Below are positions 1 through 64,000 of a stretch of 64,000 bases of DNA, piece by piece; position 1 is the stretch's first letter; the number at the start of each line of letters is the position of its first letter. The position numbers were made by a program, and so were the translations under genes. Under the pieces are notes generated by a model. That model was not told the origin of the DNA. It ran no database searches and saw only the letters and a program-made list of their open reading frames with translations. The stretch is taken from positions 62,001 to 126,000 of the forward strand of contig JAAEYW010000004.1 in assembly GCA_018223185.1 (NCBI GenBank), given 5' to 3'. Source of the DNA: Oceanospirillales bacterium. GTDB taxonomy: Bacteria > Pseudomonadota > Gammaproteobacteria > Pseudomonadales > Balneatricaceae.

Positions 1-2
1 TT

Positions 3-170
3 GCACTGGTAAAAGCAGAACCTGCCGCCATGTTGAATAAAAGCCGGCATATATTGCTGGTGGATATGCCTCAGGCACCGGAACTGCCTCCTGAGACAGA
101 ACAGACCCACAGTCAGAAAATAAAGCCCCGGCAAGCGGGTATAAATGCCCAGGAGGCTGGGGGTGAATAA
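3..170 (+). CDS. mreC: MreC, C-terminal end (partial)
   Basis: Only the last 55 codons are in the window, entering from the left edge and ending at TAA 168-170. The readable tail includes LLVDMPQAPELPPE and is polar and proline/glutamine-rich, as expected for the variable C-terminus of the rod-shape protein MreC. MreC is a periplasmic scaffold of the elongasome, anchored by one N-terminal helix that is not visible here. The identification rests mainly on the gene directly downstream being mreD, with which the stop overlaps. The tail alone would not identify it. Confidence 0.7.
   Translation, partial: ALVKAEPAAMLNKSRHILLVDMPQAPELPPETEQTHSQKIKPRQAGINAQEAGGE
151..156 (+). promoter_or_regulatory. 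Ribosome binding site of mreD, supports a GTG start
   Basis: A perfect AGGAGG lies six bases before GTG 163-165. The only upstream ATG in frame (145) has no comparable site and would place this sequence inside the coding region. The site lies within the 3' end of mreC, so mreD translation probably depends on mreC translation. Confidence 0.7.
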
Positions 171-651
171 CCAGCGTGGCGGCGGAGGGTCGATCATCCT
201 CGCTACCTTCCTGTTGGGGTATATGCTCAGCCAGATGCCACTGCCTCAGTTTGCTGAGTGGTTCAGGCCTGAATGGGTGGCTATGATTCTGATCTACTGG
301 GTGATGGCACTGCCGGAACGTATTGGTCTGGGTACCGCTGCGCTGGTGGGCCTGGGACTTGACCTGATCAAGGGCAGTCCGATGGGGCTGAATATGTTAT
401 CTCTGCTGATTATTGCTTATCTGACACTGCTGCTCTACAAACGACTGAGAATGTTTCCGCTGGTGCAGCAGGCAGTCATGGTCATGGTGCTGGTGGGCAT
501 CAACCAACTGATCTTTAACTGGATTCACAGTCTGATGGGAACCCGTAGTGACAGCCTGATCTTTCTTCTGCCGGCGTTGATGAGTGCTGTTCTGTGGCCC
601 TGGTTGTTTATTATTCTGAGAGGGTTGCGCCGGACGTTCAGGGTGTCCTGA
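163..651 (+). CDS. mreD: Rod shape-determining protein MreD
   Basis: Integral membrane subunit of the MreBCD elongation complex that guides lateral wall synthesis. The 162-residue product is almost entirely hydrophobic with about five membrane spans. It has the family's conserved central region (GLGLDLIKGSPMGLN, then a long span beginning MLSLLIIAYL). I chose GTG 163 because of the AGGAGG six bases upstream. This start overlaps the mreC stop (GTGAATAA), which indicates translational coupling. ATG 145 would add six residues and is less likely. It is followed by maf and rng, the usual order in gammaproteobacteria. Confidence 0.9.
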   Translation: MNNQRGGGGSIILATFLLGYMLSQMPLPQFAEWFRPEWVAMILIYWVMALPERIGLGTAALVGLGLDLIKGSPMGLNMLSLLIIAYLTLLLYKRLRMFPLVQQAVMVMVLVGINQLIFNWIHSLMGTRSDSLIFLLPALMSAVLWPWLFIILRGLRRTFRVS

Positions 652-670
652 TGTTTAAGTGGTGGTTTCT

Positions 671-1309
671 ATGATGACTGATTCTGATTATTTTGATTCT
701 GAAATCGCTGATAGTCGACGAAATACCCCCGAGCTGGTACTTGCGTCTGCCTCTCCCCGGCGTTTAGAGCTATTGCAGCAGATCGGAGTGATCTGCAGTG
801 TCAGGCCGGTTGATATTCCGGAAATTGCGCAACCGGGGGAATCACCACTGGCGTTTGTTGAACGACTTGCCAGAGATAAGGCCTGTGCTGGATTGGCTGT
901 CGCTGCCGGGGATGCCGTGGTGCTGGGCGCGGACACCGTTGTGGTCAGTGACGGGAAAATTCTGGGTAAACCTGCTAACCGGGAAGAGGGGCTGGCCATG
1001 TTGCAGCAGCTTTCCGGTTCGAAACACCGGGTGATGACAGCAGTAACGCTAACAAGCCGGGAACAAATTCTCACTCAGGTAGTCACTACAGAAGTACAGT
1101 TTCAAACATTGAGTCAGGCTCAGTGTGAGCGCTACTGGGATACCGGCGAACCCTGTGACAAGGCCGGGGCTTACGGTATTCAGGGGTTAGGCGCGGTTTT
1201 TGTTGCTAGTATTAATGGCAGTTACTCTGCCGTAGTCGGACTGCCGCTGGCAGAGACCGCGGCGATGCTGGAGAGGTTTGGTATCCCTGTGTGGCAGGTT
1301 AAGTGCTGA
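671..1309 (+). CDS. maf: Maf/YhdE-type nucleotide pyrophosphatase
   Basis: Maf-family NTP pyrophosphatase. The YhdE branch hydrolyses dTTP, UTP and modified pyrimidine nucleotides, a house-cleaning role. The family signature LASASPRR sits near residue 25. It is followed by the catalytic GADTVV and LGKP segments and by the TGEPCDKAGAYGIQG block typical of YhdE. The product has 212 residues from ATG 671. GTG 659, GTG 662 and ATG 674 are alternatives, because the N-terminus carries about 20 poorly conserved residues before the core. It sits 19 bases after mreD and precedes rng, the conserved yhdE context. Confidence 0.9.
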   Translation: MMTDSDYFDSEIADSRRNTPELVLASASPRRLELLQQIGVICSVRPVDIPEIAQPGESPLAFVERLARDKACAGLAVAAGDAVVLGADTVVVSDGKILGKPANREEGLAMLQQLSGSKHRVMTAVTLTSREQILTQVVTTEVQFQTLSQAQCERYWDTGEPCDKAGAYGIQGLGAVFVASINGSYSAVVGLPLAETAAMLERFGIPVWQVKC

Positions 1310-1504
1310 CTGCCCCGTGAGTGGGTGCTGATGTAATGAACATTGCCAGCTGTTATTTTTGATACGGGACCGTGCTTTTTCTGTGCTGGTTTCTGATTTG
1401 TTTTATTTAACGAGAGTTTACAACGATTACGGTACTTGCCGGTTTAAGGTACAGTACCAGAGATGACTGACGGGACCTGATTGTGGGTCTCCTAGGGAAG
1501 GATT

Positions 1505-2989
1505 ATGAGCGAAGAGATTCTGATTAACTTTACCCCCATTGAGACCCGTGTTGCTGTTATTGAAAATGGTATGCCGCAGGAGATCTATGTTGAAAGGGCT
1601 GAGCGCCGGGGTATAGTCGGTAATATTTATAAAGGTAAGGTTGTTCGTGTATTGCCGGGCATGCAGGCTGCATTTGTTGATATCGGTCTGGAGCGGGCGG
1701 CGTTCATTCACGTGGATGAGTTGCAGCATCCGGAGGATGAGAGCAACGGCGCCAATGGCAAAAGCAGCCTGACCATCAATCGCTTGTTGCGTGAAGGGCA
1801 GTCACTGATCGTTCAGGTTACCAAGGACCCTCTCGGAACCAAAGGCGCACGTCTGACCACCAATCTTTCTATTCCCTCACGATATCTGGTTTATATGCCG
1901 GGTAATGAACATATCGGTATCTCCCAGCGTATCGAAGACAGTGACGAACGTGAGCGACTGCGAACAGCGGTAGAAGAAGTGGTAGCCGGAATGGGCGACC
2001 AGAACACAAAAGTGGGTGGCTTTATCCTGCGAACTGTCTCGGAAGGGGTGTCTGAAGCAGAGTTGAAGCAGGATATTCTGTTCCTCTGCCGTTTATGGGA
2101 ATCGATCTCCCGTAAAGTTGAAGAGTATAGTGCTCCGTCCTGTATTTATGAAGATCTGCCCCTGAATATGCGTGCTTTAAGGGATATGGCCCATGGCGGG
2201 ATTGAGCGTATCCGGGTGGATTCAAAAGAGACGTTTCAGCGCTCGCAGCAGTTTGCTGAAGCGCTGGTGCCTGAAATAAGTGGCATCCTCGAATATTATC
2301 CCGGTGAGCGGCCTATTTTTGACCTCTATAATATCGAGGAAGAGATTCAGAAAGCGCTGGGGCGCAAGGTCGAGTTGAAGTCCGGCGGTTATCTGATTTT
2401 CGACCAGACTGAAGCGATGACTACGGTGGATATTAACACCGGGGCTTACGTCGGGCACCGGAACCTGGAAGAGACCATCTTTAAAACCAACCTGGAAGCA
2501 GCCACTGCAATTGGTCGGCAGTTGCGGCTGCGAAATCTGGGGGGGATTATCATTATCGATTTTATCGATATGCTGGATGAAGATCATCAGCGTCAGGTGT
2601 TACGAACCCTTGAGCGGGTGCTTGAAAAGGACCATGTGAAGTGTAAGGTCACCGGAGTCTCTGAGCTGGGGCTGGTGGAGATGACCCGTAAGCGTACCCG
2701 GGAAAGTCTTGAGCATATTCTGTGTGAGTCCTGTGTGCATTGTCAGGGGCGGGGGTCTGTGAAAACCCCGGAAACTGTTTGCTATGAAATATTCAGAGAG
2801 ATATTGCGACAGCACCGTGCCTATGATACTGACTCCTATCTGGTGCTGGCCGCTGAGCGGGTGGTGTCGATGCTGTTGGATGAACTTTCCGACCACGTGG
2901 CTGAGCTGGAGGCTTTCATTGCTAAAACAATCCGTTTTCAGGTCGAACCTATGTATGGTCCCGAACAGTATGATGTGGTGCTGAAATAG
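1505..2989 (+). CDS. rng: Ribonuclease G
   Basis: Endoribonuclease of the RNase E/G family, involved in 5'-end maturation of 16S rRNA and in mRNA turnover. At 494 residues it matches RNase G and lacks the long RNase E C-terminal scaffold. Visible parts: N-terminal S1-like domain (GNIYKGKVVRVLPGMQAAFVDIG, around residues 38-60); a DNase I-like catalytic core with MTTVDINTG and IIIDFIDM, which carry the metal-binding aspartates; and a zinc-link-type cysteine cluster CESCVHCQGRG. A GGAAGG ribosome binding site precedes ATG 1505. It may be co-transcribed with yhdP two bases downstream. Confidence 0.95.
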   Translation: MSEEILINFTPIETRVAVIENGMPQEIYVERAERRGIVGNIYKGKVVRVLPGMQAAFVDIGLERAAFIHVDELQHPEDESNGANGKSSLTINRLLREGQSLIVQVTKDPLGTKGARLTTNLSIPSRYLVYMPGNEHIGISQRIEDSDERERLRTAVEEVVAGMGDQNTKVGGFILRTVSEGVSEAELKQDILFLCRLWESISRKVEEYSAPSCIYEDLPLNMRALRDMAHGGIERIRVDSKETFQRSQQFAEALVPEISGILEYYPGERPIFDLYNIEEEIQKALGRKVELKSGGYLIFDQTEAMTTVDINTGAYVGHRNLEETIFKTNLEAATAIGRQLRLRNLGGIIIIDFIDMLDEDHQRQVLRTLERVLEKDHVKCKVTGVSELGLVEMTRKRTRESLEHILCESCVHCQGRGSVKTPETVCYEIFREILRQHRAYDTDSYLVLAAERVVSMLLDELSDHVAELEAFIAKTIRFQVEPMYGPEQYDVVLK

Positions 2990-2991
2990 TT

Positions 2992-5900
2992 GTGTCATTT
3001 ATCGGGCGGGTGTTAAGGGCTCTAAACCGCTGGCTGGGCTGGGTTCTTGTTATCGCCATACTGGCGATCGCTCTGCTTACCGTTGTCGTGAGACAGCTTC
3101 TTCCTGCTGTCTGGGATTACCGCACAGATATTGAACAGTATCTGAGTGGCCGTCTGCATACCGAAGTGACGATTGGCGAGATTAATGCCAGTTGGGAAGG
3201 CCGGTTTCCACGGTTGTTATTGCAGAATGTAGTAATTGCTGATCACCGATCACATAATATCGGCCGGGTTGAGCTGGGGCAGTTGGTGCTGGGGCTTAAT
3301 CCGGTCAGTAGTCTGTTAAAGTGGCAGCCGGTACTGAGCAAGGTTGAAATCTGGTCACTGCATACACAGGTAAAGCTGGTCCGCTGGCCTCACCCTGTGA
3401 CAGCGACGGCTGATGATAACGTAGCGTCGTCAAATTCAGCCTCAGATCCTCTGGCTGCACTCTGGTTGCAGCCTCATATATTTTTCTACGATACGCAGGT
3501 CGATCTGACTCTGCCGTCTGGCAAACAGTTATTGCTGCAGAGCGAGCGTTTCAATCTGGAAAACAGTAGCCGTCAGCATCATTTTGCCGGGGAACTTCAG
3601 GTTACTTTTGAGCAGCGTCAGGCGGCTGCCACCCTGCGCATTGAATCTGACAGTTACCAGTTTGATCCCAAAAACACCAATTTTGACTTTTATCTGAAGC
3701 TTGCGGGTATTGATACTCCGCTGCTGGATGCTGCCCGGGAACTGTTTCCCGTCCCGGGGTCTCTTGAGCAACTGGAGCTGGCTGCTGAGATCTGGGGAAA
3801 CTGGTCTAAAGGACGTCTGACACAGGTATTTGGTGATCTCGAGACTGGCCGGTTGCAATTAGCCACAGAGCAGGATGCGCTGAAAGAGTTGTCGATAAAA
3901 GATCTGATGACCCGTTTTGTGCTTCTGCAACCAGAGCAGCGACGCTACCAATTACAGATCAATGACTTTTCTGCCCTGATTAATGATCAGCCACTTCAGC
4001 TGCCCCAGCTGGTGATTAACCGTGAGAAGGGACGGATCGGTTCGCTTGCGCTATCTGAGTTTAATGTTACTTCTGCCGCTCAATTTATTGGGAAGCAGTC
4101 GTTTTTGCCGGAGAACGTTAAAGGGGTGGTGGATCAGATTGCGCCCACCGGGATGATTCGTAACCTTGTGCTGCAGTGGCCCGATGATCAAACGCTGCCG
4201 ATGCCTGATACTGATGTCGGCGGGCCGAAACCTGATGGCTCGGGAGCTAACAGCCCTGAAACAGAAACAGTCGTTTTTCAGGATGGTTTGCCTCAGGACA
4301 AGAGCGCTCAGGACTGGAGTCAGCTGACACTGCAGGGGGATCTTCAGGATGTGGCCTTCAACGCGGCTTATGGCGCCCCGGCTATGTCTGGTGTCACCGG
4401 GTTATTGCAGCTTGAGTATGGTCAGAGCGGGCTGCTGGGACGCATCGATCTGGAGAGTGATCATCTGGGCCTGCATTTTCCTGAGGTGTTTGAGCGGGGC
4501 TGGGAGTTCAGTGCTGCACGTGGCACCACTCACTTTAGTCTGGCAAAGAATACTCTTCACCTGAGCAGTGAACATGTCACGCTGCATAAGCCGGGTATCA
4601 ATGCCAGCGGCCGGTGGAGCCTCTATCTGCCACTGGAGCATGATATCCAGAGTGAACTGACGTTGTTGATCGGGGTGAACAACTCAGATGGTAGTCTGGC
4701 ACCAGAGCTGATACCTGATCATGAGATCGACCCTGAAATTAAAAAATGGGTGACACAGTCGATTAAAAAGGGACATCTGAATCAGGGCGGTTTTATGCTG
4801 CACACCGGCACTCGCAGGATTCCGTCACGCCAGCCGCCGACCGTGCAGATGTTTATGGATATCGCAGGGGCTGAGGTGGATTATGCGCCTGGCTGGCCAG
4901 TCGTCCGCGCGGCCGACGCCTCATTATTGCTGCGGGATCAGGGGCTGGCGATCAGCGTCAGTGAAGGACAGATTCACGATAGTAAAATACAGCATGGCTG
5001 GGTTTATCTGCCGCCAGCATCGCATAATCTGCATATTATTGCTGCGGTCAGCGGCGATAGCTCCGATATTGGTAAAACTCTGCTGGGCAGCCCGGTGATG
5101 GGTGGAAACAATAAAGAGTTGCAGAACTGGCAGCTGAGTGGCCTGGCAGATACCCGTCTGAAACTTATGATTTCATTGAATGGCGGTGAGCCGGATATTG
5201 ATGTTAGCAGCGACTTCACTGACCTGGAGCTGGTTTCGGATAGTCGTAAGCTGAGCATCAGTAAGCTGGCGGGCAAAATCGGTTATCGGAATGATTCCGG
5301 GCTCTATGCAAAGTCTTTGACCGGGACGTTTTTTGGTCATCCGTTGAGAGGGTCGATTGAAACAACGGGTAAAGAGCGTTCCGAGAAGATTAGTGTCCGG
5401 CTGAACTCATCGATCACTATATCACAGTTGAGACAGTGGAGTGGTATTGAAATGCTTGCGGTGGCTGAGGGAGAGCAGCCCTATGAAGCGGATCTGGATA
5501 TCTGTATCCGTGCGGACTGCTCCGGGCTGACTGTGCGTTCAGACCTGAAGCAGACGGCGCTTGAGCTCATTGAGCCCTACAGTAAACAACCGGGTGAGGT
5601 CTTGCCTTTCCTGTTGCATACTGATTTTGAATCACCACAGACATTTAATATTAAAGCGGGCGATCAGCTGAGTGCCTGGCTGCAACTTGAAGCGGGAGCG
5701 TTTAGCCGGGCCCGCTTGGTATTAGGGACGGGTGATGCCCGGCCAACCGCCTACAAAGGACTGGAGATTACTGGCCGCTTAAACCGACTCGATTATGAGC
5801 AGTTGATCGCCATGTTGAAACGCGCAGGTATTATGACGGACTCCGGGTCGTCAGATGTCGAGGGGGCCGATAGTCAGGCGGTAGCGGTTCAGGGGGCGGT

Positions 5901-7008
5901 TGACGTTGCTGATCTGAGATACTCTGATCTGCAGATGAAGGATGCCAGTATTTCCCTTGATCGTAGTTCTGATAGTTGGAATGTAGGTGTTTCTGGCGTT
6001 GATCTCAATCTGCAGGTGACGGTTCCGGATAGTGCGTCAGTTGCGCCGCAGTTGCTGTTTGAACGGCTCAATCTGGACGCTCTGCTGTCGCTTCGGGCTG
6101 AAAATGCACAGCAACAGACAGAGCGGGTTCCGGAGACGATTGCCGGAGGCCAGCAGCCGGGTATTTTGCCCGATCTGGATATAGATATTCGAGACCTGAT
6201 TATGAAAGAAAAACGCTGGGGCAGCTGGCGTTTTAATGTTCGCAACCGGGACAACAGTACCTATGTAGAGAATATTATCGGGCAGTTGCCGGATCTGAGC
6301 GCCCGGGGCAATATCGTCTGGCGTCCGGGTGAGCAGAGTCAAAGCGAGATGACGCTCCGGGTTGAGGCCAAAGACCTTGGACGGGCACTAGAGAGTGCAG
6401 GGTTTACCCGAGTGCTGGAAACGGAAAAGACCGAGGCGGATCTGCAGCTGCGGTGGCCAGGTGCTCCCTGGGAATATGATCTTGCAAAGTCTGATGGCAG
6501 TCTCAAGTTTGTGGCTCGTAACGGACGGTTGATTGAGGCCGGCAGTGGTACAGGCATATTGCGGGTATTTGGTATTCTCAATATGAATACGCTGGGGCGG
6601 CGTCTGAAACTGGACTTTGCTGATCTGTTTGCCAAAGGGGTGACTTTTGACCGGATGGTAGGAGATTACCGGATAGCTGAAGGTGTGGCGTCCACTAACG
6701 TTCCCTTCGTGATGCGCGGGCCTTCAGTCGATATGGCAATGAGTGGTGACATTAATCTGGTTAATGAGACCGTCAGTCAGCAGATGGCAGTTACACTGCC
6801 AGTGACCGATAATATTCCTCTGGCGGCAGTCTTACTGGGAGCGCCACAGATTGCAGGGTTGGCTTTTCTGCTGGATAAGCTGATCGGAGACGAGGTGAAA
6901 AAGGAGTTCGCCACCGTGACATATACTATGGAGGGTGACTGGAGCGACCCTAAAATTGAGCTACTCCAGAAAACTGAGCCTGCCAGAGAGGGCAGCGGTC
7001 TTAAATAA
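2992..7008 (+). CDS. yhdP: YhdP-type AsmA-like envelope protein
   Basis: A 1338-residue protein of the YhdP branch of AsmA-like proteins, which form long hydrophobic-groove bridges and help move phospholipids to the outer membrane. One membrane anchor is visible near the N-terminus (WVLVIAILAIALLTVVV, about residues 17-33). A very long periplasmic beta-rich region follows. The C-terminal AsmA-like segment includes the GTGILRVFGILNMNTLGRRL motif and ends in a short conserved tail. The start is GTG 2992, two bases after the rng stop, so the genes are probably coupled. The rng-yhdP-tldD order is common in gammaproteobacteria, but tldD is absent here because darP follows convergently. Confidence 0.9.
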   Translation: MSFIGRVLRALNRWLGWVLVIAILAIALLTVVVRQLLPAVWDYRTDIEQYLSGRLHTEVTIGEINASWEGRFPRLLLQNVVIADHRSHNIGRVELGQLVLGLNPVSSLLKWQPVLSKVEIWSLHTQVKLVRWPHPVTATADDNVASSNSASDPLAALWLQPHIFFYDTQVDLTLPSGKQLLLQSERFNLENSSRQHHFAGELQVTFEQRQAAATLRIESDSYQFDPKNTNFDFYLKLAGIDTPLLDAARELFPVPGSLEQLELAAEIWGNWSKGRLTQVFGDLETGRLQLATEQDALKELSIKDLMTRFVLLQPEQRRYQLQINDFSALINDQPLQLPQLVINREKGRIGSLALSEFNVTSAAQFIGKQSFLPENVKGVVDQIAPTGMIRNLVLQWPDDQTLPMPDTDVGGPKPDGSGANSPETETVVFQDGLPQDKSAQDWSQLTLQGDLQDVAFNAAYGAPAMSGVTGLLQLEYGQSGLLGRIDLESDHLGLHFPEVFERGWEFSAARGTTHFSLAKNTLHLSSEHVTLHKPGINASGRWSLYLPLEHDIQSELTLLIGVNNSDGSLAPELIPDHEIDPEIKKWVTQSIKKGHLNQGGFMLHTGTRRIPSRQPPTVQMFMDIAGAEVDYAPGWPVVRAADASLLLRDQGLAISVSEGQIHDSKIQHGWVYLPPASHNLHIIAAVSGDSSDIGKTLLGSPVMGGNNKELQNWQLSGLADTRLKLMISLNGGEPDIDVSSDFTDLELVSDSRKLSISKLAGKIGYRNDSGLYAKSLTGTFFGHPLRGSIETTGKERSEKISVRLNSSITISQLRQWSGIEMLAVAEGEQPYEADLDICIRADCSGLTVRSDLKQTALELIEPYSKQPGEVLPFLLHTDFESPQTFNIKAGDQLSAWLQLEAGAFSRARLVLGTGDARPTAYKGLEITGRLNRLDYEQLIAMLKRAGIMTDSGSSDVEGADSQAVAVQGAVDVADLRYSDLQMKDASISLDRSSDSWNVGVSGVDLNLQVTVPDSASVAPQLLFERLNLDALLSLRAENAQQQTERVPETIAGGQQPGILPDLDIDIRDLIMKEKRWGSWRFNVRNRDNSTYVENIIGQLPDLSARGNIVWRPGEQSQSEMTLRVEAKDLGRALESAGFTRVLETEKTEADLQLRWPGAPWEYDLAKSDGSLKFVARNGRLIEAGSGTGILRVFGILNMNTLGRRLKLDFADLFAKGVTFDRMVGDYRIAEGVASTNVPFVMRGPSVDMAMSGDINLVNETVSQQMAVTLPVTDNIPLAAVLLGAPQIAGLAFLLDKLIGDEVKKEFATVTYTMEGDWSDPKIELLQKTEPAREGSGLK

Positions 7009-7046
7009 GAGCAGCTCTTCTCTGGCGGGGGCAGCAGTCTGACTGA

Positions 7047-7577
7047 TTATACACCTGCTCTTTCGCGCAGATATTTAAACAGTTTTCTCGAGGTAGCCGG
7101 TGGTTTATCCAGACTGGCTTCTTTTTTCGCGTTGCGTATCAGTTGGCGCAGGTGCTGGATGTCAGCACCGGAGTCTTCTTGCAGATAAGCTTCCAGATCG
7201 GTGTTATCACCCAGGATCAGGCGATCACGCCAGCGTTCCAGCTTGTGAAATACCTGTAAGTGAGCCTGCTTTCCTGCTTCAAAACGGTCGATGGCAGTTT
7301 GAATCTCATCAGCATCTTCTGCGCGCATCAGTCGGCCGATATACTGCAGCTGGCGTCTGATGGCTTCACAACGGGGTTGAAGGCGCTGAGCTTCTTCCAC
7401 GGCTGCACGCAGGATATCACTCATCGGTACCTTGGATAGCTGCTCTTTGTTTAATTCAGGGAGTCTCGCCCCCAGTGCCTGCAACTCTTCCATCTCCCGT
7501 TTGCGGCGGGTTTTTGAAACCCATTCTTCATCAGACTCGTAGTCGTCATCGGGGAGAAAATCGTCATTTTGACTCAT
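7047..7577 (-). CDS. darP: Ribosome biogenesis factor DarP (YjgA, DUF615)
   Basis: A 176-residue acidic and basic helical protein of the DUF615 family. The E. coli member associates with immature 50S subunits and helps peptidyl-transferase-centre maturation. Family hallmarks are the acidic N-terminus (DDDYESDEEWVSKTRRKREME), the LPELNKEQLSKVPM segment and the C-terminal region with LRQLIRNAKKE ending near KLFKYLRE. It converges on yhdP with a 38-base gap and no clear T-tract terminator. Confidence 0.9.
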   Translation of the reverse strand: MSQNDDFLPDDDYESDEEWVSKTRRKREMEELQALGARLPELNKEQLSKVPMSDILRAAVEEAQRLQPRCEAIRRQLQYIGRLMRAEDADEIQTAIDRFEAGKQAHLQVFHKLERWRDRLILGDNTDLEAYLQEDSGADIQHLRQLIRNAKKEASLDKPPATSRKLFKYLRERAGV

Positions 7578-7600
7578 ATAGATCTCTTATGTGGGCCGTT

Positions 7601-8950
7601 CTAACTATAGAAAAAAGTAGCCAGACCGAGGAATGCAAAAAATCCGACTACATCTGTAATCGTGGTTAACAACACGCTGCCCGCCAGTGCCGGATCAATA
7701 CCCCAGGCTTTCAGAACGATCGGTAGCATTGTACCTGCCAGTGCAGCGGCGAATAGATTAATAATAATAGCACAGGCAATAATGATTCCGATGGTCAGAT
7801 CCTGAAACCAGATGATGGCGATCACCGCAACCACCAGAGCCCAGAGCACACCGTTGAGTGCGCCAACGACCATTTCACGGTTTAACAGCCAGCCAGCATT
7901 GGAGCGTTCTACATGCCCCAGAGCCTGACCACGAATCATCAGGGTTAATACCTGACTGCCGGCGATCCCTCCCATGCTGGCAACAATCGGCATCAGCACC
8001 GCCAGAGCTACCACCTTACCTATGGTTTCCTCAAACAGGCCAATAACAGCGGAAGCGAGAAACGCGGTAAGCAGGTTGATACCCAGCCATACTGCCCGGC
8101 GCCGGGTGGTTTTCATAATCGGTGCGAAGGTATCTTCATCTTCGTCCAGACCGGCCATGCTCATCAGCGAGTGGTCAGCATCCTCGCGGATGACATCGAC
8201 TACATCATCAATGGTTATCCGCCCGAGCAGCTGGCCATCTTCGTCCACCACCGGTGCTGATACCAGGTCTTCCTGTTCAAAGAGTTTTGCCACCAGAGTG
8301 TCTTCCATATCCGCCGGGATAGGAGGCTTGTCGGTGACCATCATCTCCCGCACGGTGCTGGATGGATCACTCACCAGCATCCGGGTTAGTGGCAGACTGC
8401 CGATATAGGCATCTTTACGGCTGACAACAAACAGCGAGTCCGTCATATCAGGCAGTTCGGCGTGACGGCGGAGATAACGCAGTGCCGCCTCAATGGTAAT
8501 ATCCGGCCGGATAGTGATGGTATCCGTATTCATCAGGCCGCCAGCAGTATCTTCCGGATAGGAGAGTACCTTCTCCAGTCGCTCACGGTTCTGGTGATCC
8601 ATTGACCGCAGCAGCTCATGCATTACCGTTTCTGGCAGTTGCTGCATCATGTCGGCAAGGTCATCGGTTTCCAGCGATTCGGATATCGCCAGAACTTCCG
8701 AGGTGTTCATCTTGCTGAGGATTTCTGACTTTACGTCGTCCCCCAGCTCCTGAAGTACATCCGCCTCAATATCTTTATGGATCATACTCCATAACAAGCG
8801 TCGCTCTTTAGGCGGCGATTTCTCAATGAGATGGGCTACTTCAGAGGGGCGTAAGGTTTTATTGAGGGTATAGCGTATCTGTCTGAAGGCACCCTCTTCG
8901 AGGGCTGTATTCAGCTTATCCAGTTCGCTCTCGTTTGTGCTGGCGTTCAT
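7601..8950 (-). CDS. mgtE: Magnesium transporter MgtE
   Basis: Mg2+-gated magnesium channel of the inner membrane. The 449 residues show the standard order: a cytoplasmic helical N domain (to about residue 130), a CBS-domain pair (about 135-260, containing SYPEDTAGGLMNTD), and five membrane helices from about residue 285. The last helix carries TTITDVVGFFAFLG, whose aspartate corresponds to the pore Mg2+ site in characterised MgtE. It lies downstream of ptsO on the same strand, separated by 130 bases that hold a strong hairpin, so it may be transcribed separately. Confidence 0.95.
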   Translation of the reverse strand: MNASTNESELDKLNTALEEGAFRQIRYTLNKTLRPSEVAHLIEKSPPKERRLLWSMIHKDIEADVLQELGDDVKSEILSKMNTSEVLAISESLETDDLADMMQQLPETVMHELLRSMDHQNRERLEKVLSYPEDTAGGLMNTDTITIRPDITIEAALRYLRRHAELPDMTDSLFVVSRKDAYIGSLPLTRMLVSDPSSTVREMMVTDKPPIPADMEDTLVAKLFEQEDLVSAPVVDEDGQLLGRITIDDVVDVIREDADHSLMSMAGLDEDEDTFAPIMKTTRRRAVWLGINLLTAFLASAVIGLFEETIGKVVALAVLMPIVASMGGIAGSQVLTLMIRGQALGHVERSNAGWLLNREMVVGALNGVLWALVVAVIAIIWFQDLTIGIIIACAIIINLFAAALAGTMLPIVLKAWGIDPALAGSVLLTTITDVVGFFAFLGLATFFYS

Positions 8951-8993
8951 GGCCGGCCCCCGGTCAGACAGATAGAGACAGAATGCCTTACAG

Positions 8994-9022
8994 GCAGCAG
9001 TAATTACAGGAGTTACTGCTGC
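8994..9022 (-). other. Ten-base-pair hairpin between ptsO and mgtE
   Basis: GCAGCAGTAA (8994-9003) pairs perfectly with TTACTGCTGC (9013-9022) around a nine-base loop. It lies 56 bases after the ptsO stop and 43 bases before the mgtE start. No T-tract follows on the minus strand, so it is not a textbook intrinsic terminator. It could be an mgtE leader structure or an RNA-processing site. The sequence does not resemble a known Mg2+ riboswitch that I can recognise. Confidence 0.45.
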
Positions 9023-9078
9023 TTAATCATTAGTGAGGCATTATAGCGTATTGGTTTTAAAGGAATAGGGTGTGCCGG

Positions 9079-9348
9079 TTATTCTTCTTCGTCAAACCGG
9101 TTATTGATCAGCAGTTCGATGGCATCCAACGCCTGTTGTTCGTCCTCACCTGAGGTGGAAATAGTCAGTTCAGTACCTTTGCTGGCAGCAAGCATCATGA
9201 CTGACATAATACTTTTGCCATCGACCATGCGGCCATCCTTTGTGAGCTGAATATCTGACGAGAATGAGCTGGTCACATTAATCAGTTTAGCAGCGGCACG
9301 TGCGTGCAATCCCAGCTTGTTGATAATGGTGATCTGTTTTTCCAGCAT
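9079..9348 (-). CDS. ptsO: Nitrogen-PTS phosphocarrier NPr
   Basis: HPr-family phosphocarrier of 89 residues. It passes phosphate from EI-Ntr (PtsP) to EIIA-Ntr (PtsN). The active-site histidine is H15 in GLHARAA, and the Ser46 region (DGKSIMSVM) is present. Its position after rapZ and ptsN in the rpoN cluster identifies it as NPr rather than sugar-PTS HPr. Confidence 0.95.
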   Translation of the reverse strand: MLEKQITIINKLGLHARAAAKLINVTSSFSSDIQLTKDGRMVDGKSIMSVMMLAASKGTELTISTSGEDEQQALDAIELLINNRFDEEE

Positions 9349-9364
9349 CGGTTAATATCCTTGG

Positions 9365-10222
9365 TCAGTTCAGTTCTCTATGTCTAATCTGGACATTATC
9401 CATAGTTGTCCGGAAATGGCTAGTCAGACGTTCACTGAGAAACACAGAGCGGTGCTGGCCTCCGGTACAGCCGATGCCAATGGTGATATAGCTACGGTTA
9501 TTCTTTTCAAACAGAGGCAGCCATTTTTCAATAAAACGGGTTATATCTGCCAGCATCTCCTGAACTTCAGGCTGCTGCTCGAGAAACTCAATGACAGGCT
9601 GCTCCTGACCGGTATATCCCCGCAGTTCGGGGACCCAGTATGGGTTTGGCAGGCAGCGAACATCAAAGGTGAAATCAACGTCCAGTGGTATGCCATGTTT
9701 ATAACCGAACGATTCAAACTGCAGTGACAGCTCCTGTTCCTGGCGTCGGGCAATTCTCAGCTTGATACTGTCTCTCAGTTCATAGAGCGAAAGGCGGGTT
9801 GTATCAATACGGATAGTGGCCAGGTCTGAGACAGGTTCCAGTAATTGTTTTTCGAAGCTGATTGCCTGCTGCAGACCCTGAGAGTCATCGGACAGCGGAT
9901 GTTTTCTGCGGGTGGCGCTATAGCGTTGCAGTAGGGTCGTTTCTGAACTGTCGAGATAGAGAACCTCGCAGTCAAGCCCTCCGGTTTCACGCAGACGTTT
10001 AAAAATCTCAGGAAATAGTTTCAGATTACTGTGCTGATTGCGGGCGTCGATGCTGACAGCAAGCTTGTTTGGATGATCCGGGTCACGGAGAATCTGATTC
10101 ACCAGATCAGGCAGAAGCGTTGCCGGGAGGTTATCAATACAGTAAAAACCGACATCTTCCAGTGCCTGCAGGGCTGTCGATTTACCTGAACCGGAACGTC
10201 CACTGATGATAATCAGCTTCAT
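9365..10222 (-). CDS. rapZ: RNase adapter / nucleotide-binding protein RapZ
   Basis: P-loop protein of 285 residues. In E. coli, RapZ guides RNase E to the GlmZ small RNA and so tunes glucosamine-6-phosphate synthesis. The Walker A motif GRSGSGKS is at residues 8-15. The C-terminal domain shows the family motif YITIGIGCTGGQHRSVFL. The gene lies between ptsN and ptsO, the standard position, with short gaps implying one transcript. Confidence 0.95.
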   Translation of the reverse strand: MKLIIISGRSGSGKSTALQALEDVGFYCIDNLPATLLPDLVNQILRDPDHPNKLAVSIDARNQHSNLKLFPEIFKRLRETGGLDCEVLYLDSSETTLLQRYSATRRKHPLSDDSQGLQQAISFEKQLLEPVSDLATIRIDTTRLSLYELRDSIKLRIARRQEQELSLQFESFGYKHGIPLDVDFTFDVRCLPNPYWVPELRGYTGQEQPVIEFLEQQPEVQEMLADITRFIEKWLPLFEKNNRSYITIGIGCTGGQHRSVFLSERLTSHFRTTMDNVQIRHRELN

Positions 10223-10227
10223 CTGAT

Positions 10228-10686
10228 CTATTCCTGACTTGATTCAGTCATTGCTGCATAAAGCGTTTCTGCAGAGGTGGCGTTGCGAAGTTTTTCGCGG
10301 ACACTGGCCTGACTGAATAGCTCGGCGAGGCTGGCCAGAGTCTGCAGGTGCTGATCACACGCCTCTGAGGGCACTAGCAGAACAAACAGCAGGTCGACCG
10401 GTTTGCCATCAACCGCATCAAAGTCGATCGGTTCGATGAGCTGAATCAGCAGCGCAGTAGCCTGTTGACACTCATCAAGGCGACAGTGAGGAATTGCCAC
10501 GCCATCACCGATACCTGTGCTGCCCAGTCTCTCCCGGCCTAGCAGGCCTGCGAATATGGTTTCAGCTTCAAGTCCCGGATGCTGTTCAGCGATGTGCTGG
10601 CTGGCAATTTCTAGGATTCGTTTTTTGCTTCCTCCCTCCAGGGCACAGAGTGCTCCGGAGGGCGCTAATAATTTGGAAATTAGCAT
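10228..10686 (-). CDS. ptsN: PTS EIIA-Ntr regulatory protein PtsN
   Basis: EIIA domain of the nitrogen phosphotransferase system, 152 residues. It does not transport sugar; its phosphorylation state regulates potassium, nitrogen and envelope functions. The phosphorylated histidine lies in GDGVAIPHCRLDE. The gene ends 5 bases upstream of rapZ and starts 10 bases downstream of hpf, inside the rpoN operon. Confidence 0.95.
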   Translation of the reverse strand: MLISKLLAPSGALCALEGGSKKRILEIASQHIAEQHPGLEAETIFAGLLGRERLGSTGIGDGVAIPHCRLDECQQATALLIQLIEPIDFDAVDGKPVDLLFVLLVPSEACDQHLQTLASLAELFSQASVREKLRNATSAETLYAAMTESSQE

Positions 10687-10696
10687 CGTCTGATAA

Positions 10697-10987
10697 TTAC
10701 TTGTGAGTTTTCATCTTTTCTTTATGTTTGATGATCTGACGGTCAAGCTTATCAATCAGGCCATCAATCGCGGCGTACATATCTTCCTGCTCATCGGATG
10801 CGAACAGCTGTCCTCCGGCTACGTGTACATCACCTTCCGCTTTCTGGCGAGTTTTCTCTACGCTTAAAGTTACCTGTGCATTGGTGATGTTGTCGAAGTG
10901 ACGCTCAAGCTTCTCAAATTTGCTCTGAACATAGTCGTTCAGGGAATCAGTCAGTTCAACGTGGTGACCCGTAATATTGATCTGCAT
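10697..10987 (-). CDS. hpf: Ribosome hibernation promoting factor, short form
   Basis: The 96-residue short HPF/YfiA family protein binds the 30S decoding centre and promotes 100S dimers in stationary phase. MQINITGHHVELTDSLNDYV is the conserved N-terminus, and a lysine-rich tail ends the protein. There is no long-HPF C-terminal dimerisation domain, as is usual in gammaproteobacteria with RMF. It lies immediately downstream of rpoN. Confidence 0.95.
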   Translation of the reverse strand: MQINITGHHVELTDSLNDYVQSKFEKLERHFDNITNAQVTLSVEKTRQKAEGDVHVAGGQLFASDEQEDMYAAIDGLIDKLDRQIIKHKEKMKTHK

Positions 10988-11046
10988 GGTAATCTCCTAG
11001 TGTTTTTGTGCCGGGGCTATGCCCGGTTCCCGTGAATATAAAATCA

Positions 11047-12558
11047 TTAAACCAGACGCTTGCGTTCATTAGAAGGAGGAATGCTAAGCGATTCGCGGTA
11101 TTTTGCAATGGTTCTTCGTGCAACGTTGATACCCTGGTCCTCGAGGAGCTGGGCAATCTTGTTGTCACTTAAGGGTTTAACAGGATTTTCGGCACTCACA
11201 AGTTTTTTGATCAGTGCCCTGATTGCGGTGGATGAACAGGTTCCGCCATTAACCGTTGTTACATGGCTGGAGAAGAAATACTTCAGCTCAAAAATACCTC
11301 TGGGGGTATGCATATATTTTTGTGTGGTGACCCGGGAGATTGTTGACTCATGCATCTCAACAGCCTCGGCGATATCGTGCAGAACCATCGGCCGCATTGC
11401 TTCTTCACCATGTTCCAGAAAGCCTTCCTGTCGAATGACAATTTCCCGGGCAACCTTCATCAGGGTGTCGTTACGGCTCAACAGACTTTTGATAAACCAG
11501 CGTGCTTCCTGCAGGTGGTTTTTCAGATAGGTATTGTCCGGGCTGTTGTCGGCGCGTCGGATCAGGTCAGCGTAGCTATCATTGATGCGCAGTTTGGGGG
11601 CGACTTCCGGGTTAAGACTGACCTGCCAGATTCCCTTTTCTTTGTAGACCAGAACATCGGGAATAACATACTCCGACTGCGAGCTGGTAATCATTGAGCC
11701 TGGTTTGGGGTTCAGTGTCCGGATCAGGTTGATTGCCTGCAGCAGCTGCGGCTCACGAATCCGGGCTTTACGCATCAGCTGCTTATAATCATGACTTCCC
11801 AGCAGATGGATATACTGAGTGACTATCTTCAGGGCTTCCGTCCGGTATTCTGTTTCTTCGGGGAGCTGTTGTAACTGAATTGCGAGGCACTCACTCAGAT
11901 CCCGCGCGGCAACGCCTGGAGGATCAAATTGTTGAATCCGGCGCAATACAGCTTCAATCTCATCCAGCTCGATACTGCTGAGCTGCTCGTCATCCTGGCT
12001 GTTGAAGTATTCAAGAATCGAGTCCAGCTCGACGGTCAGGTAACCGTCGACATCAATACCGTCGATGAGATTGGTAGCAATCAGCTGGTCCACGTGGCTC
12101 ATTGGTGTCAGGTTTAGCTGCCAGTTGAGGTGGTCCTGCAGGGTTTCATCGGCAGTATCATTCGATTCCATCTCCATATCAGAAAAGTCATGAGAGGATG
12201 ATGAGGAGCCGGATGCGGTCTGGAAGGTGTCTTCCCAGTTGCTGTCAGTTGAAAGTTCATTGGGAATATCGTCGTTCCAGTCGCTGTCAGTAGCCTGGAT
12301 CTCTTCTGATTCGGCCGTTTTTGCTGTAGCGGATATCGACTCATGGTTACTGATTTCAGAATCTGCTGCATCCTGCTCAGCGCTGCTGTCAGATGTATTC
12401 TCGTCTTCACTGACTTCCAGCATGGGGTTGGATTCAAGCGCTTCCTGTATCTCCTGTTGCAGATCAAGCGTAGATAGCTGCAGTAAACGTATCGCCTGCT
12501 GCAGTTGTGGAGTCATGGTCAGATGCTGACCCATTTTTAGTTGTAACGCTTGTTTCAT
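11047..12558 (-). CDS. rpoN: RNA polymerase sigma-54 factor
   Basis: Sigma-54 directs transcription of nitrogen, motility and other activator-dependent genes. The 503 residues show region I at the N-terminus ([21 protein letters not shown]), a long acidic Ser/Glu/Asp-rich region II (about residues 50-130), the core-binding domain, the helix-turn-helix region, and the C-terminal RpoN box [10 protein letters not shown]. It follows lptB at a short distance, so it probably shares the LPS-transport transcript and also has internal promoters. Confidence 0.96.
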
Positions 12559-12578
12559 AGAGAGTCGCTTTTTACCTG

Positions 12579-13304
12579 TTACAGCCTGAATTGCTCACCC
12601 AGATAGGCTTCCCTGACCTGCTGGTTTGCAAGTATATCCTCTGGCGTTCCTTCGGCAAGAATATAACCTTCACTAACTATGTATGCATGTTCGCAGATAT
12701 CCAGTGTTTCGCGAACGTTGTGATCGGTGATCAGTACTCCGATTCCCTTGTTTTGCAGATGCTTGACGGTTTGCTTTATATCACTGACGGAGATCGGATC
12801 GACACCGGCAAATGGTTCATCCAGCAGAATAAATGTTGGCTCTGTTGCCAGTGCCCGGGCTATCTCTACGCGGCGTCGTTCTCCGCCGGACAGACTCATG
12901 CCAAGGCTTTTGCTCAGATGAGTGATATGAAACTCCTCCAGCAGTTCTTCCATTTTTTGTTTGCGCTGTTGACGGTTCAGCTCTTTGCGGGTTTCCAGAA
13001 TCGCCATCAGGTTGTCATGAACGCTGAGTTTGCGGAAGATTGATGCTTCCTGTGGCAGGTATCCAATCCCTTTTCGGGCTCTGCCGTGCATTGGTTCCCG
13101 GGTCAGATCCTGGTGATCAATTTTGATCCGTCCCTGATCAGCATCGACCAGCCCCACAATCATGTAAAAGCAGGTGGTTTTGCCTGCCCCGTTGGGGCCC
13201 AGTAACCCCACAATCTGACCGCTGTCGACACTCATGGATACATCTTTTACAACCGCGCGGCCTTTATAGCTTTTTGCCAGATTCAGTGCTTCTAAACGAC
13301 TCAT
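12579..13304 (-). CDS. lptB: LPS export ABC transporter ATPase LptB
   Basis: Cytoplasmic ATPase of the LptB2FGC machine that extracts lipopolysaccharide from the inner membrane. Walker A is GPNGAGKT (residues 36-43), the signature motif is [15 protein letters not shown], and the Walker B segment is [13 protein letters not shown]. At 241 residues it has the normal length. Its ATG overlaps the lptA stop by one base, indicating coupled translation. Confidence 0.97.
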
Positions 13305-13873
13305 TAGTTGTTGAGTTCCCCGGGAGTCGCGTCAGAAACCGGTTTTTCTTTGTTAACAGGAGGCTCTTGCTCAGCCGCTTTTGGCTGGATAATCATCTGA
13401 ACCCGCTGTCCGTTATCACTCTTATCACTAAAGGCATTGACTGTGTTTTTATTCATATCATAAATAATCCGATTGCCGCTGAAGCTGTCGCTGCCCTGAG
13501 AAACTTTAGCCTGGCCCGTTATTTCCAGCTCTTTGGTACGAATATTGTAATCCAGAACCTCCCCGTATGCATGAGTTACTTCTTTATTGGCGGCGGGGCG
13601 CTGCTGGAACTCAGCCGGACGGCCTTTGGCAATGATGGTGGTGATGGATTTGCCTGTTTGTCTCAGTTCAATGCTATCGCCGGTAACTTTCATACTACCC
13701 TGGGTTAACAGAACATCGCCTTTATACAGCGTAATGCCGGTCTGGTCATTGCGGGTCGCGCTGTCAGCAGTGATGTGAATCGCCTGGCGGGCGTCTTCCG
13801 GAAGAGCCATCACCAGAGGATGCCAGCTTATCAGCATTGCGCATAATACTTTTGTCATGCTGTTAATCAACAT
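13304..13873 (-). CDS. lptA: LPS transport periplasmic protein LptA
   Basis: Periplasmic OstA/LptA beta-jellyroll bridge that carries LPS from LptC to LptDE. The 189 residues begin with a signal peptide ([17 protein letters not shown]) ahead of the OstA core ([32 protein letters not shown]). The tail is low-complexity and charged. The start overlaps the 3' end of lptC by 11 bases, and the stop overlaps lptB by one base. Confidence 0.94.
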
Positions 13874-14432
13874 TATACACTCCGGTTACTTCGGACAGGA
13901 GATTAAGAATGCCACTGTCGGTGTCTATTGTCATGCCAACACCCGTGGTTGTGCCTGAACTGTTTGAGATGATTACCCGTTCATCTGTCCGCGCCAGGCT
14001 CTGTCGGGGCAGTATCGTTAATGACTCTGTCCGCAGGGTGGTTGCTATAGTAGTGTCGGCGTTATCCTGAAATAAAACCTGCCCATCGAGAATGACTTCA
14101 TCATCGCTGTCGCTGATAACGCCTTTCAGACTGCTGACTGTGCGGCTTGGCTGCTGAGCGTTGTAAATCTGCATTTCGGGGTTTGTTACGACGGTTTGCT
14201 GCAGTCCGGGCTGGTGTTCCAGCTGAGTTGAACTGAGTTGCTGTTTCAGCATGCCAGTGTTGTCGAAGTCTCTTATCTGGCCATTTACAATATAGTAATC
14301 TGCCAGCTGGTAGGCTGGGTTTGGTTCCTCTCTGATCCGGTCCGGGCGGCGCTCGCTATCCATCCCCAGATAAATCACTGTGGGTATCAGAATAGCTGCT
14401 GCTGCTGCCAGTCGCGCGCGTCCGGTCAGCAT
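13863..14432 (-). CDS. lptC: LPS export complex protein LptC
   Basis: Bitopic inner-membrane component that receives LPS from LptBFG and hands it to LptA. One N-terminal membrane helix (LAAAAAILIPTVIYLGM) precedes a periplasmic DUF1239 domain with PAYQLADYYIVNGQIRDFDN. It has 189 residues. It is tightly packed between kdsC (adjacent) and lptA (overlapping). Confidence 0.92.
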   Translation of the reverse strand: MLTGRARLAAAAAILIPTVIYLGMDSERRPDRIREEPNPAYQLADYYIVNGQIRDFDNTGMLKQQLSSTQLEHQPGLQQTVVTNPEMQIYNAQQPSRTVSSLKGVISDSDDEVILDGQVLFQDNADTTIATTLRTESLTILPRQSLARTDERVIISNSSGTTTGVGMTIDTDSGILNLLSEVTGVYNVD

Positions 14433-14993
14433 TCAGAGGTACTCGTTATAGAGGGCTTCAAGCTTGCCCTGGCCTGCCAGAATGATTTCACAAAACTCCC
14501 GTCCGGCACCATTGCCTGCGGTGCGGCTGGTGCGCCAGTCTGCATGTGTTGCAACGAACTGATGCCCTCCGTTAACGGTGGCTCCGAATGCAACGGCGCG
14601 TATGGCGGCGAGGTCAGGCAGATCATCACCGATATAGGCTGTCTCATCTGCTTTGAGTCCGGTGTCCCGCCAGAGTTCCTGCAGGGCGATGAGTTTATCT
14701 TCACGTCCCTGATAGAGGTGGTCGATACCCAGTGCTTCAGCGCGTCGCTCAACCTGAGGCGAGCGACGCCCGGTAATGATTGCTGTTTTGATTCCTGACT
14801 GAGCGAGCAATTTGATGCCGAGTCCGTCAAGAGTGTTGAAGTTTTTGACTTCACTACCGTCAGCCAGAAAGTTCAGCTTGCCGTCGGTAAGTACACCGTC
14901 GACATCGAACACTGCCAGCTTTACCTGTTTAAGTCTGTTTACCAGTGCTTCGCTCAGCCCCTGTGTTAACGTCTCAGTGAAAACTGCAGTCAT
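14433..14993 (-). CDS. kdsC: KDO-8-phosphate phosphatase KdsC
   Basis: HAD-superfamily phosphatase that converts KDO 8-phosphate to KDO for the LPS inner core. The nucleophile motif FDVDGVLTDG has D30 and D32. TGRRSPQVERRAEALGI and YIGDDLPDL are the later HAD motifs. The 186-residue length fits the C0-type KdsC tetramer. It overlaps kdsD by one base and abuts lptC, tying sugar synthesis to LPS export. Confidence 0.95.
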   Translation of the reverse strand: MTAVFTETLTQGLSEALVNRLKQVKLAVFDVDGVLTDGKLNFLADGSEVKNFNTLDGLGIKLLAQSGIKTAIITGRRSPQVERRAEALGIDHLYQGREDKLIALQELWRDTGLKADETAYIGDDLPDLAAIRAVAFGATVNGGHQFVATHADWRTSRTAGNGAGREFCEIILAGQGKLEALYNEYL

Positions 14994-15967
14994 CAGATGA
15001 CTCCCGCTTTGAGCATGTCGTGCATGTTCAGTGCACCCACAGGGTGATTTTCGGCATCCAGAACGATCAGTGCGTTGATCTGTTTGTCTTGCATGATCTG
15101 TAGTGCCTCTGCTGCCAGAATATCACTGGTTACAGTGGTGCACCGGGTAGTCATCACCTCAGTAATCGGGGTGTTTTTCATGTCTACGTCATGATCAAGG
15201 GTACGGCGCAGATCTCCGTCGGTGAAGATTCCTTGCAGAATACCGTCCGGGTTTATGACTGTGGTCATTCCCAGGCGTTTACGGGTGACTTCCATCAGGG
15301 CTTCATAGAGCATGGTTGAGTCACTGACCTTTGGAACATCATCACCGCTGTGCATGATATCCGAGACTTTCAGCAGCAGGCGCCGACCCAGACTGCCGCC
15401 CGGATGTGAAAAAGCAAAATCTTCAGCGCTGAAACCACGGGCTTCCAGCAGGGCGATGGCCAGTGCGTCACCGATTACCAGTGTTGCTGTCGTGCTGGAA
15501 GTTGGGGCCAGTCCCAGAGGGCAGGCTTCCTGGCTAATGGTAACATTCAGATTGGCGTCAGCACTGCGTGAAAGTGTGGATTGCGGATTGCCGGTAATGC
15601 TGATCAGCGGTGCTTTCATCCGTTTGATCAGTGGCAGGATCGCAAGCACTTCATTGGTTTCCCCTGAGTTCGATAGCGCAATAACAACATCAGACCGGGT
15701 GATCATACCCAGATCGCCATGGCTGGCTTCACCCGGGTGGACAAAGAAGGACGGGGTGCCGGTAGAGGCAAGTGTGGCAGCGATTTTATTACCGATATGA
15801 CCGCTTTTACCCATTCCGGTAACAATGACACGGCCTTTACACTCCAGCGCCAGTTTACAGGCTTTTTCAAAGTCAGCATCGAGGTAGGTGAGCAGGTCAT
15901 TTACAGCATCCCGCTCCATCTCAATTGTACGTCTGGCGGATGCTAGAAAGTCCAGTTCGTTATTCAT
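14993..15967 (-). CDS. kdsD: Arabinose-5-phosphate isomerase KdsD
   Basis: Isomerises ribulose 5-phosphate to arabinose 5-phosphate, the first dedicated step to KDO. The 324-residue protein has an N-terminal SIS domain (VIVTGMGKSGHIGNKIAATLASTG; SHGDLGMI) and two C-terminal CBS domains (from about residue 205). It is the promoter-proximal gene of the kdsD-kdsC-lptCAB-rpoN-hpf-ptsN-rapZ-ptsO block. Confidence 0.95.
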   Translation of the reverse strand: MNNELDFLASARRTIEMERDAVNDLLTYLDADFEKACKLALECKGRVIVTGMGKSGHIGNKIAATLASTGTPSFFVHPGEASHGDLGMITRSDVVIALSNSGETNEVLAILPLIKRMKAPLISITGNPQSTLSRSADANLNVTISQEACPLGLAPTSSTTATLVIGDALAIALLEARGFSAEDFAFSHPGGSLGRRLLLKVSDIMHSGDDVPKVSDSTMLYEALMEVTRKRLGMTTVINPDGILQGIFTDGDLRRTLDHDVDMKNTPITEVMTTRCTTVTSDILAAEALQIMQDKQINALIVLDAENHPVGALNMHDMLKAGVI

Positions 15968-16062
15968 AGTTCTGTGGTTACCGCTCTGTGTTCATAGTGC
16001 CTGGTATATTGCACCTGGTTTATAGCACTTTGGGTAAAGCGGGCTGACGCCCAACCCTCTGA

Positions 16063-17016
16063 TTAAGAGTTCATATTGTATAGCAGTGCAAGATAGCCTG
16101 CATAGGCTGCCAACAGTAATCCGCCCTCAAACCGGGAGATCTTTGGCGGACGTTGATATAGCACCAGTGCCGTCAGTAGCAGTGTCAGTCCCAGTGTCAT
16201 CCCATAGTCACGCCAGAAAACAACGGAGTCCAGTGCAATCGGGGCGAGAAGTCCCGGAACGGCCATCACCGCGGCAATATTAAAGATATTTGAGCCGACG
16301 ACATTTCCCAGGGCAATATCGGTGTGGCCTTTCAGCGCGCTGGCAACAGAGGCTGCCAGCTCTGGCAGGCTGGTGCCAATAGCAACGATTGTCAGGCCGA
16401 TAACGAGATCGCTGACGCCAAGGGATAATGCGATCTCTGTCGCACCCCATACCAGAAGCCGGGAGCTGGCAGCCAGTAGAATAAGGCCGGTGATTAACCA
16501 GAAAATGGCGCGGCCGATGGGCAGTTCAGGAATTTCCTCCTCTTCTTCGCTGAGCTCGTCACTTTCGGCGTTACGCTGGAATCGGGTAAACAGGTAGAGG
16601 CAGCCCGCCAGTGACAGGCAGAGGATTATGGCATCTAACTGACCCAGATAGAGATCGTAGAGTACCCCTCCTGCCAGAAGGGTGATCACAAGTAACAGGG
16701 GGATTTCCTGTCTGAGTACTTTTGAACGCACGGGAAGAGGGGCGATCAGTGCCGTTATGCCCAGTACTAAACCTATGTTGGCGATGTTGGATCCCAGCGC
16801 GTTACCCACTGCCAAATCCCCGGCACCGGTGGTGGCTGCCATAATTGAGACCAGGATTTCAGGCGCGGAAGTGCCGAAGGACACAACAGTCAGACCGATC
16901 AGCATGGGCGACATGCCGGCATTTTTAGCGGTTCCTGCGGCGCCGATTACGAAGCGGTCAGCGCTCCAGACAAGAACGATAAAACCTATTAATAAAGCGA
17001 TAATGGGGTATAGCAT
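16063..17016 (-). CDS. Calcium/sodium antiporter, YrbG type
   Basis: Inner-membrane cation exchanger of the CaCA superfamily, 317 residues with about ten helices. The two inverted alpha-repeats are visible: TVVSFGTSAPEILVSI near residue 45 and TIVAIGTSLPELAASV near 210, each followed by a GNxxGSNI(A/F)N motif. An acidic loop (SDELSEEEEEIPELP) separates the halves. Its location between kdsD and the mla operon matches yrbG in E. coli. It is divergent from mlaF, with a 260-base shared upstream region. Confidence 0.93.
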   Translation of the reverse strand: MLYPIIALLIGFIVLVWSADRFVIGAAGTAKNAGMSPMLIGLTVVSFGTSAPEILVSIMAATTGAGDLAVGNALGSNIANIGLVLGITALIAPLPVRSKVLRQEIPLLLVITLLAGGVLYDLYLGQLDAIILCLSLAGCLYLFTRFQRNAESDELSEEEEEIPELPIGRAIFWLITGLILLAASSRLLVWGATEIALSLGVSDLVIGLTIVAIGTSLPELAASVASALKGHTDIALGNVVGSNIFNIAAVMAVPGLLAPIALDSVVFWRDYGMTLGLTLLLTALVLYQRPPKISRFEGGLLLAAYAGYLALLYNMNS

Positions 17017-17276
17017 CGGGTTGTTTGTTCAGCTCAAGTTAAAACGGAGGCCTATTTAATGAATAATCTGATGCATGTGCAAGCGCTAGTGGCAGCTGTC
17101 GCTGATTTTATTCAAGTTTGATAGCAAGAGTGGTATAGTCTGCACGCTTTTTTTTATGGAAATACGGCGGCTCAGGGCCAGTTATATTCTGTCAAATGGT
17201 TTCAGATTTTGTCGGAAGGGGGTTAGCCTCAATTAACCTGGAACTTTTTGCCGTCCTTATTTGAGTCATCGTTACT

Positions 17277-18101
17277 ATGGATTTTTTTGACGATATCATA
17301 ATTGATATCAAACAGCTTACCTTTAGCAGGGGCGATCGGTATATCTGTAAAAATATAGATATACGTATTCCCCGGGGTAAAGTGACGGCGATCATGGGCC
17401 CCAGTGGTACCGGTAAAACCACACTGCTTAAGCTGATCGGCGGGCAACTGAAGCCTGATTCAGGTTCTATTCTGCTGGATGGTGATGATATTCCCCGCCT
17501 GAGTCGCTCAGAGCTATTCGATGTGCGTGAAAAAATGGGAATGTTGTTTCAGAGCGGTGCGCTGTTTACGGACATGACCGTATTTGAGAATGTGGCTTTT
17601 CCGCTACGTGTGCATACCAAACTGCCGCAGGATATGATCCGCGATATTGTATTAATGAAACTTCAGGCGGTTGGTTTGCGCGGTGCAGCAGAGCTGATGC
17701 CCAGTGAGCTTTCCGGGGGTATGGGACGTCGCGTAGCCCTGGCCCGGGCGATTGTGCTTGACCCTGCACTAGTGATGTATGATGAACCCTTCACCGGGCA
17801 GGATCCTATCGCTATGGGAGTGCTGGTTAACCTGATCAAAAAACTTAATCAGGCACTGGGACACACCAGTATTATTGTTTCTCATGATATCAAGGAAACG
17901 CTCAGTATTGCTGACTATATCTACATTATTGCGGATGCTGACGTGATTGCACATGGCACGCCTGAAGAGCTTCAGCAGAATGATTCTGAGCAGGTACGAC
18001 AGTTTATGTGTGGATTGCCGGATGGTCCTGTGCCGTTCCATTTCCCGGCAAACGACTATGAAACTCAACTGATGGGGGGCGTTGATGGAAGCGGTAATTA
18101 A
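17277..18101 (+). CDS. mlaF: Phospholipid ABC transporter ATPase MlaF
   Basis: ATPase of the MlaFEDB complex, which keeps phospholipids out of the outer leaflet of the outer membrane. Walker A is GPSGTGKT (41-48), the signature is [15 protein letters not shown], and the Walker B segment is [14 protein letters not shown]. It has 274 residues. ATG 17277 is the first good start, and no strong ribosome binding site was seen. The stop overlaps the start of mlaE. Confidence 0.95.
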
Positions 18102-18876
18102 TAATCTGATCTTTCTGGGCCGTATTGCGATCGACAGAGTGTCCGCCATTGGACGTTCCGGCATGATTCTCATGCATGCGATCATAGCCAGGCCTGATCC
18201 GCTGACCTCTTTTCCGCTGCTGATACGTCAACTGTACTCGGTGGGTGTGCTTTCAATGATCATTATCATTGTGTCCGGTTTGTTTATCGGGATGGTGCTG
18301 GCCTTACAGGGGTATAATATTCTGGTCGATTACGGCACGGAGCAGGCGGTAGGGCAGATGGTTGCGCTAAGTCTGGTGCGGGAGCTGGCTCCGGTGGTAA
18401 CCGCGTTGTTATTCGCGGGTCGTGCCGGGTCAGCACTGACAGCTGAGATTGGTCTGATGAAGGCGACTGAACAGCTCTCCGGTATGGAGATGATCGGTGT
18501 GGATCCGCTGAGACGAATTATAGCGCCGCGTTTCTGGGCTGGATTTATCAGCCTGCCGATTCTTACCATGATCTTTAGTGCTGTGGGTATCTGGGGTGGA
18601 TTGCTGGTAGGTGTGGAGTGGCTGGGGATCTATGAAGGATCTTTCTGGTCGAATATGCAGAATTCAGTCGATTTTTTTGATGATATTGGTAACGGCTTGA
18701 TTAAGTCTCTGGTGTTTGGTCTGGTGGTGACCTGGGTTGCCGTCTTTCAGGGATATGATTCAGTGCCGACCTCTGAAGGTATTAGTCAGGCAACCACAAA
18801 AACTGTTGTCTACTCATCCCTTGCAATCCTTGGACTGGACTTTATTTTGACCGCTTTGATGTTTGGAGATTTGTAA
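18085..18876 (+). CDS. mlaE: Phospholipid ABC transporter permease MlaE
   Basis: Permease subunit of the Mla transporter, 263 residues, five to six membrane helices. Family segments include [37 protein letters not shown] and [15 protein letters not shown] placed the start at ATG 18085, behind a run of G residues; TTG 18082 directly before it is the alternative. It overlaps the end of mlaF, so translation is likely coupled. Confidence 0.95.
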
Positions 18877-18879
18877 CAG

Positions 18880-19341
18880 ATGCGAAACCGTGGAATTGAG
18901 TTGGGCGTCGGTATCTTTATGTTGGCGGGGGCTATTGCTCTTACCGTGCTGGCGATAAATGTGAGTGGTCTGAGCCTGGCTGAGCAACAGGGCTCGTATA
19001 AGATATATGCCCGGTTTGAAAATGTGGGGGGGCTGACTGCCCGCTCTAAAGTGACAATGTCCGGCGTCGCTATCGGAAAAGTGAGCAGTATCACTATCGA
19101 CCGTAAAAAACTGATGGCTTTGGTCGAGATGGAGATTAACGAGGATGTGAACTACCTGACATCTGATAGTTCGGCTTCTATTCTGACAGCTGGCTTGCTG
19201 GGCGAAAAGTATATTGGTGTCACCACGGGTGCTGCTGATGATGAAATACTTAAAGAGGGTGATTTTATTGAAGATACTCAGTCCTCTCTGGTTCTGGAAG
19301 AGCTGATTGGCAAGTTTCTTTTCAATCAGGCCTCTGAATAA
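18880..19341 (+). CDS. mlaD: Phospholipid-binding MCE protein MlaD
   Basis: Membrane-anchored MCE-domain protein that forms the hexameric lipid channel on MlaE. The 153 residues have one N-terminal helix (IELGVGIFMLAGAIALTVLAINVSG) and one MCE domain with the ARFENVGGLTARSKVTMSGVAIGKV core. The C-terminus (SSLVLEELIGKFLF) is the hydrophobic central helix region. It begins four bases after mlaE. Confidence 0.95.
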   Translation: MRNRGIELGVGIFMLAGAIALTVLAINVSGLSLAEQQGSYKIYARFENVGGLTARSKVTMSGVAIGKVSSITIDRKKLMALVEMEINEDVNYLTSDSSASILTAGLLGEKYIGVTTGAADDEILKEGDFIEDTQSSLVLEELIGKFLFNQASE

Positions 19342-19382
19342 CGTTAATTAGATAGTGTTGTAAGTGTATGGGAATTTTGGAA

Positions 19383-20018
19383 ATGAGATATTTGAGTCGC
19401 TGGTTGGTATTGCTGACCCTGGTTCTGGCTTCGGTTACCGCGAATGCTTCATGGGATGAAGCCCGTAATACTGTGGAGCAGGCGTCCGCTAAAATGATGA
19501 AAGTGCTTGAGGATGAGGCGCTAAAGGCTCCTGAAAAAAGTGAACAACTGATTAGTGAGATTGAAGCAATTCTCAATCCGGTAGTGGATTTTGATTATGT
19601 TTCCAAGCGGGTTATGGGCAAGTACTATAATCGTGTAGATGATAAACAACAGCAGATCTTTTCCAGCGTTTTCAAAGACACTATGGTCCGCACCTATGCG
19701 AAGTCCCTCACCGGCTTTGATATTGTCAGGTATGAAGTAGCGCCTGAAGGACAGCCTAGCCCTGAGGCTGATAAGCAGGTTGTCAGTGTTAATATATTTT
19801 CAGCCAAAGGTGAGCAGTACACTCTGGTTTACTACATGCTGAAGGAAGATAGCGGCTGGAAGCTGGTGAATGTGCTGGTCGATGGTATCAACCTGCGACT
19901 CAACTTCAAAAATCAGTTTTCTGATATGGTATCGCGCACCAATGGCAATGTGGCGCAGGTGATTGCTGACTGGAAAGCGGCCGTGGCTGGCAATGACAGT
20001 AACAGTAAGGACAGCTGA
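19383..20018 (+). CDS. mlaC: Periplasmic phospholipid-binding protein MlaC
   Basis: Shuttle that carries phospholipid between MlaA in the outer membrane and MlaD. From ATG 19383 the product is 211 residues with a compact signal peptide (RWLVLLTLVLASVTANA) and the MlaC/Ttg2D domain (NPVVDFDYVSKRVMGKYY). ATG 19368 would add five residues before the signal peptide and is possible. The stop TGA shares its A with the mlaB start. Confidence 0.93.
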   Translation: MRYLSRWLVLLTLVLASVTANASWDEARNTVEQASAKMMKVLEDEALKAPEKSEQLISEIEAILNPVVDFDYVSKRVMGKYYNRVDDKQQQIFSSVFKDTMVRTYAKSLTGFDIVRYEVAPEGQPSPEADKQVVSVNIFSAKGEQYTLVYYMLKEDSGWKLVNVLVDGINLRLNFKNQFSDMVSRTNGNVAQVIADWKAAVAGNDSNSKDS

Positions 20019-20314
20019 TGAACTCTCAGGTTGTAATCAGCGCTGATATTATCCTGCTGAAGGGCGACCTGTTGTTCAGCACGATTATTTCGGTCCGTGA
20101 AGCGTTGGAAAAAGCGATTGATCAGACGGATAAAGACTGTGTGCTCGATTTCGCCGGTGTTGACCGTGTAGACAGTTCTGCGGTGTCACTCTGGCTCTGT
20201 CTTGAGCGCAAAACCCGGTCTCGCCATCTGAGCCTTAAAGCGGTAAATATTCCGGATGAGCTGAGCTCTATTGTGAGTCTGGTCGGGCTGAATCAGACCG
20301 CTCTGAACCCCTAG
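20018..20314 (+). CDS. mlaB: STAS-domain protein MlaB
   Basis: Small cytoplasmic STAS protein that binds MlaF and is needed for assembly and activity of the transporter. The 98 residues carry the typical CVLDFAGVDRVDSSAVSLWLCL core, where the serine pair lies at the helix start. It overlaps the mlaC stop by one base and closes the mlaFEDCB operon. Confidence 0.92.
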   Translation: MNSQVVISADIILLKGDLLFSTIISVREALEKAIDQTDKDCVLDFAGVDRVDSSAVSLWLCLERKTRSRHLSLKAVNIPDELSSIVSLVGLNQTALNP

Positions 20315-20434
20315 TAATAGACTGAAGACGCATCGATTGAAGATGGCTGTATAGCTACAGTCATCGCCTTTCGTTACATTTTCCGCTATCATAGCCGGCC
20401 TATTATTTTCTCCCAATTTTCATTGGTATTATGC

Positions 20435-21959
<1,525 letters not shown>

Positions 21960-22030
21960 CAGGAACGTCGCATTCGCAGGATAGACTCTATCTCTGTACA
22001 GAATTTATAAGTGGTAACGAAACAGCTAAT

Positions 22031-22681
22031 ATGAAACAGAACCTGACCATTGCGCTATCAAAAGGGCGTATTCTGAAAGATACGCTGCCGCTGTTAGAGG
22101 CGGCTGACATCATTCCGGCTGAAGATATTTTCAGCAGCCGCAAGCTGATTTTCGATACCAACCATGACAACATTAAGCTGGTGGTTATTCGCGCAACGGA
22201 TGTGCCAACCTATGTTGAGCATGGTGGCGCAGATATGGGCGTCGCCGGTAAGGATGTGCTTCTGGAGTATGGAGCTAAGGGTCTATATGAGCCACTGGAT
22301 CTGGATATCGCGAAGTGCAAACTGATGGTTGCGGGTATGAAGGGGGCTGGCGAAGTCGAAGGTCGGATGACCGTTGCCACCAAGTTTGTTAATGTCACCA
22401 AAGAATTTTTTGCCCGTCAGGGGCGTCAGGTCGATATTATCAAACTGTACGGCGCAATGGAGCTGGCACCAATTATGGGTCTTGCTGACCGCATTGTTGA
22501 TATCGTAGACACCGGTAACACTTTGCGCGCGAATGGTTTAGTGCCGATGGAAGATATCTGTTATGTAAGCTCACGTCTTGTCGTCGGTAAGGCTGCTCTT
22601 AAAATGAAGCACCGGCAGATTCAGCCAATTATTGAACAACTGGCCGCTGCAGTCGAAGCACGTAAAGAAAGGTCTGAATGA
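22031..22681 (+). CDS. hisG: ATP phosphoribosyltransferase HisG, short form
   Basis: First enzyme of histidine biosynthesis (ATP + PRPP to phosphoribosyl-ATP). The 216 residues match the short form, which lacks the C-terminal regulatory domain and needs HisZ as partner. Characteristic segments are [38 protein letters not shown] and [15 protein letters not shown], the PRPP-binding loop. hisZ is not in this window. The stop overlaps the hisD start. Confidence 0.95.
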
Positions 22682-23991
22682 AAATGACCAAACCAGAGAT
22701 TTTAAGGTTAGACAGCCAGCAGGCTGATTTCAGTGAACAGCTGGATAAGTTGCTGGCGTGGGAATCGGTTTCCAATAAAGAGGTAAACCGGACCGTAGAG
22801 GATATTCTTGAACGGGTTAAAGCTGAAGGTGACGCTGCGGTGGTTGAATTTACCAACCGTTTTGATCGCCTTAGCGTCAGCTCAATGCAGGAGCTTGAGT
22901 TTTCTCAGCATGACCTGCAGCAGGCGCTGGATAATCTGCCTGAAGATCAGCATAAAGCACTGACCGTCGCGGCTCAGCGGGTCCGTGACTATCATCAGCG
23001 TCAGAAGGGTGAGTCCTGGCAATACCAGGAAGCGGATGGCACCTTGCTGGGACAGAAAGTGACGCCGATGGATAAGGCCGGGCTCTATGTTCCTGGCGGC
23101 AAAGCGTCTTACCCCTCCTCAGTGCTGATGAATGCGATTCCGGCGCATGTGGCCGGAGTTGAAGAGCTGATTATGGTGGTGCCTACACCGGATGGTGAGG
23201 TTAACCAACTGGTTCTGGCCGCTGCCGCACTTGCTGGCGTGAGCCGCGCCTTTGCCATTGGTGGTGCTCAGGCTGTTGCGGCGCTGGCCTATGGTACTGA
23301 GACGATTCCTAAAGTGGATAAGATCGTTGGCCCGGGTAATATCTTCGTTGCTACTGCCAAACGTGCCGTTTATGGTACGGTGGGTATTGATATGATTGCA
23401 GGGCCATCAGAAATTCTGGTTATCTGTGATGGCCAGACCGATCCCGACTGGATCGCGATGGATCTGTTTTCTCAGGCTGAGCACGATGAAGATGCCCAGC
23501 CTATTCTGATCAGTCCTGATGCCGAGTTCCTTGATAAAGTCAGCGCCAGTATTGACAAGCTGCTGCCAACCATGGAACGGGAAGCGATTATCAGCCGTTC
23601 TCTGGCTGACCGTGCTGCACTGATTAAAGTAGCTGATCTCGAAGAAGCGGCTAAGGTGAATAACCGCATCGCTCCGGAGCATCTGGAGCTTTCTGTGGCA
23701 GACCCACAGGCGTTGCTGCCATTGATAAAGCATGCGGGTGCTATCTTTATGGGGCGTTATACGGCTGAAGCTCTGGGTGATTACTGTGCGGGACCGAACC
23801 ACGTATTGCCTACCTCCGGTACTGCGCGTTTTTCGTCGCCGCTGGGAGTATATGATTTTCAGAAACGCTCTTCACTGATCATGTTTTCTGAGGATGGTGC
23901 TTCTGAGATGGGTAAGGTTGCATCGGTATTAGCCCGGGGTGAGAGTCTTACGGCCCATGCGCGTTCAGCGGAATATCGTATCAAGAAGTAA
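22678..23991 (+). CDS. hisD: Histidinol dehydrogenase HisD
   Basis: Last two oxidations of histidine synthesis, histidinol to histidine, zinc-dependent. The 437 residues contain [37 protein letters not shown], the metal-binding AEHDEDAQ and the [10 protein letters not shown] block. The start ATG 22678 overlaps the hisG stop (ATGA); ATG 22684 is an alternative. A strong bidirectional terminator follows. Confidence 0.97.
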
Positions 23992-24030
23992 GCATCGGTT
24001 ATCACTGTCTTAAAATAGGCAGTCCTGAAA

Positions 24031-24053
24031 AAGCCCCAAACGGGGCTTTTTTT
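24031..24053 (+). terminator. Intrinsic terminator after hisD, bidirectional
   Basis: AAGCCCC (24031-24037) pairs with GGGGCTT (24042-24048) around a four-base loop and is followed by a run of T. A run of A precedes it, so it should also stop leftward transcripts. It lies between the convergent hisD and the AlgW/DegS-type protease gene. Confidence 0.9.
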
Positions 24054-24088
24054 GATTCATTTTTTGCTTATCGCATGAGCGGGCAAAC

Positions 24089-25255
24089 CTAGCCGTTACC
24101 TTTGTCTGCTTCGTTGTTAACTTCGCTCGCCGTCGGGCGTTCGGTAACGGTGATTTCCAGTTCTATAACTTCGCCATTGCGCCAGACTTTTACGGGCAGA
24201 ACGGTTCCCGGGGGCATGCGGGCAACACTGTACATAGAGTTGTAGCTGTTAATGATCTTCTTGCCGCCGATCTCCAACAGAATATCGCCCGGAAGCAAGC
24301 CGGCCTTGTGAGCGGGTCCATCGCGGAAAATGCCCGCAATAATCAGACCTTTTGTATCTTTCAGACCGAAAGACTCAGCCAGTTCAGGGGTAATCTCCTG
24401 GGCTTCCACTCCAACCCAGCCACGCACAACCCGGCCATGCTCTATCAGATCCTGCATCACCTGTTTTGCCTGGTCAGAGGGGATGGCAAAACCGATTCCC
24501 TGAGATCCTCCTGAGCGGCTGAATATAGCGGTATTGATGCCGATGAGGTTGCCTTTCGCATTGATTAGTGCGCCACCGGAGTTACCCGGGTTTATCGCAG
24601 CATCGGTCTGGATAAAGTCTTCATAGGTGTTCAGACCCAGCTGATTGCGTCCGGTGGCACTGATAATACCCATGGTCACCGTCTGTCCGACTCCGAACGG
24701 GTTACCGATTGCCAGAGCGACATCACCGACACGCAGATTAGCGGATGAGCTGATAGTGATGCTCGGAAGGTCAGGGAGATCGATTTTAAGCACAGCCAGG
24801 TCAGTATCAGGGTCATTACCAACCACCGTTGCAGTGGCTTCCCGGCCATCTTTCAGTGCCACCACAATGCTGTCAGCGCCGGAAATAACATGATTGTTTG
24901 TAGCAATATAACCCTCAGGGCTCAATATGACGCCCGATCCAAGGCTGGATTGAATCCGCTCCTTATTGCTGTTCTTGTTGTAGTGTTTCTGAATATTAGG
25001 GTCGTTATAGAGTGGCTGATTGTTGTTAGGAACAACGGTGCGGGTATAAATATTTACCACGCTGGAGGCTGCATGTTCAACCGCATCGGCATAGGAAAAG
25101 GGCCCCTGAACCCCGGCAGAGGAGTTTTCTGCCTCATGGATCCGGACCGTATTTGACTGTTGCGTAAACATATCCGGCAGATAAATTAGCAGCGCTACCG
25201 CGGCAAGAATCCCGGAGAGAATAGGCCACATAAGAAAAGCCAAGCGTTGGATCAA
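24089..25255 (-). CDS. algW: Periplasmic serine protease of the AlgW/DegS type
   Basis: Membrane-anchored HtrA-family protease. DegS and AlgW sense misfolded outer-membrane porins and cut the anti-sigma factor that holds the envelope-stress sigma factor. The 388 residues have an N-terminal anchor (FLMWPILSGILAAVALLIYL), a trypsin-like domain with triad H122 (TNNHVI), D152 (DTDLAVLKID) and S226 (GNSGGALI), and a single PDZ domain (about 275-370). A single PDZ and an anchor separate it from DegP. Its place next to hisD and a Nif3-like gene matches algW in Pseudomonas. Confidence 0.92.
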   Translation of the reverse strand: MIQRLAFLMWPILSGILAAVALLIYLPDMFTQQSNTVRIHEAENSSAGVQGPFSYADAVEHAASSVVNIYTRTVVPNNNQPLYNDPNIQKHYNKNSNKERIQSSLGSGVILSPEGYIATNNHVISGADSIVVALKDGREATATVVGNDPDTDLAVLKIDLPDLPSITISSSANLRVGDVALAIGNPFGVGQTVTMGIISATGRNQLGLNTYEDFIQTDAAINPGNSGGALINAKGNLIGINTAIFSRSGGSQGIGFAIPSDQAKQVMQDLIEHGRVVRGWVGVEAQEITPELAESFGLKDTKGLIIAGIFRDGPAHKAGLLPGDILLEIGGKKIINSYNSMYSVARMPPGTVLPVKVWRNGEVIELEITVTERPTASEVNNEADKGNG

Positions 25256-25347
25256 TTAAGGACGCCTTATAAACAGTGGTAAAGTTGTTCAGCTGTTTTA
25301 GAATTATACGGATAAAAAACTGCTTTTGGGAATATAAAGAAAAGATT

Positions 25348-26109
25348 ATGGCTGTATCACTGAAACAACTGGTTAACTACTGCAACTCTCTTCTAACCCC
25401 TGAAAAATACAGGGATTATTGTCCTAACGGCTTACAGGTTGAAGGACGGGGTGAGGTGCGTCGTATCATCTCCGGTGTGACCGCCAGTCAGGCATTGCTT
25501 GATCGTGCGGTGGAGTTGGGCGCTGATCTTATTCTGGTACACCATGGCTATTTCTGGAAAGGCGAGGCAGAAGCTGTCACCGGAATGAAAAAGCGCCGGC
25601 TGCAAACACTCCTGAGTCATGATATCAGTCTTCTGGCATATCACCTGCCACTGGATGGACACCTGCAGCTGGGTAATAATGCCCGGCTGGCAGATAAGCT
25701 GGGGTTACAGATTACCGGAGGGCTTGAACCTGACAATCCGCTTAGTATCGGGTTAACCGGGCGCTTACCGCATCCGCTTAGCGCAGCAGACTTTTCTCAG
25801 CAGATCGCCATGGCGATGGGGCGGGAGGTGATGCATATTGAGGGCGGTCCTGATCAGATTGAAACTGTTGGCTGGTGCACAGGCGCTGCACAGGGATATA
25901 TCGATAAGGCTGCGGGTCTGGGGTTGGATGCTTTTATCTCGGGAGAGATATCGGAACCGACGGTGCATAGCGCCAGAGAACTCGGCATTCACTATTTTGC
26001 AGCGGGCCATCATGCCACTGAGCGATATGGCGTGCAGGCGTTGGCAGAAAGGCTGGCGGAACAGTTCGACCTGGAACATCACTTTGTGGATATTAATAAT
26101 CCGGTCTGA
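25348..26109 (+). CDS. Nif3-like dinuclear metal-centre hexameric protein
   Basis: NIF3/YbgI-family protein, 253 residues, broadly conserved but of uncertain biochemical role. Metal-ligand motifs are visible: DLILVHHGYFW, ISLLAYHLPLD, and near the C-terminus the HYFAAGHHATERYG block. I placed the start at ATG 25348 (MAVSLKQLVNYCN) behind AAAGA. The longer frame from GTG 25276 adds 24 residues that do not fit the family. It is divergent from the AlgW/DegS-type gene and ends at a terminator. Confidence 0.92.
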   Translation: MAVSLKQLVNYCNSLLTPEKYRDYCPNGLQVEGRGEVRRIISGVTASQALLDRAVELGADLILVHHGYFWKGEAEAVTGMKKRRLQTLLSHDISLLAYHLPLDGHLQLGNNARLADKLGLQITGGLEPDNPLSIGLTGRLPHPLSAADFSQQIAMAMGREVMHIEGGPDQIETVGWCTGAAQGYIDKAAGLGLDAFISGEISEPTVHSARELGIHYFAAGHHATERYGVQALAERLAEQFDLEHHFVDINNPV

Positions 26110-26132
26110 CCGCTAAAACGAGGAGGTCTGTG

Positions 26133-26159
26133 AAAAAACCGGCGAGTGCCGGTTTTTTC
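26133..26159 (+). terminator. Intrinsic terminator after the Nif3-like gene, bidirectional
   Basis: AAAAAACCGGC and GCCGGTTTTTT form a perfect stem around GAGT, flanked by A and T runs on both sides. It lies between the convergent Nif3-like gene and zapG, so it should serve both. Confidence 0.92.
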
Positions 26160-26203
26160 GTTTCTTAACGGAGTGCTCTGGCCATAGCAAAGCCGGTTTG
26201 TGC

Positions 26204-26785
26204 TCAGGCAGAGTGCTTTTCTTCACTGTCACGCAGGCTGTTACCTGGGATATGATCTTTCAGCAGGGGAGGAATCTCTGCATCCTCATCCGCGTCAGGC
26301 TTTTTCTTCAGCCCGTACTTTTCAGACAGCGTGCCCTCTTCGTCAGGGTTTTTGATGGCATAGTCGCGGGGTGGTTCAACGACTTCAGGCTCATCTGTTG
26401 CTGTGTCAACCTGTTCAGTCACCGTTGGGATCTGCTCTTTCTCTTCTGCAGGTCTGTCTTTAACCGGCTCAGCAATTGCTGGCTGAGGCTGACTGCTTAG
26501 CTGAGCTGGGGAGTGTTCACCCATACACAGAGTTTCTGATCCCTGAGCCAGGTGCTGGTGAACCTGTTTGTAACTTTCAGTGAGGTTGTTAACCAGTTCG
26601 GCCGTTTTTTCAAAGTGGCCATTGACCTTCTCTTTGTATTCACTCAGATCACGCTGGGCTTCGTTTAGCTGATCAACCAGTTTCTGCTGGCTGGATGTGT
26701 CGCCTGAACGTCCCATCAGGTAGCCGATTAACGTCCCTGCAAGAAGGGCCACAATACCAATTATCCAGACGCTGCTGTCTTCCAC
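26204..26785 (-). CDS. zapG: ZapG/YhcB-like protein (DUF1043)
   Basis: DUF1043 family. E. coli YhcB/ZapG is an inner-membrane protein linked to divisome and envelope synthesis balance. The 193 residues show an N-terminal helix with a glycine-zipper-like end (WIIGIVALLAGTLIGYLMGR), a coiled coil (about residues 30-75, VDQLNEAQRDLSEYKEKVNGHFEKTAELV), and a long acidic, proline-rich tail that is clearly longer than in E. coli (about 130 residues). The name is by family resemblance. Confidence 0.85.
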   Translation of the reverse strand: MEDSSVWIIGIVALLAGTLIGYLMGRSGDTSSQQKLVDQLNEAQRDLSEYKEKVNGHFEKTAELVNNLTESYKQVHQHLAQGSETLCMGEHSPAQLSSQPQPAIAEPVKDRPAEEKEQIPTVTEQVDTATDEPEVVEPPRDYAIKNPDEEGTLSEKYGLKKKPDADEDAEIPPLLKDHIPGNSLRDSEEKHSA

Positions 26786-26866
26786 ACTAACTCCTTAAAT
26801 GCTCTGATTTACAGCTGAAGAATAACGCAATTAACGGGCAAATCCTATGTTATTTTGGTTTAAGGC

Positions 26867-27643
26867 TTATGGGGTCTGAGCGGCTTTTTCTGCCTTCCAC
26901 TGTTGCGCCTGATTCGACTTATCCGCCAGATACGTAATCTGCTCAGCCAGAACCGCGCAGGCCAGGTCAGCGTTTTTGTGGTGCAACGCCTGCAAAATTT
27001 GTTGGTGCTGGTCAATAATGACCGAGCGTTCCCGAAAACGAAAAGTCACCATGTTACTGATCGGTTGCAGCGCTTCTATGACACTGAACATGATAAAGCT
27101 CAGCAAAGGATTGCCAGAGGCCTCAGCAATCAGCCGGTGAAAGCGGACATCAGAGGCACAGAACTGTTCTGCTGTCAGCTCGTTATCCTGCTGTGATGCA
27201 AGTTCCTGCTGCAGTTGTTTTAACTGTGTTTCGCTGGCATGTTCTGCAGCAAGCTGAAGACAGTTGCTCTCCAGCATTAAGCGGGTCTGAAAGATATCCT
27301 CCATCGAAAAAGCATCCATGCTAACCAGCAGGGTGGTGGCACTGGTAATGGAATCACTCAGGTCGGTGGTTGAGGGGCGGTTGATAAAGGTGCCGCCGGT
27401 CGGTCCCCGGCGGGAGCGGATCAGATTCTGAGCCGCCAGTCTTTTCAGAGCCTCGCGAATGGTCGGACGGGAAACCTGATAGCGCTGTGCCAGCTCGGTC
27501 TCAGTGGGCAGGCGATCATCGGCTTTCAGCGAGCCATCAATAATGGCCTGGCGAATCTGACCTGCTATCTGACTGGACAGGCTGCGCTGGGCAACCGGTT
27601 CTATTTCTAAAGTCACGAAATCTCTCCTAAAGTGATAAAGCAA
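26867..27643 (-). CDS. GntR/FadR-family transcriptional regulator
   Basis: 258-residue GntR-family repressor or activator with a FadR/FCD-type effector domain. The N-terminal winged helix is readable (QIRQAIIDGSLKADDRLPTETELAQRYQVSRPTIREALKRL, about residues 28-68). The C-terminal helical FCD domain carries FHRLIAEASGNPLL and the metal-site histidines. It is divergent from acuI. Two identical palindromes lie in the shared upstream region, the nearer one 28 bases from its start codon, so it probably controls itself and acuI. The ligand is unknown. Confidence 0.9.
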   Translation of the reverse strand: MLYHFRRDFVTLEIEPVAQRSLSSQIAGQIRQAIIDGSLKADDRLPTETELAQRYQVSRPTIREALKRLAAQNLIRSRRGPTGGTFINRPSTTDLSDSITSATTLLVSMDAFSMEDIFQTRLMLESNCLQLAAEHASETQLKQLQQELASQQDNELTAEQFCASDVRFHRLIAEASGNPLLSFIMFSVIEALQPISNMVTFRFRERSVIIDQHQQILQALHHKNADLACAVLAEQITYLADKSNQAQQWKAEKAAQTP

Positions 27644-27670
27644 TTATTTCATATAATTGACTAATTGTTA

Positions 27671-27685
27671 ATTTGTAAGACAAAT
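27671..27685. promoter_or_regulatory. Operator palindrome 1, probable GntR-family site
   Basis: ATTTGTAAGACAAAT is a perfect inverted repeat with six-base arms and a three-base centre, of the TTGT-N3-ACAA type bound by FadR-subfamily regulators. It lies just upstream of the regulator gene. An identical copy is found 44 bases further on. The assignment to the adjacent regulator is inference. Confidence 0.75.
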
Positions 27686-27714
27686 AAAAAAGGTGTAAAT
27701 TGTTTTAAAAGTTA

Positions 27715-27729
27715 ATTTGTAAGACAAAT
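27715..27729. promoter_or_regulatory. Operator palindrome 2, identical to palindrome 1
   Basis: A second exact copy of the 15-base palindrome, also preceded by the same TTA. Centre-to-centre distance from copy 1 is 44 bases, about four helical turns, so two dimers would bind the same DNA face. This copy is the one nearer acuI. Confidence 0.75.
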
Positions 27730-27870
27730 TGGTGCAAATACTTTTTGTAAACTCTGTTTATGGAGAGGTTCCCGTTGTGTTGGTAGGTTCTTTTAGTCAT
27801 TTGAAACAATGTTTCTTATGGCTGCGAGTCACTGATAGATAAACCGTTAAGAGATAACGTGAGGTATATT

Positions 27871-28854
27871 ATGTTTAATGCCCTGGTATTGGAGCAGGAG
27901 GAGGGGGAAACCCTCGCAGCAGTAAAGCAACTTGATCTGAGTGATCTGCCCGATGAGGATGTATTGGTTAAAGTGAGCTATTCCTCACTCAACTATAAAG
28001 ACGGATTAGCGATCACGGGTAGCGGTAAAATCGTTCACAAGTTTCCAATGGTACCGGGGATCGATCTTGCCGGAGTTGTTGCTGAGTCCCGAAGTCCCCA
28101 GTTTCAGGCCGGTGAGCGGGTCATTATGACCGGCTGGAGTGTCGGAGAACGCTTCTGGGGAGGGTATAGCCAGTATGCGCGGATGAAGCCGGAATGGCTG
28201 GTGAAGATGCCCGAGGGGATGGATGCTGCCAAAGCGATGTCTATTGGTACCGCAGGTTTAACCGCGATGCTCTGTGTTATGGCGCTGGAAGAGGGCGGAA
28301 TCACTCCTGATAGTGGCACGGTTGTCGTGACGGGTGCAGCGGGAGGCGTCGGTAGTGTTGCCATTTCCATTCTGAGTAAGCTTGGCTATACCGTAGCCGC
28401 AGTGACTGGTCGGGAATCGACCCATGAATACCTGCGCGGTCTGGGAGCCTGCGAGTTGTTGTCCCGGGCTGAGATGGCAGAGCCGTCCCGCCCACTTGAG
28501 AAACAGCGCTGGGCCGGTGCTATTGATACCGTGGGGGATACAATTCTGGCTCGGGTGCTGGCAGAGACCGACTACCGTGGTGTGGTGGCAGCCTGTGGCC
28601 TGGCGGGTGGCTATAAATTACCCACCACAGTGATGCCGTTTATTCTGCGTAATGTTCGCCTGCAGGGCGTTGATTCAGTTATGTGTCCGGTGGATATCCG
28701 TACGCAGGCCTGGAACCGCTTGCTGACAGATCTGCCCGATAACGCGCTGGGTGAAATTTCCAGTGTGATCGGACTTGCAGATCTGCCACAGGCCGCCGCC
28801 GATATTGTTGCCGGTAAGATTCAGGGTCGTACGCTGGTTGATCCGAATAAGTAA
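27871..28854 (+). CDS. acuI: Acrylyl-CoA reductase AcuI (YhdH family)
   Basis: NADPH-dependent reductase of the medium-chain dehydrogenase family that reduces acryloyl-CoA to propionyl-CoA. In marine bacteria it detoxifies acrylate formed during DMSP breakdown. The 327 residues show LNYKDGLAITG, the FPMVPGIDLAG block, and the Rossmann motif VTGAAGGVGSVA; no catalytic-zinc site was seen. I chose ATG 27871 because GAGG lies seven bases upstream; GTG 27859 is weaker. No DMSP lyase gene is in the window. Regulation by the divergent GntR protein is likely. Confidence 0.9.
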   Translation: MFNALVLEQEEGETLAAVKQLDLSDLPDEDVLVKVSYSSLNYKDGLAITGSGKIVHKFPMVPGIDLAGVVAESRSPQFQAGERVIMTGWSVGERFWGGYSQYARMKPEWLVKMPEGMDAAKAMSIGTAGLTAMLCVMALEEGGITPDSGTVVVTGAAGGVGSVAISILSKLGYTVAAVTGRESTHEYLRGLGACELLSRAEMAEPSRPLEKQRWAGAIDTVGDTILARVLAETDYRGVVAACGLAGGYKLPTTVMPFILRNVRLQGVDSVMCPVDIRTQAWNRLLTDLPDNALGEISSVIGLADLPQAAADIVAGKIQGRTLVDPNK

Positions 28855-28940
28855 AAACGCCGTTCTGCGGCCAGCCAGAGGTCTCTGCCATATTTGTTAG
28901 CGGTCAGGCGGACTACCGGATGTTATTGCTGGAAAGAGAT

Positions 28941-28973
28941 GCGGGAGGCTAATAAAGCCTCCCGCTATTTTTT
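28941..28973 (+). terminator. Intrinsic terminator after acuI
   Basis: GCGGGAGGCT (28941-28950) pairs perfectly with AGCCTCCCGC (28956-28965) around AATAA, followed by TATTTTTT. It is a strong rightward terminator. Confidence 0.93.
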
Positions 28974-28983
28974 AGGGGGAGAG

Positions 28984-29457
28984 CTATCTGTATTTCAGGC
29001 GGATAAACTGTTTCAGGCAGGTCTCAATCTTTGCCTGATTGTTTATGTCTGTATTGTCTATGGATATTAAGCTGGAGATAGCCTGATTGATATGGATATT
29101 GATAATATCATCCGGCGCTTCAATAAAAGGGATATTGCAGACTTCGGTAAGAGAGAGATTCTCCGGTACTAGCTGCATCACAGCTTCCGGGTTTCTACTT
29201 ATCGCTCTTGCCAGTGAAAGTTTAATTGCTTCACTCATGGCAGCATCACTGTAGGCTAATATTTTCGGGGTAAACTGAATTGCTTTCTGGTTACCATATT
29301 CAATCAGATACAGCAGATATTCAAAAGATCCGTCAGATTTTATTTGTGAAATGAATTGCTTACTGTCAACTTCGAGTCGTTGTTCATAATCCTGGTAATT
29401 ATCAGCCAGAAGTGCAGGGCTGAGGCATAAGAAGAACAAAGTCATTATCCAGTTCAT
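28984..29457 (-). CDS. Exported protein, probable Tldi-type immunity protein
   Basis: I do not recognise a named family from sequence alone. The 157-residue product has a clear signal peptide (MNWIMTLFFLCLSPALLADN) and a helical mature part with two cysteines (TEVCNIPF and ETCLKQF) that could form a disulphide. Its ATG overlaps the stop of the upstream Tlde1-like gene (ATGA) behind a good GGAGG, so the two are translated together. Known Tlde1 effectors act in the periplasm and are paired with a periplasmic immunity protein encoded directly downstream. Position and export signal therefore support an immunity role by inference. Confidence 0.65.
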   Translation of the reverse strand: MNWIMTLFFLCLSPALLADNYQDYEQRLEVDSKQFISQIKSDGSFEYLLYLIEYGNQKAIQFTPKILAYSDAAMSEAIKLSLARAISRNPEAVMQLVPENLSLTEVCNIPFIEAPDDIINIHINQAISSLISIDNTDINNQAKIETCLKQFIRLKYR

Positions 29458-29815
29458 CTTTTTACCTCCAACGTATTTATGCCACTATTAACTATTCGTT
29501 CTCTTACGGATTTCGGCATAATAATACACCCACTGGATGCTGCCCCCGGTGTCCTTAAAGAGTCTCCATGAATCTGGAAATCTGATCTGCCATATGCGGT
29601 ATGGTTTATTGGAGTCAGAGGCAGTATATAGGGGCCGGTTGATGCACTGTTACGTGGTGTACCAATGCGGTACCGGCCTTTGGGTATGGGCCCCAGGCTT
29701 TTGAGGTTTTGTTTATCCGGATTATTTTTATATCCGATAGCGCCGGAGTATCTGTTGCAATGATATTTCCAGAAAGCTCCAGCTTTCCGGAAGGCTGGTA
29801 GTATATCCATGGCAT
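29454..29815 (-). pseudogene. Tlde1-type T6SS effector gene with a frameshift near codon 21
   Basis: Read in two frames, this encodes a Tlde1-like (DUF2778) protein. These effectors have an L,D-transpeptidase-type fold and attack the tetrapeptides of target peptidoglycan. From ATG 29813-29815 the frame gives MPWIYYQPSGKLELSGNIIAT, the family N-terminus, behind AGGGAAG. It then switches to the frame reading YSGAIGYKNNPDKQN, GPIPKGRYRIG, FQIHGDS and the catalytic ASSGCIIMP to the stop at 29454. One extra G in ACAGATAC (about 29750) would restore the canonical GYSG. The downstream frame is also open from ATG 29808-29810 but with an unrelated N-terminus. It could be a real inactivation or a sequencing error. 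Confidence 0.75.
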
Positions 29816-30173
29816 GTGTAATCTTCCCTGATTAGATAGCTATGTTGCAGATTTGTGTAACAGGAGTCGATCATTAAGCATTGTTTAGCTTATGGATGGA
29901 GTCTCTTCCTGTTATTTTCTTAGTTAAACATCATTTATATCAGATTTAAATAATGTTTCCATCCCCTCCGGTAGCCTTCCGTTGGGTTCACAACACCCCT
30001 TTTTCAGAGTCAGCTTTTGCCTTCAATGGCGCTGATCACGCTCACCTCATCGACGCTATGGATTCTCACCTCAGTCCAGACTGGTTTCAAATCCAGAGCA
30101 TGCCTCTTCAGCTTTTCATTAATAACAACAGGCCTCCAGTCCATTGGAATCTGCTGCCCGCAGCGTTTTATTG
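29816..30173. other. Intergenic region without a recognised gene
   Basis: 358 bases between the divergent start of the Tlde1-like gene and the end of nnrS. A short open frame (29953-30177, plus strand) has no recognisable domain and no convincing ribosome binding site. I see no terminator hairpin for nnrS and no repeat. It may hold the decayed remainder of an accessory insertion. Confidence 0.4.
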
Positions 30174-31361
30174 TTAACCAAACTGACCGTCGATTCTGGG
30201 TTTCAGAAGAATCGGGGTATAGGGAACCAGAAACAGCCCCCAGGCCGCTATCCAGAGACCGCCTGAAATATGGACCGCCATCGTATTCAGTTCCGGAATC
30301 ATCGGCAGGAATACTCTGACGACACCGGCAATGACCATCAGGGTAAAGGCCGCTACGGTTATTTTAGCCAGTTTTAGCGGGCGCGCTGTATGGCCAAGTG
30401 CGACCCGGGCCATCATACCAAGGGTCATTGCCCCTATAGCACCGGCCGCGAACGCGTGTGTCGCGATATAGGGGGGGAGCTGAATGACTCCGGCTATCGC
30501 TTTGAGTGCAAAACCTAACGGGATAAACAGATACGCCACATGCAGAATCCAGATTAGTGGATTGCGGATCATGCGGAGTTTAAACCAGCCTGCCAGACGG
30601 ATCAGATTCAGTACTGCGCTGAGCGCTGCCAGCAGTATTGCAACAAGGCTGATCTGAAGCAGATCGGTGATGAGCCAGCCAACTGCCAGAGGGATAACCG
30701 ATCTCTCTATCCAGCTAAAACGTTTCGCTTCAAATGCCAGCGCCCGTTCGGTAAAGAAAGGGATCACCCGGCCGCCCATCACGACCATGACAACCACGAT
30801 CAGTCCCAGCTCCAGGTCCATTCCTCTGGCCAGTGTCGCGTCAGTAATACCCAGTAGCTGGAGGTGAATCAACAGATTAGCGATGGTCATGGCTATCAGG
30901 ATGGCGGTAAATATCAGATTTTTGTAATTGCCGGAGCGGATAATCGGTAGTCCGATAGACAGTGCAACCAGCGGCAGAAACAGGAGATCGGTGATCGCTA
31001 TCAGTAAAGGGGGAATCGGTACAACAAACTCAGATATGACCGGCAGCAGGCGGGCAGCCAGCCAGAGCAGAAACAGTCCGGCCAGCTTTGCGCCGAAGGG
31101 GGTCTGTATCGAGGTCCAGTTTCGTACAGCCGTCAGGAGAAATCCGGATACTACCGCGACTGCATAACCGAACAGCATCTCATGTCCATGCCATAACTGA
31201 CTGATCTGATAATAACTATAGGTTGCCTGGCCTGATCCCAGCAGCATCAGCCAGTGGAGCATCAGCAGCAGGCTTGAAACTGCTGCGAATAAAAAAAAGG
31301 GACGGAAGCCCAGATTAAACAGAGCAAAATGGTTGCTCTGATATGGTTCCTGAATCTGCAT
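30174..31361 (-). CDS. nnrS: NnrS family membrane protein
   Basis: Polytopic membrane protein of 395 residues, about twelve helices. NnrS proteins contain haem and copper and help cells resist nitric-oxide stress. The family N-terminus is clear (ALFNLGFRPFFLFAA). Conserved histidine-bearing segments are QLWHGHEMLFGYAVAVVSGFLLTAVRNWT, GGRVIPFFTERAL and THAFAAGAIGAMTLGMMARVALGHT. It is divergent from btuF. No denitrification genes are in the window. Confidence 0.92.
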   Translation of the reverse strand: MQIQEPYQSNHFALFNLGFRPFFLFAAVSSLLLMLHWLMLLGSGQATYSYYQISQLWHGHEMLFGYAVAVVSGFLLTAVRNWTSIQTPFGAKLAGLFLLWLAARLLPVISEFVVPIPPLLIAITDLLFLPLVALSIGLPIIRSGNYKNLIFTAILIAMTIANLLIHLQLLGITDATLARGMDLELGLIVVVMVVMGGRVIPFFTERALAFEAKRFSWIERSVIPLAVGWLITDLLQISLVAILLAALSAVLNLIRLAGWFKLRMIRNPLIWILHVAYLFIPLGFALKAIAGVIQLPPYIATHAFAAGAIGAMTLGMMARVALGHTARPLKLAKITVAAFTLMVIAGVVRVFLPMIPELNTMAVHISGGLWIAAWGLFLVPYTPILLKPRIDGQFG

Positions 31362-31504
31362 AATATCTTTTCACCCTGATTATCTGTTCAACGAACATAA
31401 AAATAACAGTTTCTGTTGTTTCAATGGCTGCAACGGCATTTTTTCGCCGCCGGGTAGAGTAGAATCGGATTTTTCTTAGAGTGACTCTGTTCTGGCGACC
31501 CTTT

Positions 31505-32395
31505 ATGCGCTTTAAATTACCCGGTTTTATTCTGTTTGTATGCAGCCAGTTGTTTTCCGCTTCGGCAGCTGAAGCAGGCATTAGTGTGACAGATAATAAA
31601 GGCCGGGTGATTGATATTGCTCAACCGGCCCGACGGGTAATCGCATTAGCCCCGCATATCACGGAAAATCTGTTTGCCATCGGTGCGGGCAAGTACATCA
31701 AAGGGGTTGTCAGTCATAGTGATTATCCTGCTGCAGCGCTGGATATACCGGTGGTAGGCGACTCGCAGAGCTTCAATCTCGAAGCGATTATTGCGCTGAA
31801 GCCGGATCTGATCGTGGCCTGGTCGGGTGGTAATCCGGCTCTGCCTTTGCAGCGGCTGGAACAGCTGGGTATTCCGGTTTATTACTCAGACCCTAAAGTC
31901 TTTACTGATATTCCCTATAATCTGCGTGCCCTGGGGCAGCTGTTACTACGGCCTGAGGCGGAGACGCAGGCTCAAATGTTTGAACAGCGATTAGCATCAC
32001 TGAAAGAACGCTTCTCGAACACAACAAAACTTCGGGTGTTTTATCAGCTCTGGCATCAGCCGCTGATGACGGTAAACCACAGTCAGATGATCGATCGGGT
32101 CATTCGTTTGTGCGGCGGTGAAAACCCGTTTGCCGGACACCGGGAGGTGATTCCCCGTCTGGGCGTCGAGTCGGTTTTACTGACCGACCCGCAGGTTATT
32201 CTGACAGGGGAGAGTGCGCCTGATGACTGGAAGCAACAGTGGCTGTCCTGGCCTGAACTGGCAGCCAGCCGCTATAACCAGTTTTATCGCCTGAATGAAG
32301 ATCTGTTATACCGGCCGACCCCGCGCCTGCTGGAGGGGGCACAGCAGATGTGCGAAGCGTTACAGCAGGCGCGTGAGGTTGTTGAATCTCACTAG
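31505..32395 (+). CDS. btuF: Periplasmic vitamin B12-binding protein BtuF-like
   Basis: Cobalamin substrate-binding protein of an ABC importer, 296 residues. Signal peptide GFILFVCSQLFSASAAEA (to about residue 24), then the class III binding-protein fold with PARRVIALAPHITENLFAIGAG, SHSDYPAAA and NLEAIIALKPDLIVAW. I chose ATG 31505; a longer frame from 31481 adds eight residues before the signal peptide. The neighbouring riboswitch-controlled btuB supports cobalamin as ligand. The permease and ATPase (btuC, btuD) are not in the window. Confidence 0.85.
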   Translation: MRFKLPGFILFVCSQLFSASAAEAGISVTDNKGRVIDIAQPARRVIALAPHITENLFAIGAGKYIKGVVSHSDYPAAALDIPVVGDSQSFNLEAIIALKPDLIVAWSGGNPALPLQRLEQLGIPVYYSDPKVFTDIPYNLRALGQLLLRPEAETQAQMFEQRLASLKERFSNTTKLRVFYQLWHQPLMTVNHSQMIDRVIRLCGGENPFAGHREVIPRLGVESVLLTDPQVILTGESAPDDWKQQWLSWPELAASRYNQFYRLNEDLLYRPTPRLLEGAQQMCEALQQAREVVESH

Positions 32396-32421
32396 TACTT
32401 ACAACTAGTCACTGCTGAGTT

Positions 32422-32694
32422 TTATTCGGTCAGCCCTTTAAAAAAGGATTTGGTGTCCTGCGCTGCTTTCTTGGTTGCATCCCAGGCAGTTTCGGCACCC
32501 GCTTTAGTGCTACAGGCGGCTCGTTCAGCGACACACTTGGATTTGCAGCCGGTAACCGCCGCATCATCGGTCATATGTTTTACTTCGCACTTTGTTTCAC
32601 ACCAGGTTTGCTCATCGGCGCAGTCTGCCTGTGCCAGCGGTGCTAATAGCGTGGCTGAAAGGACAATCGTCATTGACGCGATAAAACGCAACAT
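32422..32694 (-). CDS. Small periplasmic six-cysteine protein
   Basis: Unrecognised 90-residue protein. The signal peptide ends at about AQA (residue 23). The mature part has exactly six cysteines (25, 32, 36, 50, 54, 61) in a mirror-symmetric order C-x6-C-x3-C-x13-C-x3-C-x6-C. This predicts a helical hairpin held by disulphides, like twin CX3C proteins in general architecture. A lysine-rich amphipathic tail (about residues 62-90) follows. It lies downstream of the PduO-type gene on the same strand with an 86-base gap and converges on btuF. Function is unknown. Confidence 0.8.
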   Translation of the reverse strand: MLRFIASMTIVLSATLLAPLAQADCADEQTWCETKCEVKHMTDDAAVTGCKSKCVAERAACSTKAGAETAWDATKKAAQDTKSFFKGLTE

Positions 32695-32780
32695 ATCGGT
32701 TTCTCTCTTTACTGTTTATATTGGCTACGTATAACAACATCACCGAAGCGGGTCTTAACAGCGCATTGTGGACGTTGCTT

Positions 32781-33353
32781 TTAAGTGCTCTGGTTGTCAG
32801 GTTTGCGCGGCTGCCATAATACTTCCTCGCCACCGTTCTGTCGTGCCAGAACCCGGGCTGCGACAAACAGCAGATCCGAGAACCGATTCAGATAGGTGGC
32901 GCTTAACTGATTGACCGTTTCCTGATGCGCCAGTTCCACAATCCGCCTCTCTGCCCGACGGCAAACACTGCGCGCCTGATGGCACAGCGCAGCAGCCCTG
33001 TTGCCGCCTGGAAGAATAAACTCCTTCAGGGGGGGCAGCTGGCTGTTCAGTGAATCTATCTGTAACTCCATCTCCGTTATCACATCACTGCTGATAACGA
33101 TGTAGCCCGGATCGGCCACTGCCAGTTCCCCCCCCAGATCAAACAGATCGTTCTGGCACTGTAACAATAGCTTCCTTAACGGTTCCTGAGCGGTCAGTTC
33201 AGCAATTAATACTCCGAGTAGACAGTTTAATTCGTCAGTATCGCCCAGAGCCTCGATACGGGGGTGATACTTATTCACTGTGCTGCCGTTGGCCAGAGAA
33301 GTGCTTCCCTTGTCGCCTGTGCGGGTGTAGATTTTGGTGAGGCGGTTGGCCAT
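32781..33353 (-). CDS. PduO-type ATP:cob(I)alamin adenosyltransferase
   Basis: Converts cob(I)alamin to adenosylcobalamin, the coenzyme form. 190 residues. The PduO-type ATP-binding N-terminus is seen (KIYTRTGDKGSTSLANG), followed by EALGDTDELNCLLG and the RSVCRRAERRIVEL helix. This type is unrelated to CobA/BtuR. It lies 69 bases downstream of btuB, with an intrinsic terminator between them, so it needs readthrough or its own promoter. Confidence 0.93.
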   Translation of the reverse strand: MANRLTKIYTRTGDKGSTSLANGSTVNKYHPRIEALGDTDELNCLLGVLIAELTAQEPLRKLLLQCQNDLFDLGGELAVADPGYIVISSDVITEMELQIDSLNSQLPPLKEFILPGGNRAAALCHQARSVCRRAERRIVELAHQETVNQLSATYLNRFSDLLFVAARVLARQNGGEEVLWQPRKPDNQST

Positions 33354-33370
33354 CGGTAAGTCCTTGAAAT

Positions 33371-33401
33371 AAAAAAGGCTGAATAAAACTATTCAGCCTT
33401 T
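33371..33401 (-). terminator. Intrinsic terminator after btuB
   Basis: On the minus strand AAGGCTGAATA pairs with TATTCAGCCTT around a four-base loop and runs into six T residues. It lies between the btuB stop and the PduO-type gene. Confidence 0.88.
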
Positions 33402-33422
33402 GTGGATTTTGCTCAAGCTGAA

Positions 33423-35267
33423 TTAAAAGCTATAACGTGCCGAGACGGTTAGCAAGCGATCCTGAGTATTATACCCGGGATTGGTCTGATACTGCTTGTC
33501 GAACAGATTTTCGATTCGGCCTCCCAGAGTCCATTCCGGGGTGATCTGGTAGGTTGAATAGATATTTGCAATCGCAAAAGCGGGCAGTGAACTGCTGTTG
33601 TCGGCAGTTGTATAGCGTTTACCTTCCCAGATAATTTCACTACCTGCAGACCATTGGTTGTCAGCATAGTTAATTTGCCATTTAACCGTGTCCTGTGGTC
33701 TGAAACGGAGTTTTTTCCCGGTCGCAGCATCTTTAGCATTAACATACTGGTATGCCAGAGTGTGATTCCAGTTGCCATAGGCTATCCGGTAGCTGGCATC
33801 TACACCTTCTATTTCAGCCTTGTCAGTGTTTTCCACTGTCGTCCAGGTATCGTTAATACTGATCAGGTTGTGGATATCGGTTTTGTAGAAACTGATCTCC
33901 CATAGAGCGGCGCTATTTCCGGATAAACTAATCTCTGTAGTTTCCGATTCTTCAGGTTTCAGATCAGGATTGCCTTGATAGCCGTAGCTTAAGGGATAAT
34001 ACAGATCATCAAAGGTGGGCGCTTTAAACGCAGTGCCATGGCTTATCGCTACCTTTACCTGCTCAAACTGATAGGCATAGCCGACACTGTAGGTGGTATT
34101 TTCGCCAAACTGCTCGTCGTCAGTGAAACGGCCGCTCAGCTCTGCCTGGTAATTGTTTCCTTCGTGAAGCAGGCCGACAAAAGCCGCTTTAGTTTCCCGG
34201 CTGCTAACCGTATAGCTCACGGTACTCTCTCTCAGGTCATCATCCAGATAATCAAGTCCGGCAGAAATGGAGCTGTTGTTAATATAGAAACTGTTGAGCC
34301 AGTTAACCTGTGTACGCTCGGTAACATAGCGGGAGCCCTGTTTGCGTCTGATTCCGTCTCCGTATGTCAGGTTGTCGTCTTTGATAAATGCTGTGCTCAG
34401 TGCACTATCGAAGCGATCACCGGAATAACTGATGCGACCGGAGTATAGTTCGTTTTCAAAATCAGATTCGTTTCCTCCGCCATACTCATTGTCAAATTCA
34501 CTATTACCCTGCCATTTTATCGCTTGCAGGTTCAGATCTATCCGGTCCGTCAGTTGCTGGTTAACTGCAATGTTTGCGGAGAGGTTGCGGTAACCATCTT
34601 TATCTGTTTCCGCATCGTCATGAACGTCAATGCCATCGTGATGGTCGGCCGACAGGACAACAGATAGGCTTCCCGTATCACTATAGGGCTGAGAATAGCT
34701 GCCGGTTAGCTTTTGTGTGCCCTGGTCACCGAGGGTGAGGGCAATGGAGCCTGAGGCCTGATTGTTGCTTTTTTTAGTGAATATCTGAATGATCCCGCCA
34801 ATCGCATCCGAGCCATAAAGGGCAGAACGCGGCCCTCTGACAAACTCTATTTTTTCAATCTGTTCCACCGGAATCAGTTCCAGCCGGGTTCCGGCGGCTG
34901 TTGGTGTTCCTATGCGGATACCATTTAAAAGAATCAGGGTGTGATCTGATTCTGTACCGCGGGTATAAAGTGCGGCAGACTGTCCGCGGGCACCGCTGCT
35001 GGTGAAGTTTACGCCCGGTAACAGGTTGATGGCTGCTTTAGCAGAATCGACCTGTGATCGTTGTATCTCTTCAGCAGTGATAACCGAAACGGAAGCAATG
35101 GTTTCGGTAACTGGCTGTTCGATCAGGTTTGCTGAGACGACAATAGTGTTCAGCGTATTTTTTTCGACAGGCTTGTTTTCTGAAGTGCTGTTGGATTGCG
35201 CCGCAGCAACAGCAGAAACCAGCGAGGTGCTCAGTAGCACAGCCTGGCAGAGACGGGTGTTATTCAT
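33423..35267 (-). CDS. btuB: TonB-dependent vitamin B12 receptor BtuB
   Basis: Outer-membrane cobalamin transporter, 614 residues. It shows a signal peptide (residues 1-23), a TonB box TIVVSA (41-46), a plug domain (AINLLPGVNFTSSGARGQSAALYTRGTESDHTLILLNGIRIGT in two stretches) with the conserved FVRGPRSALYGSDAIGGII motif, and a 22-strand barrel. It ends in the outer-membrane phenylalanine signature ARYSF. A cobalamin riboswitch precedes it, which makes the substrate assignment firm and predicts repression when B12 is plentiful. Confidence 0.95.
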   Translation of the reverse strand: MNNTRLCQAVLLSTSLVSAVAAAQSNSTSENKPVEKNTLNTIVVSANLIEQPVTETIASVSVITAEEIQRSQVDSAKAAINLLPGVNFTSSGARGQSAALYTRGTESDHTLILLNGIRIGTPTAAGTRLELIPVEQIEKIEFVRGPRSALYGSDAIGGIIQIFTKKSNNQASGSIALTLGDQGTQKLTGSYSQPYSDTGSLSVVLSADHHDGIDVHDDAETDKDGYRNLSANIAVNQQLTDRIDLNLQAIKWQGNSEFDNEYGGGNESDFENELYSGRISYSGDRFDSALSTAFIKDDNLTYGDGIRRKQGSRYVTERTQVNWLNSFYINNSSISAGLDYLDDDLRESTVSYTVSSRETKAAFVGLLHEGNNYQAELSGRFTDDEQFGENTTYSVGYAYQFEQVKVAISHGTAFKAPTFDDLYYPLSYGYQGNPDLKPEESETTEISLSGNSAALWEISFYKTDIHNLISINDTWTTVENTDKAEIEGVDASYRIAYGNWNHTLAYQYVNAKDAATGKKLRFRPQDTVKWQINYADNQWSAGSEIIWEGKRYTTADNSSSLPAFAIANIYSTYQITPEWTLGGRIENLFDKQYQTNPGYNTQDRLLTVSARYSF

Positions 35268-35317
35268 TACATTTCCTGTTTAGCGCACCCACCGTGCACT
35301 TACATAGTGAACTGACT

Positions 35318-35504
35318 ACTGGCCGGTCTCCGGGCTTGTAACCTGATCAGAACATAACTGATCTTAATCTGACGCCTTCCCATAACAGTGGCTTATGTCA
35401 GTGTGCGGTCACTTACCGTTGCGGGGGCAGCGCTGGATTTGCTCGGTTAAGGAGCGCACCAGACTTCCCGATTAACCCTGACTGTAGAATCAGCTTCGGG
35501 CACC
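35318..35504 (-). promoter_or_regulatory. Cobalamin riboswitch upstream of btuB
   Basis: On the minus strand the element starts with GGTGCCC. It continues with GGGAAGTCTGGTGCG, the highly conserved CTGCCCCCGCAACGGTAAG, GCCACTG and GGGAAGGC. It ends in the B12 box AAGCCCGGAGACCGGCC close to 35318. All conserved blocks of the class are present in order. It lies 51 bases before the btuB start, so the switch probably acts through ribosome access or a nearby structure. Confidence 0.95.
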
Positions 35505-35633
35505 AGTAGAATGAGGCGCTACTCTATGTTGCAGTCGCTCAATGGTCAAATGAAAATGTAACAGGTTGTTATGAATCCGGGTCATCTGCTGTCTTGCCGT
35601 GTGCCATTCTGATGAGTGCTTCAGTCCGGCTCT

Positions 35634-36491
35634 TTATTCAATCTCCGGAATGTGCTTTTTACTGAACTGTGGTGTGCGGTCCATCGCGTCGGCAACAATA
35701 TTGCTGTCCGGGGTCAGATCTATTTTGTCGTCTTTGTTTTTATAGGGCAGGGCATTCAGAACGCTTTTCATGACATTCAATCGGGCGCGTTTCTTGTCAT
35801 CGGACATCATGGTTGTCCAGGGAGCATGTTCTGTATGGGTATAGTAGTACATCGCTTCCTTGGCCTTGGTGTACTCTTTCCAGCGCTCTACCGAAGCGAT
35901 ATCCATGGGGCTGAGTTTCCAGTGTTTTAACGGGTCTTCCCTACGCTCTTCGAAGCGCCGCAGTTGCTCCCGCTGATTCACTGAGAACCAGAATTTGAAC
36001 AGCCTGAAACCGCTCTCAACCAGCATCTGTTCCAGCATTGGGGTATGTTTGAGGAACAGCTTGTATTCCTCCTCAGTACAGAACTCCATGACCCGTTCCA
36101 CGCCTGCACGGTTATACCAGGACCGGTCAAACAGGACGATTTCACCGGCATTGGGCAGATGTTCGAGGTAACGCTGGTAGTACCACTGTCCCTGTTCGAT
36201 ATTGGAGGGTTTGTCCAGCGCGACAATACGGGCTCCCCGGGGGTTCAGGTGTTCAGTAAAGCGCTGAATGGCACCGCCTTTTCCTGCCGCATCCCGCCCT
36301 TCAAAGATAATGATCACTTTCTGGCCGCTTTCTTTGATCCATTTCTGCATTTTCAGCAGTTCTATCTGAAGCTTTTTCTTCTCTTTTTCGTACTCGTCAC
36401 GGGGCATTTTAGAATCGTAAGGGTAATCCTCTCCCAGCCCCAGTGACTGGCGTCTTTCGGACGGACTCATCTTAGTCTTTTGCTTTGACAT
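35634..36491 (-). CDS. ppk2: Polyphosphate kinase 2, class I type
   Basis: Uses polyphosphate to phosphorylate nucleoside diphosphates, or the reverse. 285 residues, a single PPK2 domain. Walker A is EGRDAAGKGG (64-73), the lid-region motif is NPRGARIVALDKPS, and the Walker B segment is FDRSWYNRAGVERVMEF (from 121). It is transcribed leftward as a single gene, upstream of the B12 riboswitch and on the same strand. Which nucleotide it prefers cannot be read from sequence. Confidence 0.93.
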   Translation of the reverse strand: MSKQKTKMSPSERRQSLGLGEDYPYDSKMPRDEYEKEKKKLQIELLKMQKWIKESGQKVIIIFEGRDAAGKGGAIQRFTEHLNPRGARIVALDKPSNIEQGQWYYQRYLEHLPNAGEIVLFDRSWYNRAGVERVMEFCTEEEYKLFLKHTPMLEQMLVESGFRLFKFWFSVNQREQLRRFEERREDPLKHWKLSPMDIASVERWKEYTKAKEAMYYYTHTEHAPWTTMMSDDKKRARLNVMKSVLNALPYKNKDDKIDLTPDSNIVADAMDRTPQFSKKHIPEIE

Positions 36492-36560
36492 ACCTGTTTC
36501 CTTGTAACGTATACTTCAAAATTCTTTCTGCTTAGTTTTTAGAAATAAAGTAAGCGGTTA

Positions 36561-37469
36561 TCAACGGGCTGATGGGCTCAGCCCCCGTATCGCATCCAGT
36601 ACCAGATGGTTGGCCGGTGTCGCAACACCCGCCTGATCAGCCATGCGGCACAGATAGCCAGTGATGGTTTCAATTTCGGTCGGGCGGTTGTGGCTTACAT
36701 CCTGCTGCATTGATGAGTGGTTATTAGCGGTTAGTTCCGCCACATCCCAGGCCTGTTCCATCAGCTTGCGGTTAAACAGGGTGATTCCCAGTGCTTTGGC
36801 AACATCCTCTACCTCTTTGCATATCTGGGCCATCGCTGCCCGGCGGTCGTCATACTTTAAAAGCTCTCCGTTACGGCAGTTAAAGAGTGCCGTCAGTGGA
36901 TTGATTGCACAGTTAATGGCCAGTTTACGCCAGAGCACTGTGTGGATATCCGCGGAATGTTGTAACTGCTCATCGACCTCTTGCAGTTCCTGAAACAAAG
37001 AATCATTGCCACAGGCAGAAAGACGGCCGATACAGGTTTCTCCAATGCCGGCTCTGACAAGATGGTAAGGTGATTCAAAATAGGCGCCATCGGTTGTGCT
37101 GCCGGCCCAGATTTCCAGATCAGGGTTCTCGTTTGTCAGTTGTTGCTGAGGTCCCATACCGTTATGCAGTAGCAATACCCGGGTATTATTTGTCAGACGA
37201 TGGTGCACCGATGCAAATGCCCCGGTGACAGCGAACGATTTAGTGGTGACCAGCAGATGGCTGATGAGGGTATTATTGTCAGCAAGCTCTGCTTCTGTGA
37301 AGAAACGCTCGGTCTTATCGTCATTGATGATCTGAAAACAGCCGGTAGCGTTGTACTGTGCCAGCTTTTCAGCTGTGCGCAGAATCAGCGTGACCTGATG
37401 TCCTGCTTTCTGTAGTTTTGCGGCCCACAACAGACCGATAGCGCCAGCGCCCAGAATATGCCAGTGCAT
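36561..37469 (-). CDS. panE: 2-dehydropantoate 2-reductase PanE
   Basis: NADPH-dependent reduction of ketopantoate to pantoate in pantothenate and CoA synthesis. 302 residues. The N-terminal Rossmann motif GAGAIGLLWAAKLQKAGH, the central KSFAVTGAF region and the C-terminal KLAINCAINPLTALF block with the catalytic lysine are visible. Paralogues of this family occur, so the activity is inferred. It is divergent from yajQ. Confidence 0.88.
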   Translation of the reverse strand: MHWHILGAGAIGLLWAAKLQKAGHQVTLILRTAEKLAQYNATGCFQIINDDKTERFFTEAELADNNTLISHLLVTTKSFAVTGAFASVHHRLTNNTRVLLLHNGMGPQQQLTNENPDLEIWAGSTTDGAYFESPYHLVRAGIGETCIGRLSACGNDSLFQELQEVDEQLQHSADIHTVLWRKLAINCAINPLTALFNCRNGELLKYDDRRAAMAQICKEVEDVAKALGITLFNRKLMEQAWDVAELTANNHSSMQQDVSHNRPTEIETITGYLCRMADQAGVATPANHLVLDAIRGLSPSAR

Positions 37470-37588
37470 ATGTTAGGAATCCTATGCTGAATTGGGGTAT
37501 GTGTAAGACCATCATAACGGTATGATAGACAGGATCAAACGAATTAGGCCGCAGGCGAGCGGCAGACCTGTTTTAAGGAGTAATCTCG

Positions 37589-38071
37589 ATGCCATCTTTT
37601 GATATCGTTTCTGAACTGGATATGCATGAAGTGAGTAATGCTGTAGACCAGGCTAACCGGGAACTGGGGACACGCTATGACTTTAATAAGGTCGATGCGA
37701 AGTTTGAACTGGCCGGAGAGGTCATTACATTGCACGCCGAAGTGGATTTTCAGTTGCAACAGATGATGGATATTCTGCGTACTAAACTGGTGGGGCGTAA
37801 AGTGGATATTAAAAGTCTTGATGTGGGTGAGCCGCATACTGCCAATATGCGTGCCCGTCAGTTGGTAACGCTGAAGCAGGGACTGGATCAGCCATTTAGC
37901 AAGAAGATTGTCAAAATGATAAAAGACAAAAAGCTCAAGGTACAGGCGCAGGTGCAGGGCGATCAGGTGCGGGTAACCGGCAAGAAGCGGGATGATCTTC
38001 AGGAAGTGATGGCGATGCTGCGTGGTGAAGATCTTGAACTGCCGCTGCAATATACCAATTTTCGGGATTAA
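37589..38071 (+). CDS. yajQ: YajQ family nucleotide-binding protein
   Basis: 160-residue UPF0234/YajQ protein with two RNP-like folds. Homologues bind cyclic di-GMP and act with LysR-type regulators in some Pseudomonas-related species. The family start MPSFDIVSELDMHEVSNAVDQ and the KLKVQAQVQGDQVRVTGKKRDDLQ segment are clear. AAGGAG precedes the ATG. A hairpin 12 bases after the stop may terminate it. Confidence 0.93.
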   Translation: MPSFDIVSELDMHEVSNAVDQANRELGTRYDFNKVDAKFELAGEVITLHAEVDFQLQQMMDILRTKLVGRKVDIKSLDVGEPHTANMRARQLVTLKQGLDQPFSKKIVKMIKDKKLKVQAQVQGDQVRVTGKKRDDLQEVMAMLRGEDLELPLQYTNFRD

Positions 38072-38082
38072 TGTTGTATAAG

Positions 38083-38112
38083 AACGGCAGCATTCAGCTG
38101 CCGTTACGTTTT
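38083..38112 (+). terminator. Hairpin after yajQ, possible terminator
   Basis: AACGGCAGC (38083-38091) pairs with GCTGCCGTT (38097-38105) around ATTCA. Only a short T stretch follows (ACGTTTT), so termination efficiency is uncertain and the ampG-like gene may be reached by readthrough. Confidence 0.55.
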
Positions 38113-38154
38113 GACGGCTATGATCGGCTGAAAGTTATCCTGAAAGGATGTTAA

Positions 38155-39435
38155 GTGGACGCGGTAAGAACACCGGACAAAAAGCAGAACTGGTCAGAGG
38201 CGGTTTTAAACCGGCGTACACTGATATGCATATTTACCGGGTTTTCTTCCGGCATGCCGCTCTACGTTCTGTTTCAGCTATTACCTGCTTATCTTCGTGC
38301 TGAAGGCGTCGGGCTGAAAGAGATCGGCTTGTTTGCGCTGGTTACCTTCCCCTACACCTGGAAGTTTATGTGGGCGCCACTGATGGATCGTTATATTCCG
38401 CCATTCCTGGGACGCAGGCGTGGCTGGATGTTGATTATGCAGCTGGCTCTGCTGGGATCTATTGCCGGGCTGGGGCTGTTTGATCCGACCCTGTCGATTA
38501 TGTCGATTGCCTATCTGGCTACGGCTGTTGCGTTATTCAGCGCCAGTCAGGATATTGTGCTGGATGCCTATCGACGTGAACTGCTGCCAGAGCAGGAGCT
38601 GGGCTGGGGTAATTCGATACATGTGCAGGCTTATCGTATTTCCGGGCTGGTGCCGGGTGCATTGGGGCTTGTGCTGGCGGATATTCTTCCCTGGAGCAGT
38701 GTGTTTATCATCGTTGCCGGGTTTATGCTGCTCGGCGTGGTTATGACGCTGGTGGTAAATGAGCCGGTTACAGCACCCCGGGCACCCAAAACACTTAAAG
38801 AAGCGGTCGTCGAACCGTTCCACGAATTTATCACCCGCCTTGGCTGGACCGGGGCTCTGCAGATTCTCTGTTTTATGTTTCTCTATAAGTTAGGGGACAA
38901 TATGGCAACAGCCCTGTCGACACCCTTCTATATCGACATGGGCTTCAGTCTGACCGAGATCGGTGTCATAGCGAAAGCCTCGGCCCTGTGGGCATCCGTG
39001 GTTGGCGGTATTCTCGGCGGTTTGTGGATGATAAAACTGGGTATTAACCGTGCGCTGTGGATATTCGGCGTGGTTCAGGTGGTGACGATTCTGGGATTCG
39101 CTCTGCTGGCTCAGTCTGGGCCTGATAAACTGGTGCTGGCAGTGGTTATCAGTCTTGAATATCTGGGGGTCGGGCTGGGTACCGCTGCGTTTACCGCATT
39201 TATTGCCCGTTCTACCAGTATTGCCTTTGCCGCCACTCAGTTTGCCCTGTTTACTGCACTGGCTGCTTTGCCCCGCACCTTCGTCAATGCTTTCACCGGG
39301 TATGTTGTCGATGCAGTAGGCTGGCATCTGTTCTTCTATATCTGTGCACTATTGGCAATACCGGGAATGGTGTTGTTGCTGAAGGTCGCTCCGTGGAATG
39401 GTGATTCAGTTCCAGTGGAACAGTCACCAGATTAA
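38155..39435 (+). CDS. ampG: AmpG-like MFS muropeptide permease
   Basis: Major facilitator of 426 residues, with twelve or more helices. AmpG imports GlcNAc-anhydroMurNAc-peptides for peptidoglycan recycling. Family segments are FTGFSSGMPLYVLFQLLPAYL, PYTWKFMWAPLMDRY, LGRRRGWMLI, SASQDIVLDAYRREL and STPFYIDMGFSLTEIG. The start is GTG 38155 behind AAAGGA. The exact substrate could differ among AmpG paralogues. Confidence 0.88.
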   Translation: MDAVRTPDKKQNWSEAVLNRRTLICIFTGFSSGMPLYVLFQLLPAYLRAEGVGLKEIGLFALVTFPYTWKFMWAPLMDRYIPPFLGRRRGWMLIMQLALLGSIAGLGLFDPTLSIMSIAYLATAVALFSASQDIVLDAYRRELLPEQELGWGNSIHVQAYRISGLVPGALGLVLADILPWSSVFIIVAGFMLLGVVMTLVVNEPVTAPRAPKTLKEAVVEPFHEFITRLGWTGALQILCFMFLYKLGDNMATALSTPFYIDMGFSLTEIGVIAKASALWASVVGGILGGLWMIKLGINRALWIFGVVQVVTILGFALLAQSGPDKLVLAVVISLEYLGVGLGTAAFTAFIARSTSIAFAATQFALFTALAALPRTFVNAFTGYVVDAVGWHLFFYICALLAIPGMVLLLKVAPWNGDSVPVEQSPD

Positions 39436-39696
39436 CCTGACAGCTCTCTCTGCTGCTCGATACCGGCTGATTATTATCAATCCATGTCTGGCTATTTTTG
39501 ACGCGCGGCTGATGACGCTCCGTTACTGAAATCTTCTGCGTATCGGTTTCAGGGTAAGGTCACTGTGACATTGAGTGGTTTATGATAATCCAGAAGGATA
39601 GTCGCGTTTCTGCTGCAATAAGCCGGCTAGCCAGAACGTCAGAAAAAAATAGATAATCAATTGCTAAGAAACAGCGTTTCATTTTTACTACAATGA

Positions 39697-40818
<1,122 letters not shown>

Positions 40819-41105
40819 AAAGCATTATGCAATATTTATTGGTTATGGTTAGTTGTTAAGGCTTATGAATACTAAACATGAAAAATAATTTTTTCCAAGA
40901 ATGCCTTACAAGCCTGAATACTTCGTTGTCTATAATTGATTAACTCTACAGGCAATTGCATGGGATCGAATAAGACATAATATGCGCTAATGAATGATAA
41001 GTATTCTGGCGCAATTATCGTGCGCTAAAATTGTTCGGTGAAAGGAGATTATCTTACAGTGATCAAGCCTTAAAAAATCGACTTAAAAGCATAAAGAAGG
41101 CTCTC
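40819..41105. other. Non-coding core between inverted hairpin clusters
   Basis: About 290 AT-rich bases flanked by the two oppositely oriented hairpin clusters. I see no open frame of note, no RNA gene and no promoter I can defend. It resembles the core of a small non-autonomous element. Confidence 0.4.
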
Positions 41106-41107
41106 CT

Positions 41108-41166
41108 GGCAACGAGCAAGCGACGCAGTCGCGTTCTAGCCAGTCGCGCAGCGGCGGTCTAGCCAC
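41108..41166 (-). repeat. Hairpin repeat cluster, inverted arm
   Basis: On the minus strand it reads TGGCTAGACC, a hairpin (41143-41155, one G-T pair), TGGCTAGAAC, a perfect hairpin GCGAC-TGC-GTCGC (41120-41132), then TTGCTCGTTGCC. It is the same unit design as the cluster at 40.70-40.82 kb but inverted, so the TTGCTCGTTGC ends face each other. The stop codon of the alpha/beta hydrolase gene is part of it. Confidence 0.85.
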
Positions 41167-42013
41167 TGCTCTTCATCGTCAGAAATTCTAAAATCGCTGC
41201 TCTGTCCCGAATAAGGTGTCGGGCTTCCGGCTTGAAGATGACTCTGACGTCTGCGACATTGTTTTCCAGTCTGCTCTGGGTTGATTTGGCATCCAGTAGT
41301 ACATCTTTACCCGCTACGATTGCCAGCACCGGCGCGCTGATATTTTGCAAAGCCTGATCGCTGAAGATCGGAAGTTTCTCCATTCGGGGGGTAACGTGTT
41401 GTGTGATCAGGGAGAAGAACTCCCTGAACCTGAGGGTAGTGGGAGATGGGTTTTTCTCTTCAGGTCCGAAGATCATCTCACGCACTTTGCGTTTTCCCCA
41501 TTTACCTAACAGCATCAGTGGCAGGGCTTTAAGCAGAAACTTACGCTGCGGCCCGACACCGCCTGGCGCTAGCAGGGCAAGTTTCGTGATTTTTTCCGGC
41601 CGTCTGCTGGCGTAATCCAGCGCCAGCCAGCCCCCCAGCGATTCACCCACTACGGAGGGGTCAGAAAGCCCGGCCTCCTGCAAGACATCATCCAGCCACA
41701 GCGCGTAAGCATCTGAGTTCATCGGCAGGCGAGCCTGTGCGCTCAATCCCGGTTCGCCGATTATATCCACAGCGTAGATGCGAAAATGTTTTGACCACTC
41801 CTCAACATCCAGAAACCAGGCAGTGGCGTTCGCCATAGCGCCATGGATAAGCAGTAGCGGGGGGAGTGCTTTATCGCCACAGGTCAGCAGATGCGTTTCG
41901 CCGAACCGGGTTGTCAGTTTTAGCTGTTCAAAAGCAATCGGCCAGTCATTGATGAACGTTTGGTAGTATTCCTGAACGGCCTGTTGCCCTTCATCTGTTT
42001 TATATATAGTCAT
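41159..42013 (-). CDS. Alpha/beta hydrolase
   Basis: 284-residue alpha/beta hydrolase. LLLIHGAMANATAW is the oxyanion region, and the nucleophile elbow is GESLGG with its serine. A late aspartate (VAGKDVLLD) and histidine (EARHLIRDRAAIL) complete a plausible triad. Substrate is not predictable. It lies downstream of an SDR gene on the same strand, with a terminator between them. Its TAG stop falls in a hairpin repeat. Confidence 0.88.
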   Translation of the reverse strand: MTIYKTDEGQQAVQEYYQTFINDWPIAFEQLKLTTRFGETHLLTCGDKALPPLLLIHGAMANATAWFLDVEEWSKHFRIYAVDIIGEPGLSAQARLPMNSDAYALWLDDVLQEAGLSDPSVVGESLGGWLALDYASRRPEKITKLALLAPGGVGPQRKFLLKALPLMLLGKWGKRKVREMIFGPEEKNPSPTTLRFREFFSLITQHVTPRMEKLPIFSDQALQNISAPVLAIVAGKDVLLDAKSTQSRLENNVADVRVIFKPEARHLIRDRAAILEFLTMKSSG

Positions 42014-42141
42014 TTAACGTCCATGGGTTTTCTGGTGTCGATGTTTTCTACAGCTTACAACGTTATGGCGGGCAGGGTTACTCTGAATTGCCTGGGGCTC
42101 GGTGCAGGAAATTTTTTGTGGACAGGTCGGCAGAAAACACA

Positions 42142-42169
42142 AAAGCCAGCAGTGATGCTGGCTTTTTTT
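42142..42169 (-). terminator. Intrinsic terminator between the SDR and hydrolase genes
   Basis: AAAGCCAGCA (42142-42151) pairs perfectly with TGCTGGCTTT (42156-42165) around GTGA. T runs are available on both strands, longer on the plus strand. It lies 20 bases beyond the SDR stop. Confidence 0.85.
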
Positions 42170-42189
42170 GAGGCGGAATGCGTTAAGGA

Positions 42190-42951
42190 TCAGATCCGAA
42201 GCGCGCCGTCTACTTCGATGCAACGGCCATTTACATAGTCATTTTCCATGATGAAAGCGACAGTGTTAGCAATTTCCTGTGGCTTGCCCAGACGCTTGGC
42301 AGGAATACCTGAAGCGATCTTTTCCAGTGCTTCAGGTTTCATGCTCATAACCATCTCAGTGCCGATATAACCGGGAGCGATAGAGGCTGCACGGATACCG
42401 TAGCGTGCCAGTTCTTTCGCCCAGGTAACTGCCATCGCTTCTACGCCTGCTTTAGTGGCGGTGTAGTTGGTCTGACCCATGTTCCCGTGGCGTGAGATAG
42501 AGGAGATGTTGATGATGCAGCCGGGGTTGCCCAGTTCGATCATCTTGACAGCGGCTTCACGGCCACACAGGAAAGTACCGGTCAGGTTAACGTCCAGTAC
42601 CAGGTTCCAGTTGTCCAGACTCATTTTGCTGACAACTTCGCCATCTTTAACTTTGATGAACAGGCCGTCACGGGTGATACCTGCATTGTTTACCAGACCA
42701 TGCAGGGCGCCAAAATCGGACGCTACATCGTTGAACAGCTTAACAACAGAATCTTCATCAGAAATGTTGGCGATATAGCCCCGGGCTTCTACGCCGAACT
42801 CCATACACAGCCCAACCGTTTCATCCAGACCTTCCTGATCCAGGTCAGCCAGTGCCAGTTTTGCGCCTTTTTCTGCCAGTTCCAGTGCCATTGCACGACC
42901 CAGACCGCGGCCGCCGCCGGTAATAACGATTACTTTATCTTTCAGTTCCAT
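42190..42951 (-). CDS. Short-chain dehydrogenase/reductase, FabG/PhaB-like
   Basis: NAD(P)-dependent SDR of 253 residues. The cofactor motif TGGGRGLG is at residues 11-18, NNAG is in the middle, and the catalytic Ser is followed by YTATKAG (Tyr-x3-Lys). SIAPGYIGTEMV follows. The sequence fits 3-ketoacyl reductases such as FabG or acetoacetyl-CoA reductase. No other fatty-acid or PHA gene is adjacent, so the pathway is open. Confidence 0.88.
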   Translation of the reverse strand: MELKDKVIVITGGGRGLGRAMALELAEKGAKLALADLDQEGLDETVGLCMEFGVEARGYIANISDEDSVVKLFNDVASDFGALHGLVNNAGITRDGLFIKVKDGEVVSKMSLDNWNLVLDVNLTGTFLCGREAAVKMIELGNPGCIINISSISRHGNMGQTNYTATKAGVEAMAVTWAKELARYGIRAASIAPGYIGTEMVMSMKPEALEKIASGIPAKRLGKPQEIANTVAFIMENDYVNGRCIEVDGALRI

Positions 42952-43373
42952 CAGTTTTACTACCTTATCTTCTATATTTTATTTTCTTTTTATAATAGCT
43001 GTTTTTGTGCATTGCAAAATGCTTAGCATAAGAACTTATAACGCTTCTGCAAAAAAGTCTACTGCCCAAAAGGGTTATTGTTTAAAGTTCATAAGAAACA
43101 ATGGCTTATATTGTCAATTCTTTGTCCTTTTTTGATTAAGTGTATGATTGTAAAGAATTAATTTGTGCGGATGTTGTCAGTTTTTTTTATAGTTATTTAG
43201 TCGTAATGCTGCGAATGCGAGTTGCTGCTGTGGGGTTGAAAAAAATGAAAGAGTCCCTAACTATATTGAATATTCAGTGTTTTTTAATCTGGCTCCCTGA
43301 ATGGTAAAAATGAGAGGGGAGTTGCTTTTTTGAGCTGTGCGGACGTGGTTGTCTGACTCGGAACGGGAACTTT
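42952..43373. other. Intergenic region between SDR and fxsA
   Basis: About 420 AT-rich bases that hold the divergent promoters of the SDR and fxsA genes. The only structure I can point to is GCATTGCAAAATGC (43009-43022), an inverted repeat 58 bases upstream of the SDR start codon that could be a regulator site. No coding frame of note was seen. Confidence 0.45.
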
Positions 43374-43856
43374 ATGCGTTTTCTTTTAGTGTTATTTATT
43401 ATCATTCCGGTGATTGAAATCACCATACTGATCAATGTGGGCCAGGCGATTGGCGCCTGGTATACCGTCGGGCTGGTTCTTTTGTCAGCTTTTATCGGGG
43501 TAAATATGCTGCGCTATCAGGGATTATCTACACTGGCCCGGGCTCAGCAACGGATGAATGCAGGGCAGATCCCCGGAAATGAAATGGTTGAGGGAATCGT
43601 GCTTGCAGTCGGTGGCGCGCTTCTGTTAACACCGGGCTTTGTTACTGACGTCATTGGCTTTCTCTGTCTTATACCCTATACCCGTAAAGCGCTTGCCCGA
43701 CATGTTATGAGCCGTTTTACAGTGGTGGCTATGTCCCATCGGCAAAGCGGTGTTGATCCGGAGGATTCAATCCATCATCGACAGCACCCCCCTCGTCCCC
43801 GGGATACCGACCGTAATGGCGATATCATCGACGGTGATTTTCGCCGCGAAGATTAA
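43374..43856 (+). CDS. fxsA: FxsA family membrane protein
   Basis: 160-residue cytoplasmic-membrane protein. E. coli FxsA (overproduced) relieves exclusion of phage T7 by F plasmid, and its native role is unknown. It has three to four hydrophobic segments in the family order: PVIEITILINVGQAIGAWYTV, an IGVNMLRYQG loop, and GGALLLTPGFVTDVIGFLCLIP. A basic/polar tail follows. It lies directly upstream of groES, the usual position. Confidence 0.9.
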   Translation: MRFLLVLFIIIPVIEITILINVGQAIGAWYTVGLVLLSAFIGVNMLRYQGLSTLARAQQRMNAGQIPGNEMVEGIVLAVGGALLLTPGFVTDVIGFLCLIPYTRKALARHVMSRFTVVAMSHRQSGVDPEDSIHHRQHPPRPRDTDRNGDIIDGDFRRED

Positions 43857-43875
43857 AAAATATTTTTGCGCGGGT

Positions 43876-43903
43876 GTTGAAATGTTTTTTGCTGCCCCCA
43901 TTT
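43876..43903 (+). promoter_or_regulatory. Heat-shock (sigma-32) promoter of groESL
   Basis: GTTGAAA (43876-43882) and CCCCATTT (43896-43903) are separated by 13 bases. This matches the sigma-32 consensus (CTTGAAA, 11-16 bases, CCCCATNT) at nearly every position. It lies about 100 bases before the groES start. No CIRCE element was seen. Confidence 0.85.
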
Positions 43904-43999
43904 AGTGTGTCATCCAAGGATTTGTAGCCACTTCAGGGTGACTGCACTTTATAAAACAAAACTGACTTTTTTTGATCAACGGATCAGGAGAGAGATTCA

Positions 44000-44293
44000 A
44001 TGAAAATTCGTCCGCTTCACGACCGTGTCGTTGTTCGCCGTAAAGAAGAAGAAGCCGCTACTGCCAGTGGTATTTTGCTGCCAGGTTCTGCTGCTGAAAA
44101 GCCTAACCAGGGTGAAGTTCTTGCTGTAGGTACTGGTCGTATTACCAGCACCGGTGAAGTTCTGGCTCTGTCTGTTAAGGTTGGCGACACTGTACTGTTT
44201 GGTCAATATGCCGGTTCTAACACGATTAAAATCGATGGTGAAGAGCTGCTGATCATGAACGAAAGCGATATTTACGGTGTGCTTGAGAGCTGA
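44000..44293 (+). CDS. groS: Co-chaperonin GroES
   Basis: 97-residue lid of the GroEL folding chamber. It starts [18 protein letters not shown], has a mobile-loop region ([21 protein letters not shown]) and ends with [22 protein letters not shown] precedes the ATG. It forms an operon with groEL 58 bases downstream, under the sigma-32 promoter. Confidence 0.98.
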
Positions 44294-44324
44294 ATAAGAC
44301 TCTCTGGTAAGAATTTCTGATTGA

Positions 44325-45998
<1,674 letters not shown>

Positions 45999-46031
45999 AA
46001 CGTCCCGACTTAATTCCACTAAGTCCGAGGA

Positions 46032-46065
46032 AAGCCCGCAAGCCTAGTGTTTGCGGGCTTTTTTA
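46032..46065 (+). terminator. Intrinsic terminator after groEL
   Basis: AAGCCCGCAA (46032-46041) pairs with TTGCGGGCTT (46051-46060), followed by a T run. It marks the end of the core-genome stretch. Confidence 0.93.
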
Positions 46066-46215
46066 TTGATTTGTAGTTGCAGGTTGTTCCATTAATTTTC
46101 ATTAAATCGCAGGTTTAATGAGGGGTGTCGGTTGCTGGATGGATCATAGGAGAGGTTGTTTTTTTATAATGATTCTCCTTGTTATACTTCTGTTTGTGCT
46201 CTGGAAGAGGGGGTT

Positions 46216-46389
46216 ATGGCATTAACAGCAATGGAAGTGAAACGTCTCACTTGTCCTGAAGGAAATAAGTAAATCAAGAAGATTGACCGTAATTGCTTGT
46301 ATTTATTAGTAAAAAATAATGGATCAAAGCTGTGGTGTCTACGTTATCGTTTCAATAATAAGTATCAGGAATTAGCTCTGGGAATCTGA
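46216..46389 (+). pseudogene. Truncated tyrosine recombinase (integrase) N-terminus
   Basis: The frame starts MALTAMEVKRLTCPEGNK, hits TAA at codon 19, then continues in frame with DRNCLYLLVKNNGSKLWCLRYRF and QELALGI before TGA at 46387. This is the N-terminal arm-binding domain (DUF4102 type) of a phage/island integrase. The catalytic domain is missing. A good GAGGGGG lies before the ATG. It marks a former integration event after groEL. Confidence 0.8.
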
Positions 46390-46510
46390 GATTAGGAGTC
46401 CGCGTTTTGCTTAATTCGCTGATTCAAGCAGAAATGATCAAAATTCAGCCAAACAGTTCTCTAATATCACCGTCTGAATAATGATTTCCCTGAAAGCAGA
46501 CGGACTTACC

Positions 46511-47476
46511 CTACGCTCTCGGCATTTGATCGACTCGAGCAATGTTGGCTAGTGTGAATAGCATCGCTAATTTGCTATCGTTTTTCATCAAGCCGAGATA
46601 ACGTGCTTTCATAAACCAAACTGGCACTCAATGATCCGAAAAGGGTGCTCAACTTTGGCTCCGACGCTAACCTTCAGGATATTCAGTTCGAATTTTTAGC
46701 TTATTGATTCCAGAGCGTTTCTTGAACTCGCGAATCTTTTCAGGCTGCTCTGCAATGTACCAATCAGCTTCAACCTGCGACAGCTCTGAACGCTTTTTTG
46801 CGCTTCTGTATCCCGCATCAGCAAAAATAAAACCCTCGTCTCCGTTCCAGAGGTTACCCGCTTGATTGAGGTCATGTTCATTCTCAGCAGTTGTAGTGAA
46901 ACTGTGTGTGATTCCAGTACGGGCATCGGCACCGATATGCGCCTTCATGCCAAAATGCCACGCGTTGCCTTTTTTCGTTTAATGCATCTCAGGATCACGC
47001 TCACCTGTGTTGTTCTTCGTTGAGGTCGGTGCTTCAATGATCGTCGCATCAACCAGCGTTCCTTTCTCTAGAAGAACTCCTGCTTCAGTCAGCTACGGAT
47101 TCACTTCATCGAATAGTTTTCGAGCTAAACCTTTTCGTTCCAGCAGATGACGGAAGTTCATGATGGTTGTGCGGTCAGGAATGGCTTTATCCAGAGATAA
47201 ACCAGCAAATAGAGGCATGGAAGCAATTTCGTATAACGCATCTTCCATTGCAGGATCACTCAGGCTGTACCAGTTCTGCATGCAGTGAGTACGTAGCATC
47301 AAATAGAGTGGGTATGGGCGGTGGCCATTCCCCGCTTTGGGATAATGCGGTGAAATAATCTTCTTCAAACGCTTCAAGGGTATGAGTTTATCCATGCGCC
47401 CGAGAAGGATCTCTTTACGGGTTTTTCTGCGCTTCTGACTGAACTCTCTGTCGGCAAAAGTGAGCTGGTGATCCAT
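46511..47476 (-). pseudogene. IS5-family transposase, inactivated
   Basis: In one minus-strand frame the start gives [20 protein letters not shown] and [21 protein letters not shown], the IS5-family N-terminus. It continues with [40 protein letters not shown] and [13 protein letters not shown], carrying the DDE core. In-frame stops occur after FDEVNP (47093) and before [10 protein letters not shown] further stop and frameshift near 46667 precede [19 protein letters not shown]. The element is therefore dead. I could not define its terminal inverted repeats. Confidence 0.85.
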
Positions 47477-47744
47477 GACTTATCTCTGAGAAGGTTGCAT
47501 CGCAGATTGTCTCTAGAGGGGATGCTTATTCGCAGCTTCCCTTGATGCCTCCCGATTCTTGTAAAGCCAGTTCCAGGAGTAGCTTCAAGCACTCTGCCAA
47601 TGTCACTGAAGCCTGTACCTTGTTTCCAGGATCAGATCTTTCTCGCCCTGCGTAAAAGTTCGCTTTGCTCTTTTTATCAAAAGTACTCATGCAAATCAGT
47701 ATCTTAGTTGAACTGTTGTAATGACCCATTGAATCTACAATGGC

Positions 47745-48485
<741 letters not shown>

Positions 48486-48691
48486 GAATGAAGTTGAAAA
48501 GGTGTGGCATAAATGTCATAAGTGAAATAGAATCCTTAGTGCGGTTTTTAAAAATTCCTGAGTTTTGTAGTGATTTTTTGTTTAAAAATTTGGGATTTGT
48601 TATTTAAATTCAAAAGTTTAGGTTTATGGCTGCCTGCTGCTTTTTGGATGATCGACAGTAACTGCTTGTATTAATACATGGGACTAAGCAC
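48486..48691. other. Upstream region of the giant adhesin gene
   Basis: About 200 AT-rich bases between the IS3 remnant and the adhesin start. It presumably holds the adhesin promoter, which I cannot place with confidence. A 23-base stretch (48650-48672) matches 46281-46303 in the integrase remnant at 20 of 23 positions. Confidence 0.45.
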
Positions 48692-51600
48692 ATGAACAAA
48701 GTTTACCGAGTGATTTGGAATGCGTCCAAAGGTGTGTGGCAGGCTGTCGGTGAGATAGGTTCAAATAAGGGTAAATCCAGATGCCGGGGCATAGGGGCTA
48801 TCTCTTTAGCGACGATCCCCTCGATTGCAGGCAGTTTATTGCTGATTAGTCCCATGGTGTTGGCGGGTGCGTTACCGTCGGGCGGTCAAGTGGCGTCCGG
48901 TTCGGCTGAAATTAGTGTGTCAGGTAATAAGTTACAAGTACTTCAGTCATCGAATAAAGTGGTCATTGATTGGCAGTCCTTTTCCATAGGTGAAGGTAAC
49001 GAAGTCGAATTTTCGCAGTCATCTTCGCAAGCAGCCGCGTTAAACCGGGTGACCGGTTCTCAAGTGTCGGACATTCGCGGGTCTCTTAAAGCGAATGGTC
49101 AAGTTTTTCTGATCAACCCCAATGGTGTTTTGTTTAGTGCTACCTCAGAGGTCAATGTTGGTGCGTTGGTCGCATCGACGTTGGATATCTCGAATGAAGA
49201 CTTTATTAATGGTGATTACAGCTTCGAAGGCGCCGGTACGGGCACCGTAATCAACCGCGGTAATATTCGCAGCGCAGAGGGTGGCTTTGTCGCTATGATT
49301 GCCGCCAGTGTGGTCAATGAAGGCAGTATCGATGCGTTCGGGGGTACCATCGCAATGGCCGCGGGTAAGCGGATTGTATTGGATATGGGCGGTCCGGTTA
49401 AAGTCTCTGTCGAAGAAGGCGCGCTGGATGCTTATGTAGAACAAGGCGGTGCCGTGCGTGTAGGAGGTGGCATAGTGCTACTTACCGCTAAAACCGCCGG
49501 TGAACTTTCCTCGAGTGTGATCAATCATACCGGTATTACCGAAGCGCAAACGCTTCAAACGGGTGAAAATGGACGTATTGTCTTAGCGGGTGACGGAGAG
49601 GTATCGATTACAGGTACATTGGATGCCACATCTGCAGAGGGTAAAGGTGGTGAAATTCAGGTCACCGGTGCTGAAATTACGTTATTAGAAGGTGCTCTGC
49701 TTGACGCATCCGGTCGAGATGGCGGTGGTCAGATCTTGGTGGGAGGGGATTATCAGGGTAAAAACGCTGAAGTGCCTAATGCCATTCGCACTTATGTAAA
49801 CGAAGGTGCTCGTATCGTGGCGGATGCAACGGGTAACGGTGATGGCGGTAAAATAGTTGTCTGGGCCGACGAGCACACTGAGTTTTCGGGTCACATTTCT
49901 GCTAAAGGTGGCGCACAAGGGGGCGACGGCGGCTTTGTTGAAGTGTCGGGGAAGCAGACCTTAGATTTTCAGGGCACCGTCGACTTAACTGCAGCGCATG
50001 GCACCACCGGAACATTGTTGCTGGATCCAACTAACCTGACTATCTCAGCAGGCTCTGACAGTAATGTGACGGGCTCTTCTCCTTATATGCCTGCTACGGC
50101 TACGGGTTCTGTCATAAATGTGTCTACCCTTGCTGCAGCCTTAGAAAATGCGAATGTTACGGTTACTACGAATAGTGGTTTTGACGCGGGTGAAGCTGGC
50201 AATATTACAGTTGCCAACAGTATCGGCTGGTTTAGCGATAGCACATTGACACTGGATGCTGCCGGCGCTATTACCATCAACGATGACGTGAATATTCAGA
50301 CCTTTGATGGCTCGCTGGTGTTAACCGCGGGTAGTGATATTACTCAGATTCACGCTACGGGCGGTAAATTCTTAATTGGTGGTACTACCACAGCGATATC
50401 CGGCGGGAATATAACGCTTACATCCACTGCCAATCAGTTAATTGGAACCGTTGTAGCAACAGCAAATACTGGTGCAATAGCCATTACGAACTCGCGTTCT
50501 CTTGTCTTAGGGGATGTCAGCGCCAGTGGTCTGGTCGCGTTGAAAACCGTAGATAATGCGGGTTCGATAACGGTTAATGGTGCTTTTTCTGCAGGTGAAT
50601 TGAATGCTGCTGCGCATACGGCTGGGGGCATCTCGATTGCTGATGTTAATGGCGATCTGACGGTTAGCCTGCTCGAGGCTGGCGGTGCTATTACGTTGGG
50701 TAATGCGGCTAGCGGGACATTGACGTTTACCCATGGCAGTGATGGCAGCAATGTCATTGTGGGTAACGATGCGGCAGACGGCCAGGCCAGTGGTGTTGTA
50801 ACAATTATCGGACACAGTCTGGTCTTTAATGACGGTGTTCGTACCAAGGGTGGAACGGTTAATCTGGAATCGATAACCGGGTCGATAATGACGGCCTCTG
50901 ATGCGGACATTGTAACGACCGCTGATATTGATACAGGCACCGCATCTGGATTGATTAATATCACTGCGGCTAACGGCATGACGCTGCAAAATATCACCAC
51001 CACCGGTGCCGATAACCAATTGGGTGTAGGTAGTAACGCGGCAGCTGTTACCTTAACAGCCACTACCGGTGATATTGCGGTGGGTGCTATTACCACCACC
51101 GGTGGAGATGCAGTCGCTAATGTCGCCTATCCCAACCGTAGTGGCGGTAATGCCGGCAGTATTCTTATTGAAGCCACCACCGGTGTGATGTCACTTAATG
51201 GTGATTTGAATGCGGCAGGCGGTGGTTATTATGGTTTCTCAACCCAGGGGCTGGGTGGTTATATCCACTTGAAAACACCCGCGATATTAACGGCTAATCG
51301 AGTGATCTCATCGGGCGCTACCTCGGGCTATATTGATATTGATTCAACCATTAATTCCGGTGGTGCCGCATACAGTCTTAATGTTGTGGCGGGTACGGGC
51401 CATGTGACTCTTGATGGTGTGATAGGGGGAACGTCACCGCTGGCAAGCTTAACGGTGAGTGGTGCTCAAATTGATGTAGAAAAGAATGTCACTACGAATG
51501 AAGCTGCGGGTGTTGATCTTACCGCAGGTACTGTTCGATTAGGGGATCAGGATCTTGAGAATGGTAGTGGCGGTGGCGCGATTACCATTAATACACTGGC

Positions 51601-54600
51601 TGGTAATGGTGTTGTCGATATTAATGCAATTAACACTTACCTTGACGATGATGTGATATTTACCCGCGGTAGTGGTGAAATTAATGTTTCCAACCATCTC
51701 TACAGTAATACTAGCGAACGTAATGATTTAACTTTTAACGGTGCTGAAGGCGGGGCGGTAGTAGTAGGCGGTTTTCTGGGGGGCACGTCAGCCACGTCGG
51801 ACACCAAACTTGGCGATATCCTGTTCGAAACTGTCACTGATATTACCATAGGGCAGAGCGTCTCAGCAGCTAGTCTGATTTCTCTGAACGGAACGGGGCG
51901 TATTAATTTAGGGCAGAACAGCAGTTACAGCCACTATTATGATGCAGTTGGCGGGCTGCAGTTGGCCACGACAGGAACAAACAATGTTTTTGGTGGGGAT
52001 GAGAACTTTTATTTCTACGGTGATGTCACTAACAGCAACGCAACGGCCCCTATATCAGTCAGTACGCCTAATGGAAATATTAGTTTCTACTATGATGCAG
52101 ACCTTGTTACAGCGGGTGGCGATGTAATCCTCAAGGCAGGTAACGGGGCGCTTGCTCTGGGCAGTTCTACTGACATAACCACTAACAATGGTTTGCTATC
52201 CCTCACGGGAATCGGTGTTTCGCAGTCCGCTACCAATAGTGTGCTAAATGCGGGTAGCGGTAAAATTCGTATTGACGGGGGAGGTGCCGCGGTTTCTCTT
52301 TATGGCCGTTTGATTACAACGGATGATGATTCACTTGGCACACCCTCAATCTTAGTGAGTAATGCAACAGGCGCTAATTTCCGCTCGGTAGAGACTCAAA
52401 CCGGTACCTTTCAGGTAGGTCTGATAGCAGGTGATGCTAATCTAGCGGCCGAGCAAACCGTAGGAGGTGCGGAAAATCTAACGCTCACGACAGAAGAAAT
52501 TCGGCTGGGCGTGGCTCAGGAAGTCACAATCACCAGTGCAGGTGATGATAGCGCTAGTGGTGCAAATGTAACCTTTACTGTCACAGGTACAGCTGCGAAT
52601 GGCGACCCATTAGTGGAGCTTATCGTGGGCGGTAACGCCGCCGCAGTAACGACCACCGGCCTGTTTAAAACCATTACCAGTATCGCCAGCAATAAAGCCA
52701 CTACTAGCACTGTGAGTGTTGGTTTAGCTGCGGATGACGCTATTTCGGGATCATTGACTCAGTATCCCAACAACAGTTATTCCGATAGTCAAATTGACAT
52801 TAAAACGCTGTCAGCCGCCACCAAGGGGGCGATTAGTATTACCAGTACTGAAAATATCATCGATGAGCTGGGTGATTTCTCGGTGGGCAGTACTTTGACA
52901 GTGCAGGCGAGTGGTCGTTTATCAGGTATGGCGTTAACCGGCGATGTGGCGGCAACAAGTGTCACGATTAAGACTGGTGTCGGTGCTTTGGCGCTGGGGG
53001 GACGTGATATTGCTGCAACGAGTGGCAATATTATACTTCAGGGCCGTGGTGTGACCCAGGAGGCGGATTCAACTGTTTCTGCTACGGGTACGGTGACTGT
53101 TTATGGTAGTGACTATGCTAGCCAGTCGATCCGTGGTGACGTGGTGATGGCGGGTCATATTATTGCTGGTAGTACTGCAAGCAATGCGGTGACGATTGCC
53201 GATGCGAATGCAATAACAACGCCTTCTATTACCACGGGCAGTGTTGGTTCGCGCGGGGGGTTGCGTTTAGGTACCCATGACCATAACGGTAGTACATATC
53301 GACGTGCCTATGGTGCTATTGATCAAACAGCTGGTTCGCTATTAACCATTGGTGCGTTGGATATTAGGCAGAACAGTTCTGCGGGTGCGATCGATCTTTC
53401 GTTGGTGACTAACGAAATTCAATCGGTCACGTATGTTGAACGCGGTGGCGCCATTACGCTTTACGACAAAGATACTGAAGCCAATGGTCTTAGCTTGTCG
53501 AATATTTATGACGGAAGTTTTGGCAATCTTCTGAAGGCGACAACTGAAGGTGCGATGACGCTATCAGGAACCAATCGTGGTAAGGGTATGGAGCTGACTG
53601 CAGGTGCAGGAGGTTTTATCGGCAGTGGCAGTATTGAAGGTCATCAGGGCGGCGCAGGTTTGGTGAAAATTACCACCACAGGTGCGTTGGCTCTAACAAG
53701 CGGTACTCTTTATGCTAAGGGCGTGCAGTTAACGTCTGGTGCTTTGGGTATTACCAGTAATACTGATATTCAGGCGCATCACTCTGGTGGAGGTGACCTG
53801 ATTCTCGATGCCGGTGGCGGTGACATCACTCTGACGCAGCGTTTATACAATAGGAATACTGGTACAGATATTGTGCTGCAAAATGCCAATGATGTTCAGT
53901 TGCAACGCGTAGAACTCAACGATGGGAAGTTAATACTTGGTGGGGCACTGACAGGGCCGGGAACGGCATTGACAGGTAATGTGACGCAAACCAGTTATAT
54001 TACAGCTTATAGTGACACCATTAATATGGTCGGTGAGGTGGCAGGTGCCGTTACGTTGAATAGCACCAACCAGATTTATCGAATGGGTGATTTTACAACC
54101 GGTGATTATTTTACCTTCTCGAATCAGGATCGCACACTAACCTTGGATGGTGCGATTGAGTCAACCGATGGTAACGTAAGTATTAGTAATCGTCGTTCAT
54201 TGACGGTTAGTAGTGCAGCGACAGTAGATGCAACTGCTGAAAATAAAGGTGTTACTTTAACGGCCAGTAGTAATGAATGGAATTATACGGCGAATATCTT
54301 AGGTGCAATAACGGCCGGTACGGGGGGGCTTAATCTATCGTCGACCTACGGTTATGTTTCAACCAGTGGCGCGGGTACGTTAACCTCGAAAGGCGCGGTT
54401 AATATCTCATCGGCGCCAAGTGCTACCACTCAAAGTACAAACTATTACACGAGTATTGACGCAGCTGTTTCAGCGGGTGAAGGCGGTAGCGACAATATTA
54501 CGATTAATTCCTACGGTACGTTCACTAATGGCACTAATGGTTCGCTTACCGCCACCGGCGGGGTCGTTATCAAGACAGATTGGAATGGCACGCAAGAACG

Positions 54601-57600
54601 TAATATGACCTTAAGCAGTGACATTACTGCGGGCTTTGATGGCGTTAAGCTGACATCGAGTGGCACCATTAATCAAACCGGTGGTGTTATTGTCACTACA
54701 GGGACTTTATCTGGGGCCAATCAAAGTGGTGGGATACCTACTTCAAGTTTGCCATCCGCACGTGGTGCAGTGACATTAACGGCTAACAATGAAATCGCTA
54801 ACCTGGGCCCTTTCTACCTCTACGATGAAGCACAGGTAAACTTTACCCTAAATGATGTGAGTGGCGGGTTGACACTTGCCGGCACGATTGAAAACTCCCA
54901 TGGAGCAATAAACATTTCCACGGCCGGGGGAGTATTAGACCTTACAAGTTACGATGTTTACGCTGGTGGTATGGCCTCAGGTGGTGCAGCGGTCACGTTA
55001 ACCGGTCAAGGTATCAACCAGGGAAGCGGCAGTGAAATTAGTACCACCGGAGGTACTACGGGTAGCCCGCGAACAGGTAGCAATGGCGGAGGCATTATCA
55101 CCCTAACCGGCCATGATGGTGTGGCTGCAGGTGCGATTTCGCTGGCTGGCGGTATCTCAACGGTCAACGATTCAACCTCTGCTATTACTATCCGTGGTAC
55201 GACTGATCTGCAGTTGCCTGGTATTATTGCTTCCAAAGGCTCATTAGTGCTGGGTGACGATACCGCTACCATCGGTTTGATTACCGGTAACATTACCCAA
55301 GCGGTATCGACTGCGTTAGATATTAAAACGTTGCAAGTGGGTACCGCGACGAATGCTGTGAGTGGTTCGGTAGTGCTGGCAAATAGCACTAACAAAATTG
55401 AAACCCTCGCTGGATTGTATTCCGGGGCTCATCAATATGTCGGTCCTGAGACTGATATTCAGTATGATCTCGATATTTACGATTCCACTGGGGGGTTGAA
55501 CTTAACCGCAGGGGTTGTTAGTGATGAAGGCGTTCGTATTCAAACGACTGATGCGACCACGGGAGTACTGTCGATCGGTGCCAATTCGATCTCGGCCAGT
55601 GGTGATATCTATCTGAGCGGTCTTAGCGTGACCCAAGCCGATGGTTCAACGGTTAATGCCGATAACAGCGGTGCTGGCGGCATCGGGGGGTCTATCCGTA
55701 TAGACGGTGGCGGTGGTGCCAGCAACATCACCCTGGAAGGCATGGTGACAACCGATAGTACAAGTGCAACCGCTATTGAAATAGTTAATGCCACGAATGC
55801 AACCTTGCATATGGTAAGCGCCAGTGCCGGTACTGTGGTATTGGGTGTTGATACCAAGGAATTGACCGGTACCGTTAGTCAGTTGGATGCAAATAGCACG
55901 ATTTCTGCGGCAACCTTAGTGGGTGATGCGGGTGTTGTTACGATCAATAAAGCGAACATCGATAACCTTGGCCTATTTACCACGGGTGGCGCATTTACAC
56001 TGGTCGAGCAGGGAGGTAGTGGTGCTGCTGGTCTGACATATACAGGCAGTGTTATCACTGGAGGTACAACCTGGATAGAAACGACGGATGGTATCCAGAA
56101 TTTAGCTAGCCAAACATTGGATGCCACGGGCCAGGCATTGACATTAAAAGGGATCGGGTTATCACAAGAGGCCGCTTCAGTTATTAAGTCAACTACCGCA
56201 GATTTGTATGGTGGTGCAGGAGATATCGATCTCTTTAGCACAGCCAACGACTTTACGGGCCAGGTGACGGTTAATTCAACAGGTAGCCATGTTAACCTGC
56301 AGGATGCTAACCAGTTAAGTATGAATACCCTCACTGGGAAATTAGCAACGACAACCTCTATAAAATTACATGCGGGTACTTATGTCGCGCTGACGACGGA
56401 AAACTTAACCACTACGAGTGGTGATATTGAGTTTAAATCGTTAGGTGGACTATTAAATACCCCGGGAAAACTGACCACGGGCAGCGGTAATATCACCCTG
56501 TACGCGTCTGAAACCTTATCGTTGGCAGAGAAAATTCTTTCTACAAGTGGCGATATCGATATTGAAGCCGCAATTGTTGCAAGCCGTGCTGGCGCTGAAG
56601 ATTACATTCAGACCGCTGGTGCCGGAGCCATCAATATCCGCGCCACGAGTGGTAATTTTACCCAAGGCTCTGATGTTCTCTATAAGACGGTGGATGGCGA
56701 TATCACGCTGTCAGCGTTGGCCGGGAATGCGACATTAGCTAATGTTCAATCGAGCACAGGTGATCTGCATGTAACCGCGGGTGGTAATATTCAGCAGCTC
56801 TCGGGTAGTGCAATTAATGTTGCAGGTATCGATGCACTGACGAAAAAAGATGCCATTGGCAATATTACCCTGACTGAAAGTGCGAATAACGCTGCTGCGG
56901 TCCGTCTACGGACATTGAATGGTGCCGGTGATACAGCAGTTGCGGGTGTGATTCAATATGAAGATGCCGATGGTTTCTCCATTCGTGAAATTCTTACCAC
57001 TGCAGATACGACTCTTATTGCTCGCGGTGATATAACCGCCGATAGCATCGGGTATGCGGGTACCGTTACAGCCGATACTTTTACAGTTAAAACACGCCTT
57101 GATGCCGGTGCTGGAGTCGATTTGACTCAGGCTAACAATGTTAACTCACTTAATATTAAGGTTCGAACTGCGGATGACTCAGCGATTGCTGGTGAAACCA
57201 CCACGCCGACGGGCACGATTAGATTTACGGATAGTGATGGGTTTGTTGTTACCGCAATCGAAACAGGTGGCACTACCGTATTGACTGCAGGTGATGCGGT
57301 TACCCAAACGGGAGCCATCAGTTCGGCCAAACTTGGTCTGTCAGGTGCAGGTGATTACACCCTTAACCTGGCTAGTAGTGGTGCTCCGGTGAATCAGATT
57401 AGTACTTTTGCTTCTGACTCGACGGGTGCGGTTAATTTCACTACGAATTTGGATCTGGTGATTGGAACGGTTAACCCGGTGGGCATCACCACCAAAGGTG
57501 CGGATATTTCGATTACGGCACCAACCATCAACAGTAGTGGCGTCGCGATTGATACGCGTAGTGATAATGACGGTACGGCCGGTGGTTCTGTGATACTCAC

Positions 57601-60600
57601 TACCAGTGGTAGCGGTGCGTTAGGTAATTTAACGGTTGGGGATATTGTCACTAGTGGTACCGCTGCGACAGCGTCATCGGGTAATGGGGGTGGCGCGGCC
57701 GGAATGATTACGTTGACATCGTCGGGCGATCTATTAACCGTTGATGGTGCGATTAGCGCCCGCGGTGGAGCCGGTGATGGTATCGGTATTGCGGGTGCCG
57801 ATGGCACGATTAAACTTCTATCCGCTGCGGGTGCCGTTTTACAAGCGGATGGCGCGACGGAAATCGATGCAGGTAAAGTGCTGCTGGATGCGTTGAATAG
57901 TTCAGCCTTACTCGATTTGAATAATACGATTGATCTGATATCCGCCAGAATTGGTGGTGTTGGCCAAGATTTCACTTATCGCAGTGGCAGTGATTTCTCT
58001 GTTGGCGGGGGTGAAAATGGTATTGAGGGTATTACTACACAGGGTGGTTTAGTCGATATTGGTAGTAGTGATTATGCCATTTCAGTTACGCAAAATATTA
58101 TAACCAAAGGCGGTGCGTTTACTGCCACTGGAGTTCGTAGTTTCAACTACACCGGTGTGACAATTTCGACAGCGGGTGATGTCGGTTACGCTAGTGCGGC
58201 CTATAAAAATGGCGGTACGATTAATATAGCTACTACGGCCAATAACGGCAACGTTAACACCGGTACTTTGATTTCCAGTGGTGATGTTGTTAATGCGGGC
58301 GACTCAACGGCGGGTAATATTACGCTTAATGCTAACGGTGAGCTGACTGTTCATATGACCCAGGCGCAGGGTAAAGGTAGCGGCACTGGTGGCGTGGTGA
58401 GCTTGACCGGTAGTACGGTGAATATTGCCGGTTCTATCGATACGAGTTCTACCGGTGCTGCCGGCGGCATGATTAGCGTTAATGGCCCTGCAGTTCTGGT
58501 CGGCGGTGATCATGTGTTGGCGACAGGTTCGGGTGCGGGCGATATCAACTTTACAAGCCTCCTTAATAGTGATGGTACATCACGTGCGCTGACCATCACT
58601 GCGGGTGCTGGTGATATTATATTTAACGGTGCAGTGGGCGGTAATTCTGCATTAGGTGCGCTGAATATCGTGTCAGCCAATGATGTGACGATGAACGATG
58701 CTTTAACCGCCGCAAGCTTTACGCAATCGACGGGTACCGGAACATCGACGCTGGGTGGAGTTGTTACGCTGAGTGATTACTTGGCCTTTACCGGTAATAA
58801 CCTGTCTGTGAATGCTGCGACGGGTGTGGGTGGGGTTATTACGATCAGTAATGCCGGCTTGTTTACTACGGCCGCTGCGGGCGATATCACATCTGTTGGT
58901 ACATTTGGCCAAATTGGTGCGGGCACCAATGCCCTGGCTGGTGATATTAACACTACAAATGCCGATATCAGCTTCGCAACAGGCATTACGTTCACCGGTG
59001 ATATGGTGATGAGTACCAACACTGGAGCGGGTAATATCGTTTTTGCTGATATCCTTAATAGTGATACGACACCACGGGATCTAACATTGTCATCCGGCAC
59101 CGGCAACGTAACTTTTGCTGAGGTTGTTGGCGGTGTTAATGCGCTTGGTATGCTGGCTGTGAATAGCGCTGGCGTGACTAAGTTTAGCAATGCTGTCACG
59201 GCTGCTTCTGTTACCACCGATGCTGCGGGTACCGTTGAGATCAAGGGTAAAACGGTTAATACAAGCGGTACGCAAACATACAATGATACGGTCTATTTAG
59301 GCGATAACACTACGCTTACAGGTAGTATTATTACCACGAACGACGCCATCATTGGGGCGAACCACAGCCTGCTTGTGGCGGGCGATGCTGTATTGGGTGA
59401 CGCCGCAGATGATAGTGTGACCGGTCTTACGACGCTTGAAGTGACAGGTGCGACAACCATTAATGCCGATACTATTACCAGTGCGGACGCACAAACTTAT
59501 ACAGGTGCAGTAATTCTTGGTAACAGTGCAACGTTAACGGCCGCTGATGACCCGATACTGTTTTCTAGTACAGTGAATTCGGAAGCCCTTGAATATAACG
59601 GTTTGACAGTCAATGCCGGCTCAGGTGCTGTGACTTTTGCGGGCGCTGTCGGTGATGCGGGAGATGCTGCGCCTGGTGCCGTTATTGTGAATAGCACTGG
59701 TGTGACTCAACTGCTGTCCACTGTTAAAGCTGGCAGTCTAGTTACTAATGCCGGTGGTACGGTCGAAATTAACGGTGGAGACGTGACTACATCAGGGGTT
59801 CAGACCTACGGTGAGAACGTAACCTTAGGTGCTAATACCGTTCTTACAGGAACAACGATCACTGCAAACGGTACTGTCTCAGGTGCTGGAAATTACAGCC
59901 TGGGTATTACTGGTGATGCGGTGTTTGGTGATGGACCTGCTGATACAGTCACCGGATTGACTACGTTAGCGGTGAGCGGAACCACCGCTATCAATACCAC
60001 CGATATCACCAGTAGTGGTACGCAAGCTTACACAGGGGATGTCACTCTGGGTACCGATACGGCTTTGACCGCAGCGAAGGTCACGACTAACGGTAAAGTG
60101 ATTGGCGGAACCCATAGTCTGGATGTAACAGGTAATGCTGTATTCGGTGATGAGGCAGCAGATACCGTTACTGGGTTAAATACTTTAGCGGTGAGCGGAA
60201 CGACTACGATCAATACCAGCAATGTTACCAGCAGTAGTACACAGGTCTACACTGGTGATGTTGATTTGGGGGCTGATACCATATTAACGGCTACTACGGT
60301 CACCACGAATGGCAAGGTCATCGGAGTCGGGTATAGCCTTGGTGTGACGGGTGATGCGGTGTTTGGTAATGATGCAGCCGATACAATCTCGGGTGTAAAC
60401 CAGTTAGCGGTTAGTGGATCGACGGCTATCAACAGCAGTAATATTACGACTCATTTCACCCAGGATTATACGGGTGTCGTTACGCTGGGTGCTGATACTA
60501 CGGTTGATGGTGTAGGTATTAGCTTCTACAGTGCTATCGTTTCTGATGGCACTAACCGTGCGCTGATCGTGAATGACAGTGGCACTACGATTTTTGGTGG

Positions 60601-63600
60601 CGCTGTTGGCAGTACGACAGCAGCTGAACAGTTGACTAGTTTGACCACCGATGCCGGTGGCTCTACCGCCATTAACGGTGGCGCAGTTTATACAACAGCA
60701 GCGCAAACCTATAACGATAATGTGACACTGGCTGCAGGCACAACGTTGTCTGGCACCACAATTACGACCAATGGCACCCTGGTGGGTGGTTCTAATAGCT
60801 TGGCAATAACTGGTGATGCTGTCTTCGGTAACGACGCTAGCGATACGGTTACCGGGTTAACGACACTGGCTGTGAGTGGCACAACCACAATCAATACCAG
60901 TAATGTTACCGGTGATAGCACACAAGATTATACCGGTGTTGTCACACTGGGCGCAGCGAATACCACGCTTACAGGTGTAGGGATTACCTTTACGGATAAT
61001 GTTATCTCCGACGGCACGAATCGAAGTCTGGATGTGATTGATAGTGGCACTACCACGTTTGGTGGTTTAGTTGGTACTTCAAACGTTGGTGAGGAATTGT
61101 CTTTTCTCACAACGGATGCAGGCGGTAGCACCGTGATCAATGGTGGCGCTGTTAACACCACGCAAGAACAAATCTATAACGATGATGTAATTCTTGGTGC
61201 AGACACAACCTTAACGGGCACTAAAATCACTACAGCTGGTAGTGTAGTGGGTGCGGATAATGTTCTGGATGTCATCGGTGATGCCGTGTTTGGCGATACG
61301 ACAGGTGATACCGTTACCGGATTAGCTACTCTGGCCGTAAGCGGAACCACAGCGATTAATAGCAGTGTAATCACCAGTACAGGCACACAGGATTACACCG
61401 GTGCTGTTACTGTGGGTGATGATGCTGTTCTAACAACGGCCAACGCTAACGTGACCTTTTTAAGCACTATCAACTCAGTTGTTGGTGCTAAAACCCTGGA
61501 GGTTAATGCAGGCGCAGGTGATATCACCTTATCTGATAACGCGGGTAGCATGAGTGGTGGTTTATTAGGTGGATTAACATTAACAGGTACTAACCTGTCA
61601 CTTAATGATGTCACTACTATTGGTAGCCAGACATACAATGGCGCGACCACGACCAATAGCACTTTAGGTAGCATTAGCATTTACGCAAGTACGGATTCAG
61701 ATATTACCTTCAATGGTAATGTTGTTATGAATAATGACTTAATGGTTACTACCGGTGCGGGTGTCGGTGCGATTACGTTTACTGGAACGCTAGATAACGT
61801 TACGGGTGAAGCCAACAACCTGTATTTGACTGCAGGGGCAGGCAACATTGATTTTGATGCGGCGGTTGGTGCAACGGATGCCATAGGTGCATTCAATATA
61901 TCATCAGCAACCAATGTAACGGCTGATTCCACTATTGCTGCTGCGAGTGTGACTCAATCTGCGGGTACCGGAACGACCACGTTAAATGGTGCGGTGAATA
62001 CGTCTAATGTGGCCGGAATTTCACTTACAGCTACTAATCTGGCAGTGAATGCTGCGATGACCACAATCAACGCAGGTACAGTAACATTTAATGAATCTGG
62101 CGCTGTGATTATCTCAGCGGCAGGTGATATTAACTCCGACGGTGGTGTGAATATTACTGCTGGTGGAGGCATTGCTACCGCGGGTGATATCACCACCACC
62201 GGTGACGCAATATCATTAAATTCTGCAGTTATGTTAACGGGTGATTCCGCGCTCTCTACAGGTGGCACAGCCGGTGCTATTAACTTCGCAAGCACTATCG
62301 ATGGTGCTCATGCACTACGGCTACTTTCCGGTGCAGCGCAGAGCTTTAATGCGGTAGGTGGTACTACGCCGCTAACGCTACTGCGGGTTGAATCAACCGG
62401 TGCAGTAACACAAACTGCGTCTATGAAAGTGGGAAGTTTAGCCATTAAATCGGCGGGCGCCACTTTATCTAATATGGGTAATGACGTTAATACTCTGGCA
62501 GCACTGTTGTCGGGTGACGCAGCCCTGGTGTTTGTTGATGTCGATGGCGTAGAGATTGGCACTATTGACGCTGACGCGCTTCAGATTGTCGGTATCAGCG
62601 ATGGTGCCGGTACTTCAGATGTCAGCATCACTGTGGGAGGCCTGCTAAGTCAGGCGGTTTCATCACCGATATTGATTGATGGCAACTTCACGGCCGATAC
62701 CACCGCGTTTGATGCAGATGATGTATCGCTTAAAAACACGTCGGCAGGCGGTACTGAACTTGATAATTCATTAGTTGCCGGTGACTTTAGTGTGAATAGC
62801 ACCGGTGATGTGACTCAAAAAATTGATGCCAACGGTGCTGGTGCCGATGCATGGGTGCAAGTGGGCGGCTCATTCAATATGACAGGCACAGGAGTTTTTG
62901 TAGAAGGGAACTCAACGGATAATTTAATTGGCGGAGGTTCTGCCGGTACCGCGGCTAATGAGATTCGCTTGTTTGGTGTCATCACGTTAAGTATGAATAC
63001 TAACGGTGATTTGGTTGCTGTGGCGACCACTACCGGGTCAGGAACAACAAGTACAGATACTATACTAGCGGCTAATTTAGCCAACGGAGCCATCGTGACC
63101 AGTGATGCCGGTGGTAAGAGTATTAGTGCGGTAACTGATGGCGATGCGATCTTGCTTAATGCGAATAATACCATTGGTGGCACAGTTAAAATCACTACCC
63201 AGGGTGCGTACTCCAATGCAGGGACTCCTGTGGCGACGGGTATTCTCCAGTCGAACGCATTAACACTTGACGGGAATAATCGCTTTCTGGCGATGCAAAG
63301 CACAGAAAACACTACTTCTGGTATAACCGGTGCCGGAGCAATTGATTTAAGTAATGTAGCGAATACCTTTGCAGGCATGGTTTCTGCCACAGCAGTAGGG
63401 ATGGACATCCATCTGCGTGATAGTGATGCGCTTGATTTGGGTACTGTAAATGGTCGTGACGTTACGATTGAACTGGCGAATGGAAGCACTGATACGATTA
63501 CGCAAACCGGCGTGATTACCGCGACTAACTTGTTGTTGCAAAATGCTGGTGCAGTAACTTTGAACAACAATAACCGCATAGCGACGGTCGCCGCGAACGT

Positions 63601-64000
63601 AAATGGTGCATTTAGTCTGGCTAACAACCAGCCACTCACAGTGGGGATGGTTAATGGGGTGAATGGCCTGACTGTACGTGGAGACATTACCCTTACCAGT
63701 GATGCATTGGCTATTAATCAGGCAATTACGGCAGCAGGTTTTGCCTTAACACTTAAGCCGTTAAGCAGCGGTACATCAATCGGCCTGGGTGACGGTGTCG
63801 GTGATTTTTCAATCGATGCAACCGAATGGAACAATCTTACCGACGGCTTTAGTAGCATCATTGTCGGGCGTAACGATGGTACTGGTAAAATAACGACGGG
63901 TGCCCTCACGGTTAATGATAATTTGACATTGCTTAACGCGAACGGTGGCATGGAAATTTCAGGCCATGTGGATGCCGGTAGTAATACGATAATACTGGAT
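48692..64000 (+). CDS. Giant filamentous haemagglutinin-type TpsA exoprotein (partial, 3' end outside window)
   Basis: A single open frame of 5,103 codons without a stop that runs off the window end. The start MNKVYRVIWNASKGVWQAV is an extended signal peptide region, followed by a hydrophobic segment (about residues 36-58) ending at MVLAGA. The TPS/haemagglutination-activity domain follows (about residues 60-200) with the NPNGVLF motif at 142-148, then SGKQTLDFQG and LLLDPTNLTIS near residue 445. The rest is Gly/Thr/Ala/Ser/Asn-rich beta-helix-like sequence with internal repeats. Such proteins are secreted through a TpsB pore and act in adhesion, biofilm or contact-dependent inhibition. No tpsB gene is in the window. 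The C-terminus, and any toxin domain, are unseen. A weak GGGACTAAG precedes the ATG. Confidence 0.92.
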   Translation, partial: MNKVYRVIWNASKGVWQAVGEIGSNKGKSRCRGIGAISLATIPSIAGSLLLISPMVLAGALPSGGQVASGSAEISVSGNKLQVLQSSNKVVIDWQSFSIGEGNEVEFSQSSSQAAALNRVTGSQVSDIRGSLKANGQVFLINPNGVLFSATSEVNVGALVASTLDISNEDFINGDYSFEGAGTGTVINRGNIRSAEGGFVAMIAASVVNEGSIDAFGGTIAMAAGKRIVLDMGGPVKVSVEEGALDAYVEQGGAVRVGGGIVLLTAKTAGELSSSVINHTGITEAQTLQTGENGRIVLAGDGEVSITGTLDATSAEGKGGEIQVTGAEITLLEGALLDASGRDGGGQILVGGDYQGKNAEVPNAIRTYVNEGARIVADATGNGDGGKIVVWADEHTEFSGHISAKGGAQGGDGGFVEVSGKQTLDFQGTVDLTAAHGTTGTLLLDPTNLTISAGSDSNVTGSSPYMPATATGSVINVSTLAAALENANVTVTTNSGFDAGEAGNITVANSIGWFSDSTLTLDAAGAITINDDVNIQTFDGSLVLTAGSDITQIHATGGKFLIGGTTTAISGGNITLTSTANQLIGTVVATANTGAIAITNSRSLVLGDVSASGLVALKTVDNAGSITVNGAFSAGELNAAAHTAGGISIADVNGDLTVSLLEAGGAITLGNAASGTLTFTHGSDGSNVIVGNDAADGQASGVVTIIGHSLVFNDGVRTKGGTVNLESITGSIMTASDADIVTTADIDTGTASGLINITAANGMTLQNITTTGADNQLGVGSNAAAVTLTATTGDIAVGAITTTGGDAVANVAYPNRSGGNAGSILIEATTGVMSLNGDLNAAGGGYYGFSTQGLGGYIHLKTPAILTANRVISSGATSGYIDIDSTINSGGAAYSLNVVAGTGHVTLDGVIGGTSPLASLTVSGAQIDVEKNVTTNEAAGVDLTAGTVRLGDQDLENGSGGGAITINTLAGNGVVDINAINTYLDDDVIFTRGSGEINVSNHLYSNTSERNDLTFNGAEGGAVVVGGFLGGTSATSDTKLGDILFETVTDITIGQSVSAASLISLNGTGRINLGQNSSYSHYYDAVGGLQLATTGTNNVFGGDENFYFYGDVTNSNATAPISVSTPNGNISFYYDADLVTAGGDVILKAGNGALALGSSTDITTNNGLLSLTGIGVSQSATNSVLNAGSGKIRIDGGGAAVSLYGRLITTDDDSLGTPSILVSNATGANFRSVETQTGTFQVGLIAGDANLAAEQTVGGAENLTLTTEEIRLGVAQEVTITSAGDDSASGANVTFTVTGTAANGDPLVELIVGGNAAAVTTTGLFKTITSIASNKATTSTVSVGLAADDAISGSLTQYPNNSYSDSQIDIKTLSAATKGAISITSTENIIDELGDFSVGSTLTVQASGRLSGMALTGDVAATSVTIKTGVGALALGGRDIAATSGNIILQGRGVTQEADSTVSATGTVTVYGSDYASQSIRGDVVMAGHIIAGSTASNAVTIADANAITTPSITTGSVGSRGGLRLGTHDHNGSTYRRAYGAIDQTAGSLLTIGALDIRQNSSAGAIDLSLVTNEIQSVTYVERGGAITLYDKDTEANGLSLSNIYDGSFGNLLKATTEGAMTLSGTNRGKGMELTAGAGGFIGSGSIEGHQGGAGLVKITTTGALALTSGTLYAKGVQLTSGALGITSNTDIQAHHSGGGDLILDAGGGDITLTQRLYNRNTGTDIVLQNANDVQLQRVELNDGKLILGGALTGPGTALTGNVTQTSYITAYSDTINMVGEVAGAVTLNSTNQIYRMGDFTTGDYFTFSNQDRTLTLDGAIESTDGNVSISNRRSLTVSSAATVDATAENKGVTLTASSNEWNYTANILGAITAGTGGLNLSSTYGYVSTSGAGTLTSKGAVNISSAPSATTQSTNYYTSIDAAVSAGEGGSDNITINSYGTFTNGTNGSLTATGGVVIKTDWNGTQERNMTLSSDITAGFDGVKLTSSGTINQTGGVIVTTGTLSGANQSGGIPTSSLPSARGAVTLTANNEIANLGPFYLYDEAQVNFTLNDVSGGLTLAGTIENSHGAINISTAGGVLDLTSYDVYAGGMASGGAAVTLTGQGINQGSGSEISTTGGTTGSPRTGSNGGGIITLTGHDGVAAGAISLAGGISTVNDSTSAITIRGTTDLQLPGIIASKGSLVLGDDTATIGLITGNITQAVSTALDIKTLQVGTATNAVSGSVVLANSTNKIETLAGLYSGAHQYVGPETDIQYDLDIYDSTGGLNLTAGVVSDEGVRIQTTDATTGVLSIGANSISASGDIYLSGLSVTQADGSTVNADNSGAGGIGGSIRIDGGGGASNITLEGMVTTDSTSATAIEIVNATNATLHMVSASAGTVVLGVDTKELTGTVSQLDANSTISAATLVGDAGVVTINKANIDNLGLFTTGGAFTLVEQGGSGAAGLTYTGSVITGGTTWIETTDGIQNLASQTLDATGQALTLKGIGLSQEAASVIKSTTADLYGGAGDIDLFSTANDFTGQVTVNSTGSHVNLQDANQLSMNTLTGKLATTTSIKLHAGTYVALTTENLTTTSGDIEFKSLGGLLNTPGKLTTGSGNITLYASETLSLAEKILSTSGDIDIEAAIVASRAGAEDYIQTAGAGAINIRATSGNFTQGSDVLYKTVDGDITLSALAGNATLANVQSSTGDLHVTAGGNIQQLSGSAINVAGIDALTKKDAIGNITLTESANNAAAVRLRTLNGAGDTAVAGVIQYEDADGFSIREILTTADTTLIARGDITADSIGYAGTVTADTFTVKTRLDAGAGVDLTQANNVNSLNIKVRTADDSAIAGETTTPTGTIRFTDSDGFVVTAIETGGTTVLTAGDAVTQTGAISSAKLGLSGAGDYTLNLASSGAPVNQISTFASDSTGAVNFTTNLDLVIGTVNPVGITTKGADISITAPTINSSGVAIDTRSDNDGTAGGSVILTTSGSGALGNLTVGDIVTSGTAATASSGNGGGAAGMITLTSSGDLLTVDGAISARGGAGDGIGIAGADGTIKLLSAAGAVLQADGATEIDAGKVLLDALNSSALLDLNNTIDLISARIGGVGQDFTYRSGSDFSVGGGENGIEGITTQGGLVDIGSSDYAISVTQNIITKGGAFTATGVRSFNYTGVTISTAGDVGYASAAYKNGGTINIATTANNGNVNTGTLISSGDVVNAGDSTAGNITLNANGELTVHMTQAQGKGSGTGGVVSLTGSTVNIAGSIDTSSTGAAGGMISVNGPAVLVGGDHVLATGSGAGDINFTSLLNSDGTSRALTITAGAGDIIFNGAVGGNSALGALNIVSANDVTMNDALTAASFTQSTGTGTSTLGGVVTLSDYLAFTGNNLSVNAATGVGGVITISNAGLFTTAAAGDITSVGTFGQIGAGTNALAGDINTTNADISFATGITFTGDMVMSTNTGAGNIVFADILNSDTTPRDLTLSSGTGNVTFAEVVGGVNALGMLAVNSAGVTKFSNAVTAASVTTDAAGTVEIKGKTVNTSGTQTYNDTVYLGDNTTLTGSIITTNDAIIGANHSLLVAGDAVLGDAADDSVTGLTTLEVTGATTINADTITSADAQTYTGAVILGNSATLTAADDPILFSSTVNSEALEYNGLTVNAGSGAVTFAGAVGDAGDAAPGAVIVNSTGVTQLLSTVKAGSLVTNAGGTVEINGGDVTTSGVQTYGENVTLGANTVLTGTTITANGTVSGAGNYSLGITGDAVFGDGPADTVTGLTTLAVSGTTAINTTDITSSGTQAYTGDVTLGTDTALTAAKVTTNGKVIGGTHSLDVTGNAVFGDEAADTVTGLNTLAVSGTTTINTSNVTSSSTQVYTGDVDLGADTILTATTVTTNGKVIGVGYSLGVTGDAVFGNDAADTISGVNQLAVSGSTAINSSNITTHFTQDYTGVVTLGADTTVDGVGISFYSAIVSDGTNRALIVNDSGTTIFGGAVGSTTAAEQLTSLTTDAGGSTAINGGAVYTTAAQTYNDNVTLAAGTTLSGTTITTNGTLVGGSNSLAITGDAVFGNDASDTVTGLTTLAVSGTTTINTSNVTGDSTQDYTGVVTLGAANTTLTGVGITFTDNVISDGTNRSLDVIDSGTTTFGGLVGTSNVGEELSFLTTDAGGSTVINGGAVNTTQEQIYNDDVILGADTTLTGTKITTAGSVVGADNVLDVIGDAVFGDTTGDTVTGLATLAVSGTTAINSSVITSTGTQDYTGAVTVGDDAVLTTANANVTFLSTINSVVGAKTLEVNAGAGDITLSDNAGSMSGGLLGGLTLTGTNLSLNDVTTIGSQTYNGATTTNSTLGSISIYASTDSDITFNGNVVMNNDLMVTTGAGVGAITFTGTLDNVTGEANNLYLTAGAGNIDFDAAVGATDAIGAFNISSATNVTADSTIAAASVTQSAGTGTTTLNGAVNTSNVAGISLTATNLAVNAAMTTINAGTVTFNESGAVIISAAGDINSDGGVNITAGGGIATAGDITTTGDAISLNSAVMLTGDSALSTGGTAGAINFASTIDGAHALRLLSGAAQSFNAVGGTTPLTLLRVESTGAVTQTASMKVGSLAIKSAGATLSNMGNDVNTLAALLSGDAALVFVDVDGVEIGTIDADALQIVGISDGAGTSDVSITVGGLLSQAVSSPILIDGNFTADTTAFDADDVSLKNTSAGGTELDNSLVAGDFSVNSTGDVTQKIDANGAGADAWVQVGGSFNMTGTGVFVEGNSTDNLIGGGSAGTAANEIRLFGVITLSMNTNGDLVAVATTTGSGTTSTDTILAANLANGAIVTSDAGGKSISAVTDGDAILLNANNTIGGTVKITTQGAYSNAGTPVATGILQSNALTLDGNNRFLAMQSTENTTSGITGAGAIDLSNVANTFAGMVSATAVGMDIHLRDSDALDLGTVNGRDVTIELANGSTDTITQTGVITATNLLLQNAGAVTLNNNNRIATVAANVNGAFSLANNQPLTVGMVNGVNGLTVRGDITLTSDALAINQAITAAGFALTLKPLSSGTSIGLGDGVGDFSIDATEWNNLTDGFSSIIVGRNDGTGKITTGALTVNDNLTLLNANGGMEISGHVDAGSNTIILD
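59270..61384 (+). repeat. Tandem 73-residue repeats in the giant adhesin
   Basis: Imperfect in-frame repeats starting at 59270, 59489, 59798, 60020, 60239, 60458, 60701, 60920 and 61166. Type A units are 73 codons (219 bases; the one at 59798 is 74) and carry TQxYTGDVTLGADT, ITTNGxVxGxxxSLxVTGDAVFG and DTVTGLTTLAVSGTTxIN. Type B units (59489, 60458, 60920) are 81-103 codons; the latter two share ISDGTNRxLxV and TDAGGSTxINGGAVxTT. The order is A B A A A B A B A. They probably add turns to the secreted beta-helix. Confidence 0.88.

Follow-up and report, generated by a model that had tools for sequence, protein, structure and literature searches.

The right end of the window (the whole 64,000-nucleotide stretch of DNA analysed here, C1:62001-126000, so that contig coordinates, prefixed C1, equal the window position plus 62000) carries most of an intact gene for a giant TpsA protein, and the tps cluster to which this gene belongs is the cargo of a 25.4-kb genomic island inserted at the 3' end of groEL, from which the integrase has been lost. 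Taken as a whole, the best explanation of the data, and one in which considerable confidence can be placed, is that the cluster constitutes an intact two-partner secretion operon whose TpsA is a 626-kDa exoprotein of the HMW1/EtpA class. Judging from its sequence, this TpsA most likely leaves the cell through the TpsB encoded next to it and serves as a giant adhesin or a biofilm/cohesion rod.

The tpsA frame starts at position 48,692 and stays open for 15,309 bases, or 5,103 codons, up to the window edge (48692..64000, forward strand), as a preliminary description of the window had reported. In the contig continuation it runs on without an internal stop to C1:129687, 3,687 bases beyond the edge, for a complete length of 6,331 codons, and zero undetermined bases (N) occur in this stretch. 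Given the base composition, an open frame of this length would arise by chance with a probability of ~5e-149, and the frame is therefore clearly not accidental. Both N-terminal features named in the preliminary description have been recovered by profile matches, namely, an extended signal peptide region (ESPR; residues 1-40, 48692..48811, forward strand; PF13018, 6.1e-12) and a TPS secretion domain (residues 59-303, 48866..49600, forward strand; PF05860, 1.5e-34) with the motif NPNG at residue 142. The product has a pI of 4.05 and a high content of T, G, A and S, and possesses a sole cysteine, residue 31, within the signal region. Residues ~330-5,280 gave almost no Pfam match, only two sub-threshold hits to DUF5649. 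Self-matching revealed a diverged internal repeat zone at residues ~3480-4450 (59129..62041, forward strand), with off-diagonal identities reaching 75% over 80 aa and a score of 293, versus a best score of 68 from three shuffles. A single-sequence structure model of residues 3521-4120, made up almost entirely of short strands at low confidence (mean pLDDT 57.8; best PDB match, E 0.18), was set aside as too weak, and it offers no proof of a beta-helix. Finally, a Pfam search of the last 1,829 residues identified YDG in eight stretches (1.1e-90) and MBG_2 in one (2.2e-6). These YDG stalk repeats lie beyond the window edge (C1:126871-129423, forward strand), where they are found at nine places at the DNA level, of which one falls short of the curated cut-off, and the most similar pair shares 70% identity over 80 aa.

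The partner gene, tpsB (535 aa; C1:129846-131453, forward strand), also lies beyond the window edge and starts 158 bp downstream of the tpsA stop. Its product combines a ShlB barrel (1e-23) with a POTRA_2 domain (8e-14), and its sequence matches the TpsB4 and CdiB structures. Several hallmarks of two-partner (type Vb) secretion are thereby present: a signal region followed by a TPS domain with NPNG, and an adjacent POTRA/ShlB-type tpsB. Genome-wide, three TPS-domain and three ShlB matches were found, paired on the same three contigs. The preliminary description had placed the decisive C-terminal part of TpsA and the tpsB gene outside the window, which proved correct, and the search to the right that it proposed yielded both the stop codon and a tpsB/shlB-type gene. 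Its identification of the product as a TpsA exoprotein is supported by the domains and by the adjacent tpsB, and the signs of a degraded gene that it had envisaged, an early stop and no secretion partner, were not encountered. Secretion via TpsB, a rod-like shape, adhesion and co-transcription of the cluster are what we infer from these features.

With respect to class, the TPS domain has its nearest solved structures in EtpA (1.1e-83) and HMW1 (5.2e-49), followed by HxuA. TpsA possesses NPNG, and both NPNL, the motif of the FHA class, and VENN were looked for in it and are absent. The type of TPS domain is shared with EtpA and HMW1, and in all three the tpsB partner gene adjoins tpsA. Unlike them, the TpsA described here ends in a YDG/MBG stalk, is devoid of C-terminal cysteines and is accompanied by a further gene, ialB; it is also about four times as long as the 1,564-residue EtpA chain in the PDB. 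HMW1 uses a C-terminal cysteine pair as an anchor, and no pair of this type exists in TpsA. Likewise, no gene for an HMW1C-type glycosyltransferase was found in the island, where no ORF besides tpsA and tpsB would be long enough. Tandem YDG/MBG domains, the mark of YDG stalk adhesins, are present in TpsA, and the combination of tandem YDG with one MBG_2 is shared with the YDG/MBG fibrillar adhesins covered in portions of PMC9210967 and PMC8201768, from which TpsA differs in its TPS secretion domain and in repeats that are diverged rather than near-identical. The former treats YDG as a stalk domain, and the latter, a study of Periscope proteins, is the work in which the families YDG and MBG_2 were built. 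The highly similar tandem repeats that mark Periscope proteins were not seen, since no tandem DNA repeats were found in 48600-64000, the window part of tpsA; judged by repeat similarity alone, TpsA is not a length-variable Periscope protein. As residues ~330-5,280 are almost without a family match, an adhesive function of TpsA is suggested by its class.

The island that carries the cluster is delimited by direct repeats. Its insertion site is the 3' end of groEL (548-aa ORF; 44352..45998, forward strand), which we take to be an unusual integration site, and the last bases of groEL form an att-like 16-bp repeat (45983..45998, forward strand) whose exact second copy, at C1:133411-133426 beyond the window edge, ends the island. 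The left end contains the remnant of a tyrosine integrase, a piece of its arm DNA-binding domain (46273..46386, forward strand; PF13356, 8.7e-7, 29.4 bits versus a cut-off of 27), followed by broken pieces of an IS5-type transposase (DDE_Tnp_1 and DUF772, searched apart; 46667..47476, reverse strand) and by a weak IS3-like transposase piece (rve; 47916..48326, forward strand; PF00665, E 0.03, below the cut-off). The preliminary description had rightly recognized an "IS graveyard" next to the giant gene, although the IS3-like piece is the weak part of it. Going beyond that description, this debris is the decayed left end of the same groEL island, and ialB comes after tpsB. IS5-type pieces occur on both sides of the operon; a single IS5 split by the operon was rejected as their origin because the left and right pieces cover an overlapping portion of the transposase (71% match, direct orientation), and they represent two copies. 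Comparative genomics supports the insertion. The gene on the right flank of the island (323 aa) lies 25.5 kb from groEL in the window's genome, whereas groEL directly adjoins it in 8 of the 14 genus relatives fetched. These were drawn from the 16 other genus genomes with that gene, G011 and G013 being left out with the gene at a contig start. For the remaining six, a search of the ~8-10 kb on that side found no groEL, so the empty site has been demonstrated for eight only. The characteristics of an integrase-driven island seen here are direct repeats at both ends, an integrase (as a remnant only) and an empty site in relatives, and it is the adjacency of groEL and the right-flank gene in relatives, the 16-bp repeats and the integrase piece that identify the cluster as island cargo. 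The G+C content is 50.3% in the window left of the island, 49.0% in tpsA, 44.0% in tpsB and 40.3% in ialB.

Matches to TpsB occur in 44 of the 116 genomes of the family (own genome included), which also comprises Marinobacterium and Nitrincola. The best ones outside the window's genome are those of Nitrincola schmidtii (G081; 46%), G040 (37%) and G041 (36%). N. schmidtii displays the same gene order, tpsA-tpsB-ialB, with a tpsA of 1,863 aa and a gap of 18 bp between tpsB and ialB. Its TpsA shares 58% identity with the one described here over the first 331 residues and 42% over a second stretch (residues ~5114-5364 of the longer protein), and both possess the tail motif V-[VI]-D-G-G-I; a comparable ending, V-V-D-R-G-I, is seen in the proteins of G040 and G041. 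Among 17 fetched proteins of more than 1,000 aa, the tail motif is found in four, this TpsA and those beside the three nearest TpsB relatives, and is absent from the other 13.

Two other readings of the giant gene merit consideration. The preliminary description had named adhesins, biofilm scaffolds and contact-dependent inhibition (CDI) toxins as candidate classes, of which the first two are favoured and the third is disfavoured. A CDI system of the CdiA type would comprise a long stick, a C-terminal toxin and an immunity gene behind it, and TpsA does fit CdiA proteins in size range and TPS secretion (as given in part of PMC5422565), while the small ORFs without known function after tpsB leave room for an unusual immunity gene. 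However, the search for a C-terminal toxin and small immunity gene recommended in that description turned up YDG/MBG stalk repeats in the last 1,829 residues, with no toxin family and no match to a solved structure; VENN is missing, merely 158 bp and no gene separate tpsA from tpsB, and what follows tpsB is a 67-aa DUF6447-like ORF and ialB. With toxin domain, VENN and immunity gene all wanting, CDI was rejected and is regarded as highly improbable. The second reading is a giant gene in decay on an island that is itself dying, its frame still open owing to recent arrival and its product no longer expressed or secreted. In its favour, the surrounding integrase and IS genes are broken, and a search of 17 genomes of the genus found a close tpsB in no other one (other matches, at most 31% identity). 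Against this stand the 6,331 codons without a stop in a region free of N, the open frames of tpsB and ialB, and the preserved tail motif of TpsA, and decay is accordingly considered improbable.

The gene behind tpsB deserves separate attention. Located beyond the window edge, inside the island between tpsB and its right end, ialB (C1:131747-132262, forward strand; PF06776, 1.8e-25) is the only ialB match in the genome. Its assignment to the IalB family is borne out by PF06776 and by a profile match to Bartonella IalB (PDB 3dtd; E 2.5e-11). The family was named after Bartonella invasion, in which Bartonella IalB has a role; no such role is implied for the protein described here. Family and fold are common to the two, the fold having been shown on a model of the N. 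schmidtii relative (mean pLDDT 80.8) that matches 3dtd at E 5e-10 with TM values of 0.70 and 0.77, but the gene here, unlike that of Bartonella, lies beside a TPS system. No match of the model besides 3dtd was found below E 0.001, and the fold therefore gives no new functional hint.

IalB matches are present in 21 of the 116 family genomes, and in eight of these (G000, G024, G042, G046, G048, G079, G080 and G081) ialB and a tpsB match are no more than 40 kb apart, a cut-off chosen after the positions were seen, versus 0.57 expected under random placement (P 2e-8). The eight include the same-genus pairs G079/G080 and G046/G048 as well as the shared layout of G024/G042, amounting to about five independent cases; for at least five linked cases, the same random model gives P 1.6e-4. 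The two Marinobacterium genomes, G024 (M. sediminicola) and G042 (M. ramblicola), have ialB 30 bp before an outer-membrane-efflux-type gene (a label based on a family search with the G024 copy only), followed by a giant gene (10,900 or 9,239 codons), tpsB and tpsA, while in G048 ialB is upstream of tpsB-tpsA. At the level of the order, only 1 of 16 loci was linked within ~10 kb, that of G202, where ialB is near tpsB and two tpsA genes, one of which is of the FHA type and adjoins ialB.

Two interpretations of this linkage can be offered. It is somewhat probable that ialB stands outside the system, as a stable chromosomal gene or a hitch-hiker beside which TPS clusters land at an insertion hot spot. 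Consistent with such independence, no tpsB hit falls within 40 kb of the gene in 13 of the 21 ialB-bearing genomes of the family, and 15 of the 16 order-level loci have none within ~10 kb, although some of these loci end at contig ends. Within the Nitrincola genus (g12), moreover, ialB lacks an adjacent TPS gene in G082 (14 kb covered) and in G084 (a contig of only 3.3 kb). In a tree of 35 IalB proteins, from which the ORFs of G448 and G427 were lost to the ORF filter (their loci were still checked for tpsB), the linked G079 is sister to the unlinked G082, and linkage does not cluster, requiring 7 changes versus a shuffled mean of 8.2, with 102 of 500 shuffles as low; a TPS-specific IalB clade is thus not supported. 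The IalB described here is sister to both Marinobacterium proteins in this tree (support 97/95). Independence is harder to reconcile with 8 linked genomes where 0.57 were expected, with the recurrence of linkage in different gene orders and with different exoproteins (this genome, N. schmidtii, Marinobacterium, G048 and G202), and with the position of ialB inside the island. IalB may assist the secretion of large exoproteins as an accessory, and one could go further and suggest, as a tentative and rather unlikely proposition, that IalB-family proteins, small and exported and carrying four conserved cysteines, are a dedicated third partner of such secretion in this bacterial family, which keeps giant TpsA proteins from folding in the periplasm, targets them to TpsB or stabilises them at the surface. 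The known extra partners named in section 9 of PMC5422565, a review of TPS systems, are CDI proteins, HMW1C, HxuC and proteases, with no IalB in that section, and no open-access paper was found that was relevant by title to IalB together with two-partner secretion, exoprotein or hemagglutinin.

Between tpsB and ialB lies the 67-aa DUF6447-like ORF (C1:131492-131695, forward strand; DUF6447, 0.0042, below the cut-off), matches to which occur in 12 of the 116 family genomes, own included. A model search of the 11 other neighbourhoods found no tpsB, TPS domain or ialB, so that a role as a TPS-specific partner is not supported. The ORF was recovered in eight of these 11, six of which are near large exoprotein-like genes (DUF4214, T1SS; labels assigned by reading, not by family search), and this small family may be a general marker of exoprotein loci (6 of 11 neighbourhoods).

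Additional exoprotein clusters were observed in the course of this work. The same genome possesses a second one (C43:22724-67100), consisting of an 872-aa efflux-type gene that resembles the one in G024, a giant gene of ~32 kb interrupted by a run of 100 N in the assembly, tpsB (695 aa) and a tpsA with a run of 10 N near its end. The homologues of the giant gene in G024 and G042 have open frames of 10,900 and 9,239 codons, respectively, and two scanned pieces of the G024 copy contain pentapeptide repeats and cadherin-like domains. A third TpsA (C42:96574-108108, reverse strand; 3,844 aa) is of the FHA type with hemagglutinin repeats; the last third contains a long, highly charged stretch rich in K, D, Q and A that appears coiled-coil-like by eye, and Pfam revealed no toxin family. 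In G046 (C1:1096939-1134517 of that genome), a mixed secretion cluster comprises tpsB, a 5,334-aa putative TpsA, the start of which resembles an extended signal peptide, without a TPS-domain search hit, genes of 984 aa and 3,012 aa and five smaller ones, all ahead of ialB. Finally, contig C34 of G202, which belongs to another family of the order, carries two tpsA genes, tpsB and ialB within one 20-kb stretch.

A working model of the system can be proposed. TpsA would be exported by Sec, slowed by its extended signal peptide, after which the POTRA domain of the adjacent TpsB would catch the TPS domain and TpsA would be threaded through the TpsB barrel. Outside the cell, its repeats would fold into a long rod on the order of 100 nm, an estimate that follows from beta-helix geometry, and the C-terminal YDG/MBG domains would serve as a stalk, with TpsA acting as a surface or biofilm adhesin. 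In this model, an island driven by a tyrosine integrase brought the operon into the groEL 3' end and later lost that integrase, and ialB, which may encode an accessory, arrived with the operon.

The tpsA gene is intact, and its product is close to the upper limit of the sizes published for TpsA proteins (~100-650 kDa; PMC5422565); its class has been narrowed and its route of arrival is visible. The need of a periplasmic chaperone network for keeping TpsA secretion-competent is described, in part of PMC8151025, as mostly unknown. If IalB were indeed a third partner, the groEL island would be a mobile three-part secretion cassette, perhaps a four-part one with the DUF6447-like ORF, and the IalB family would gain a mechanistic role. 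The recurring ialB neighbour offers a cheap and testable lead to the periplasmic handling of 600-kDa unfolded exoproteins.
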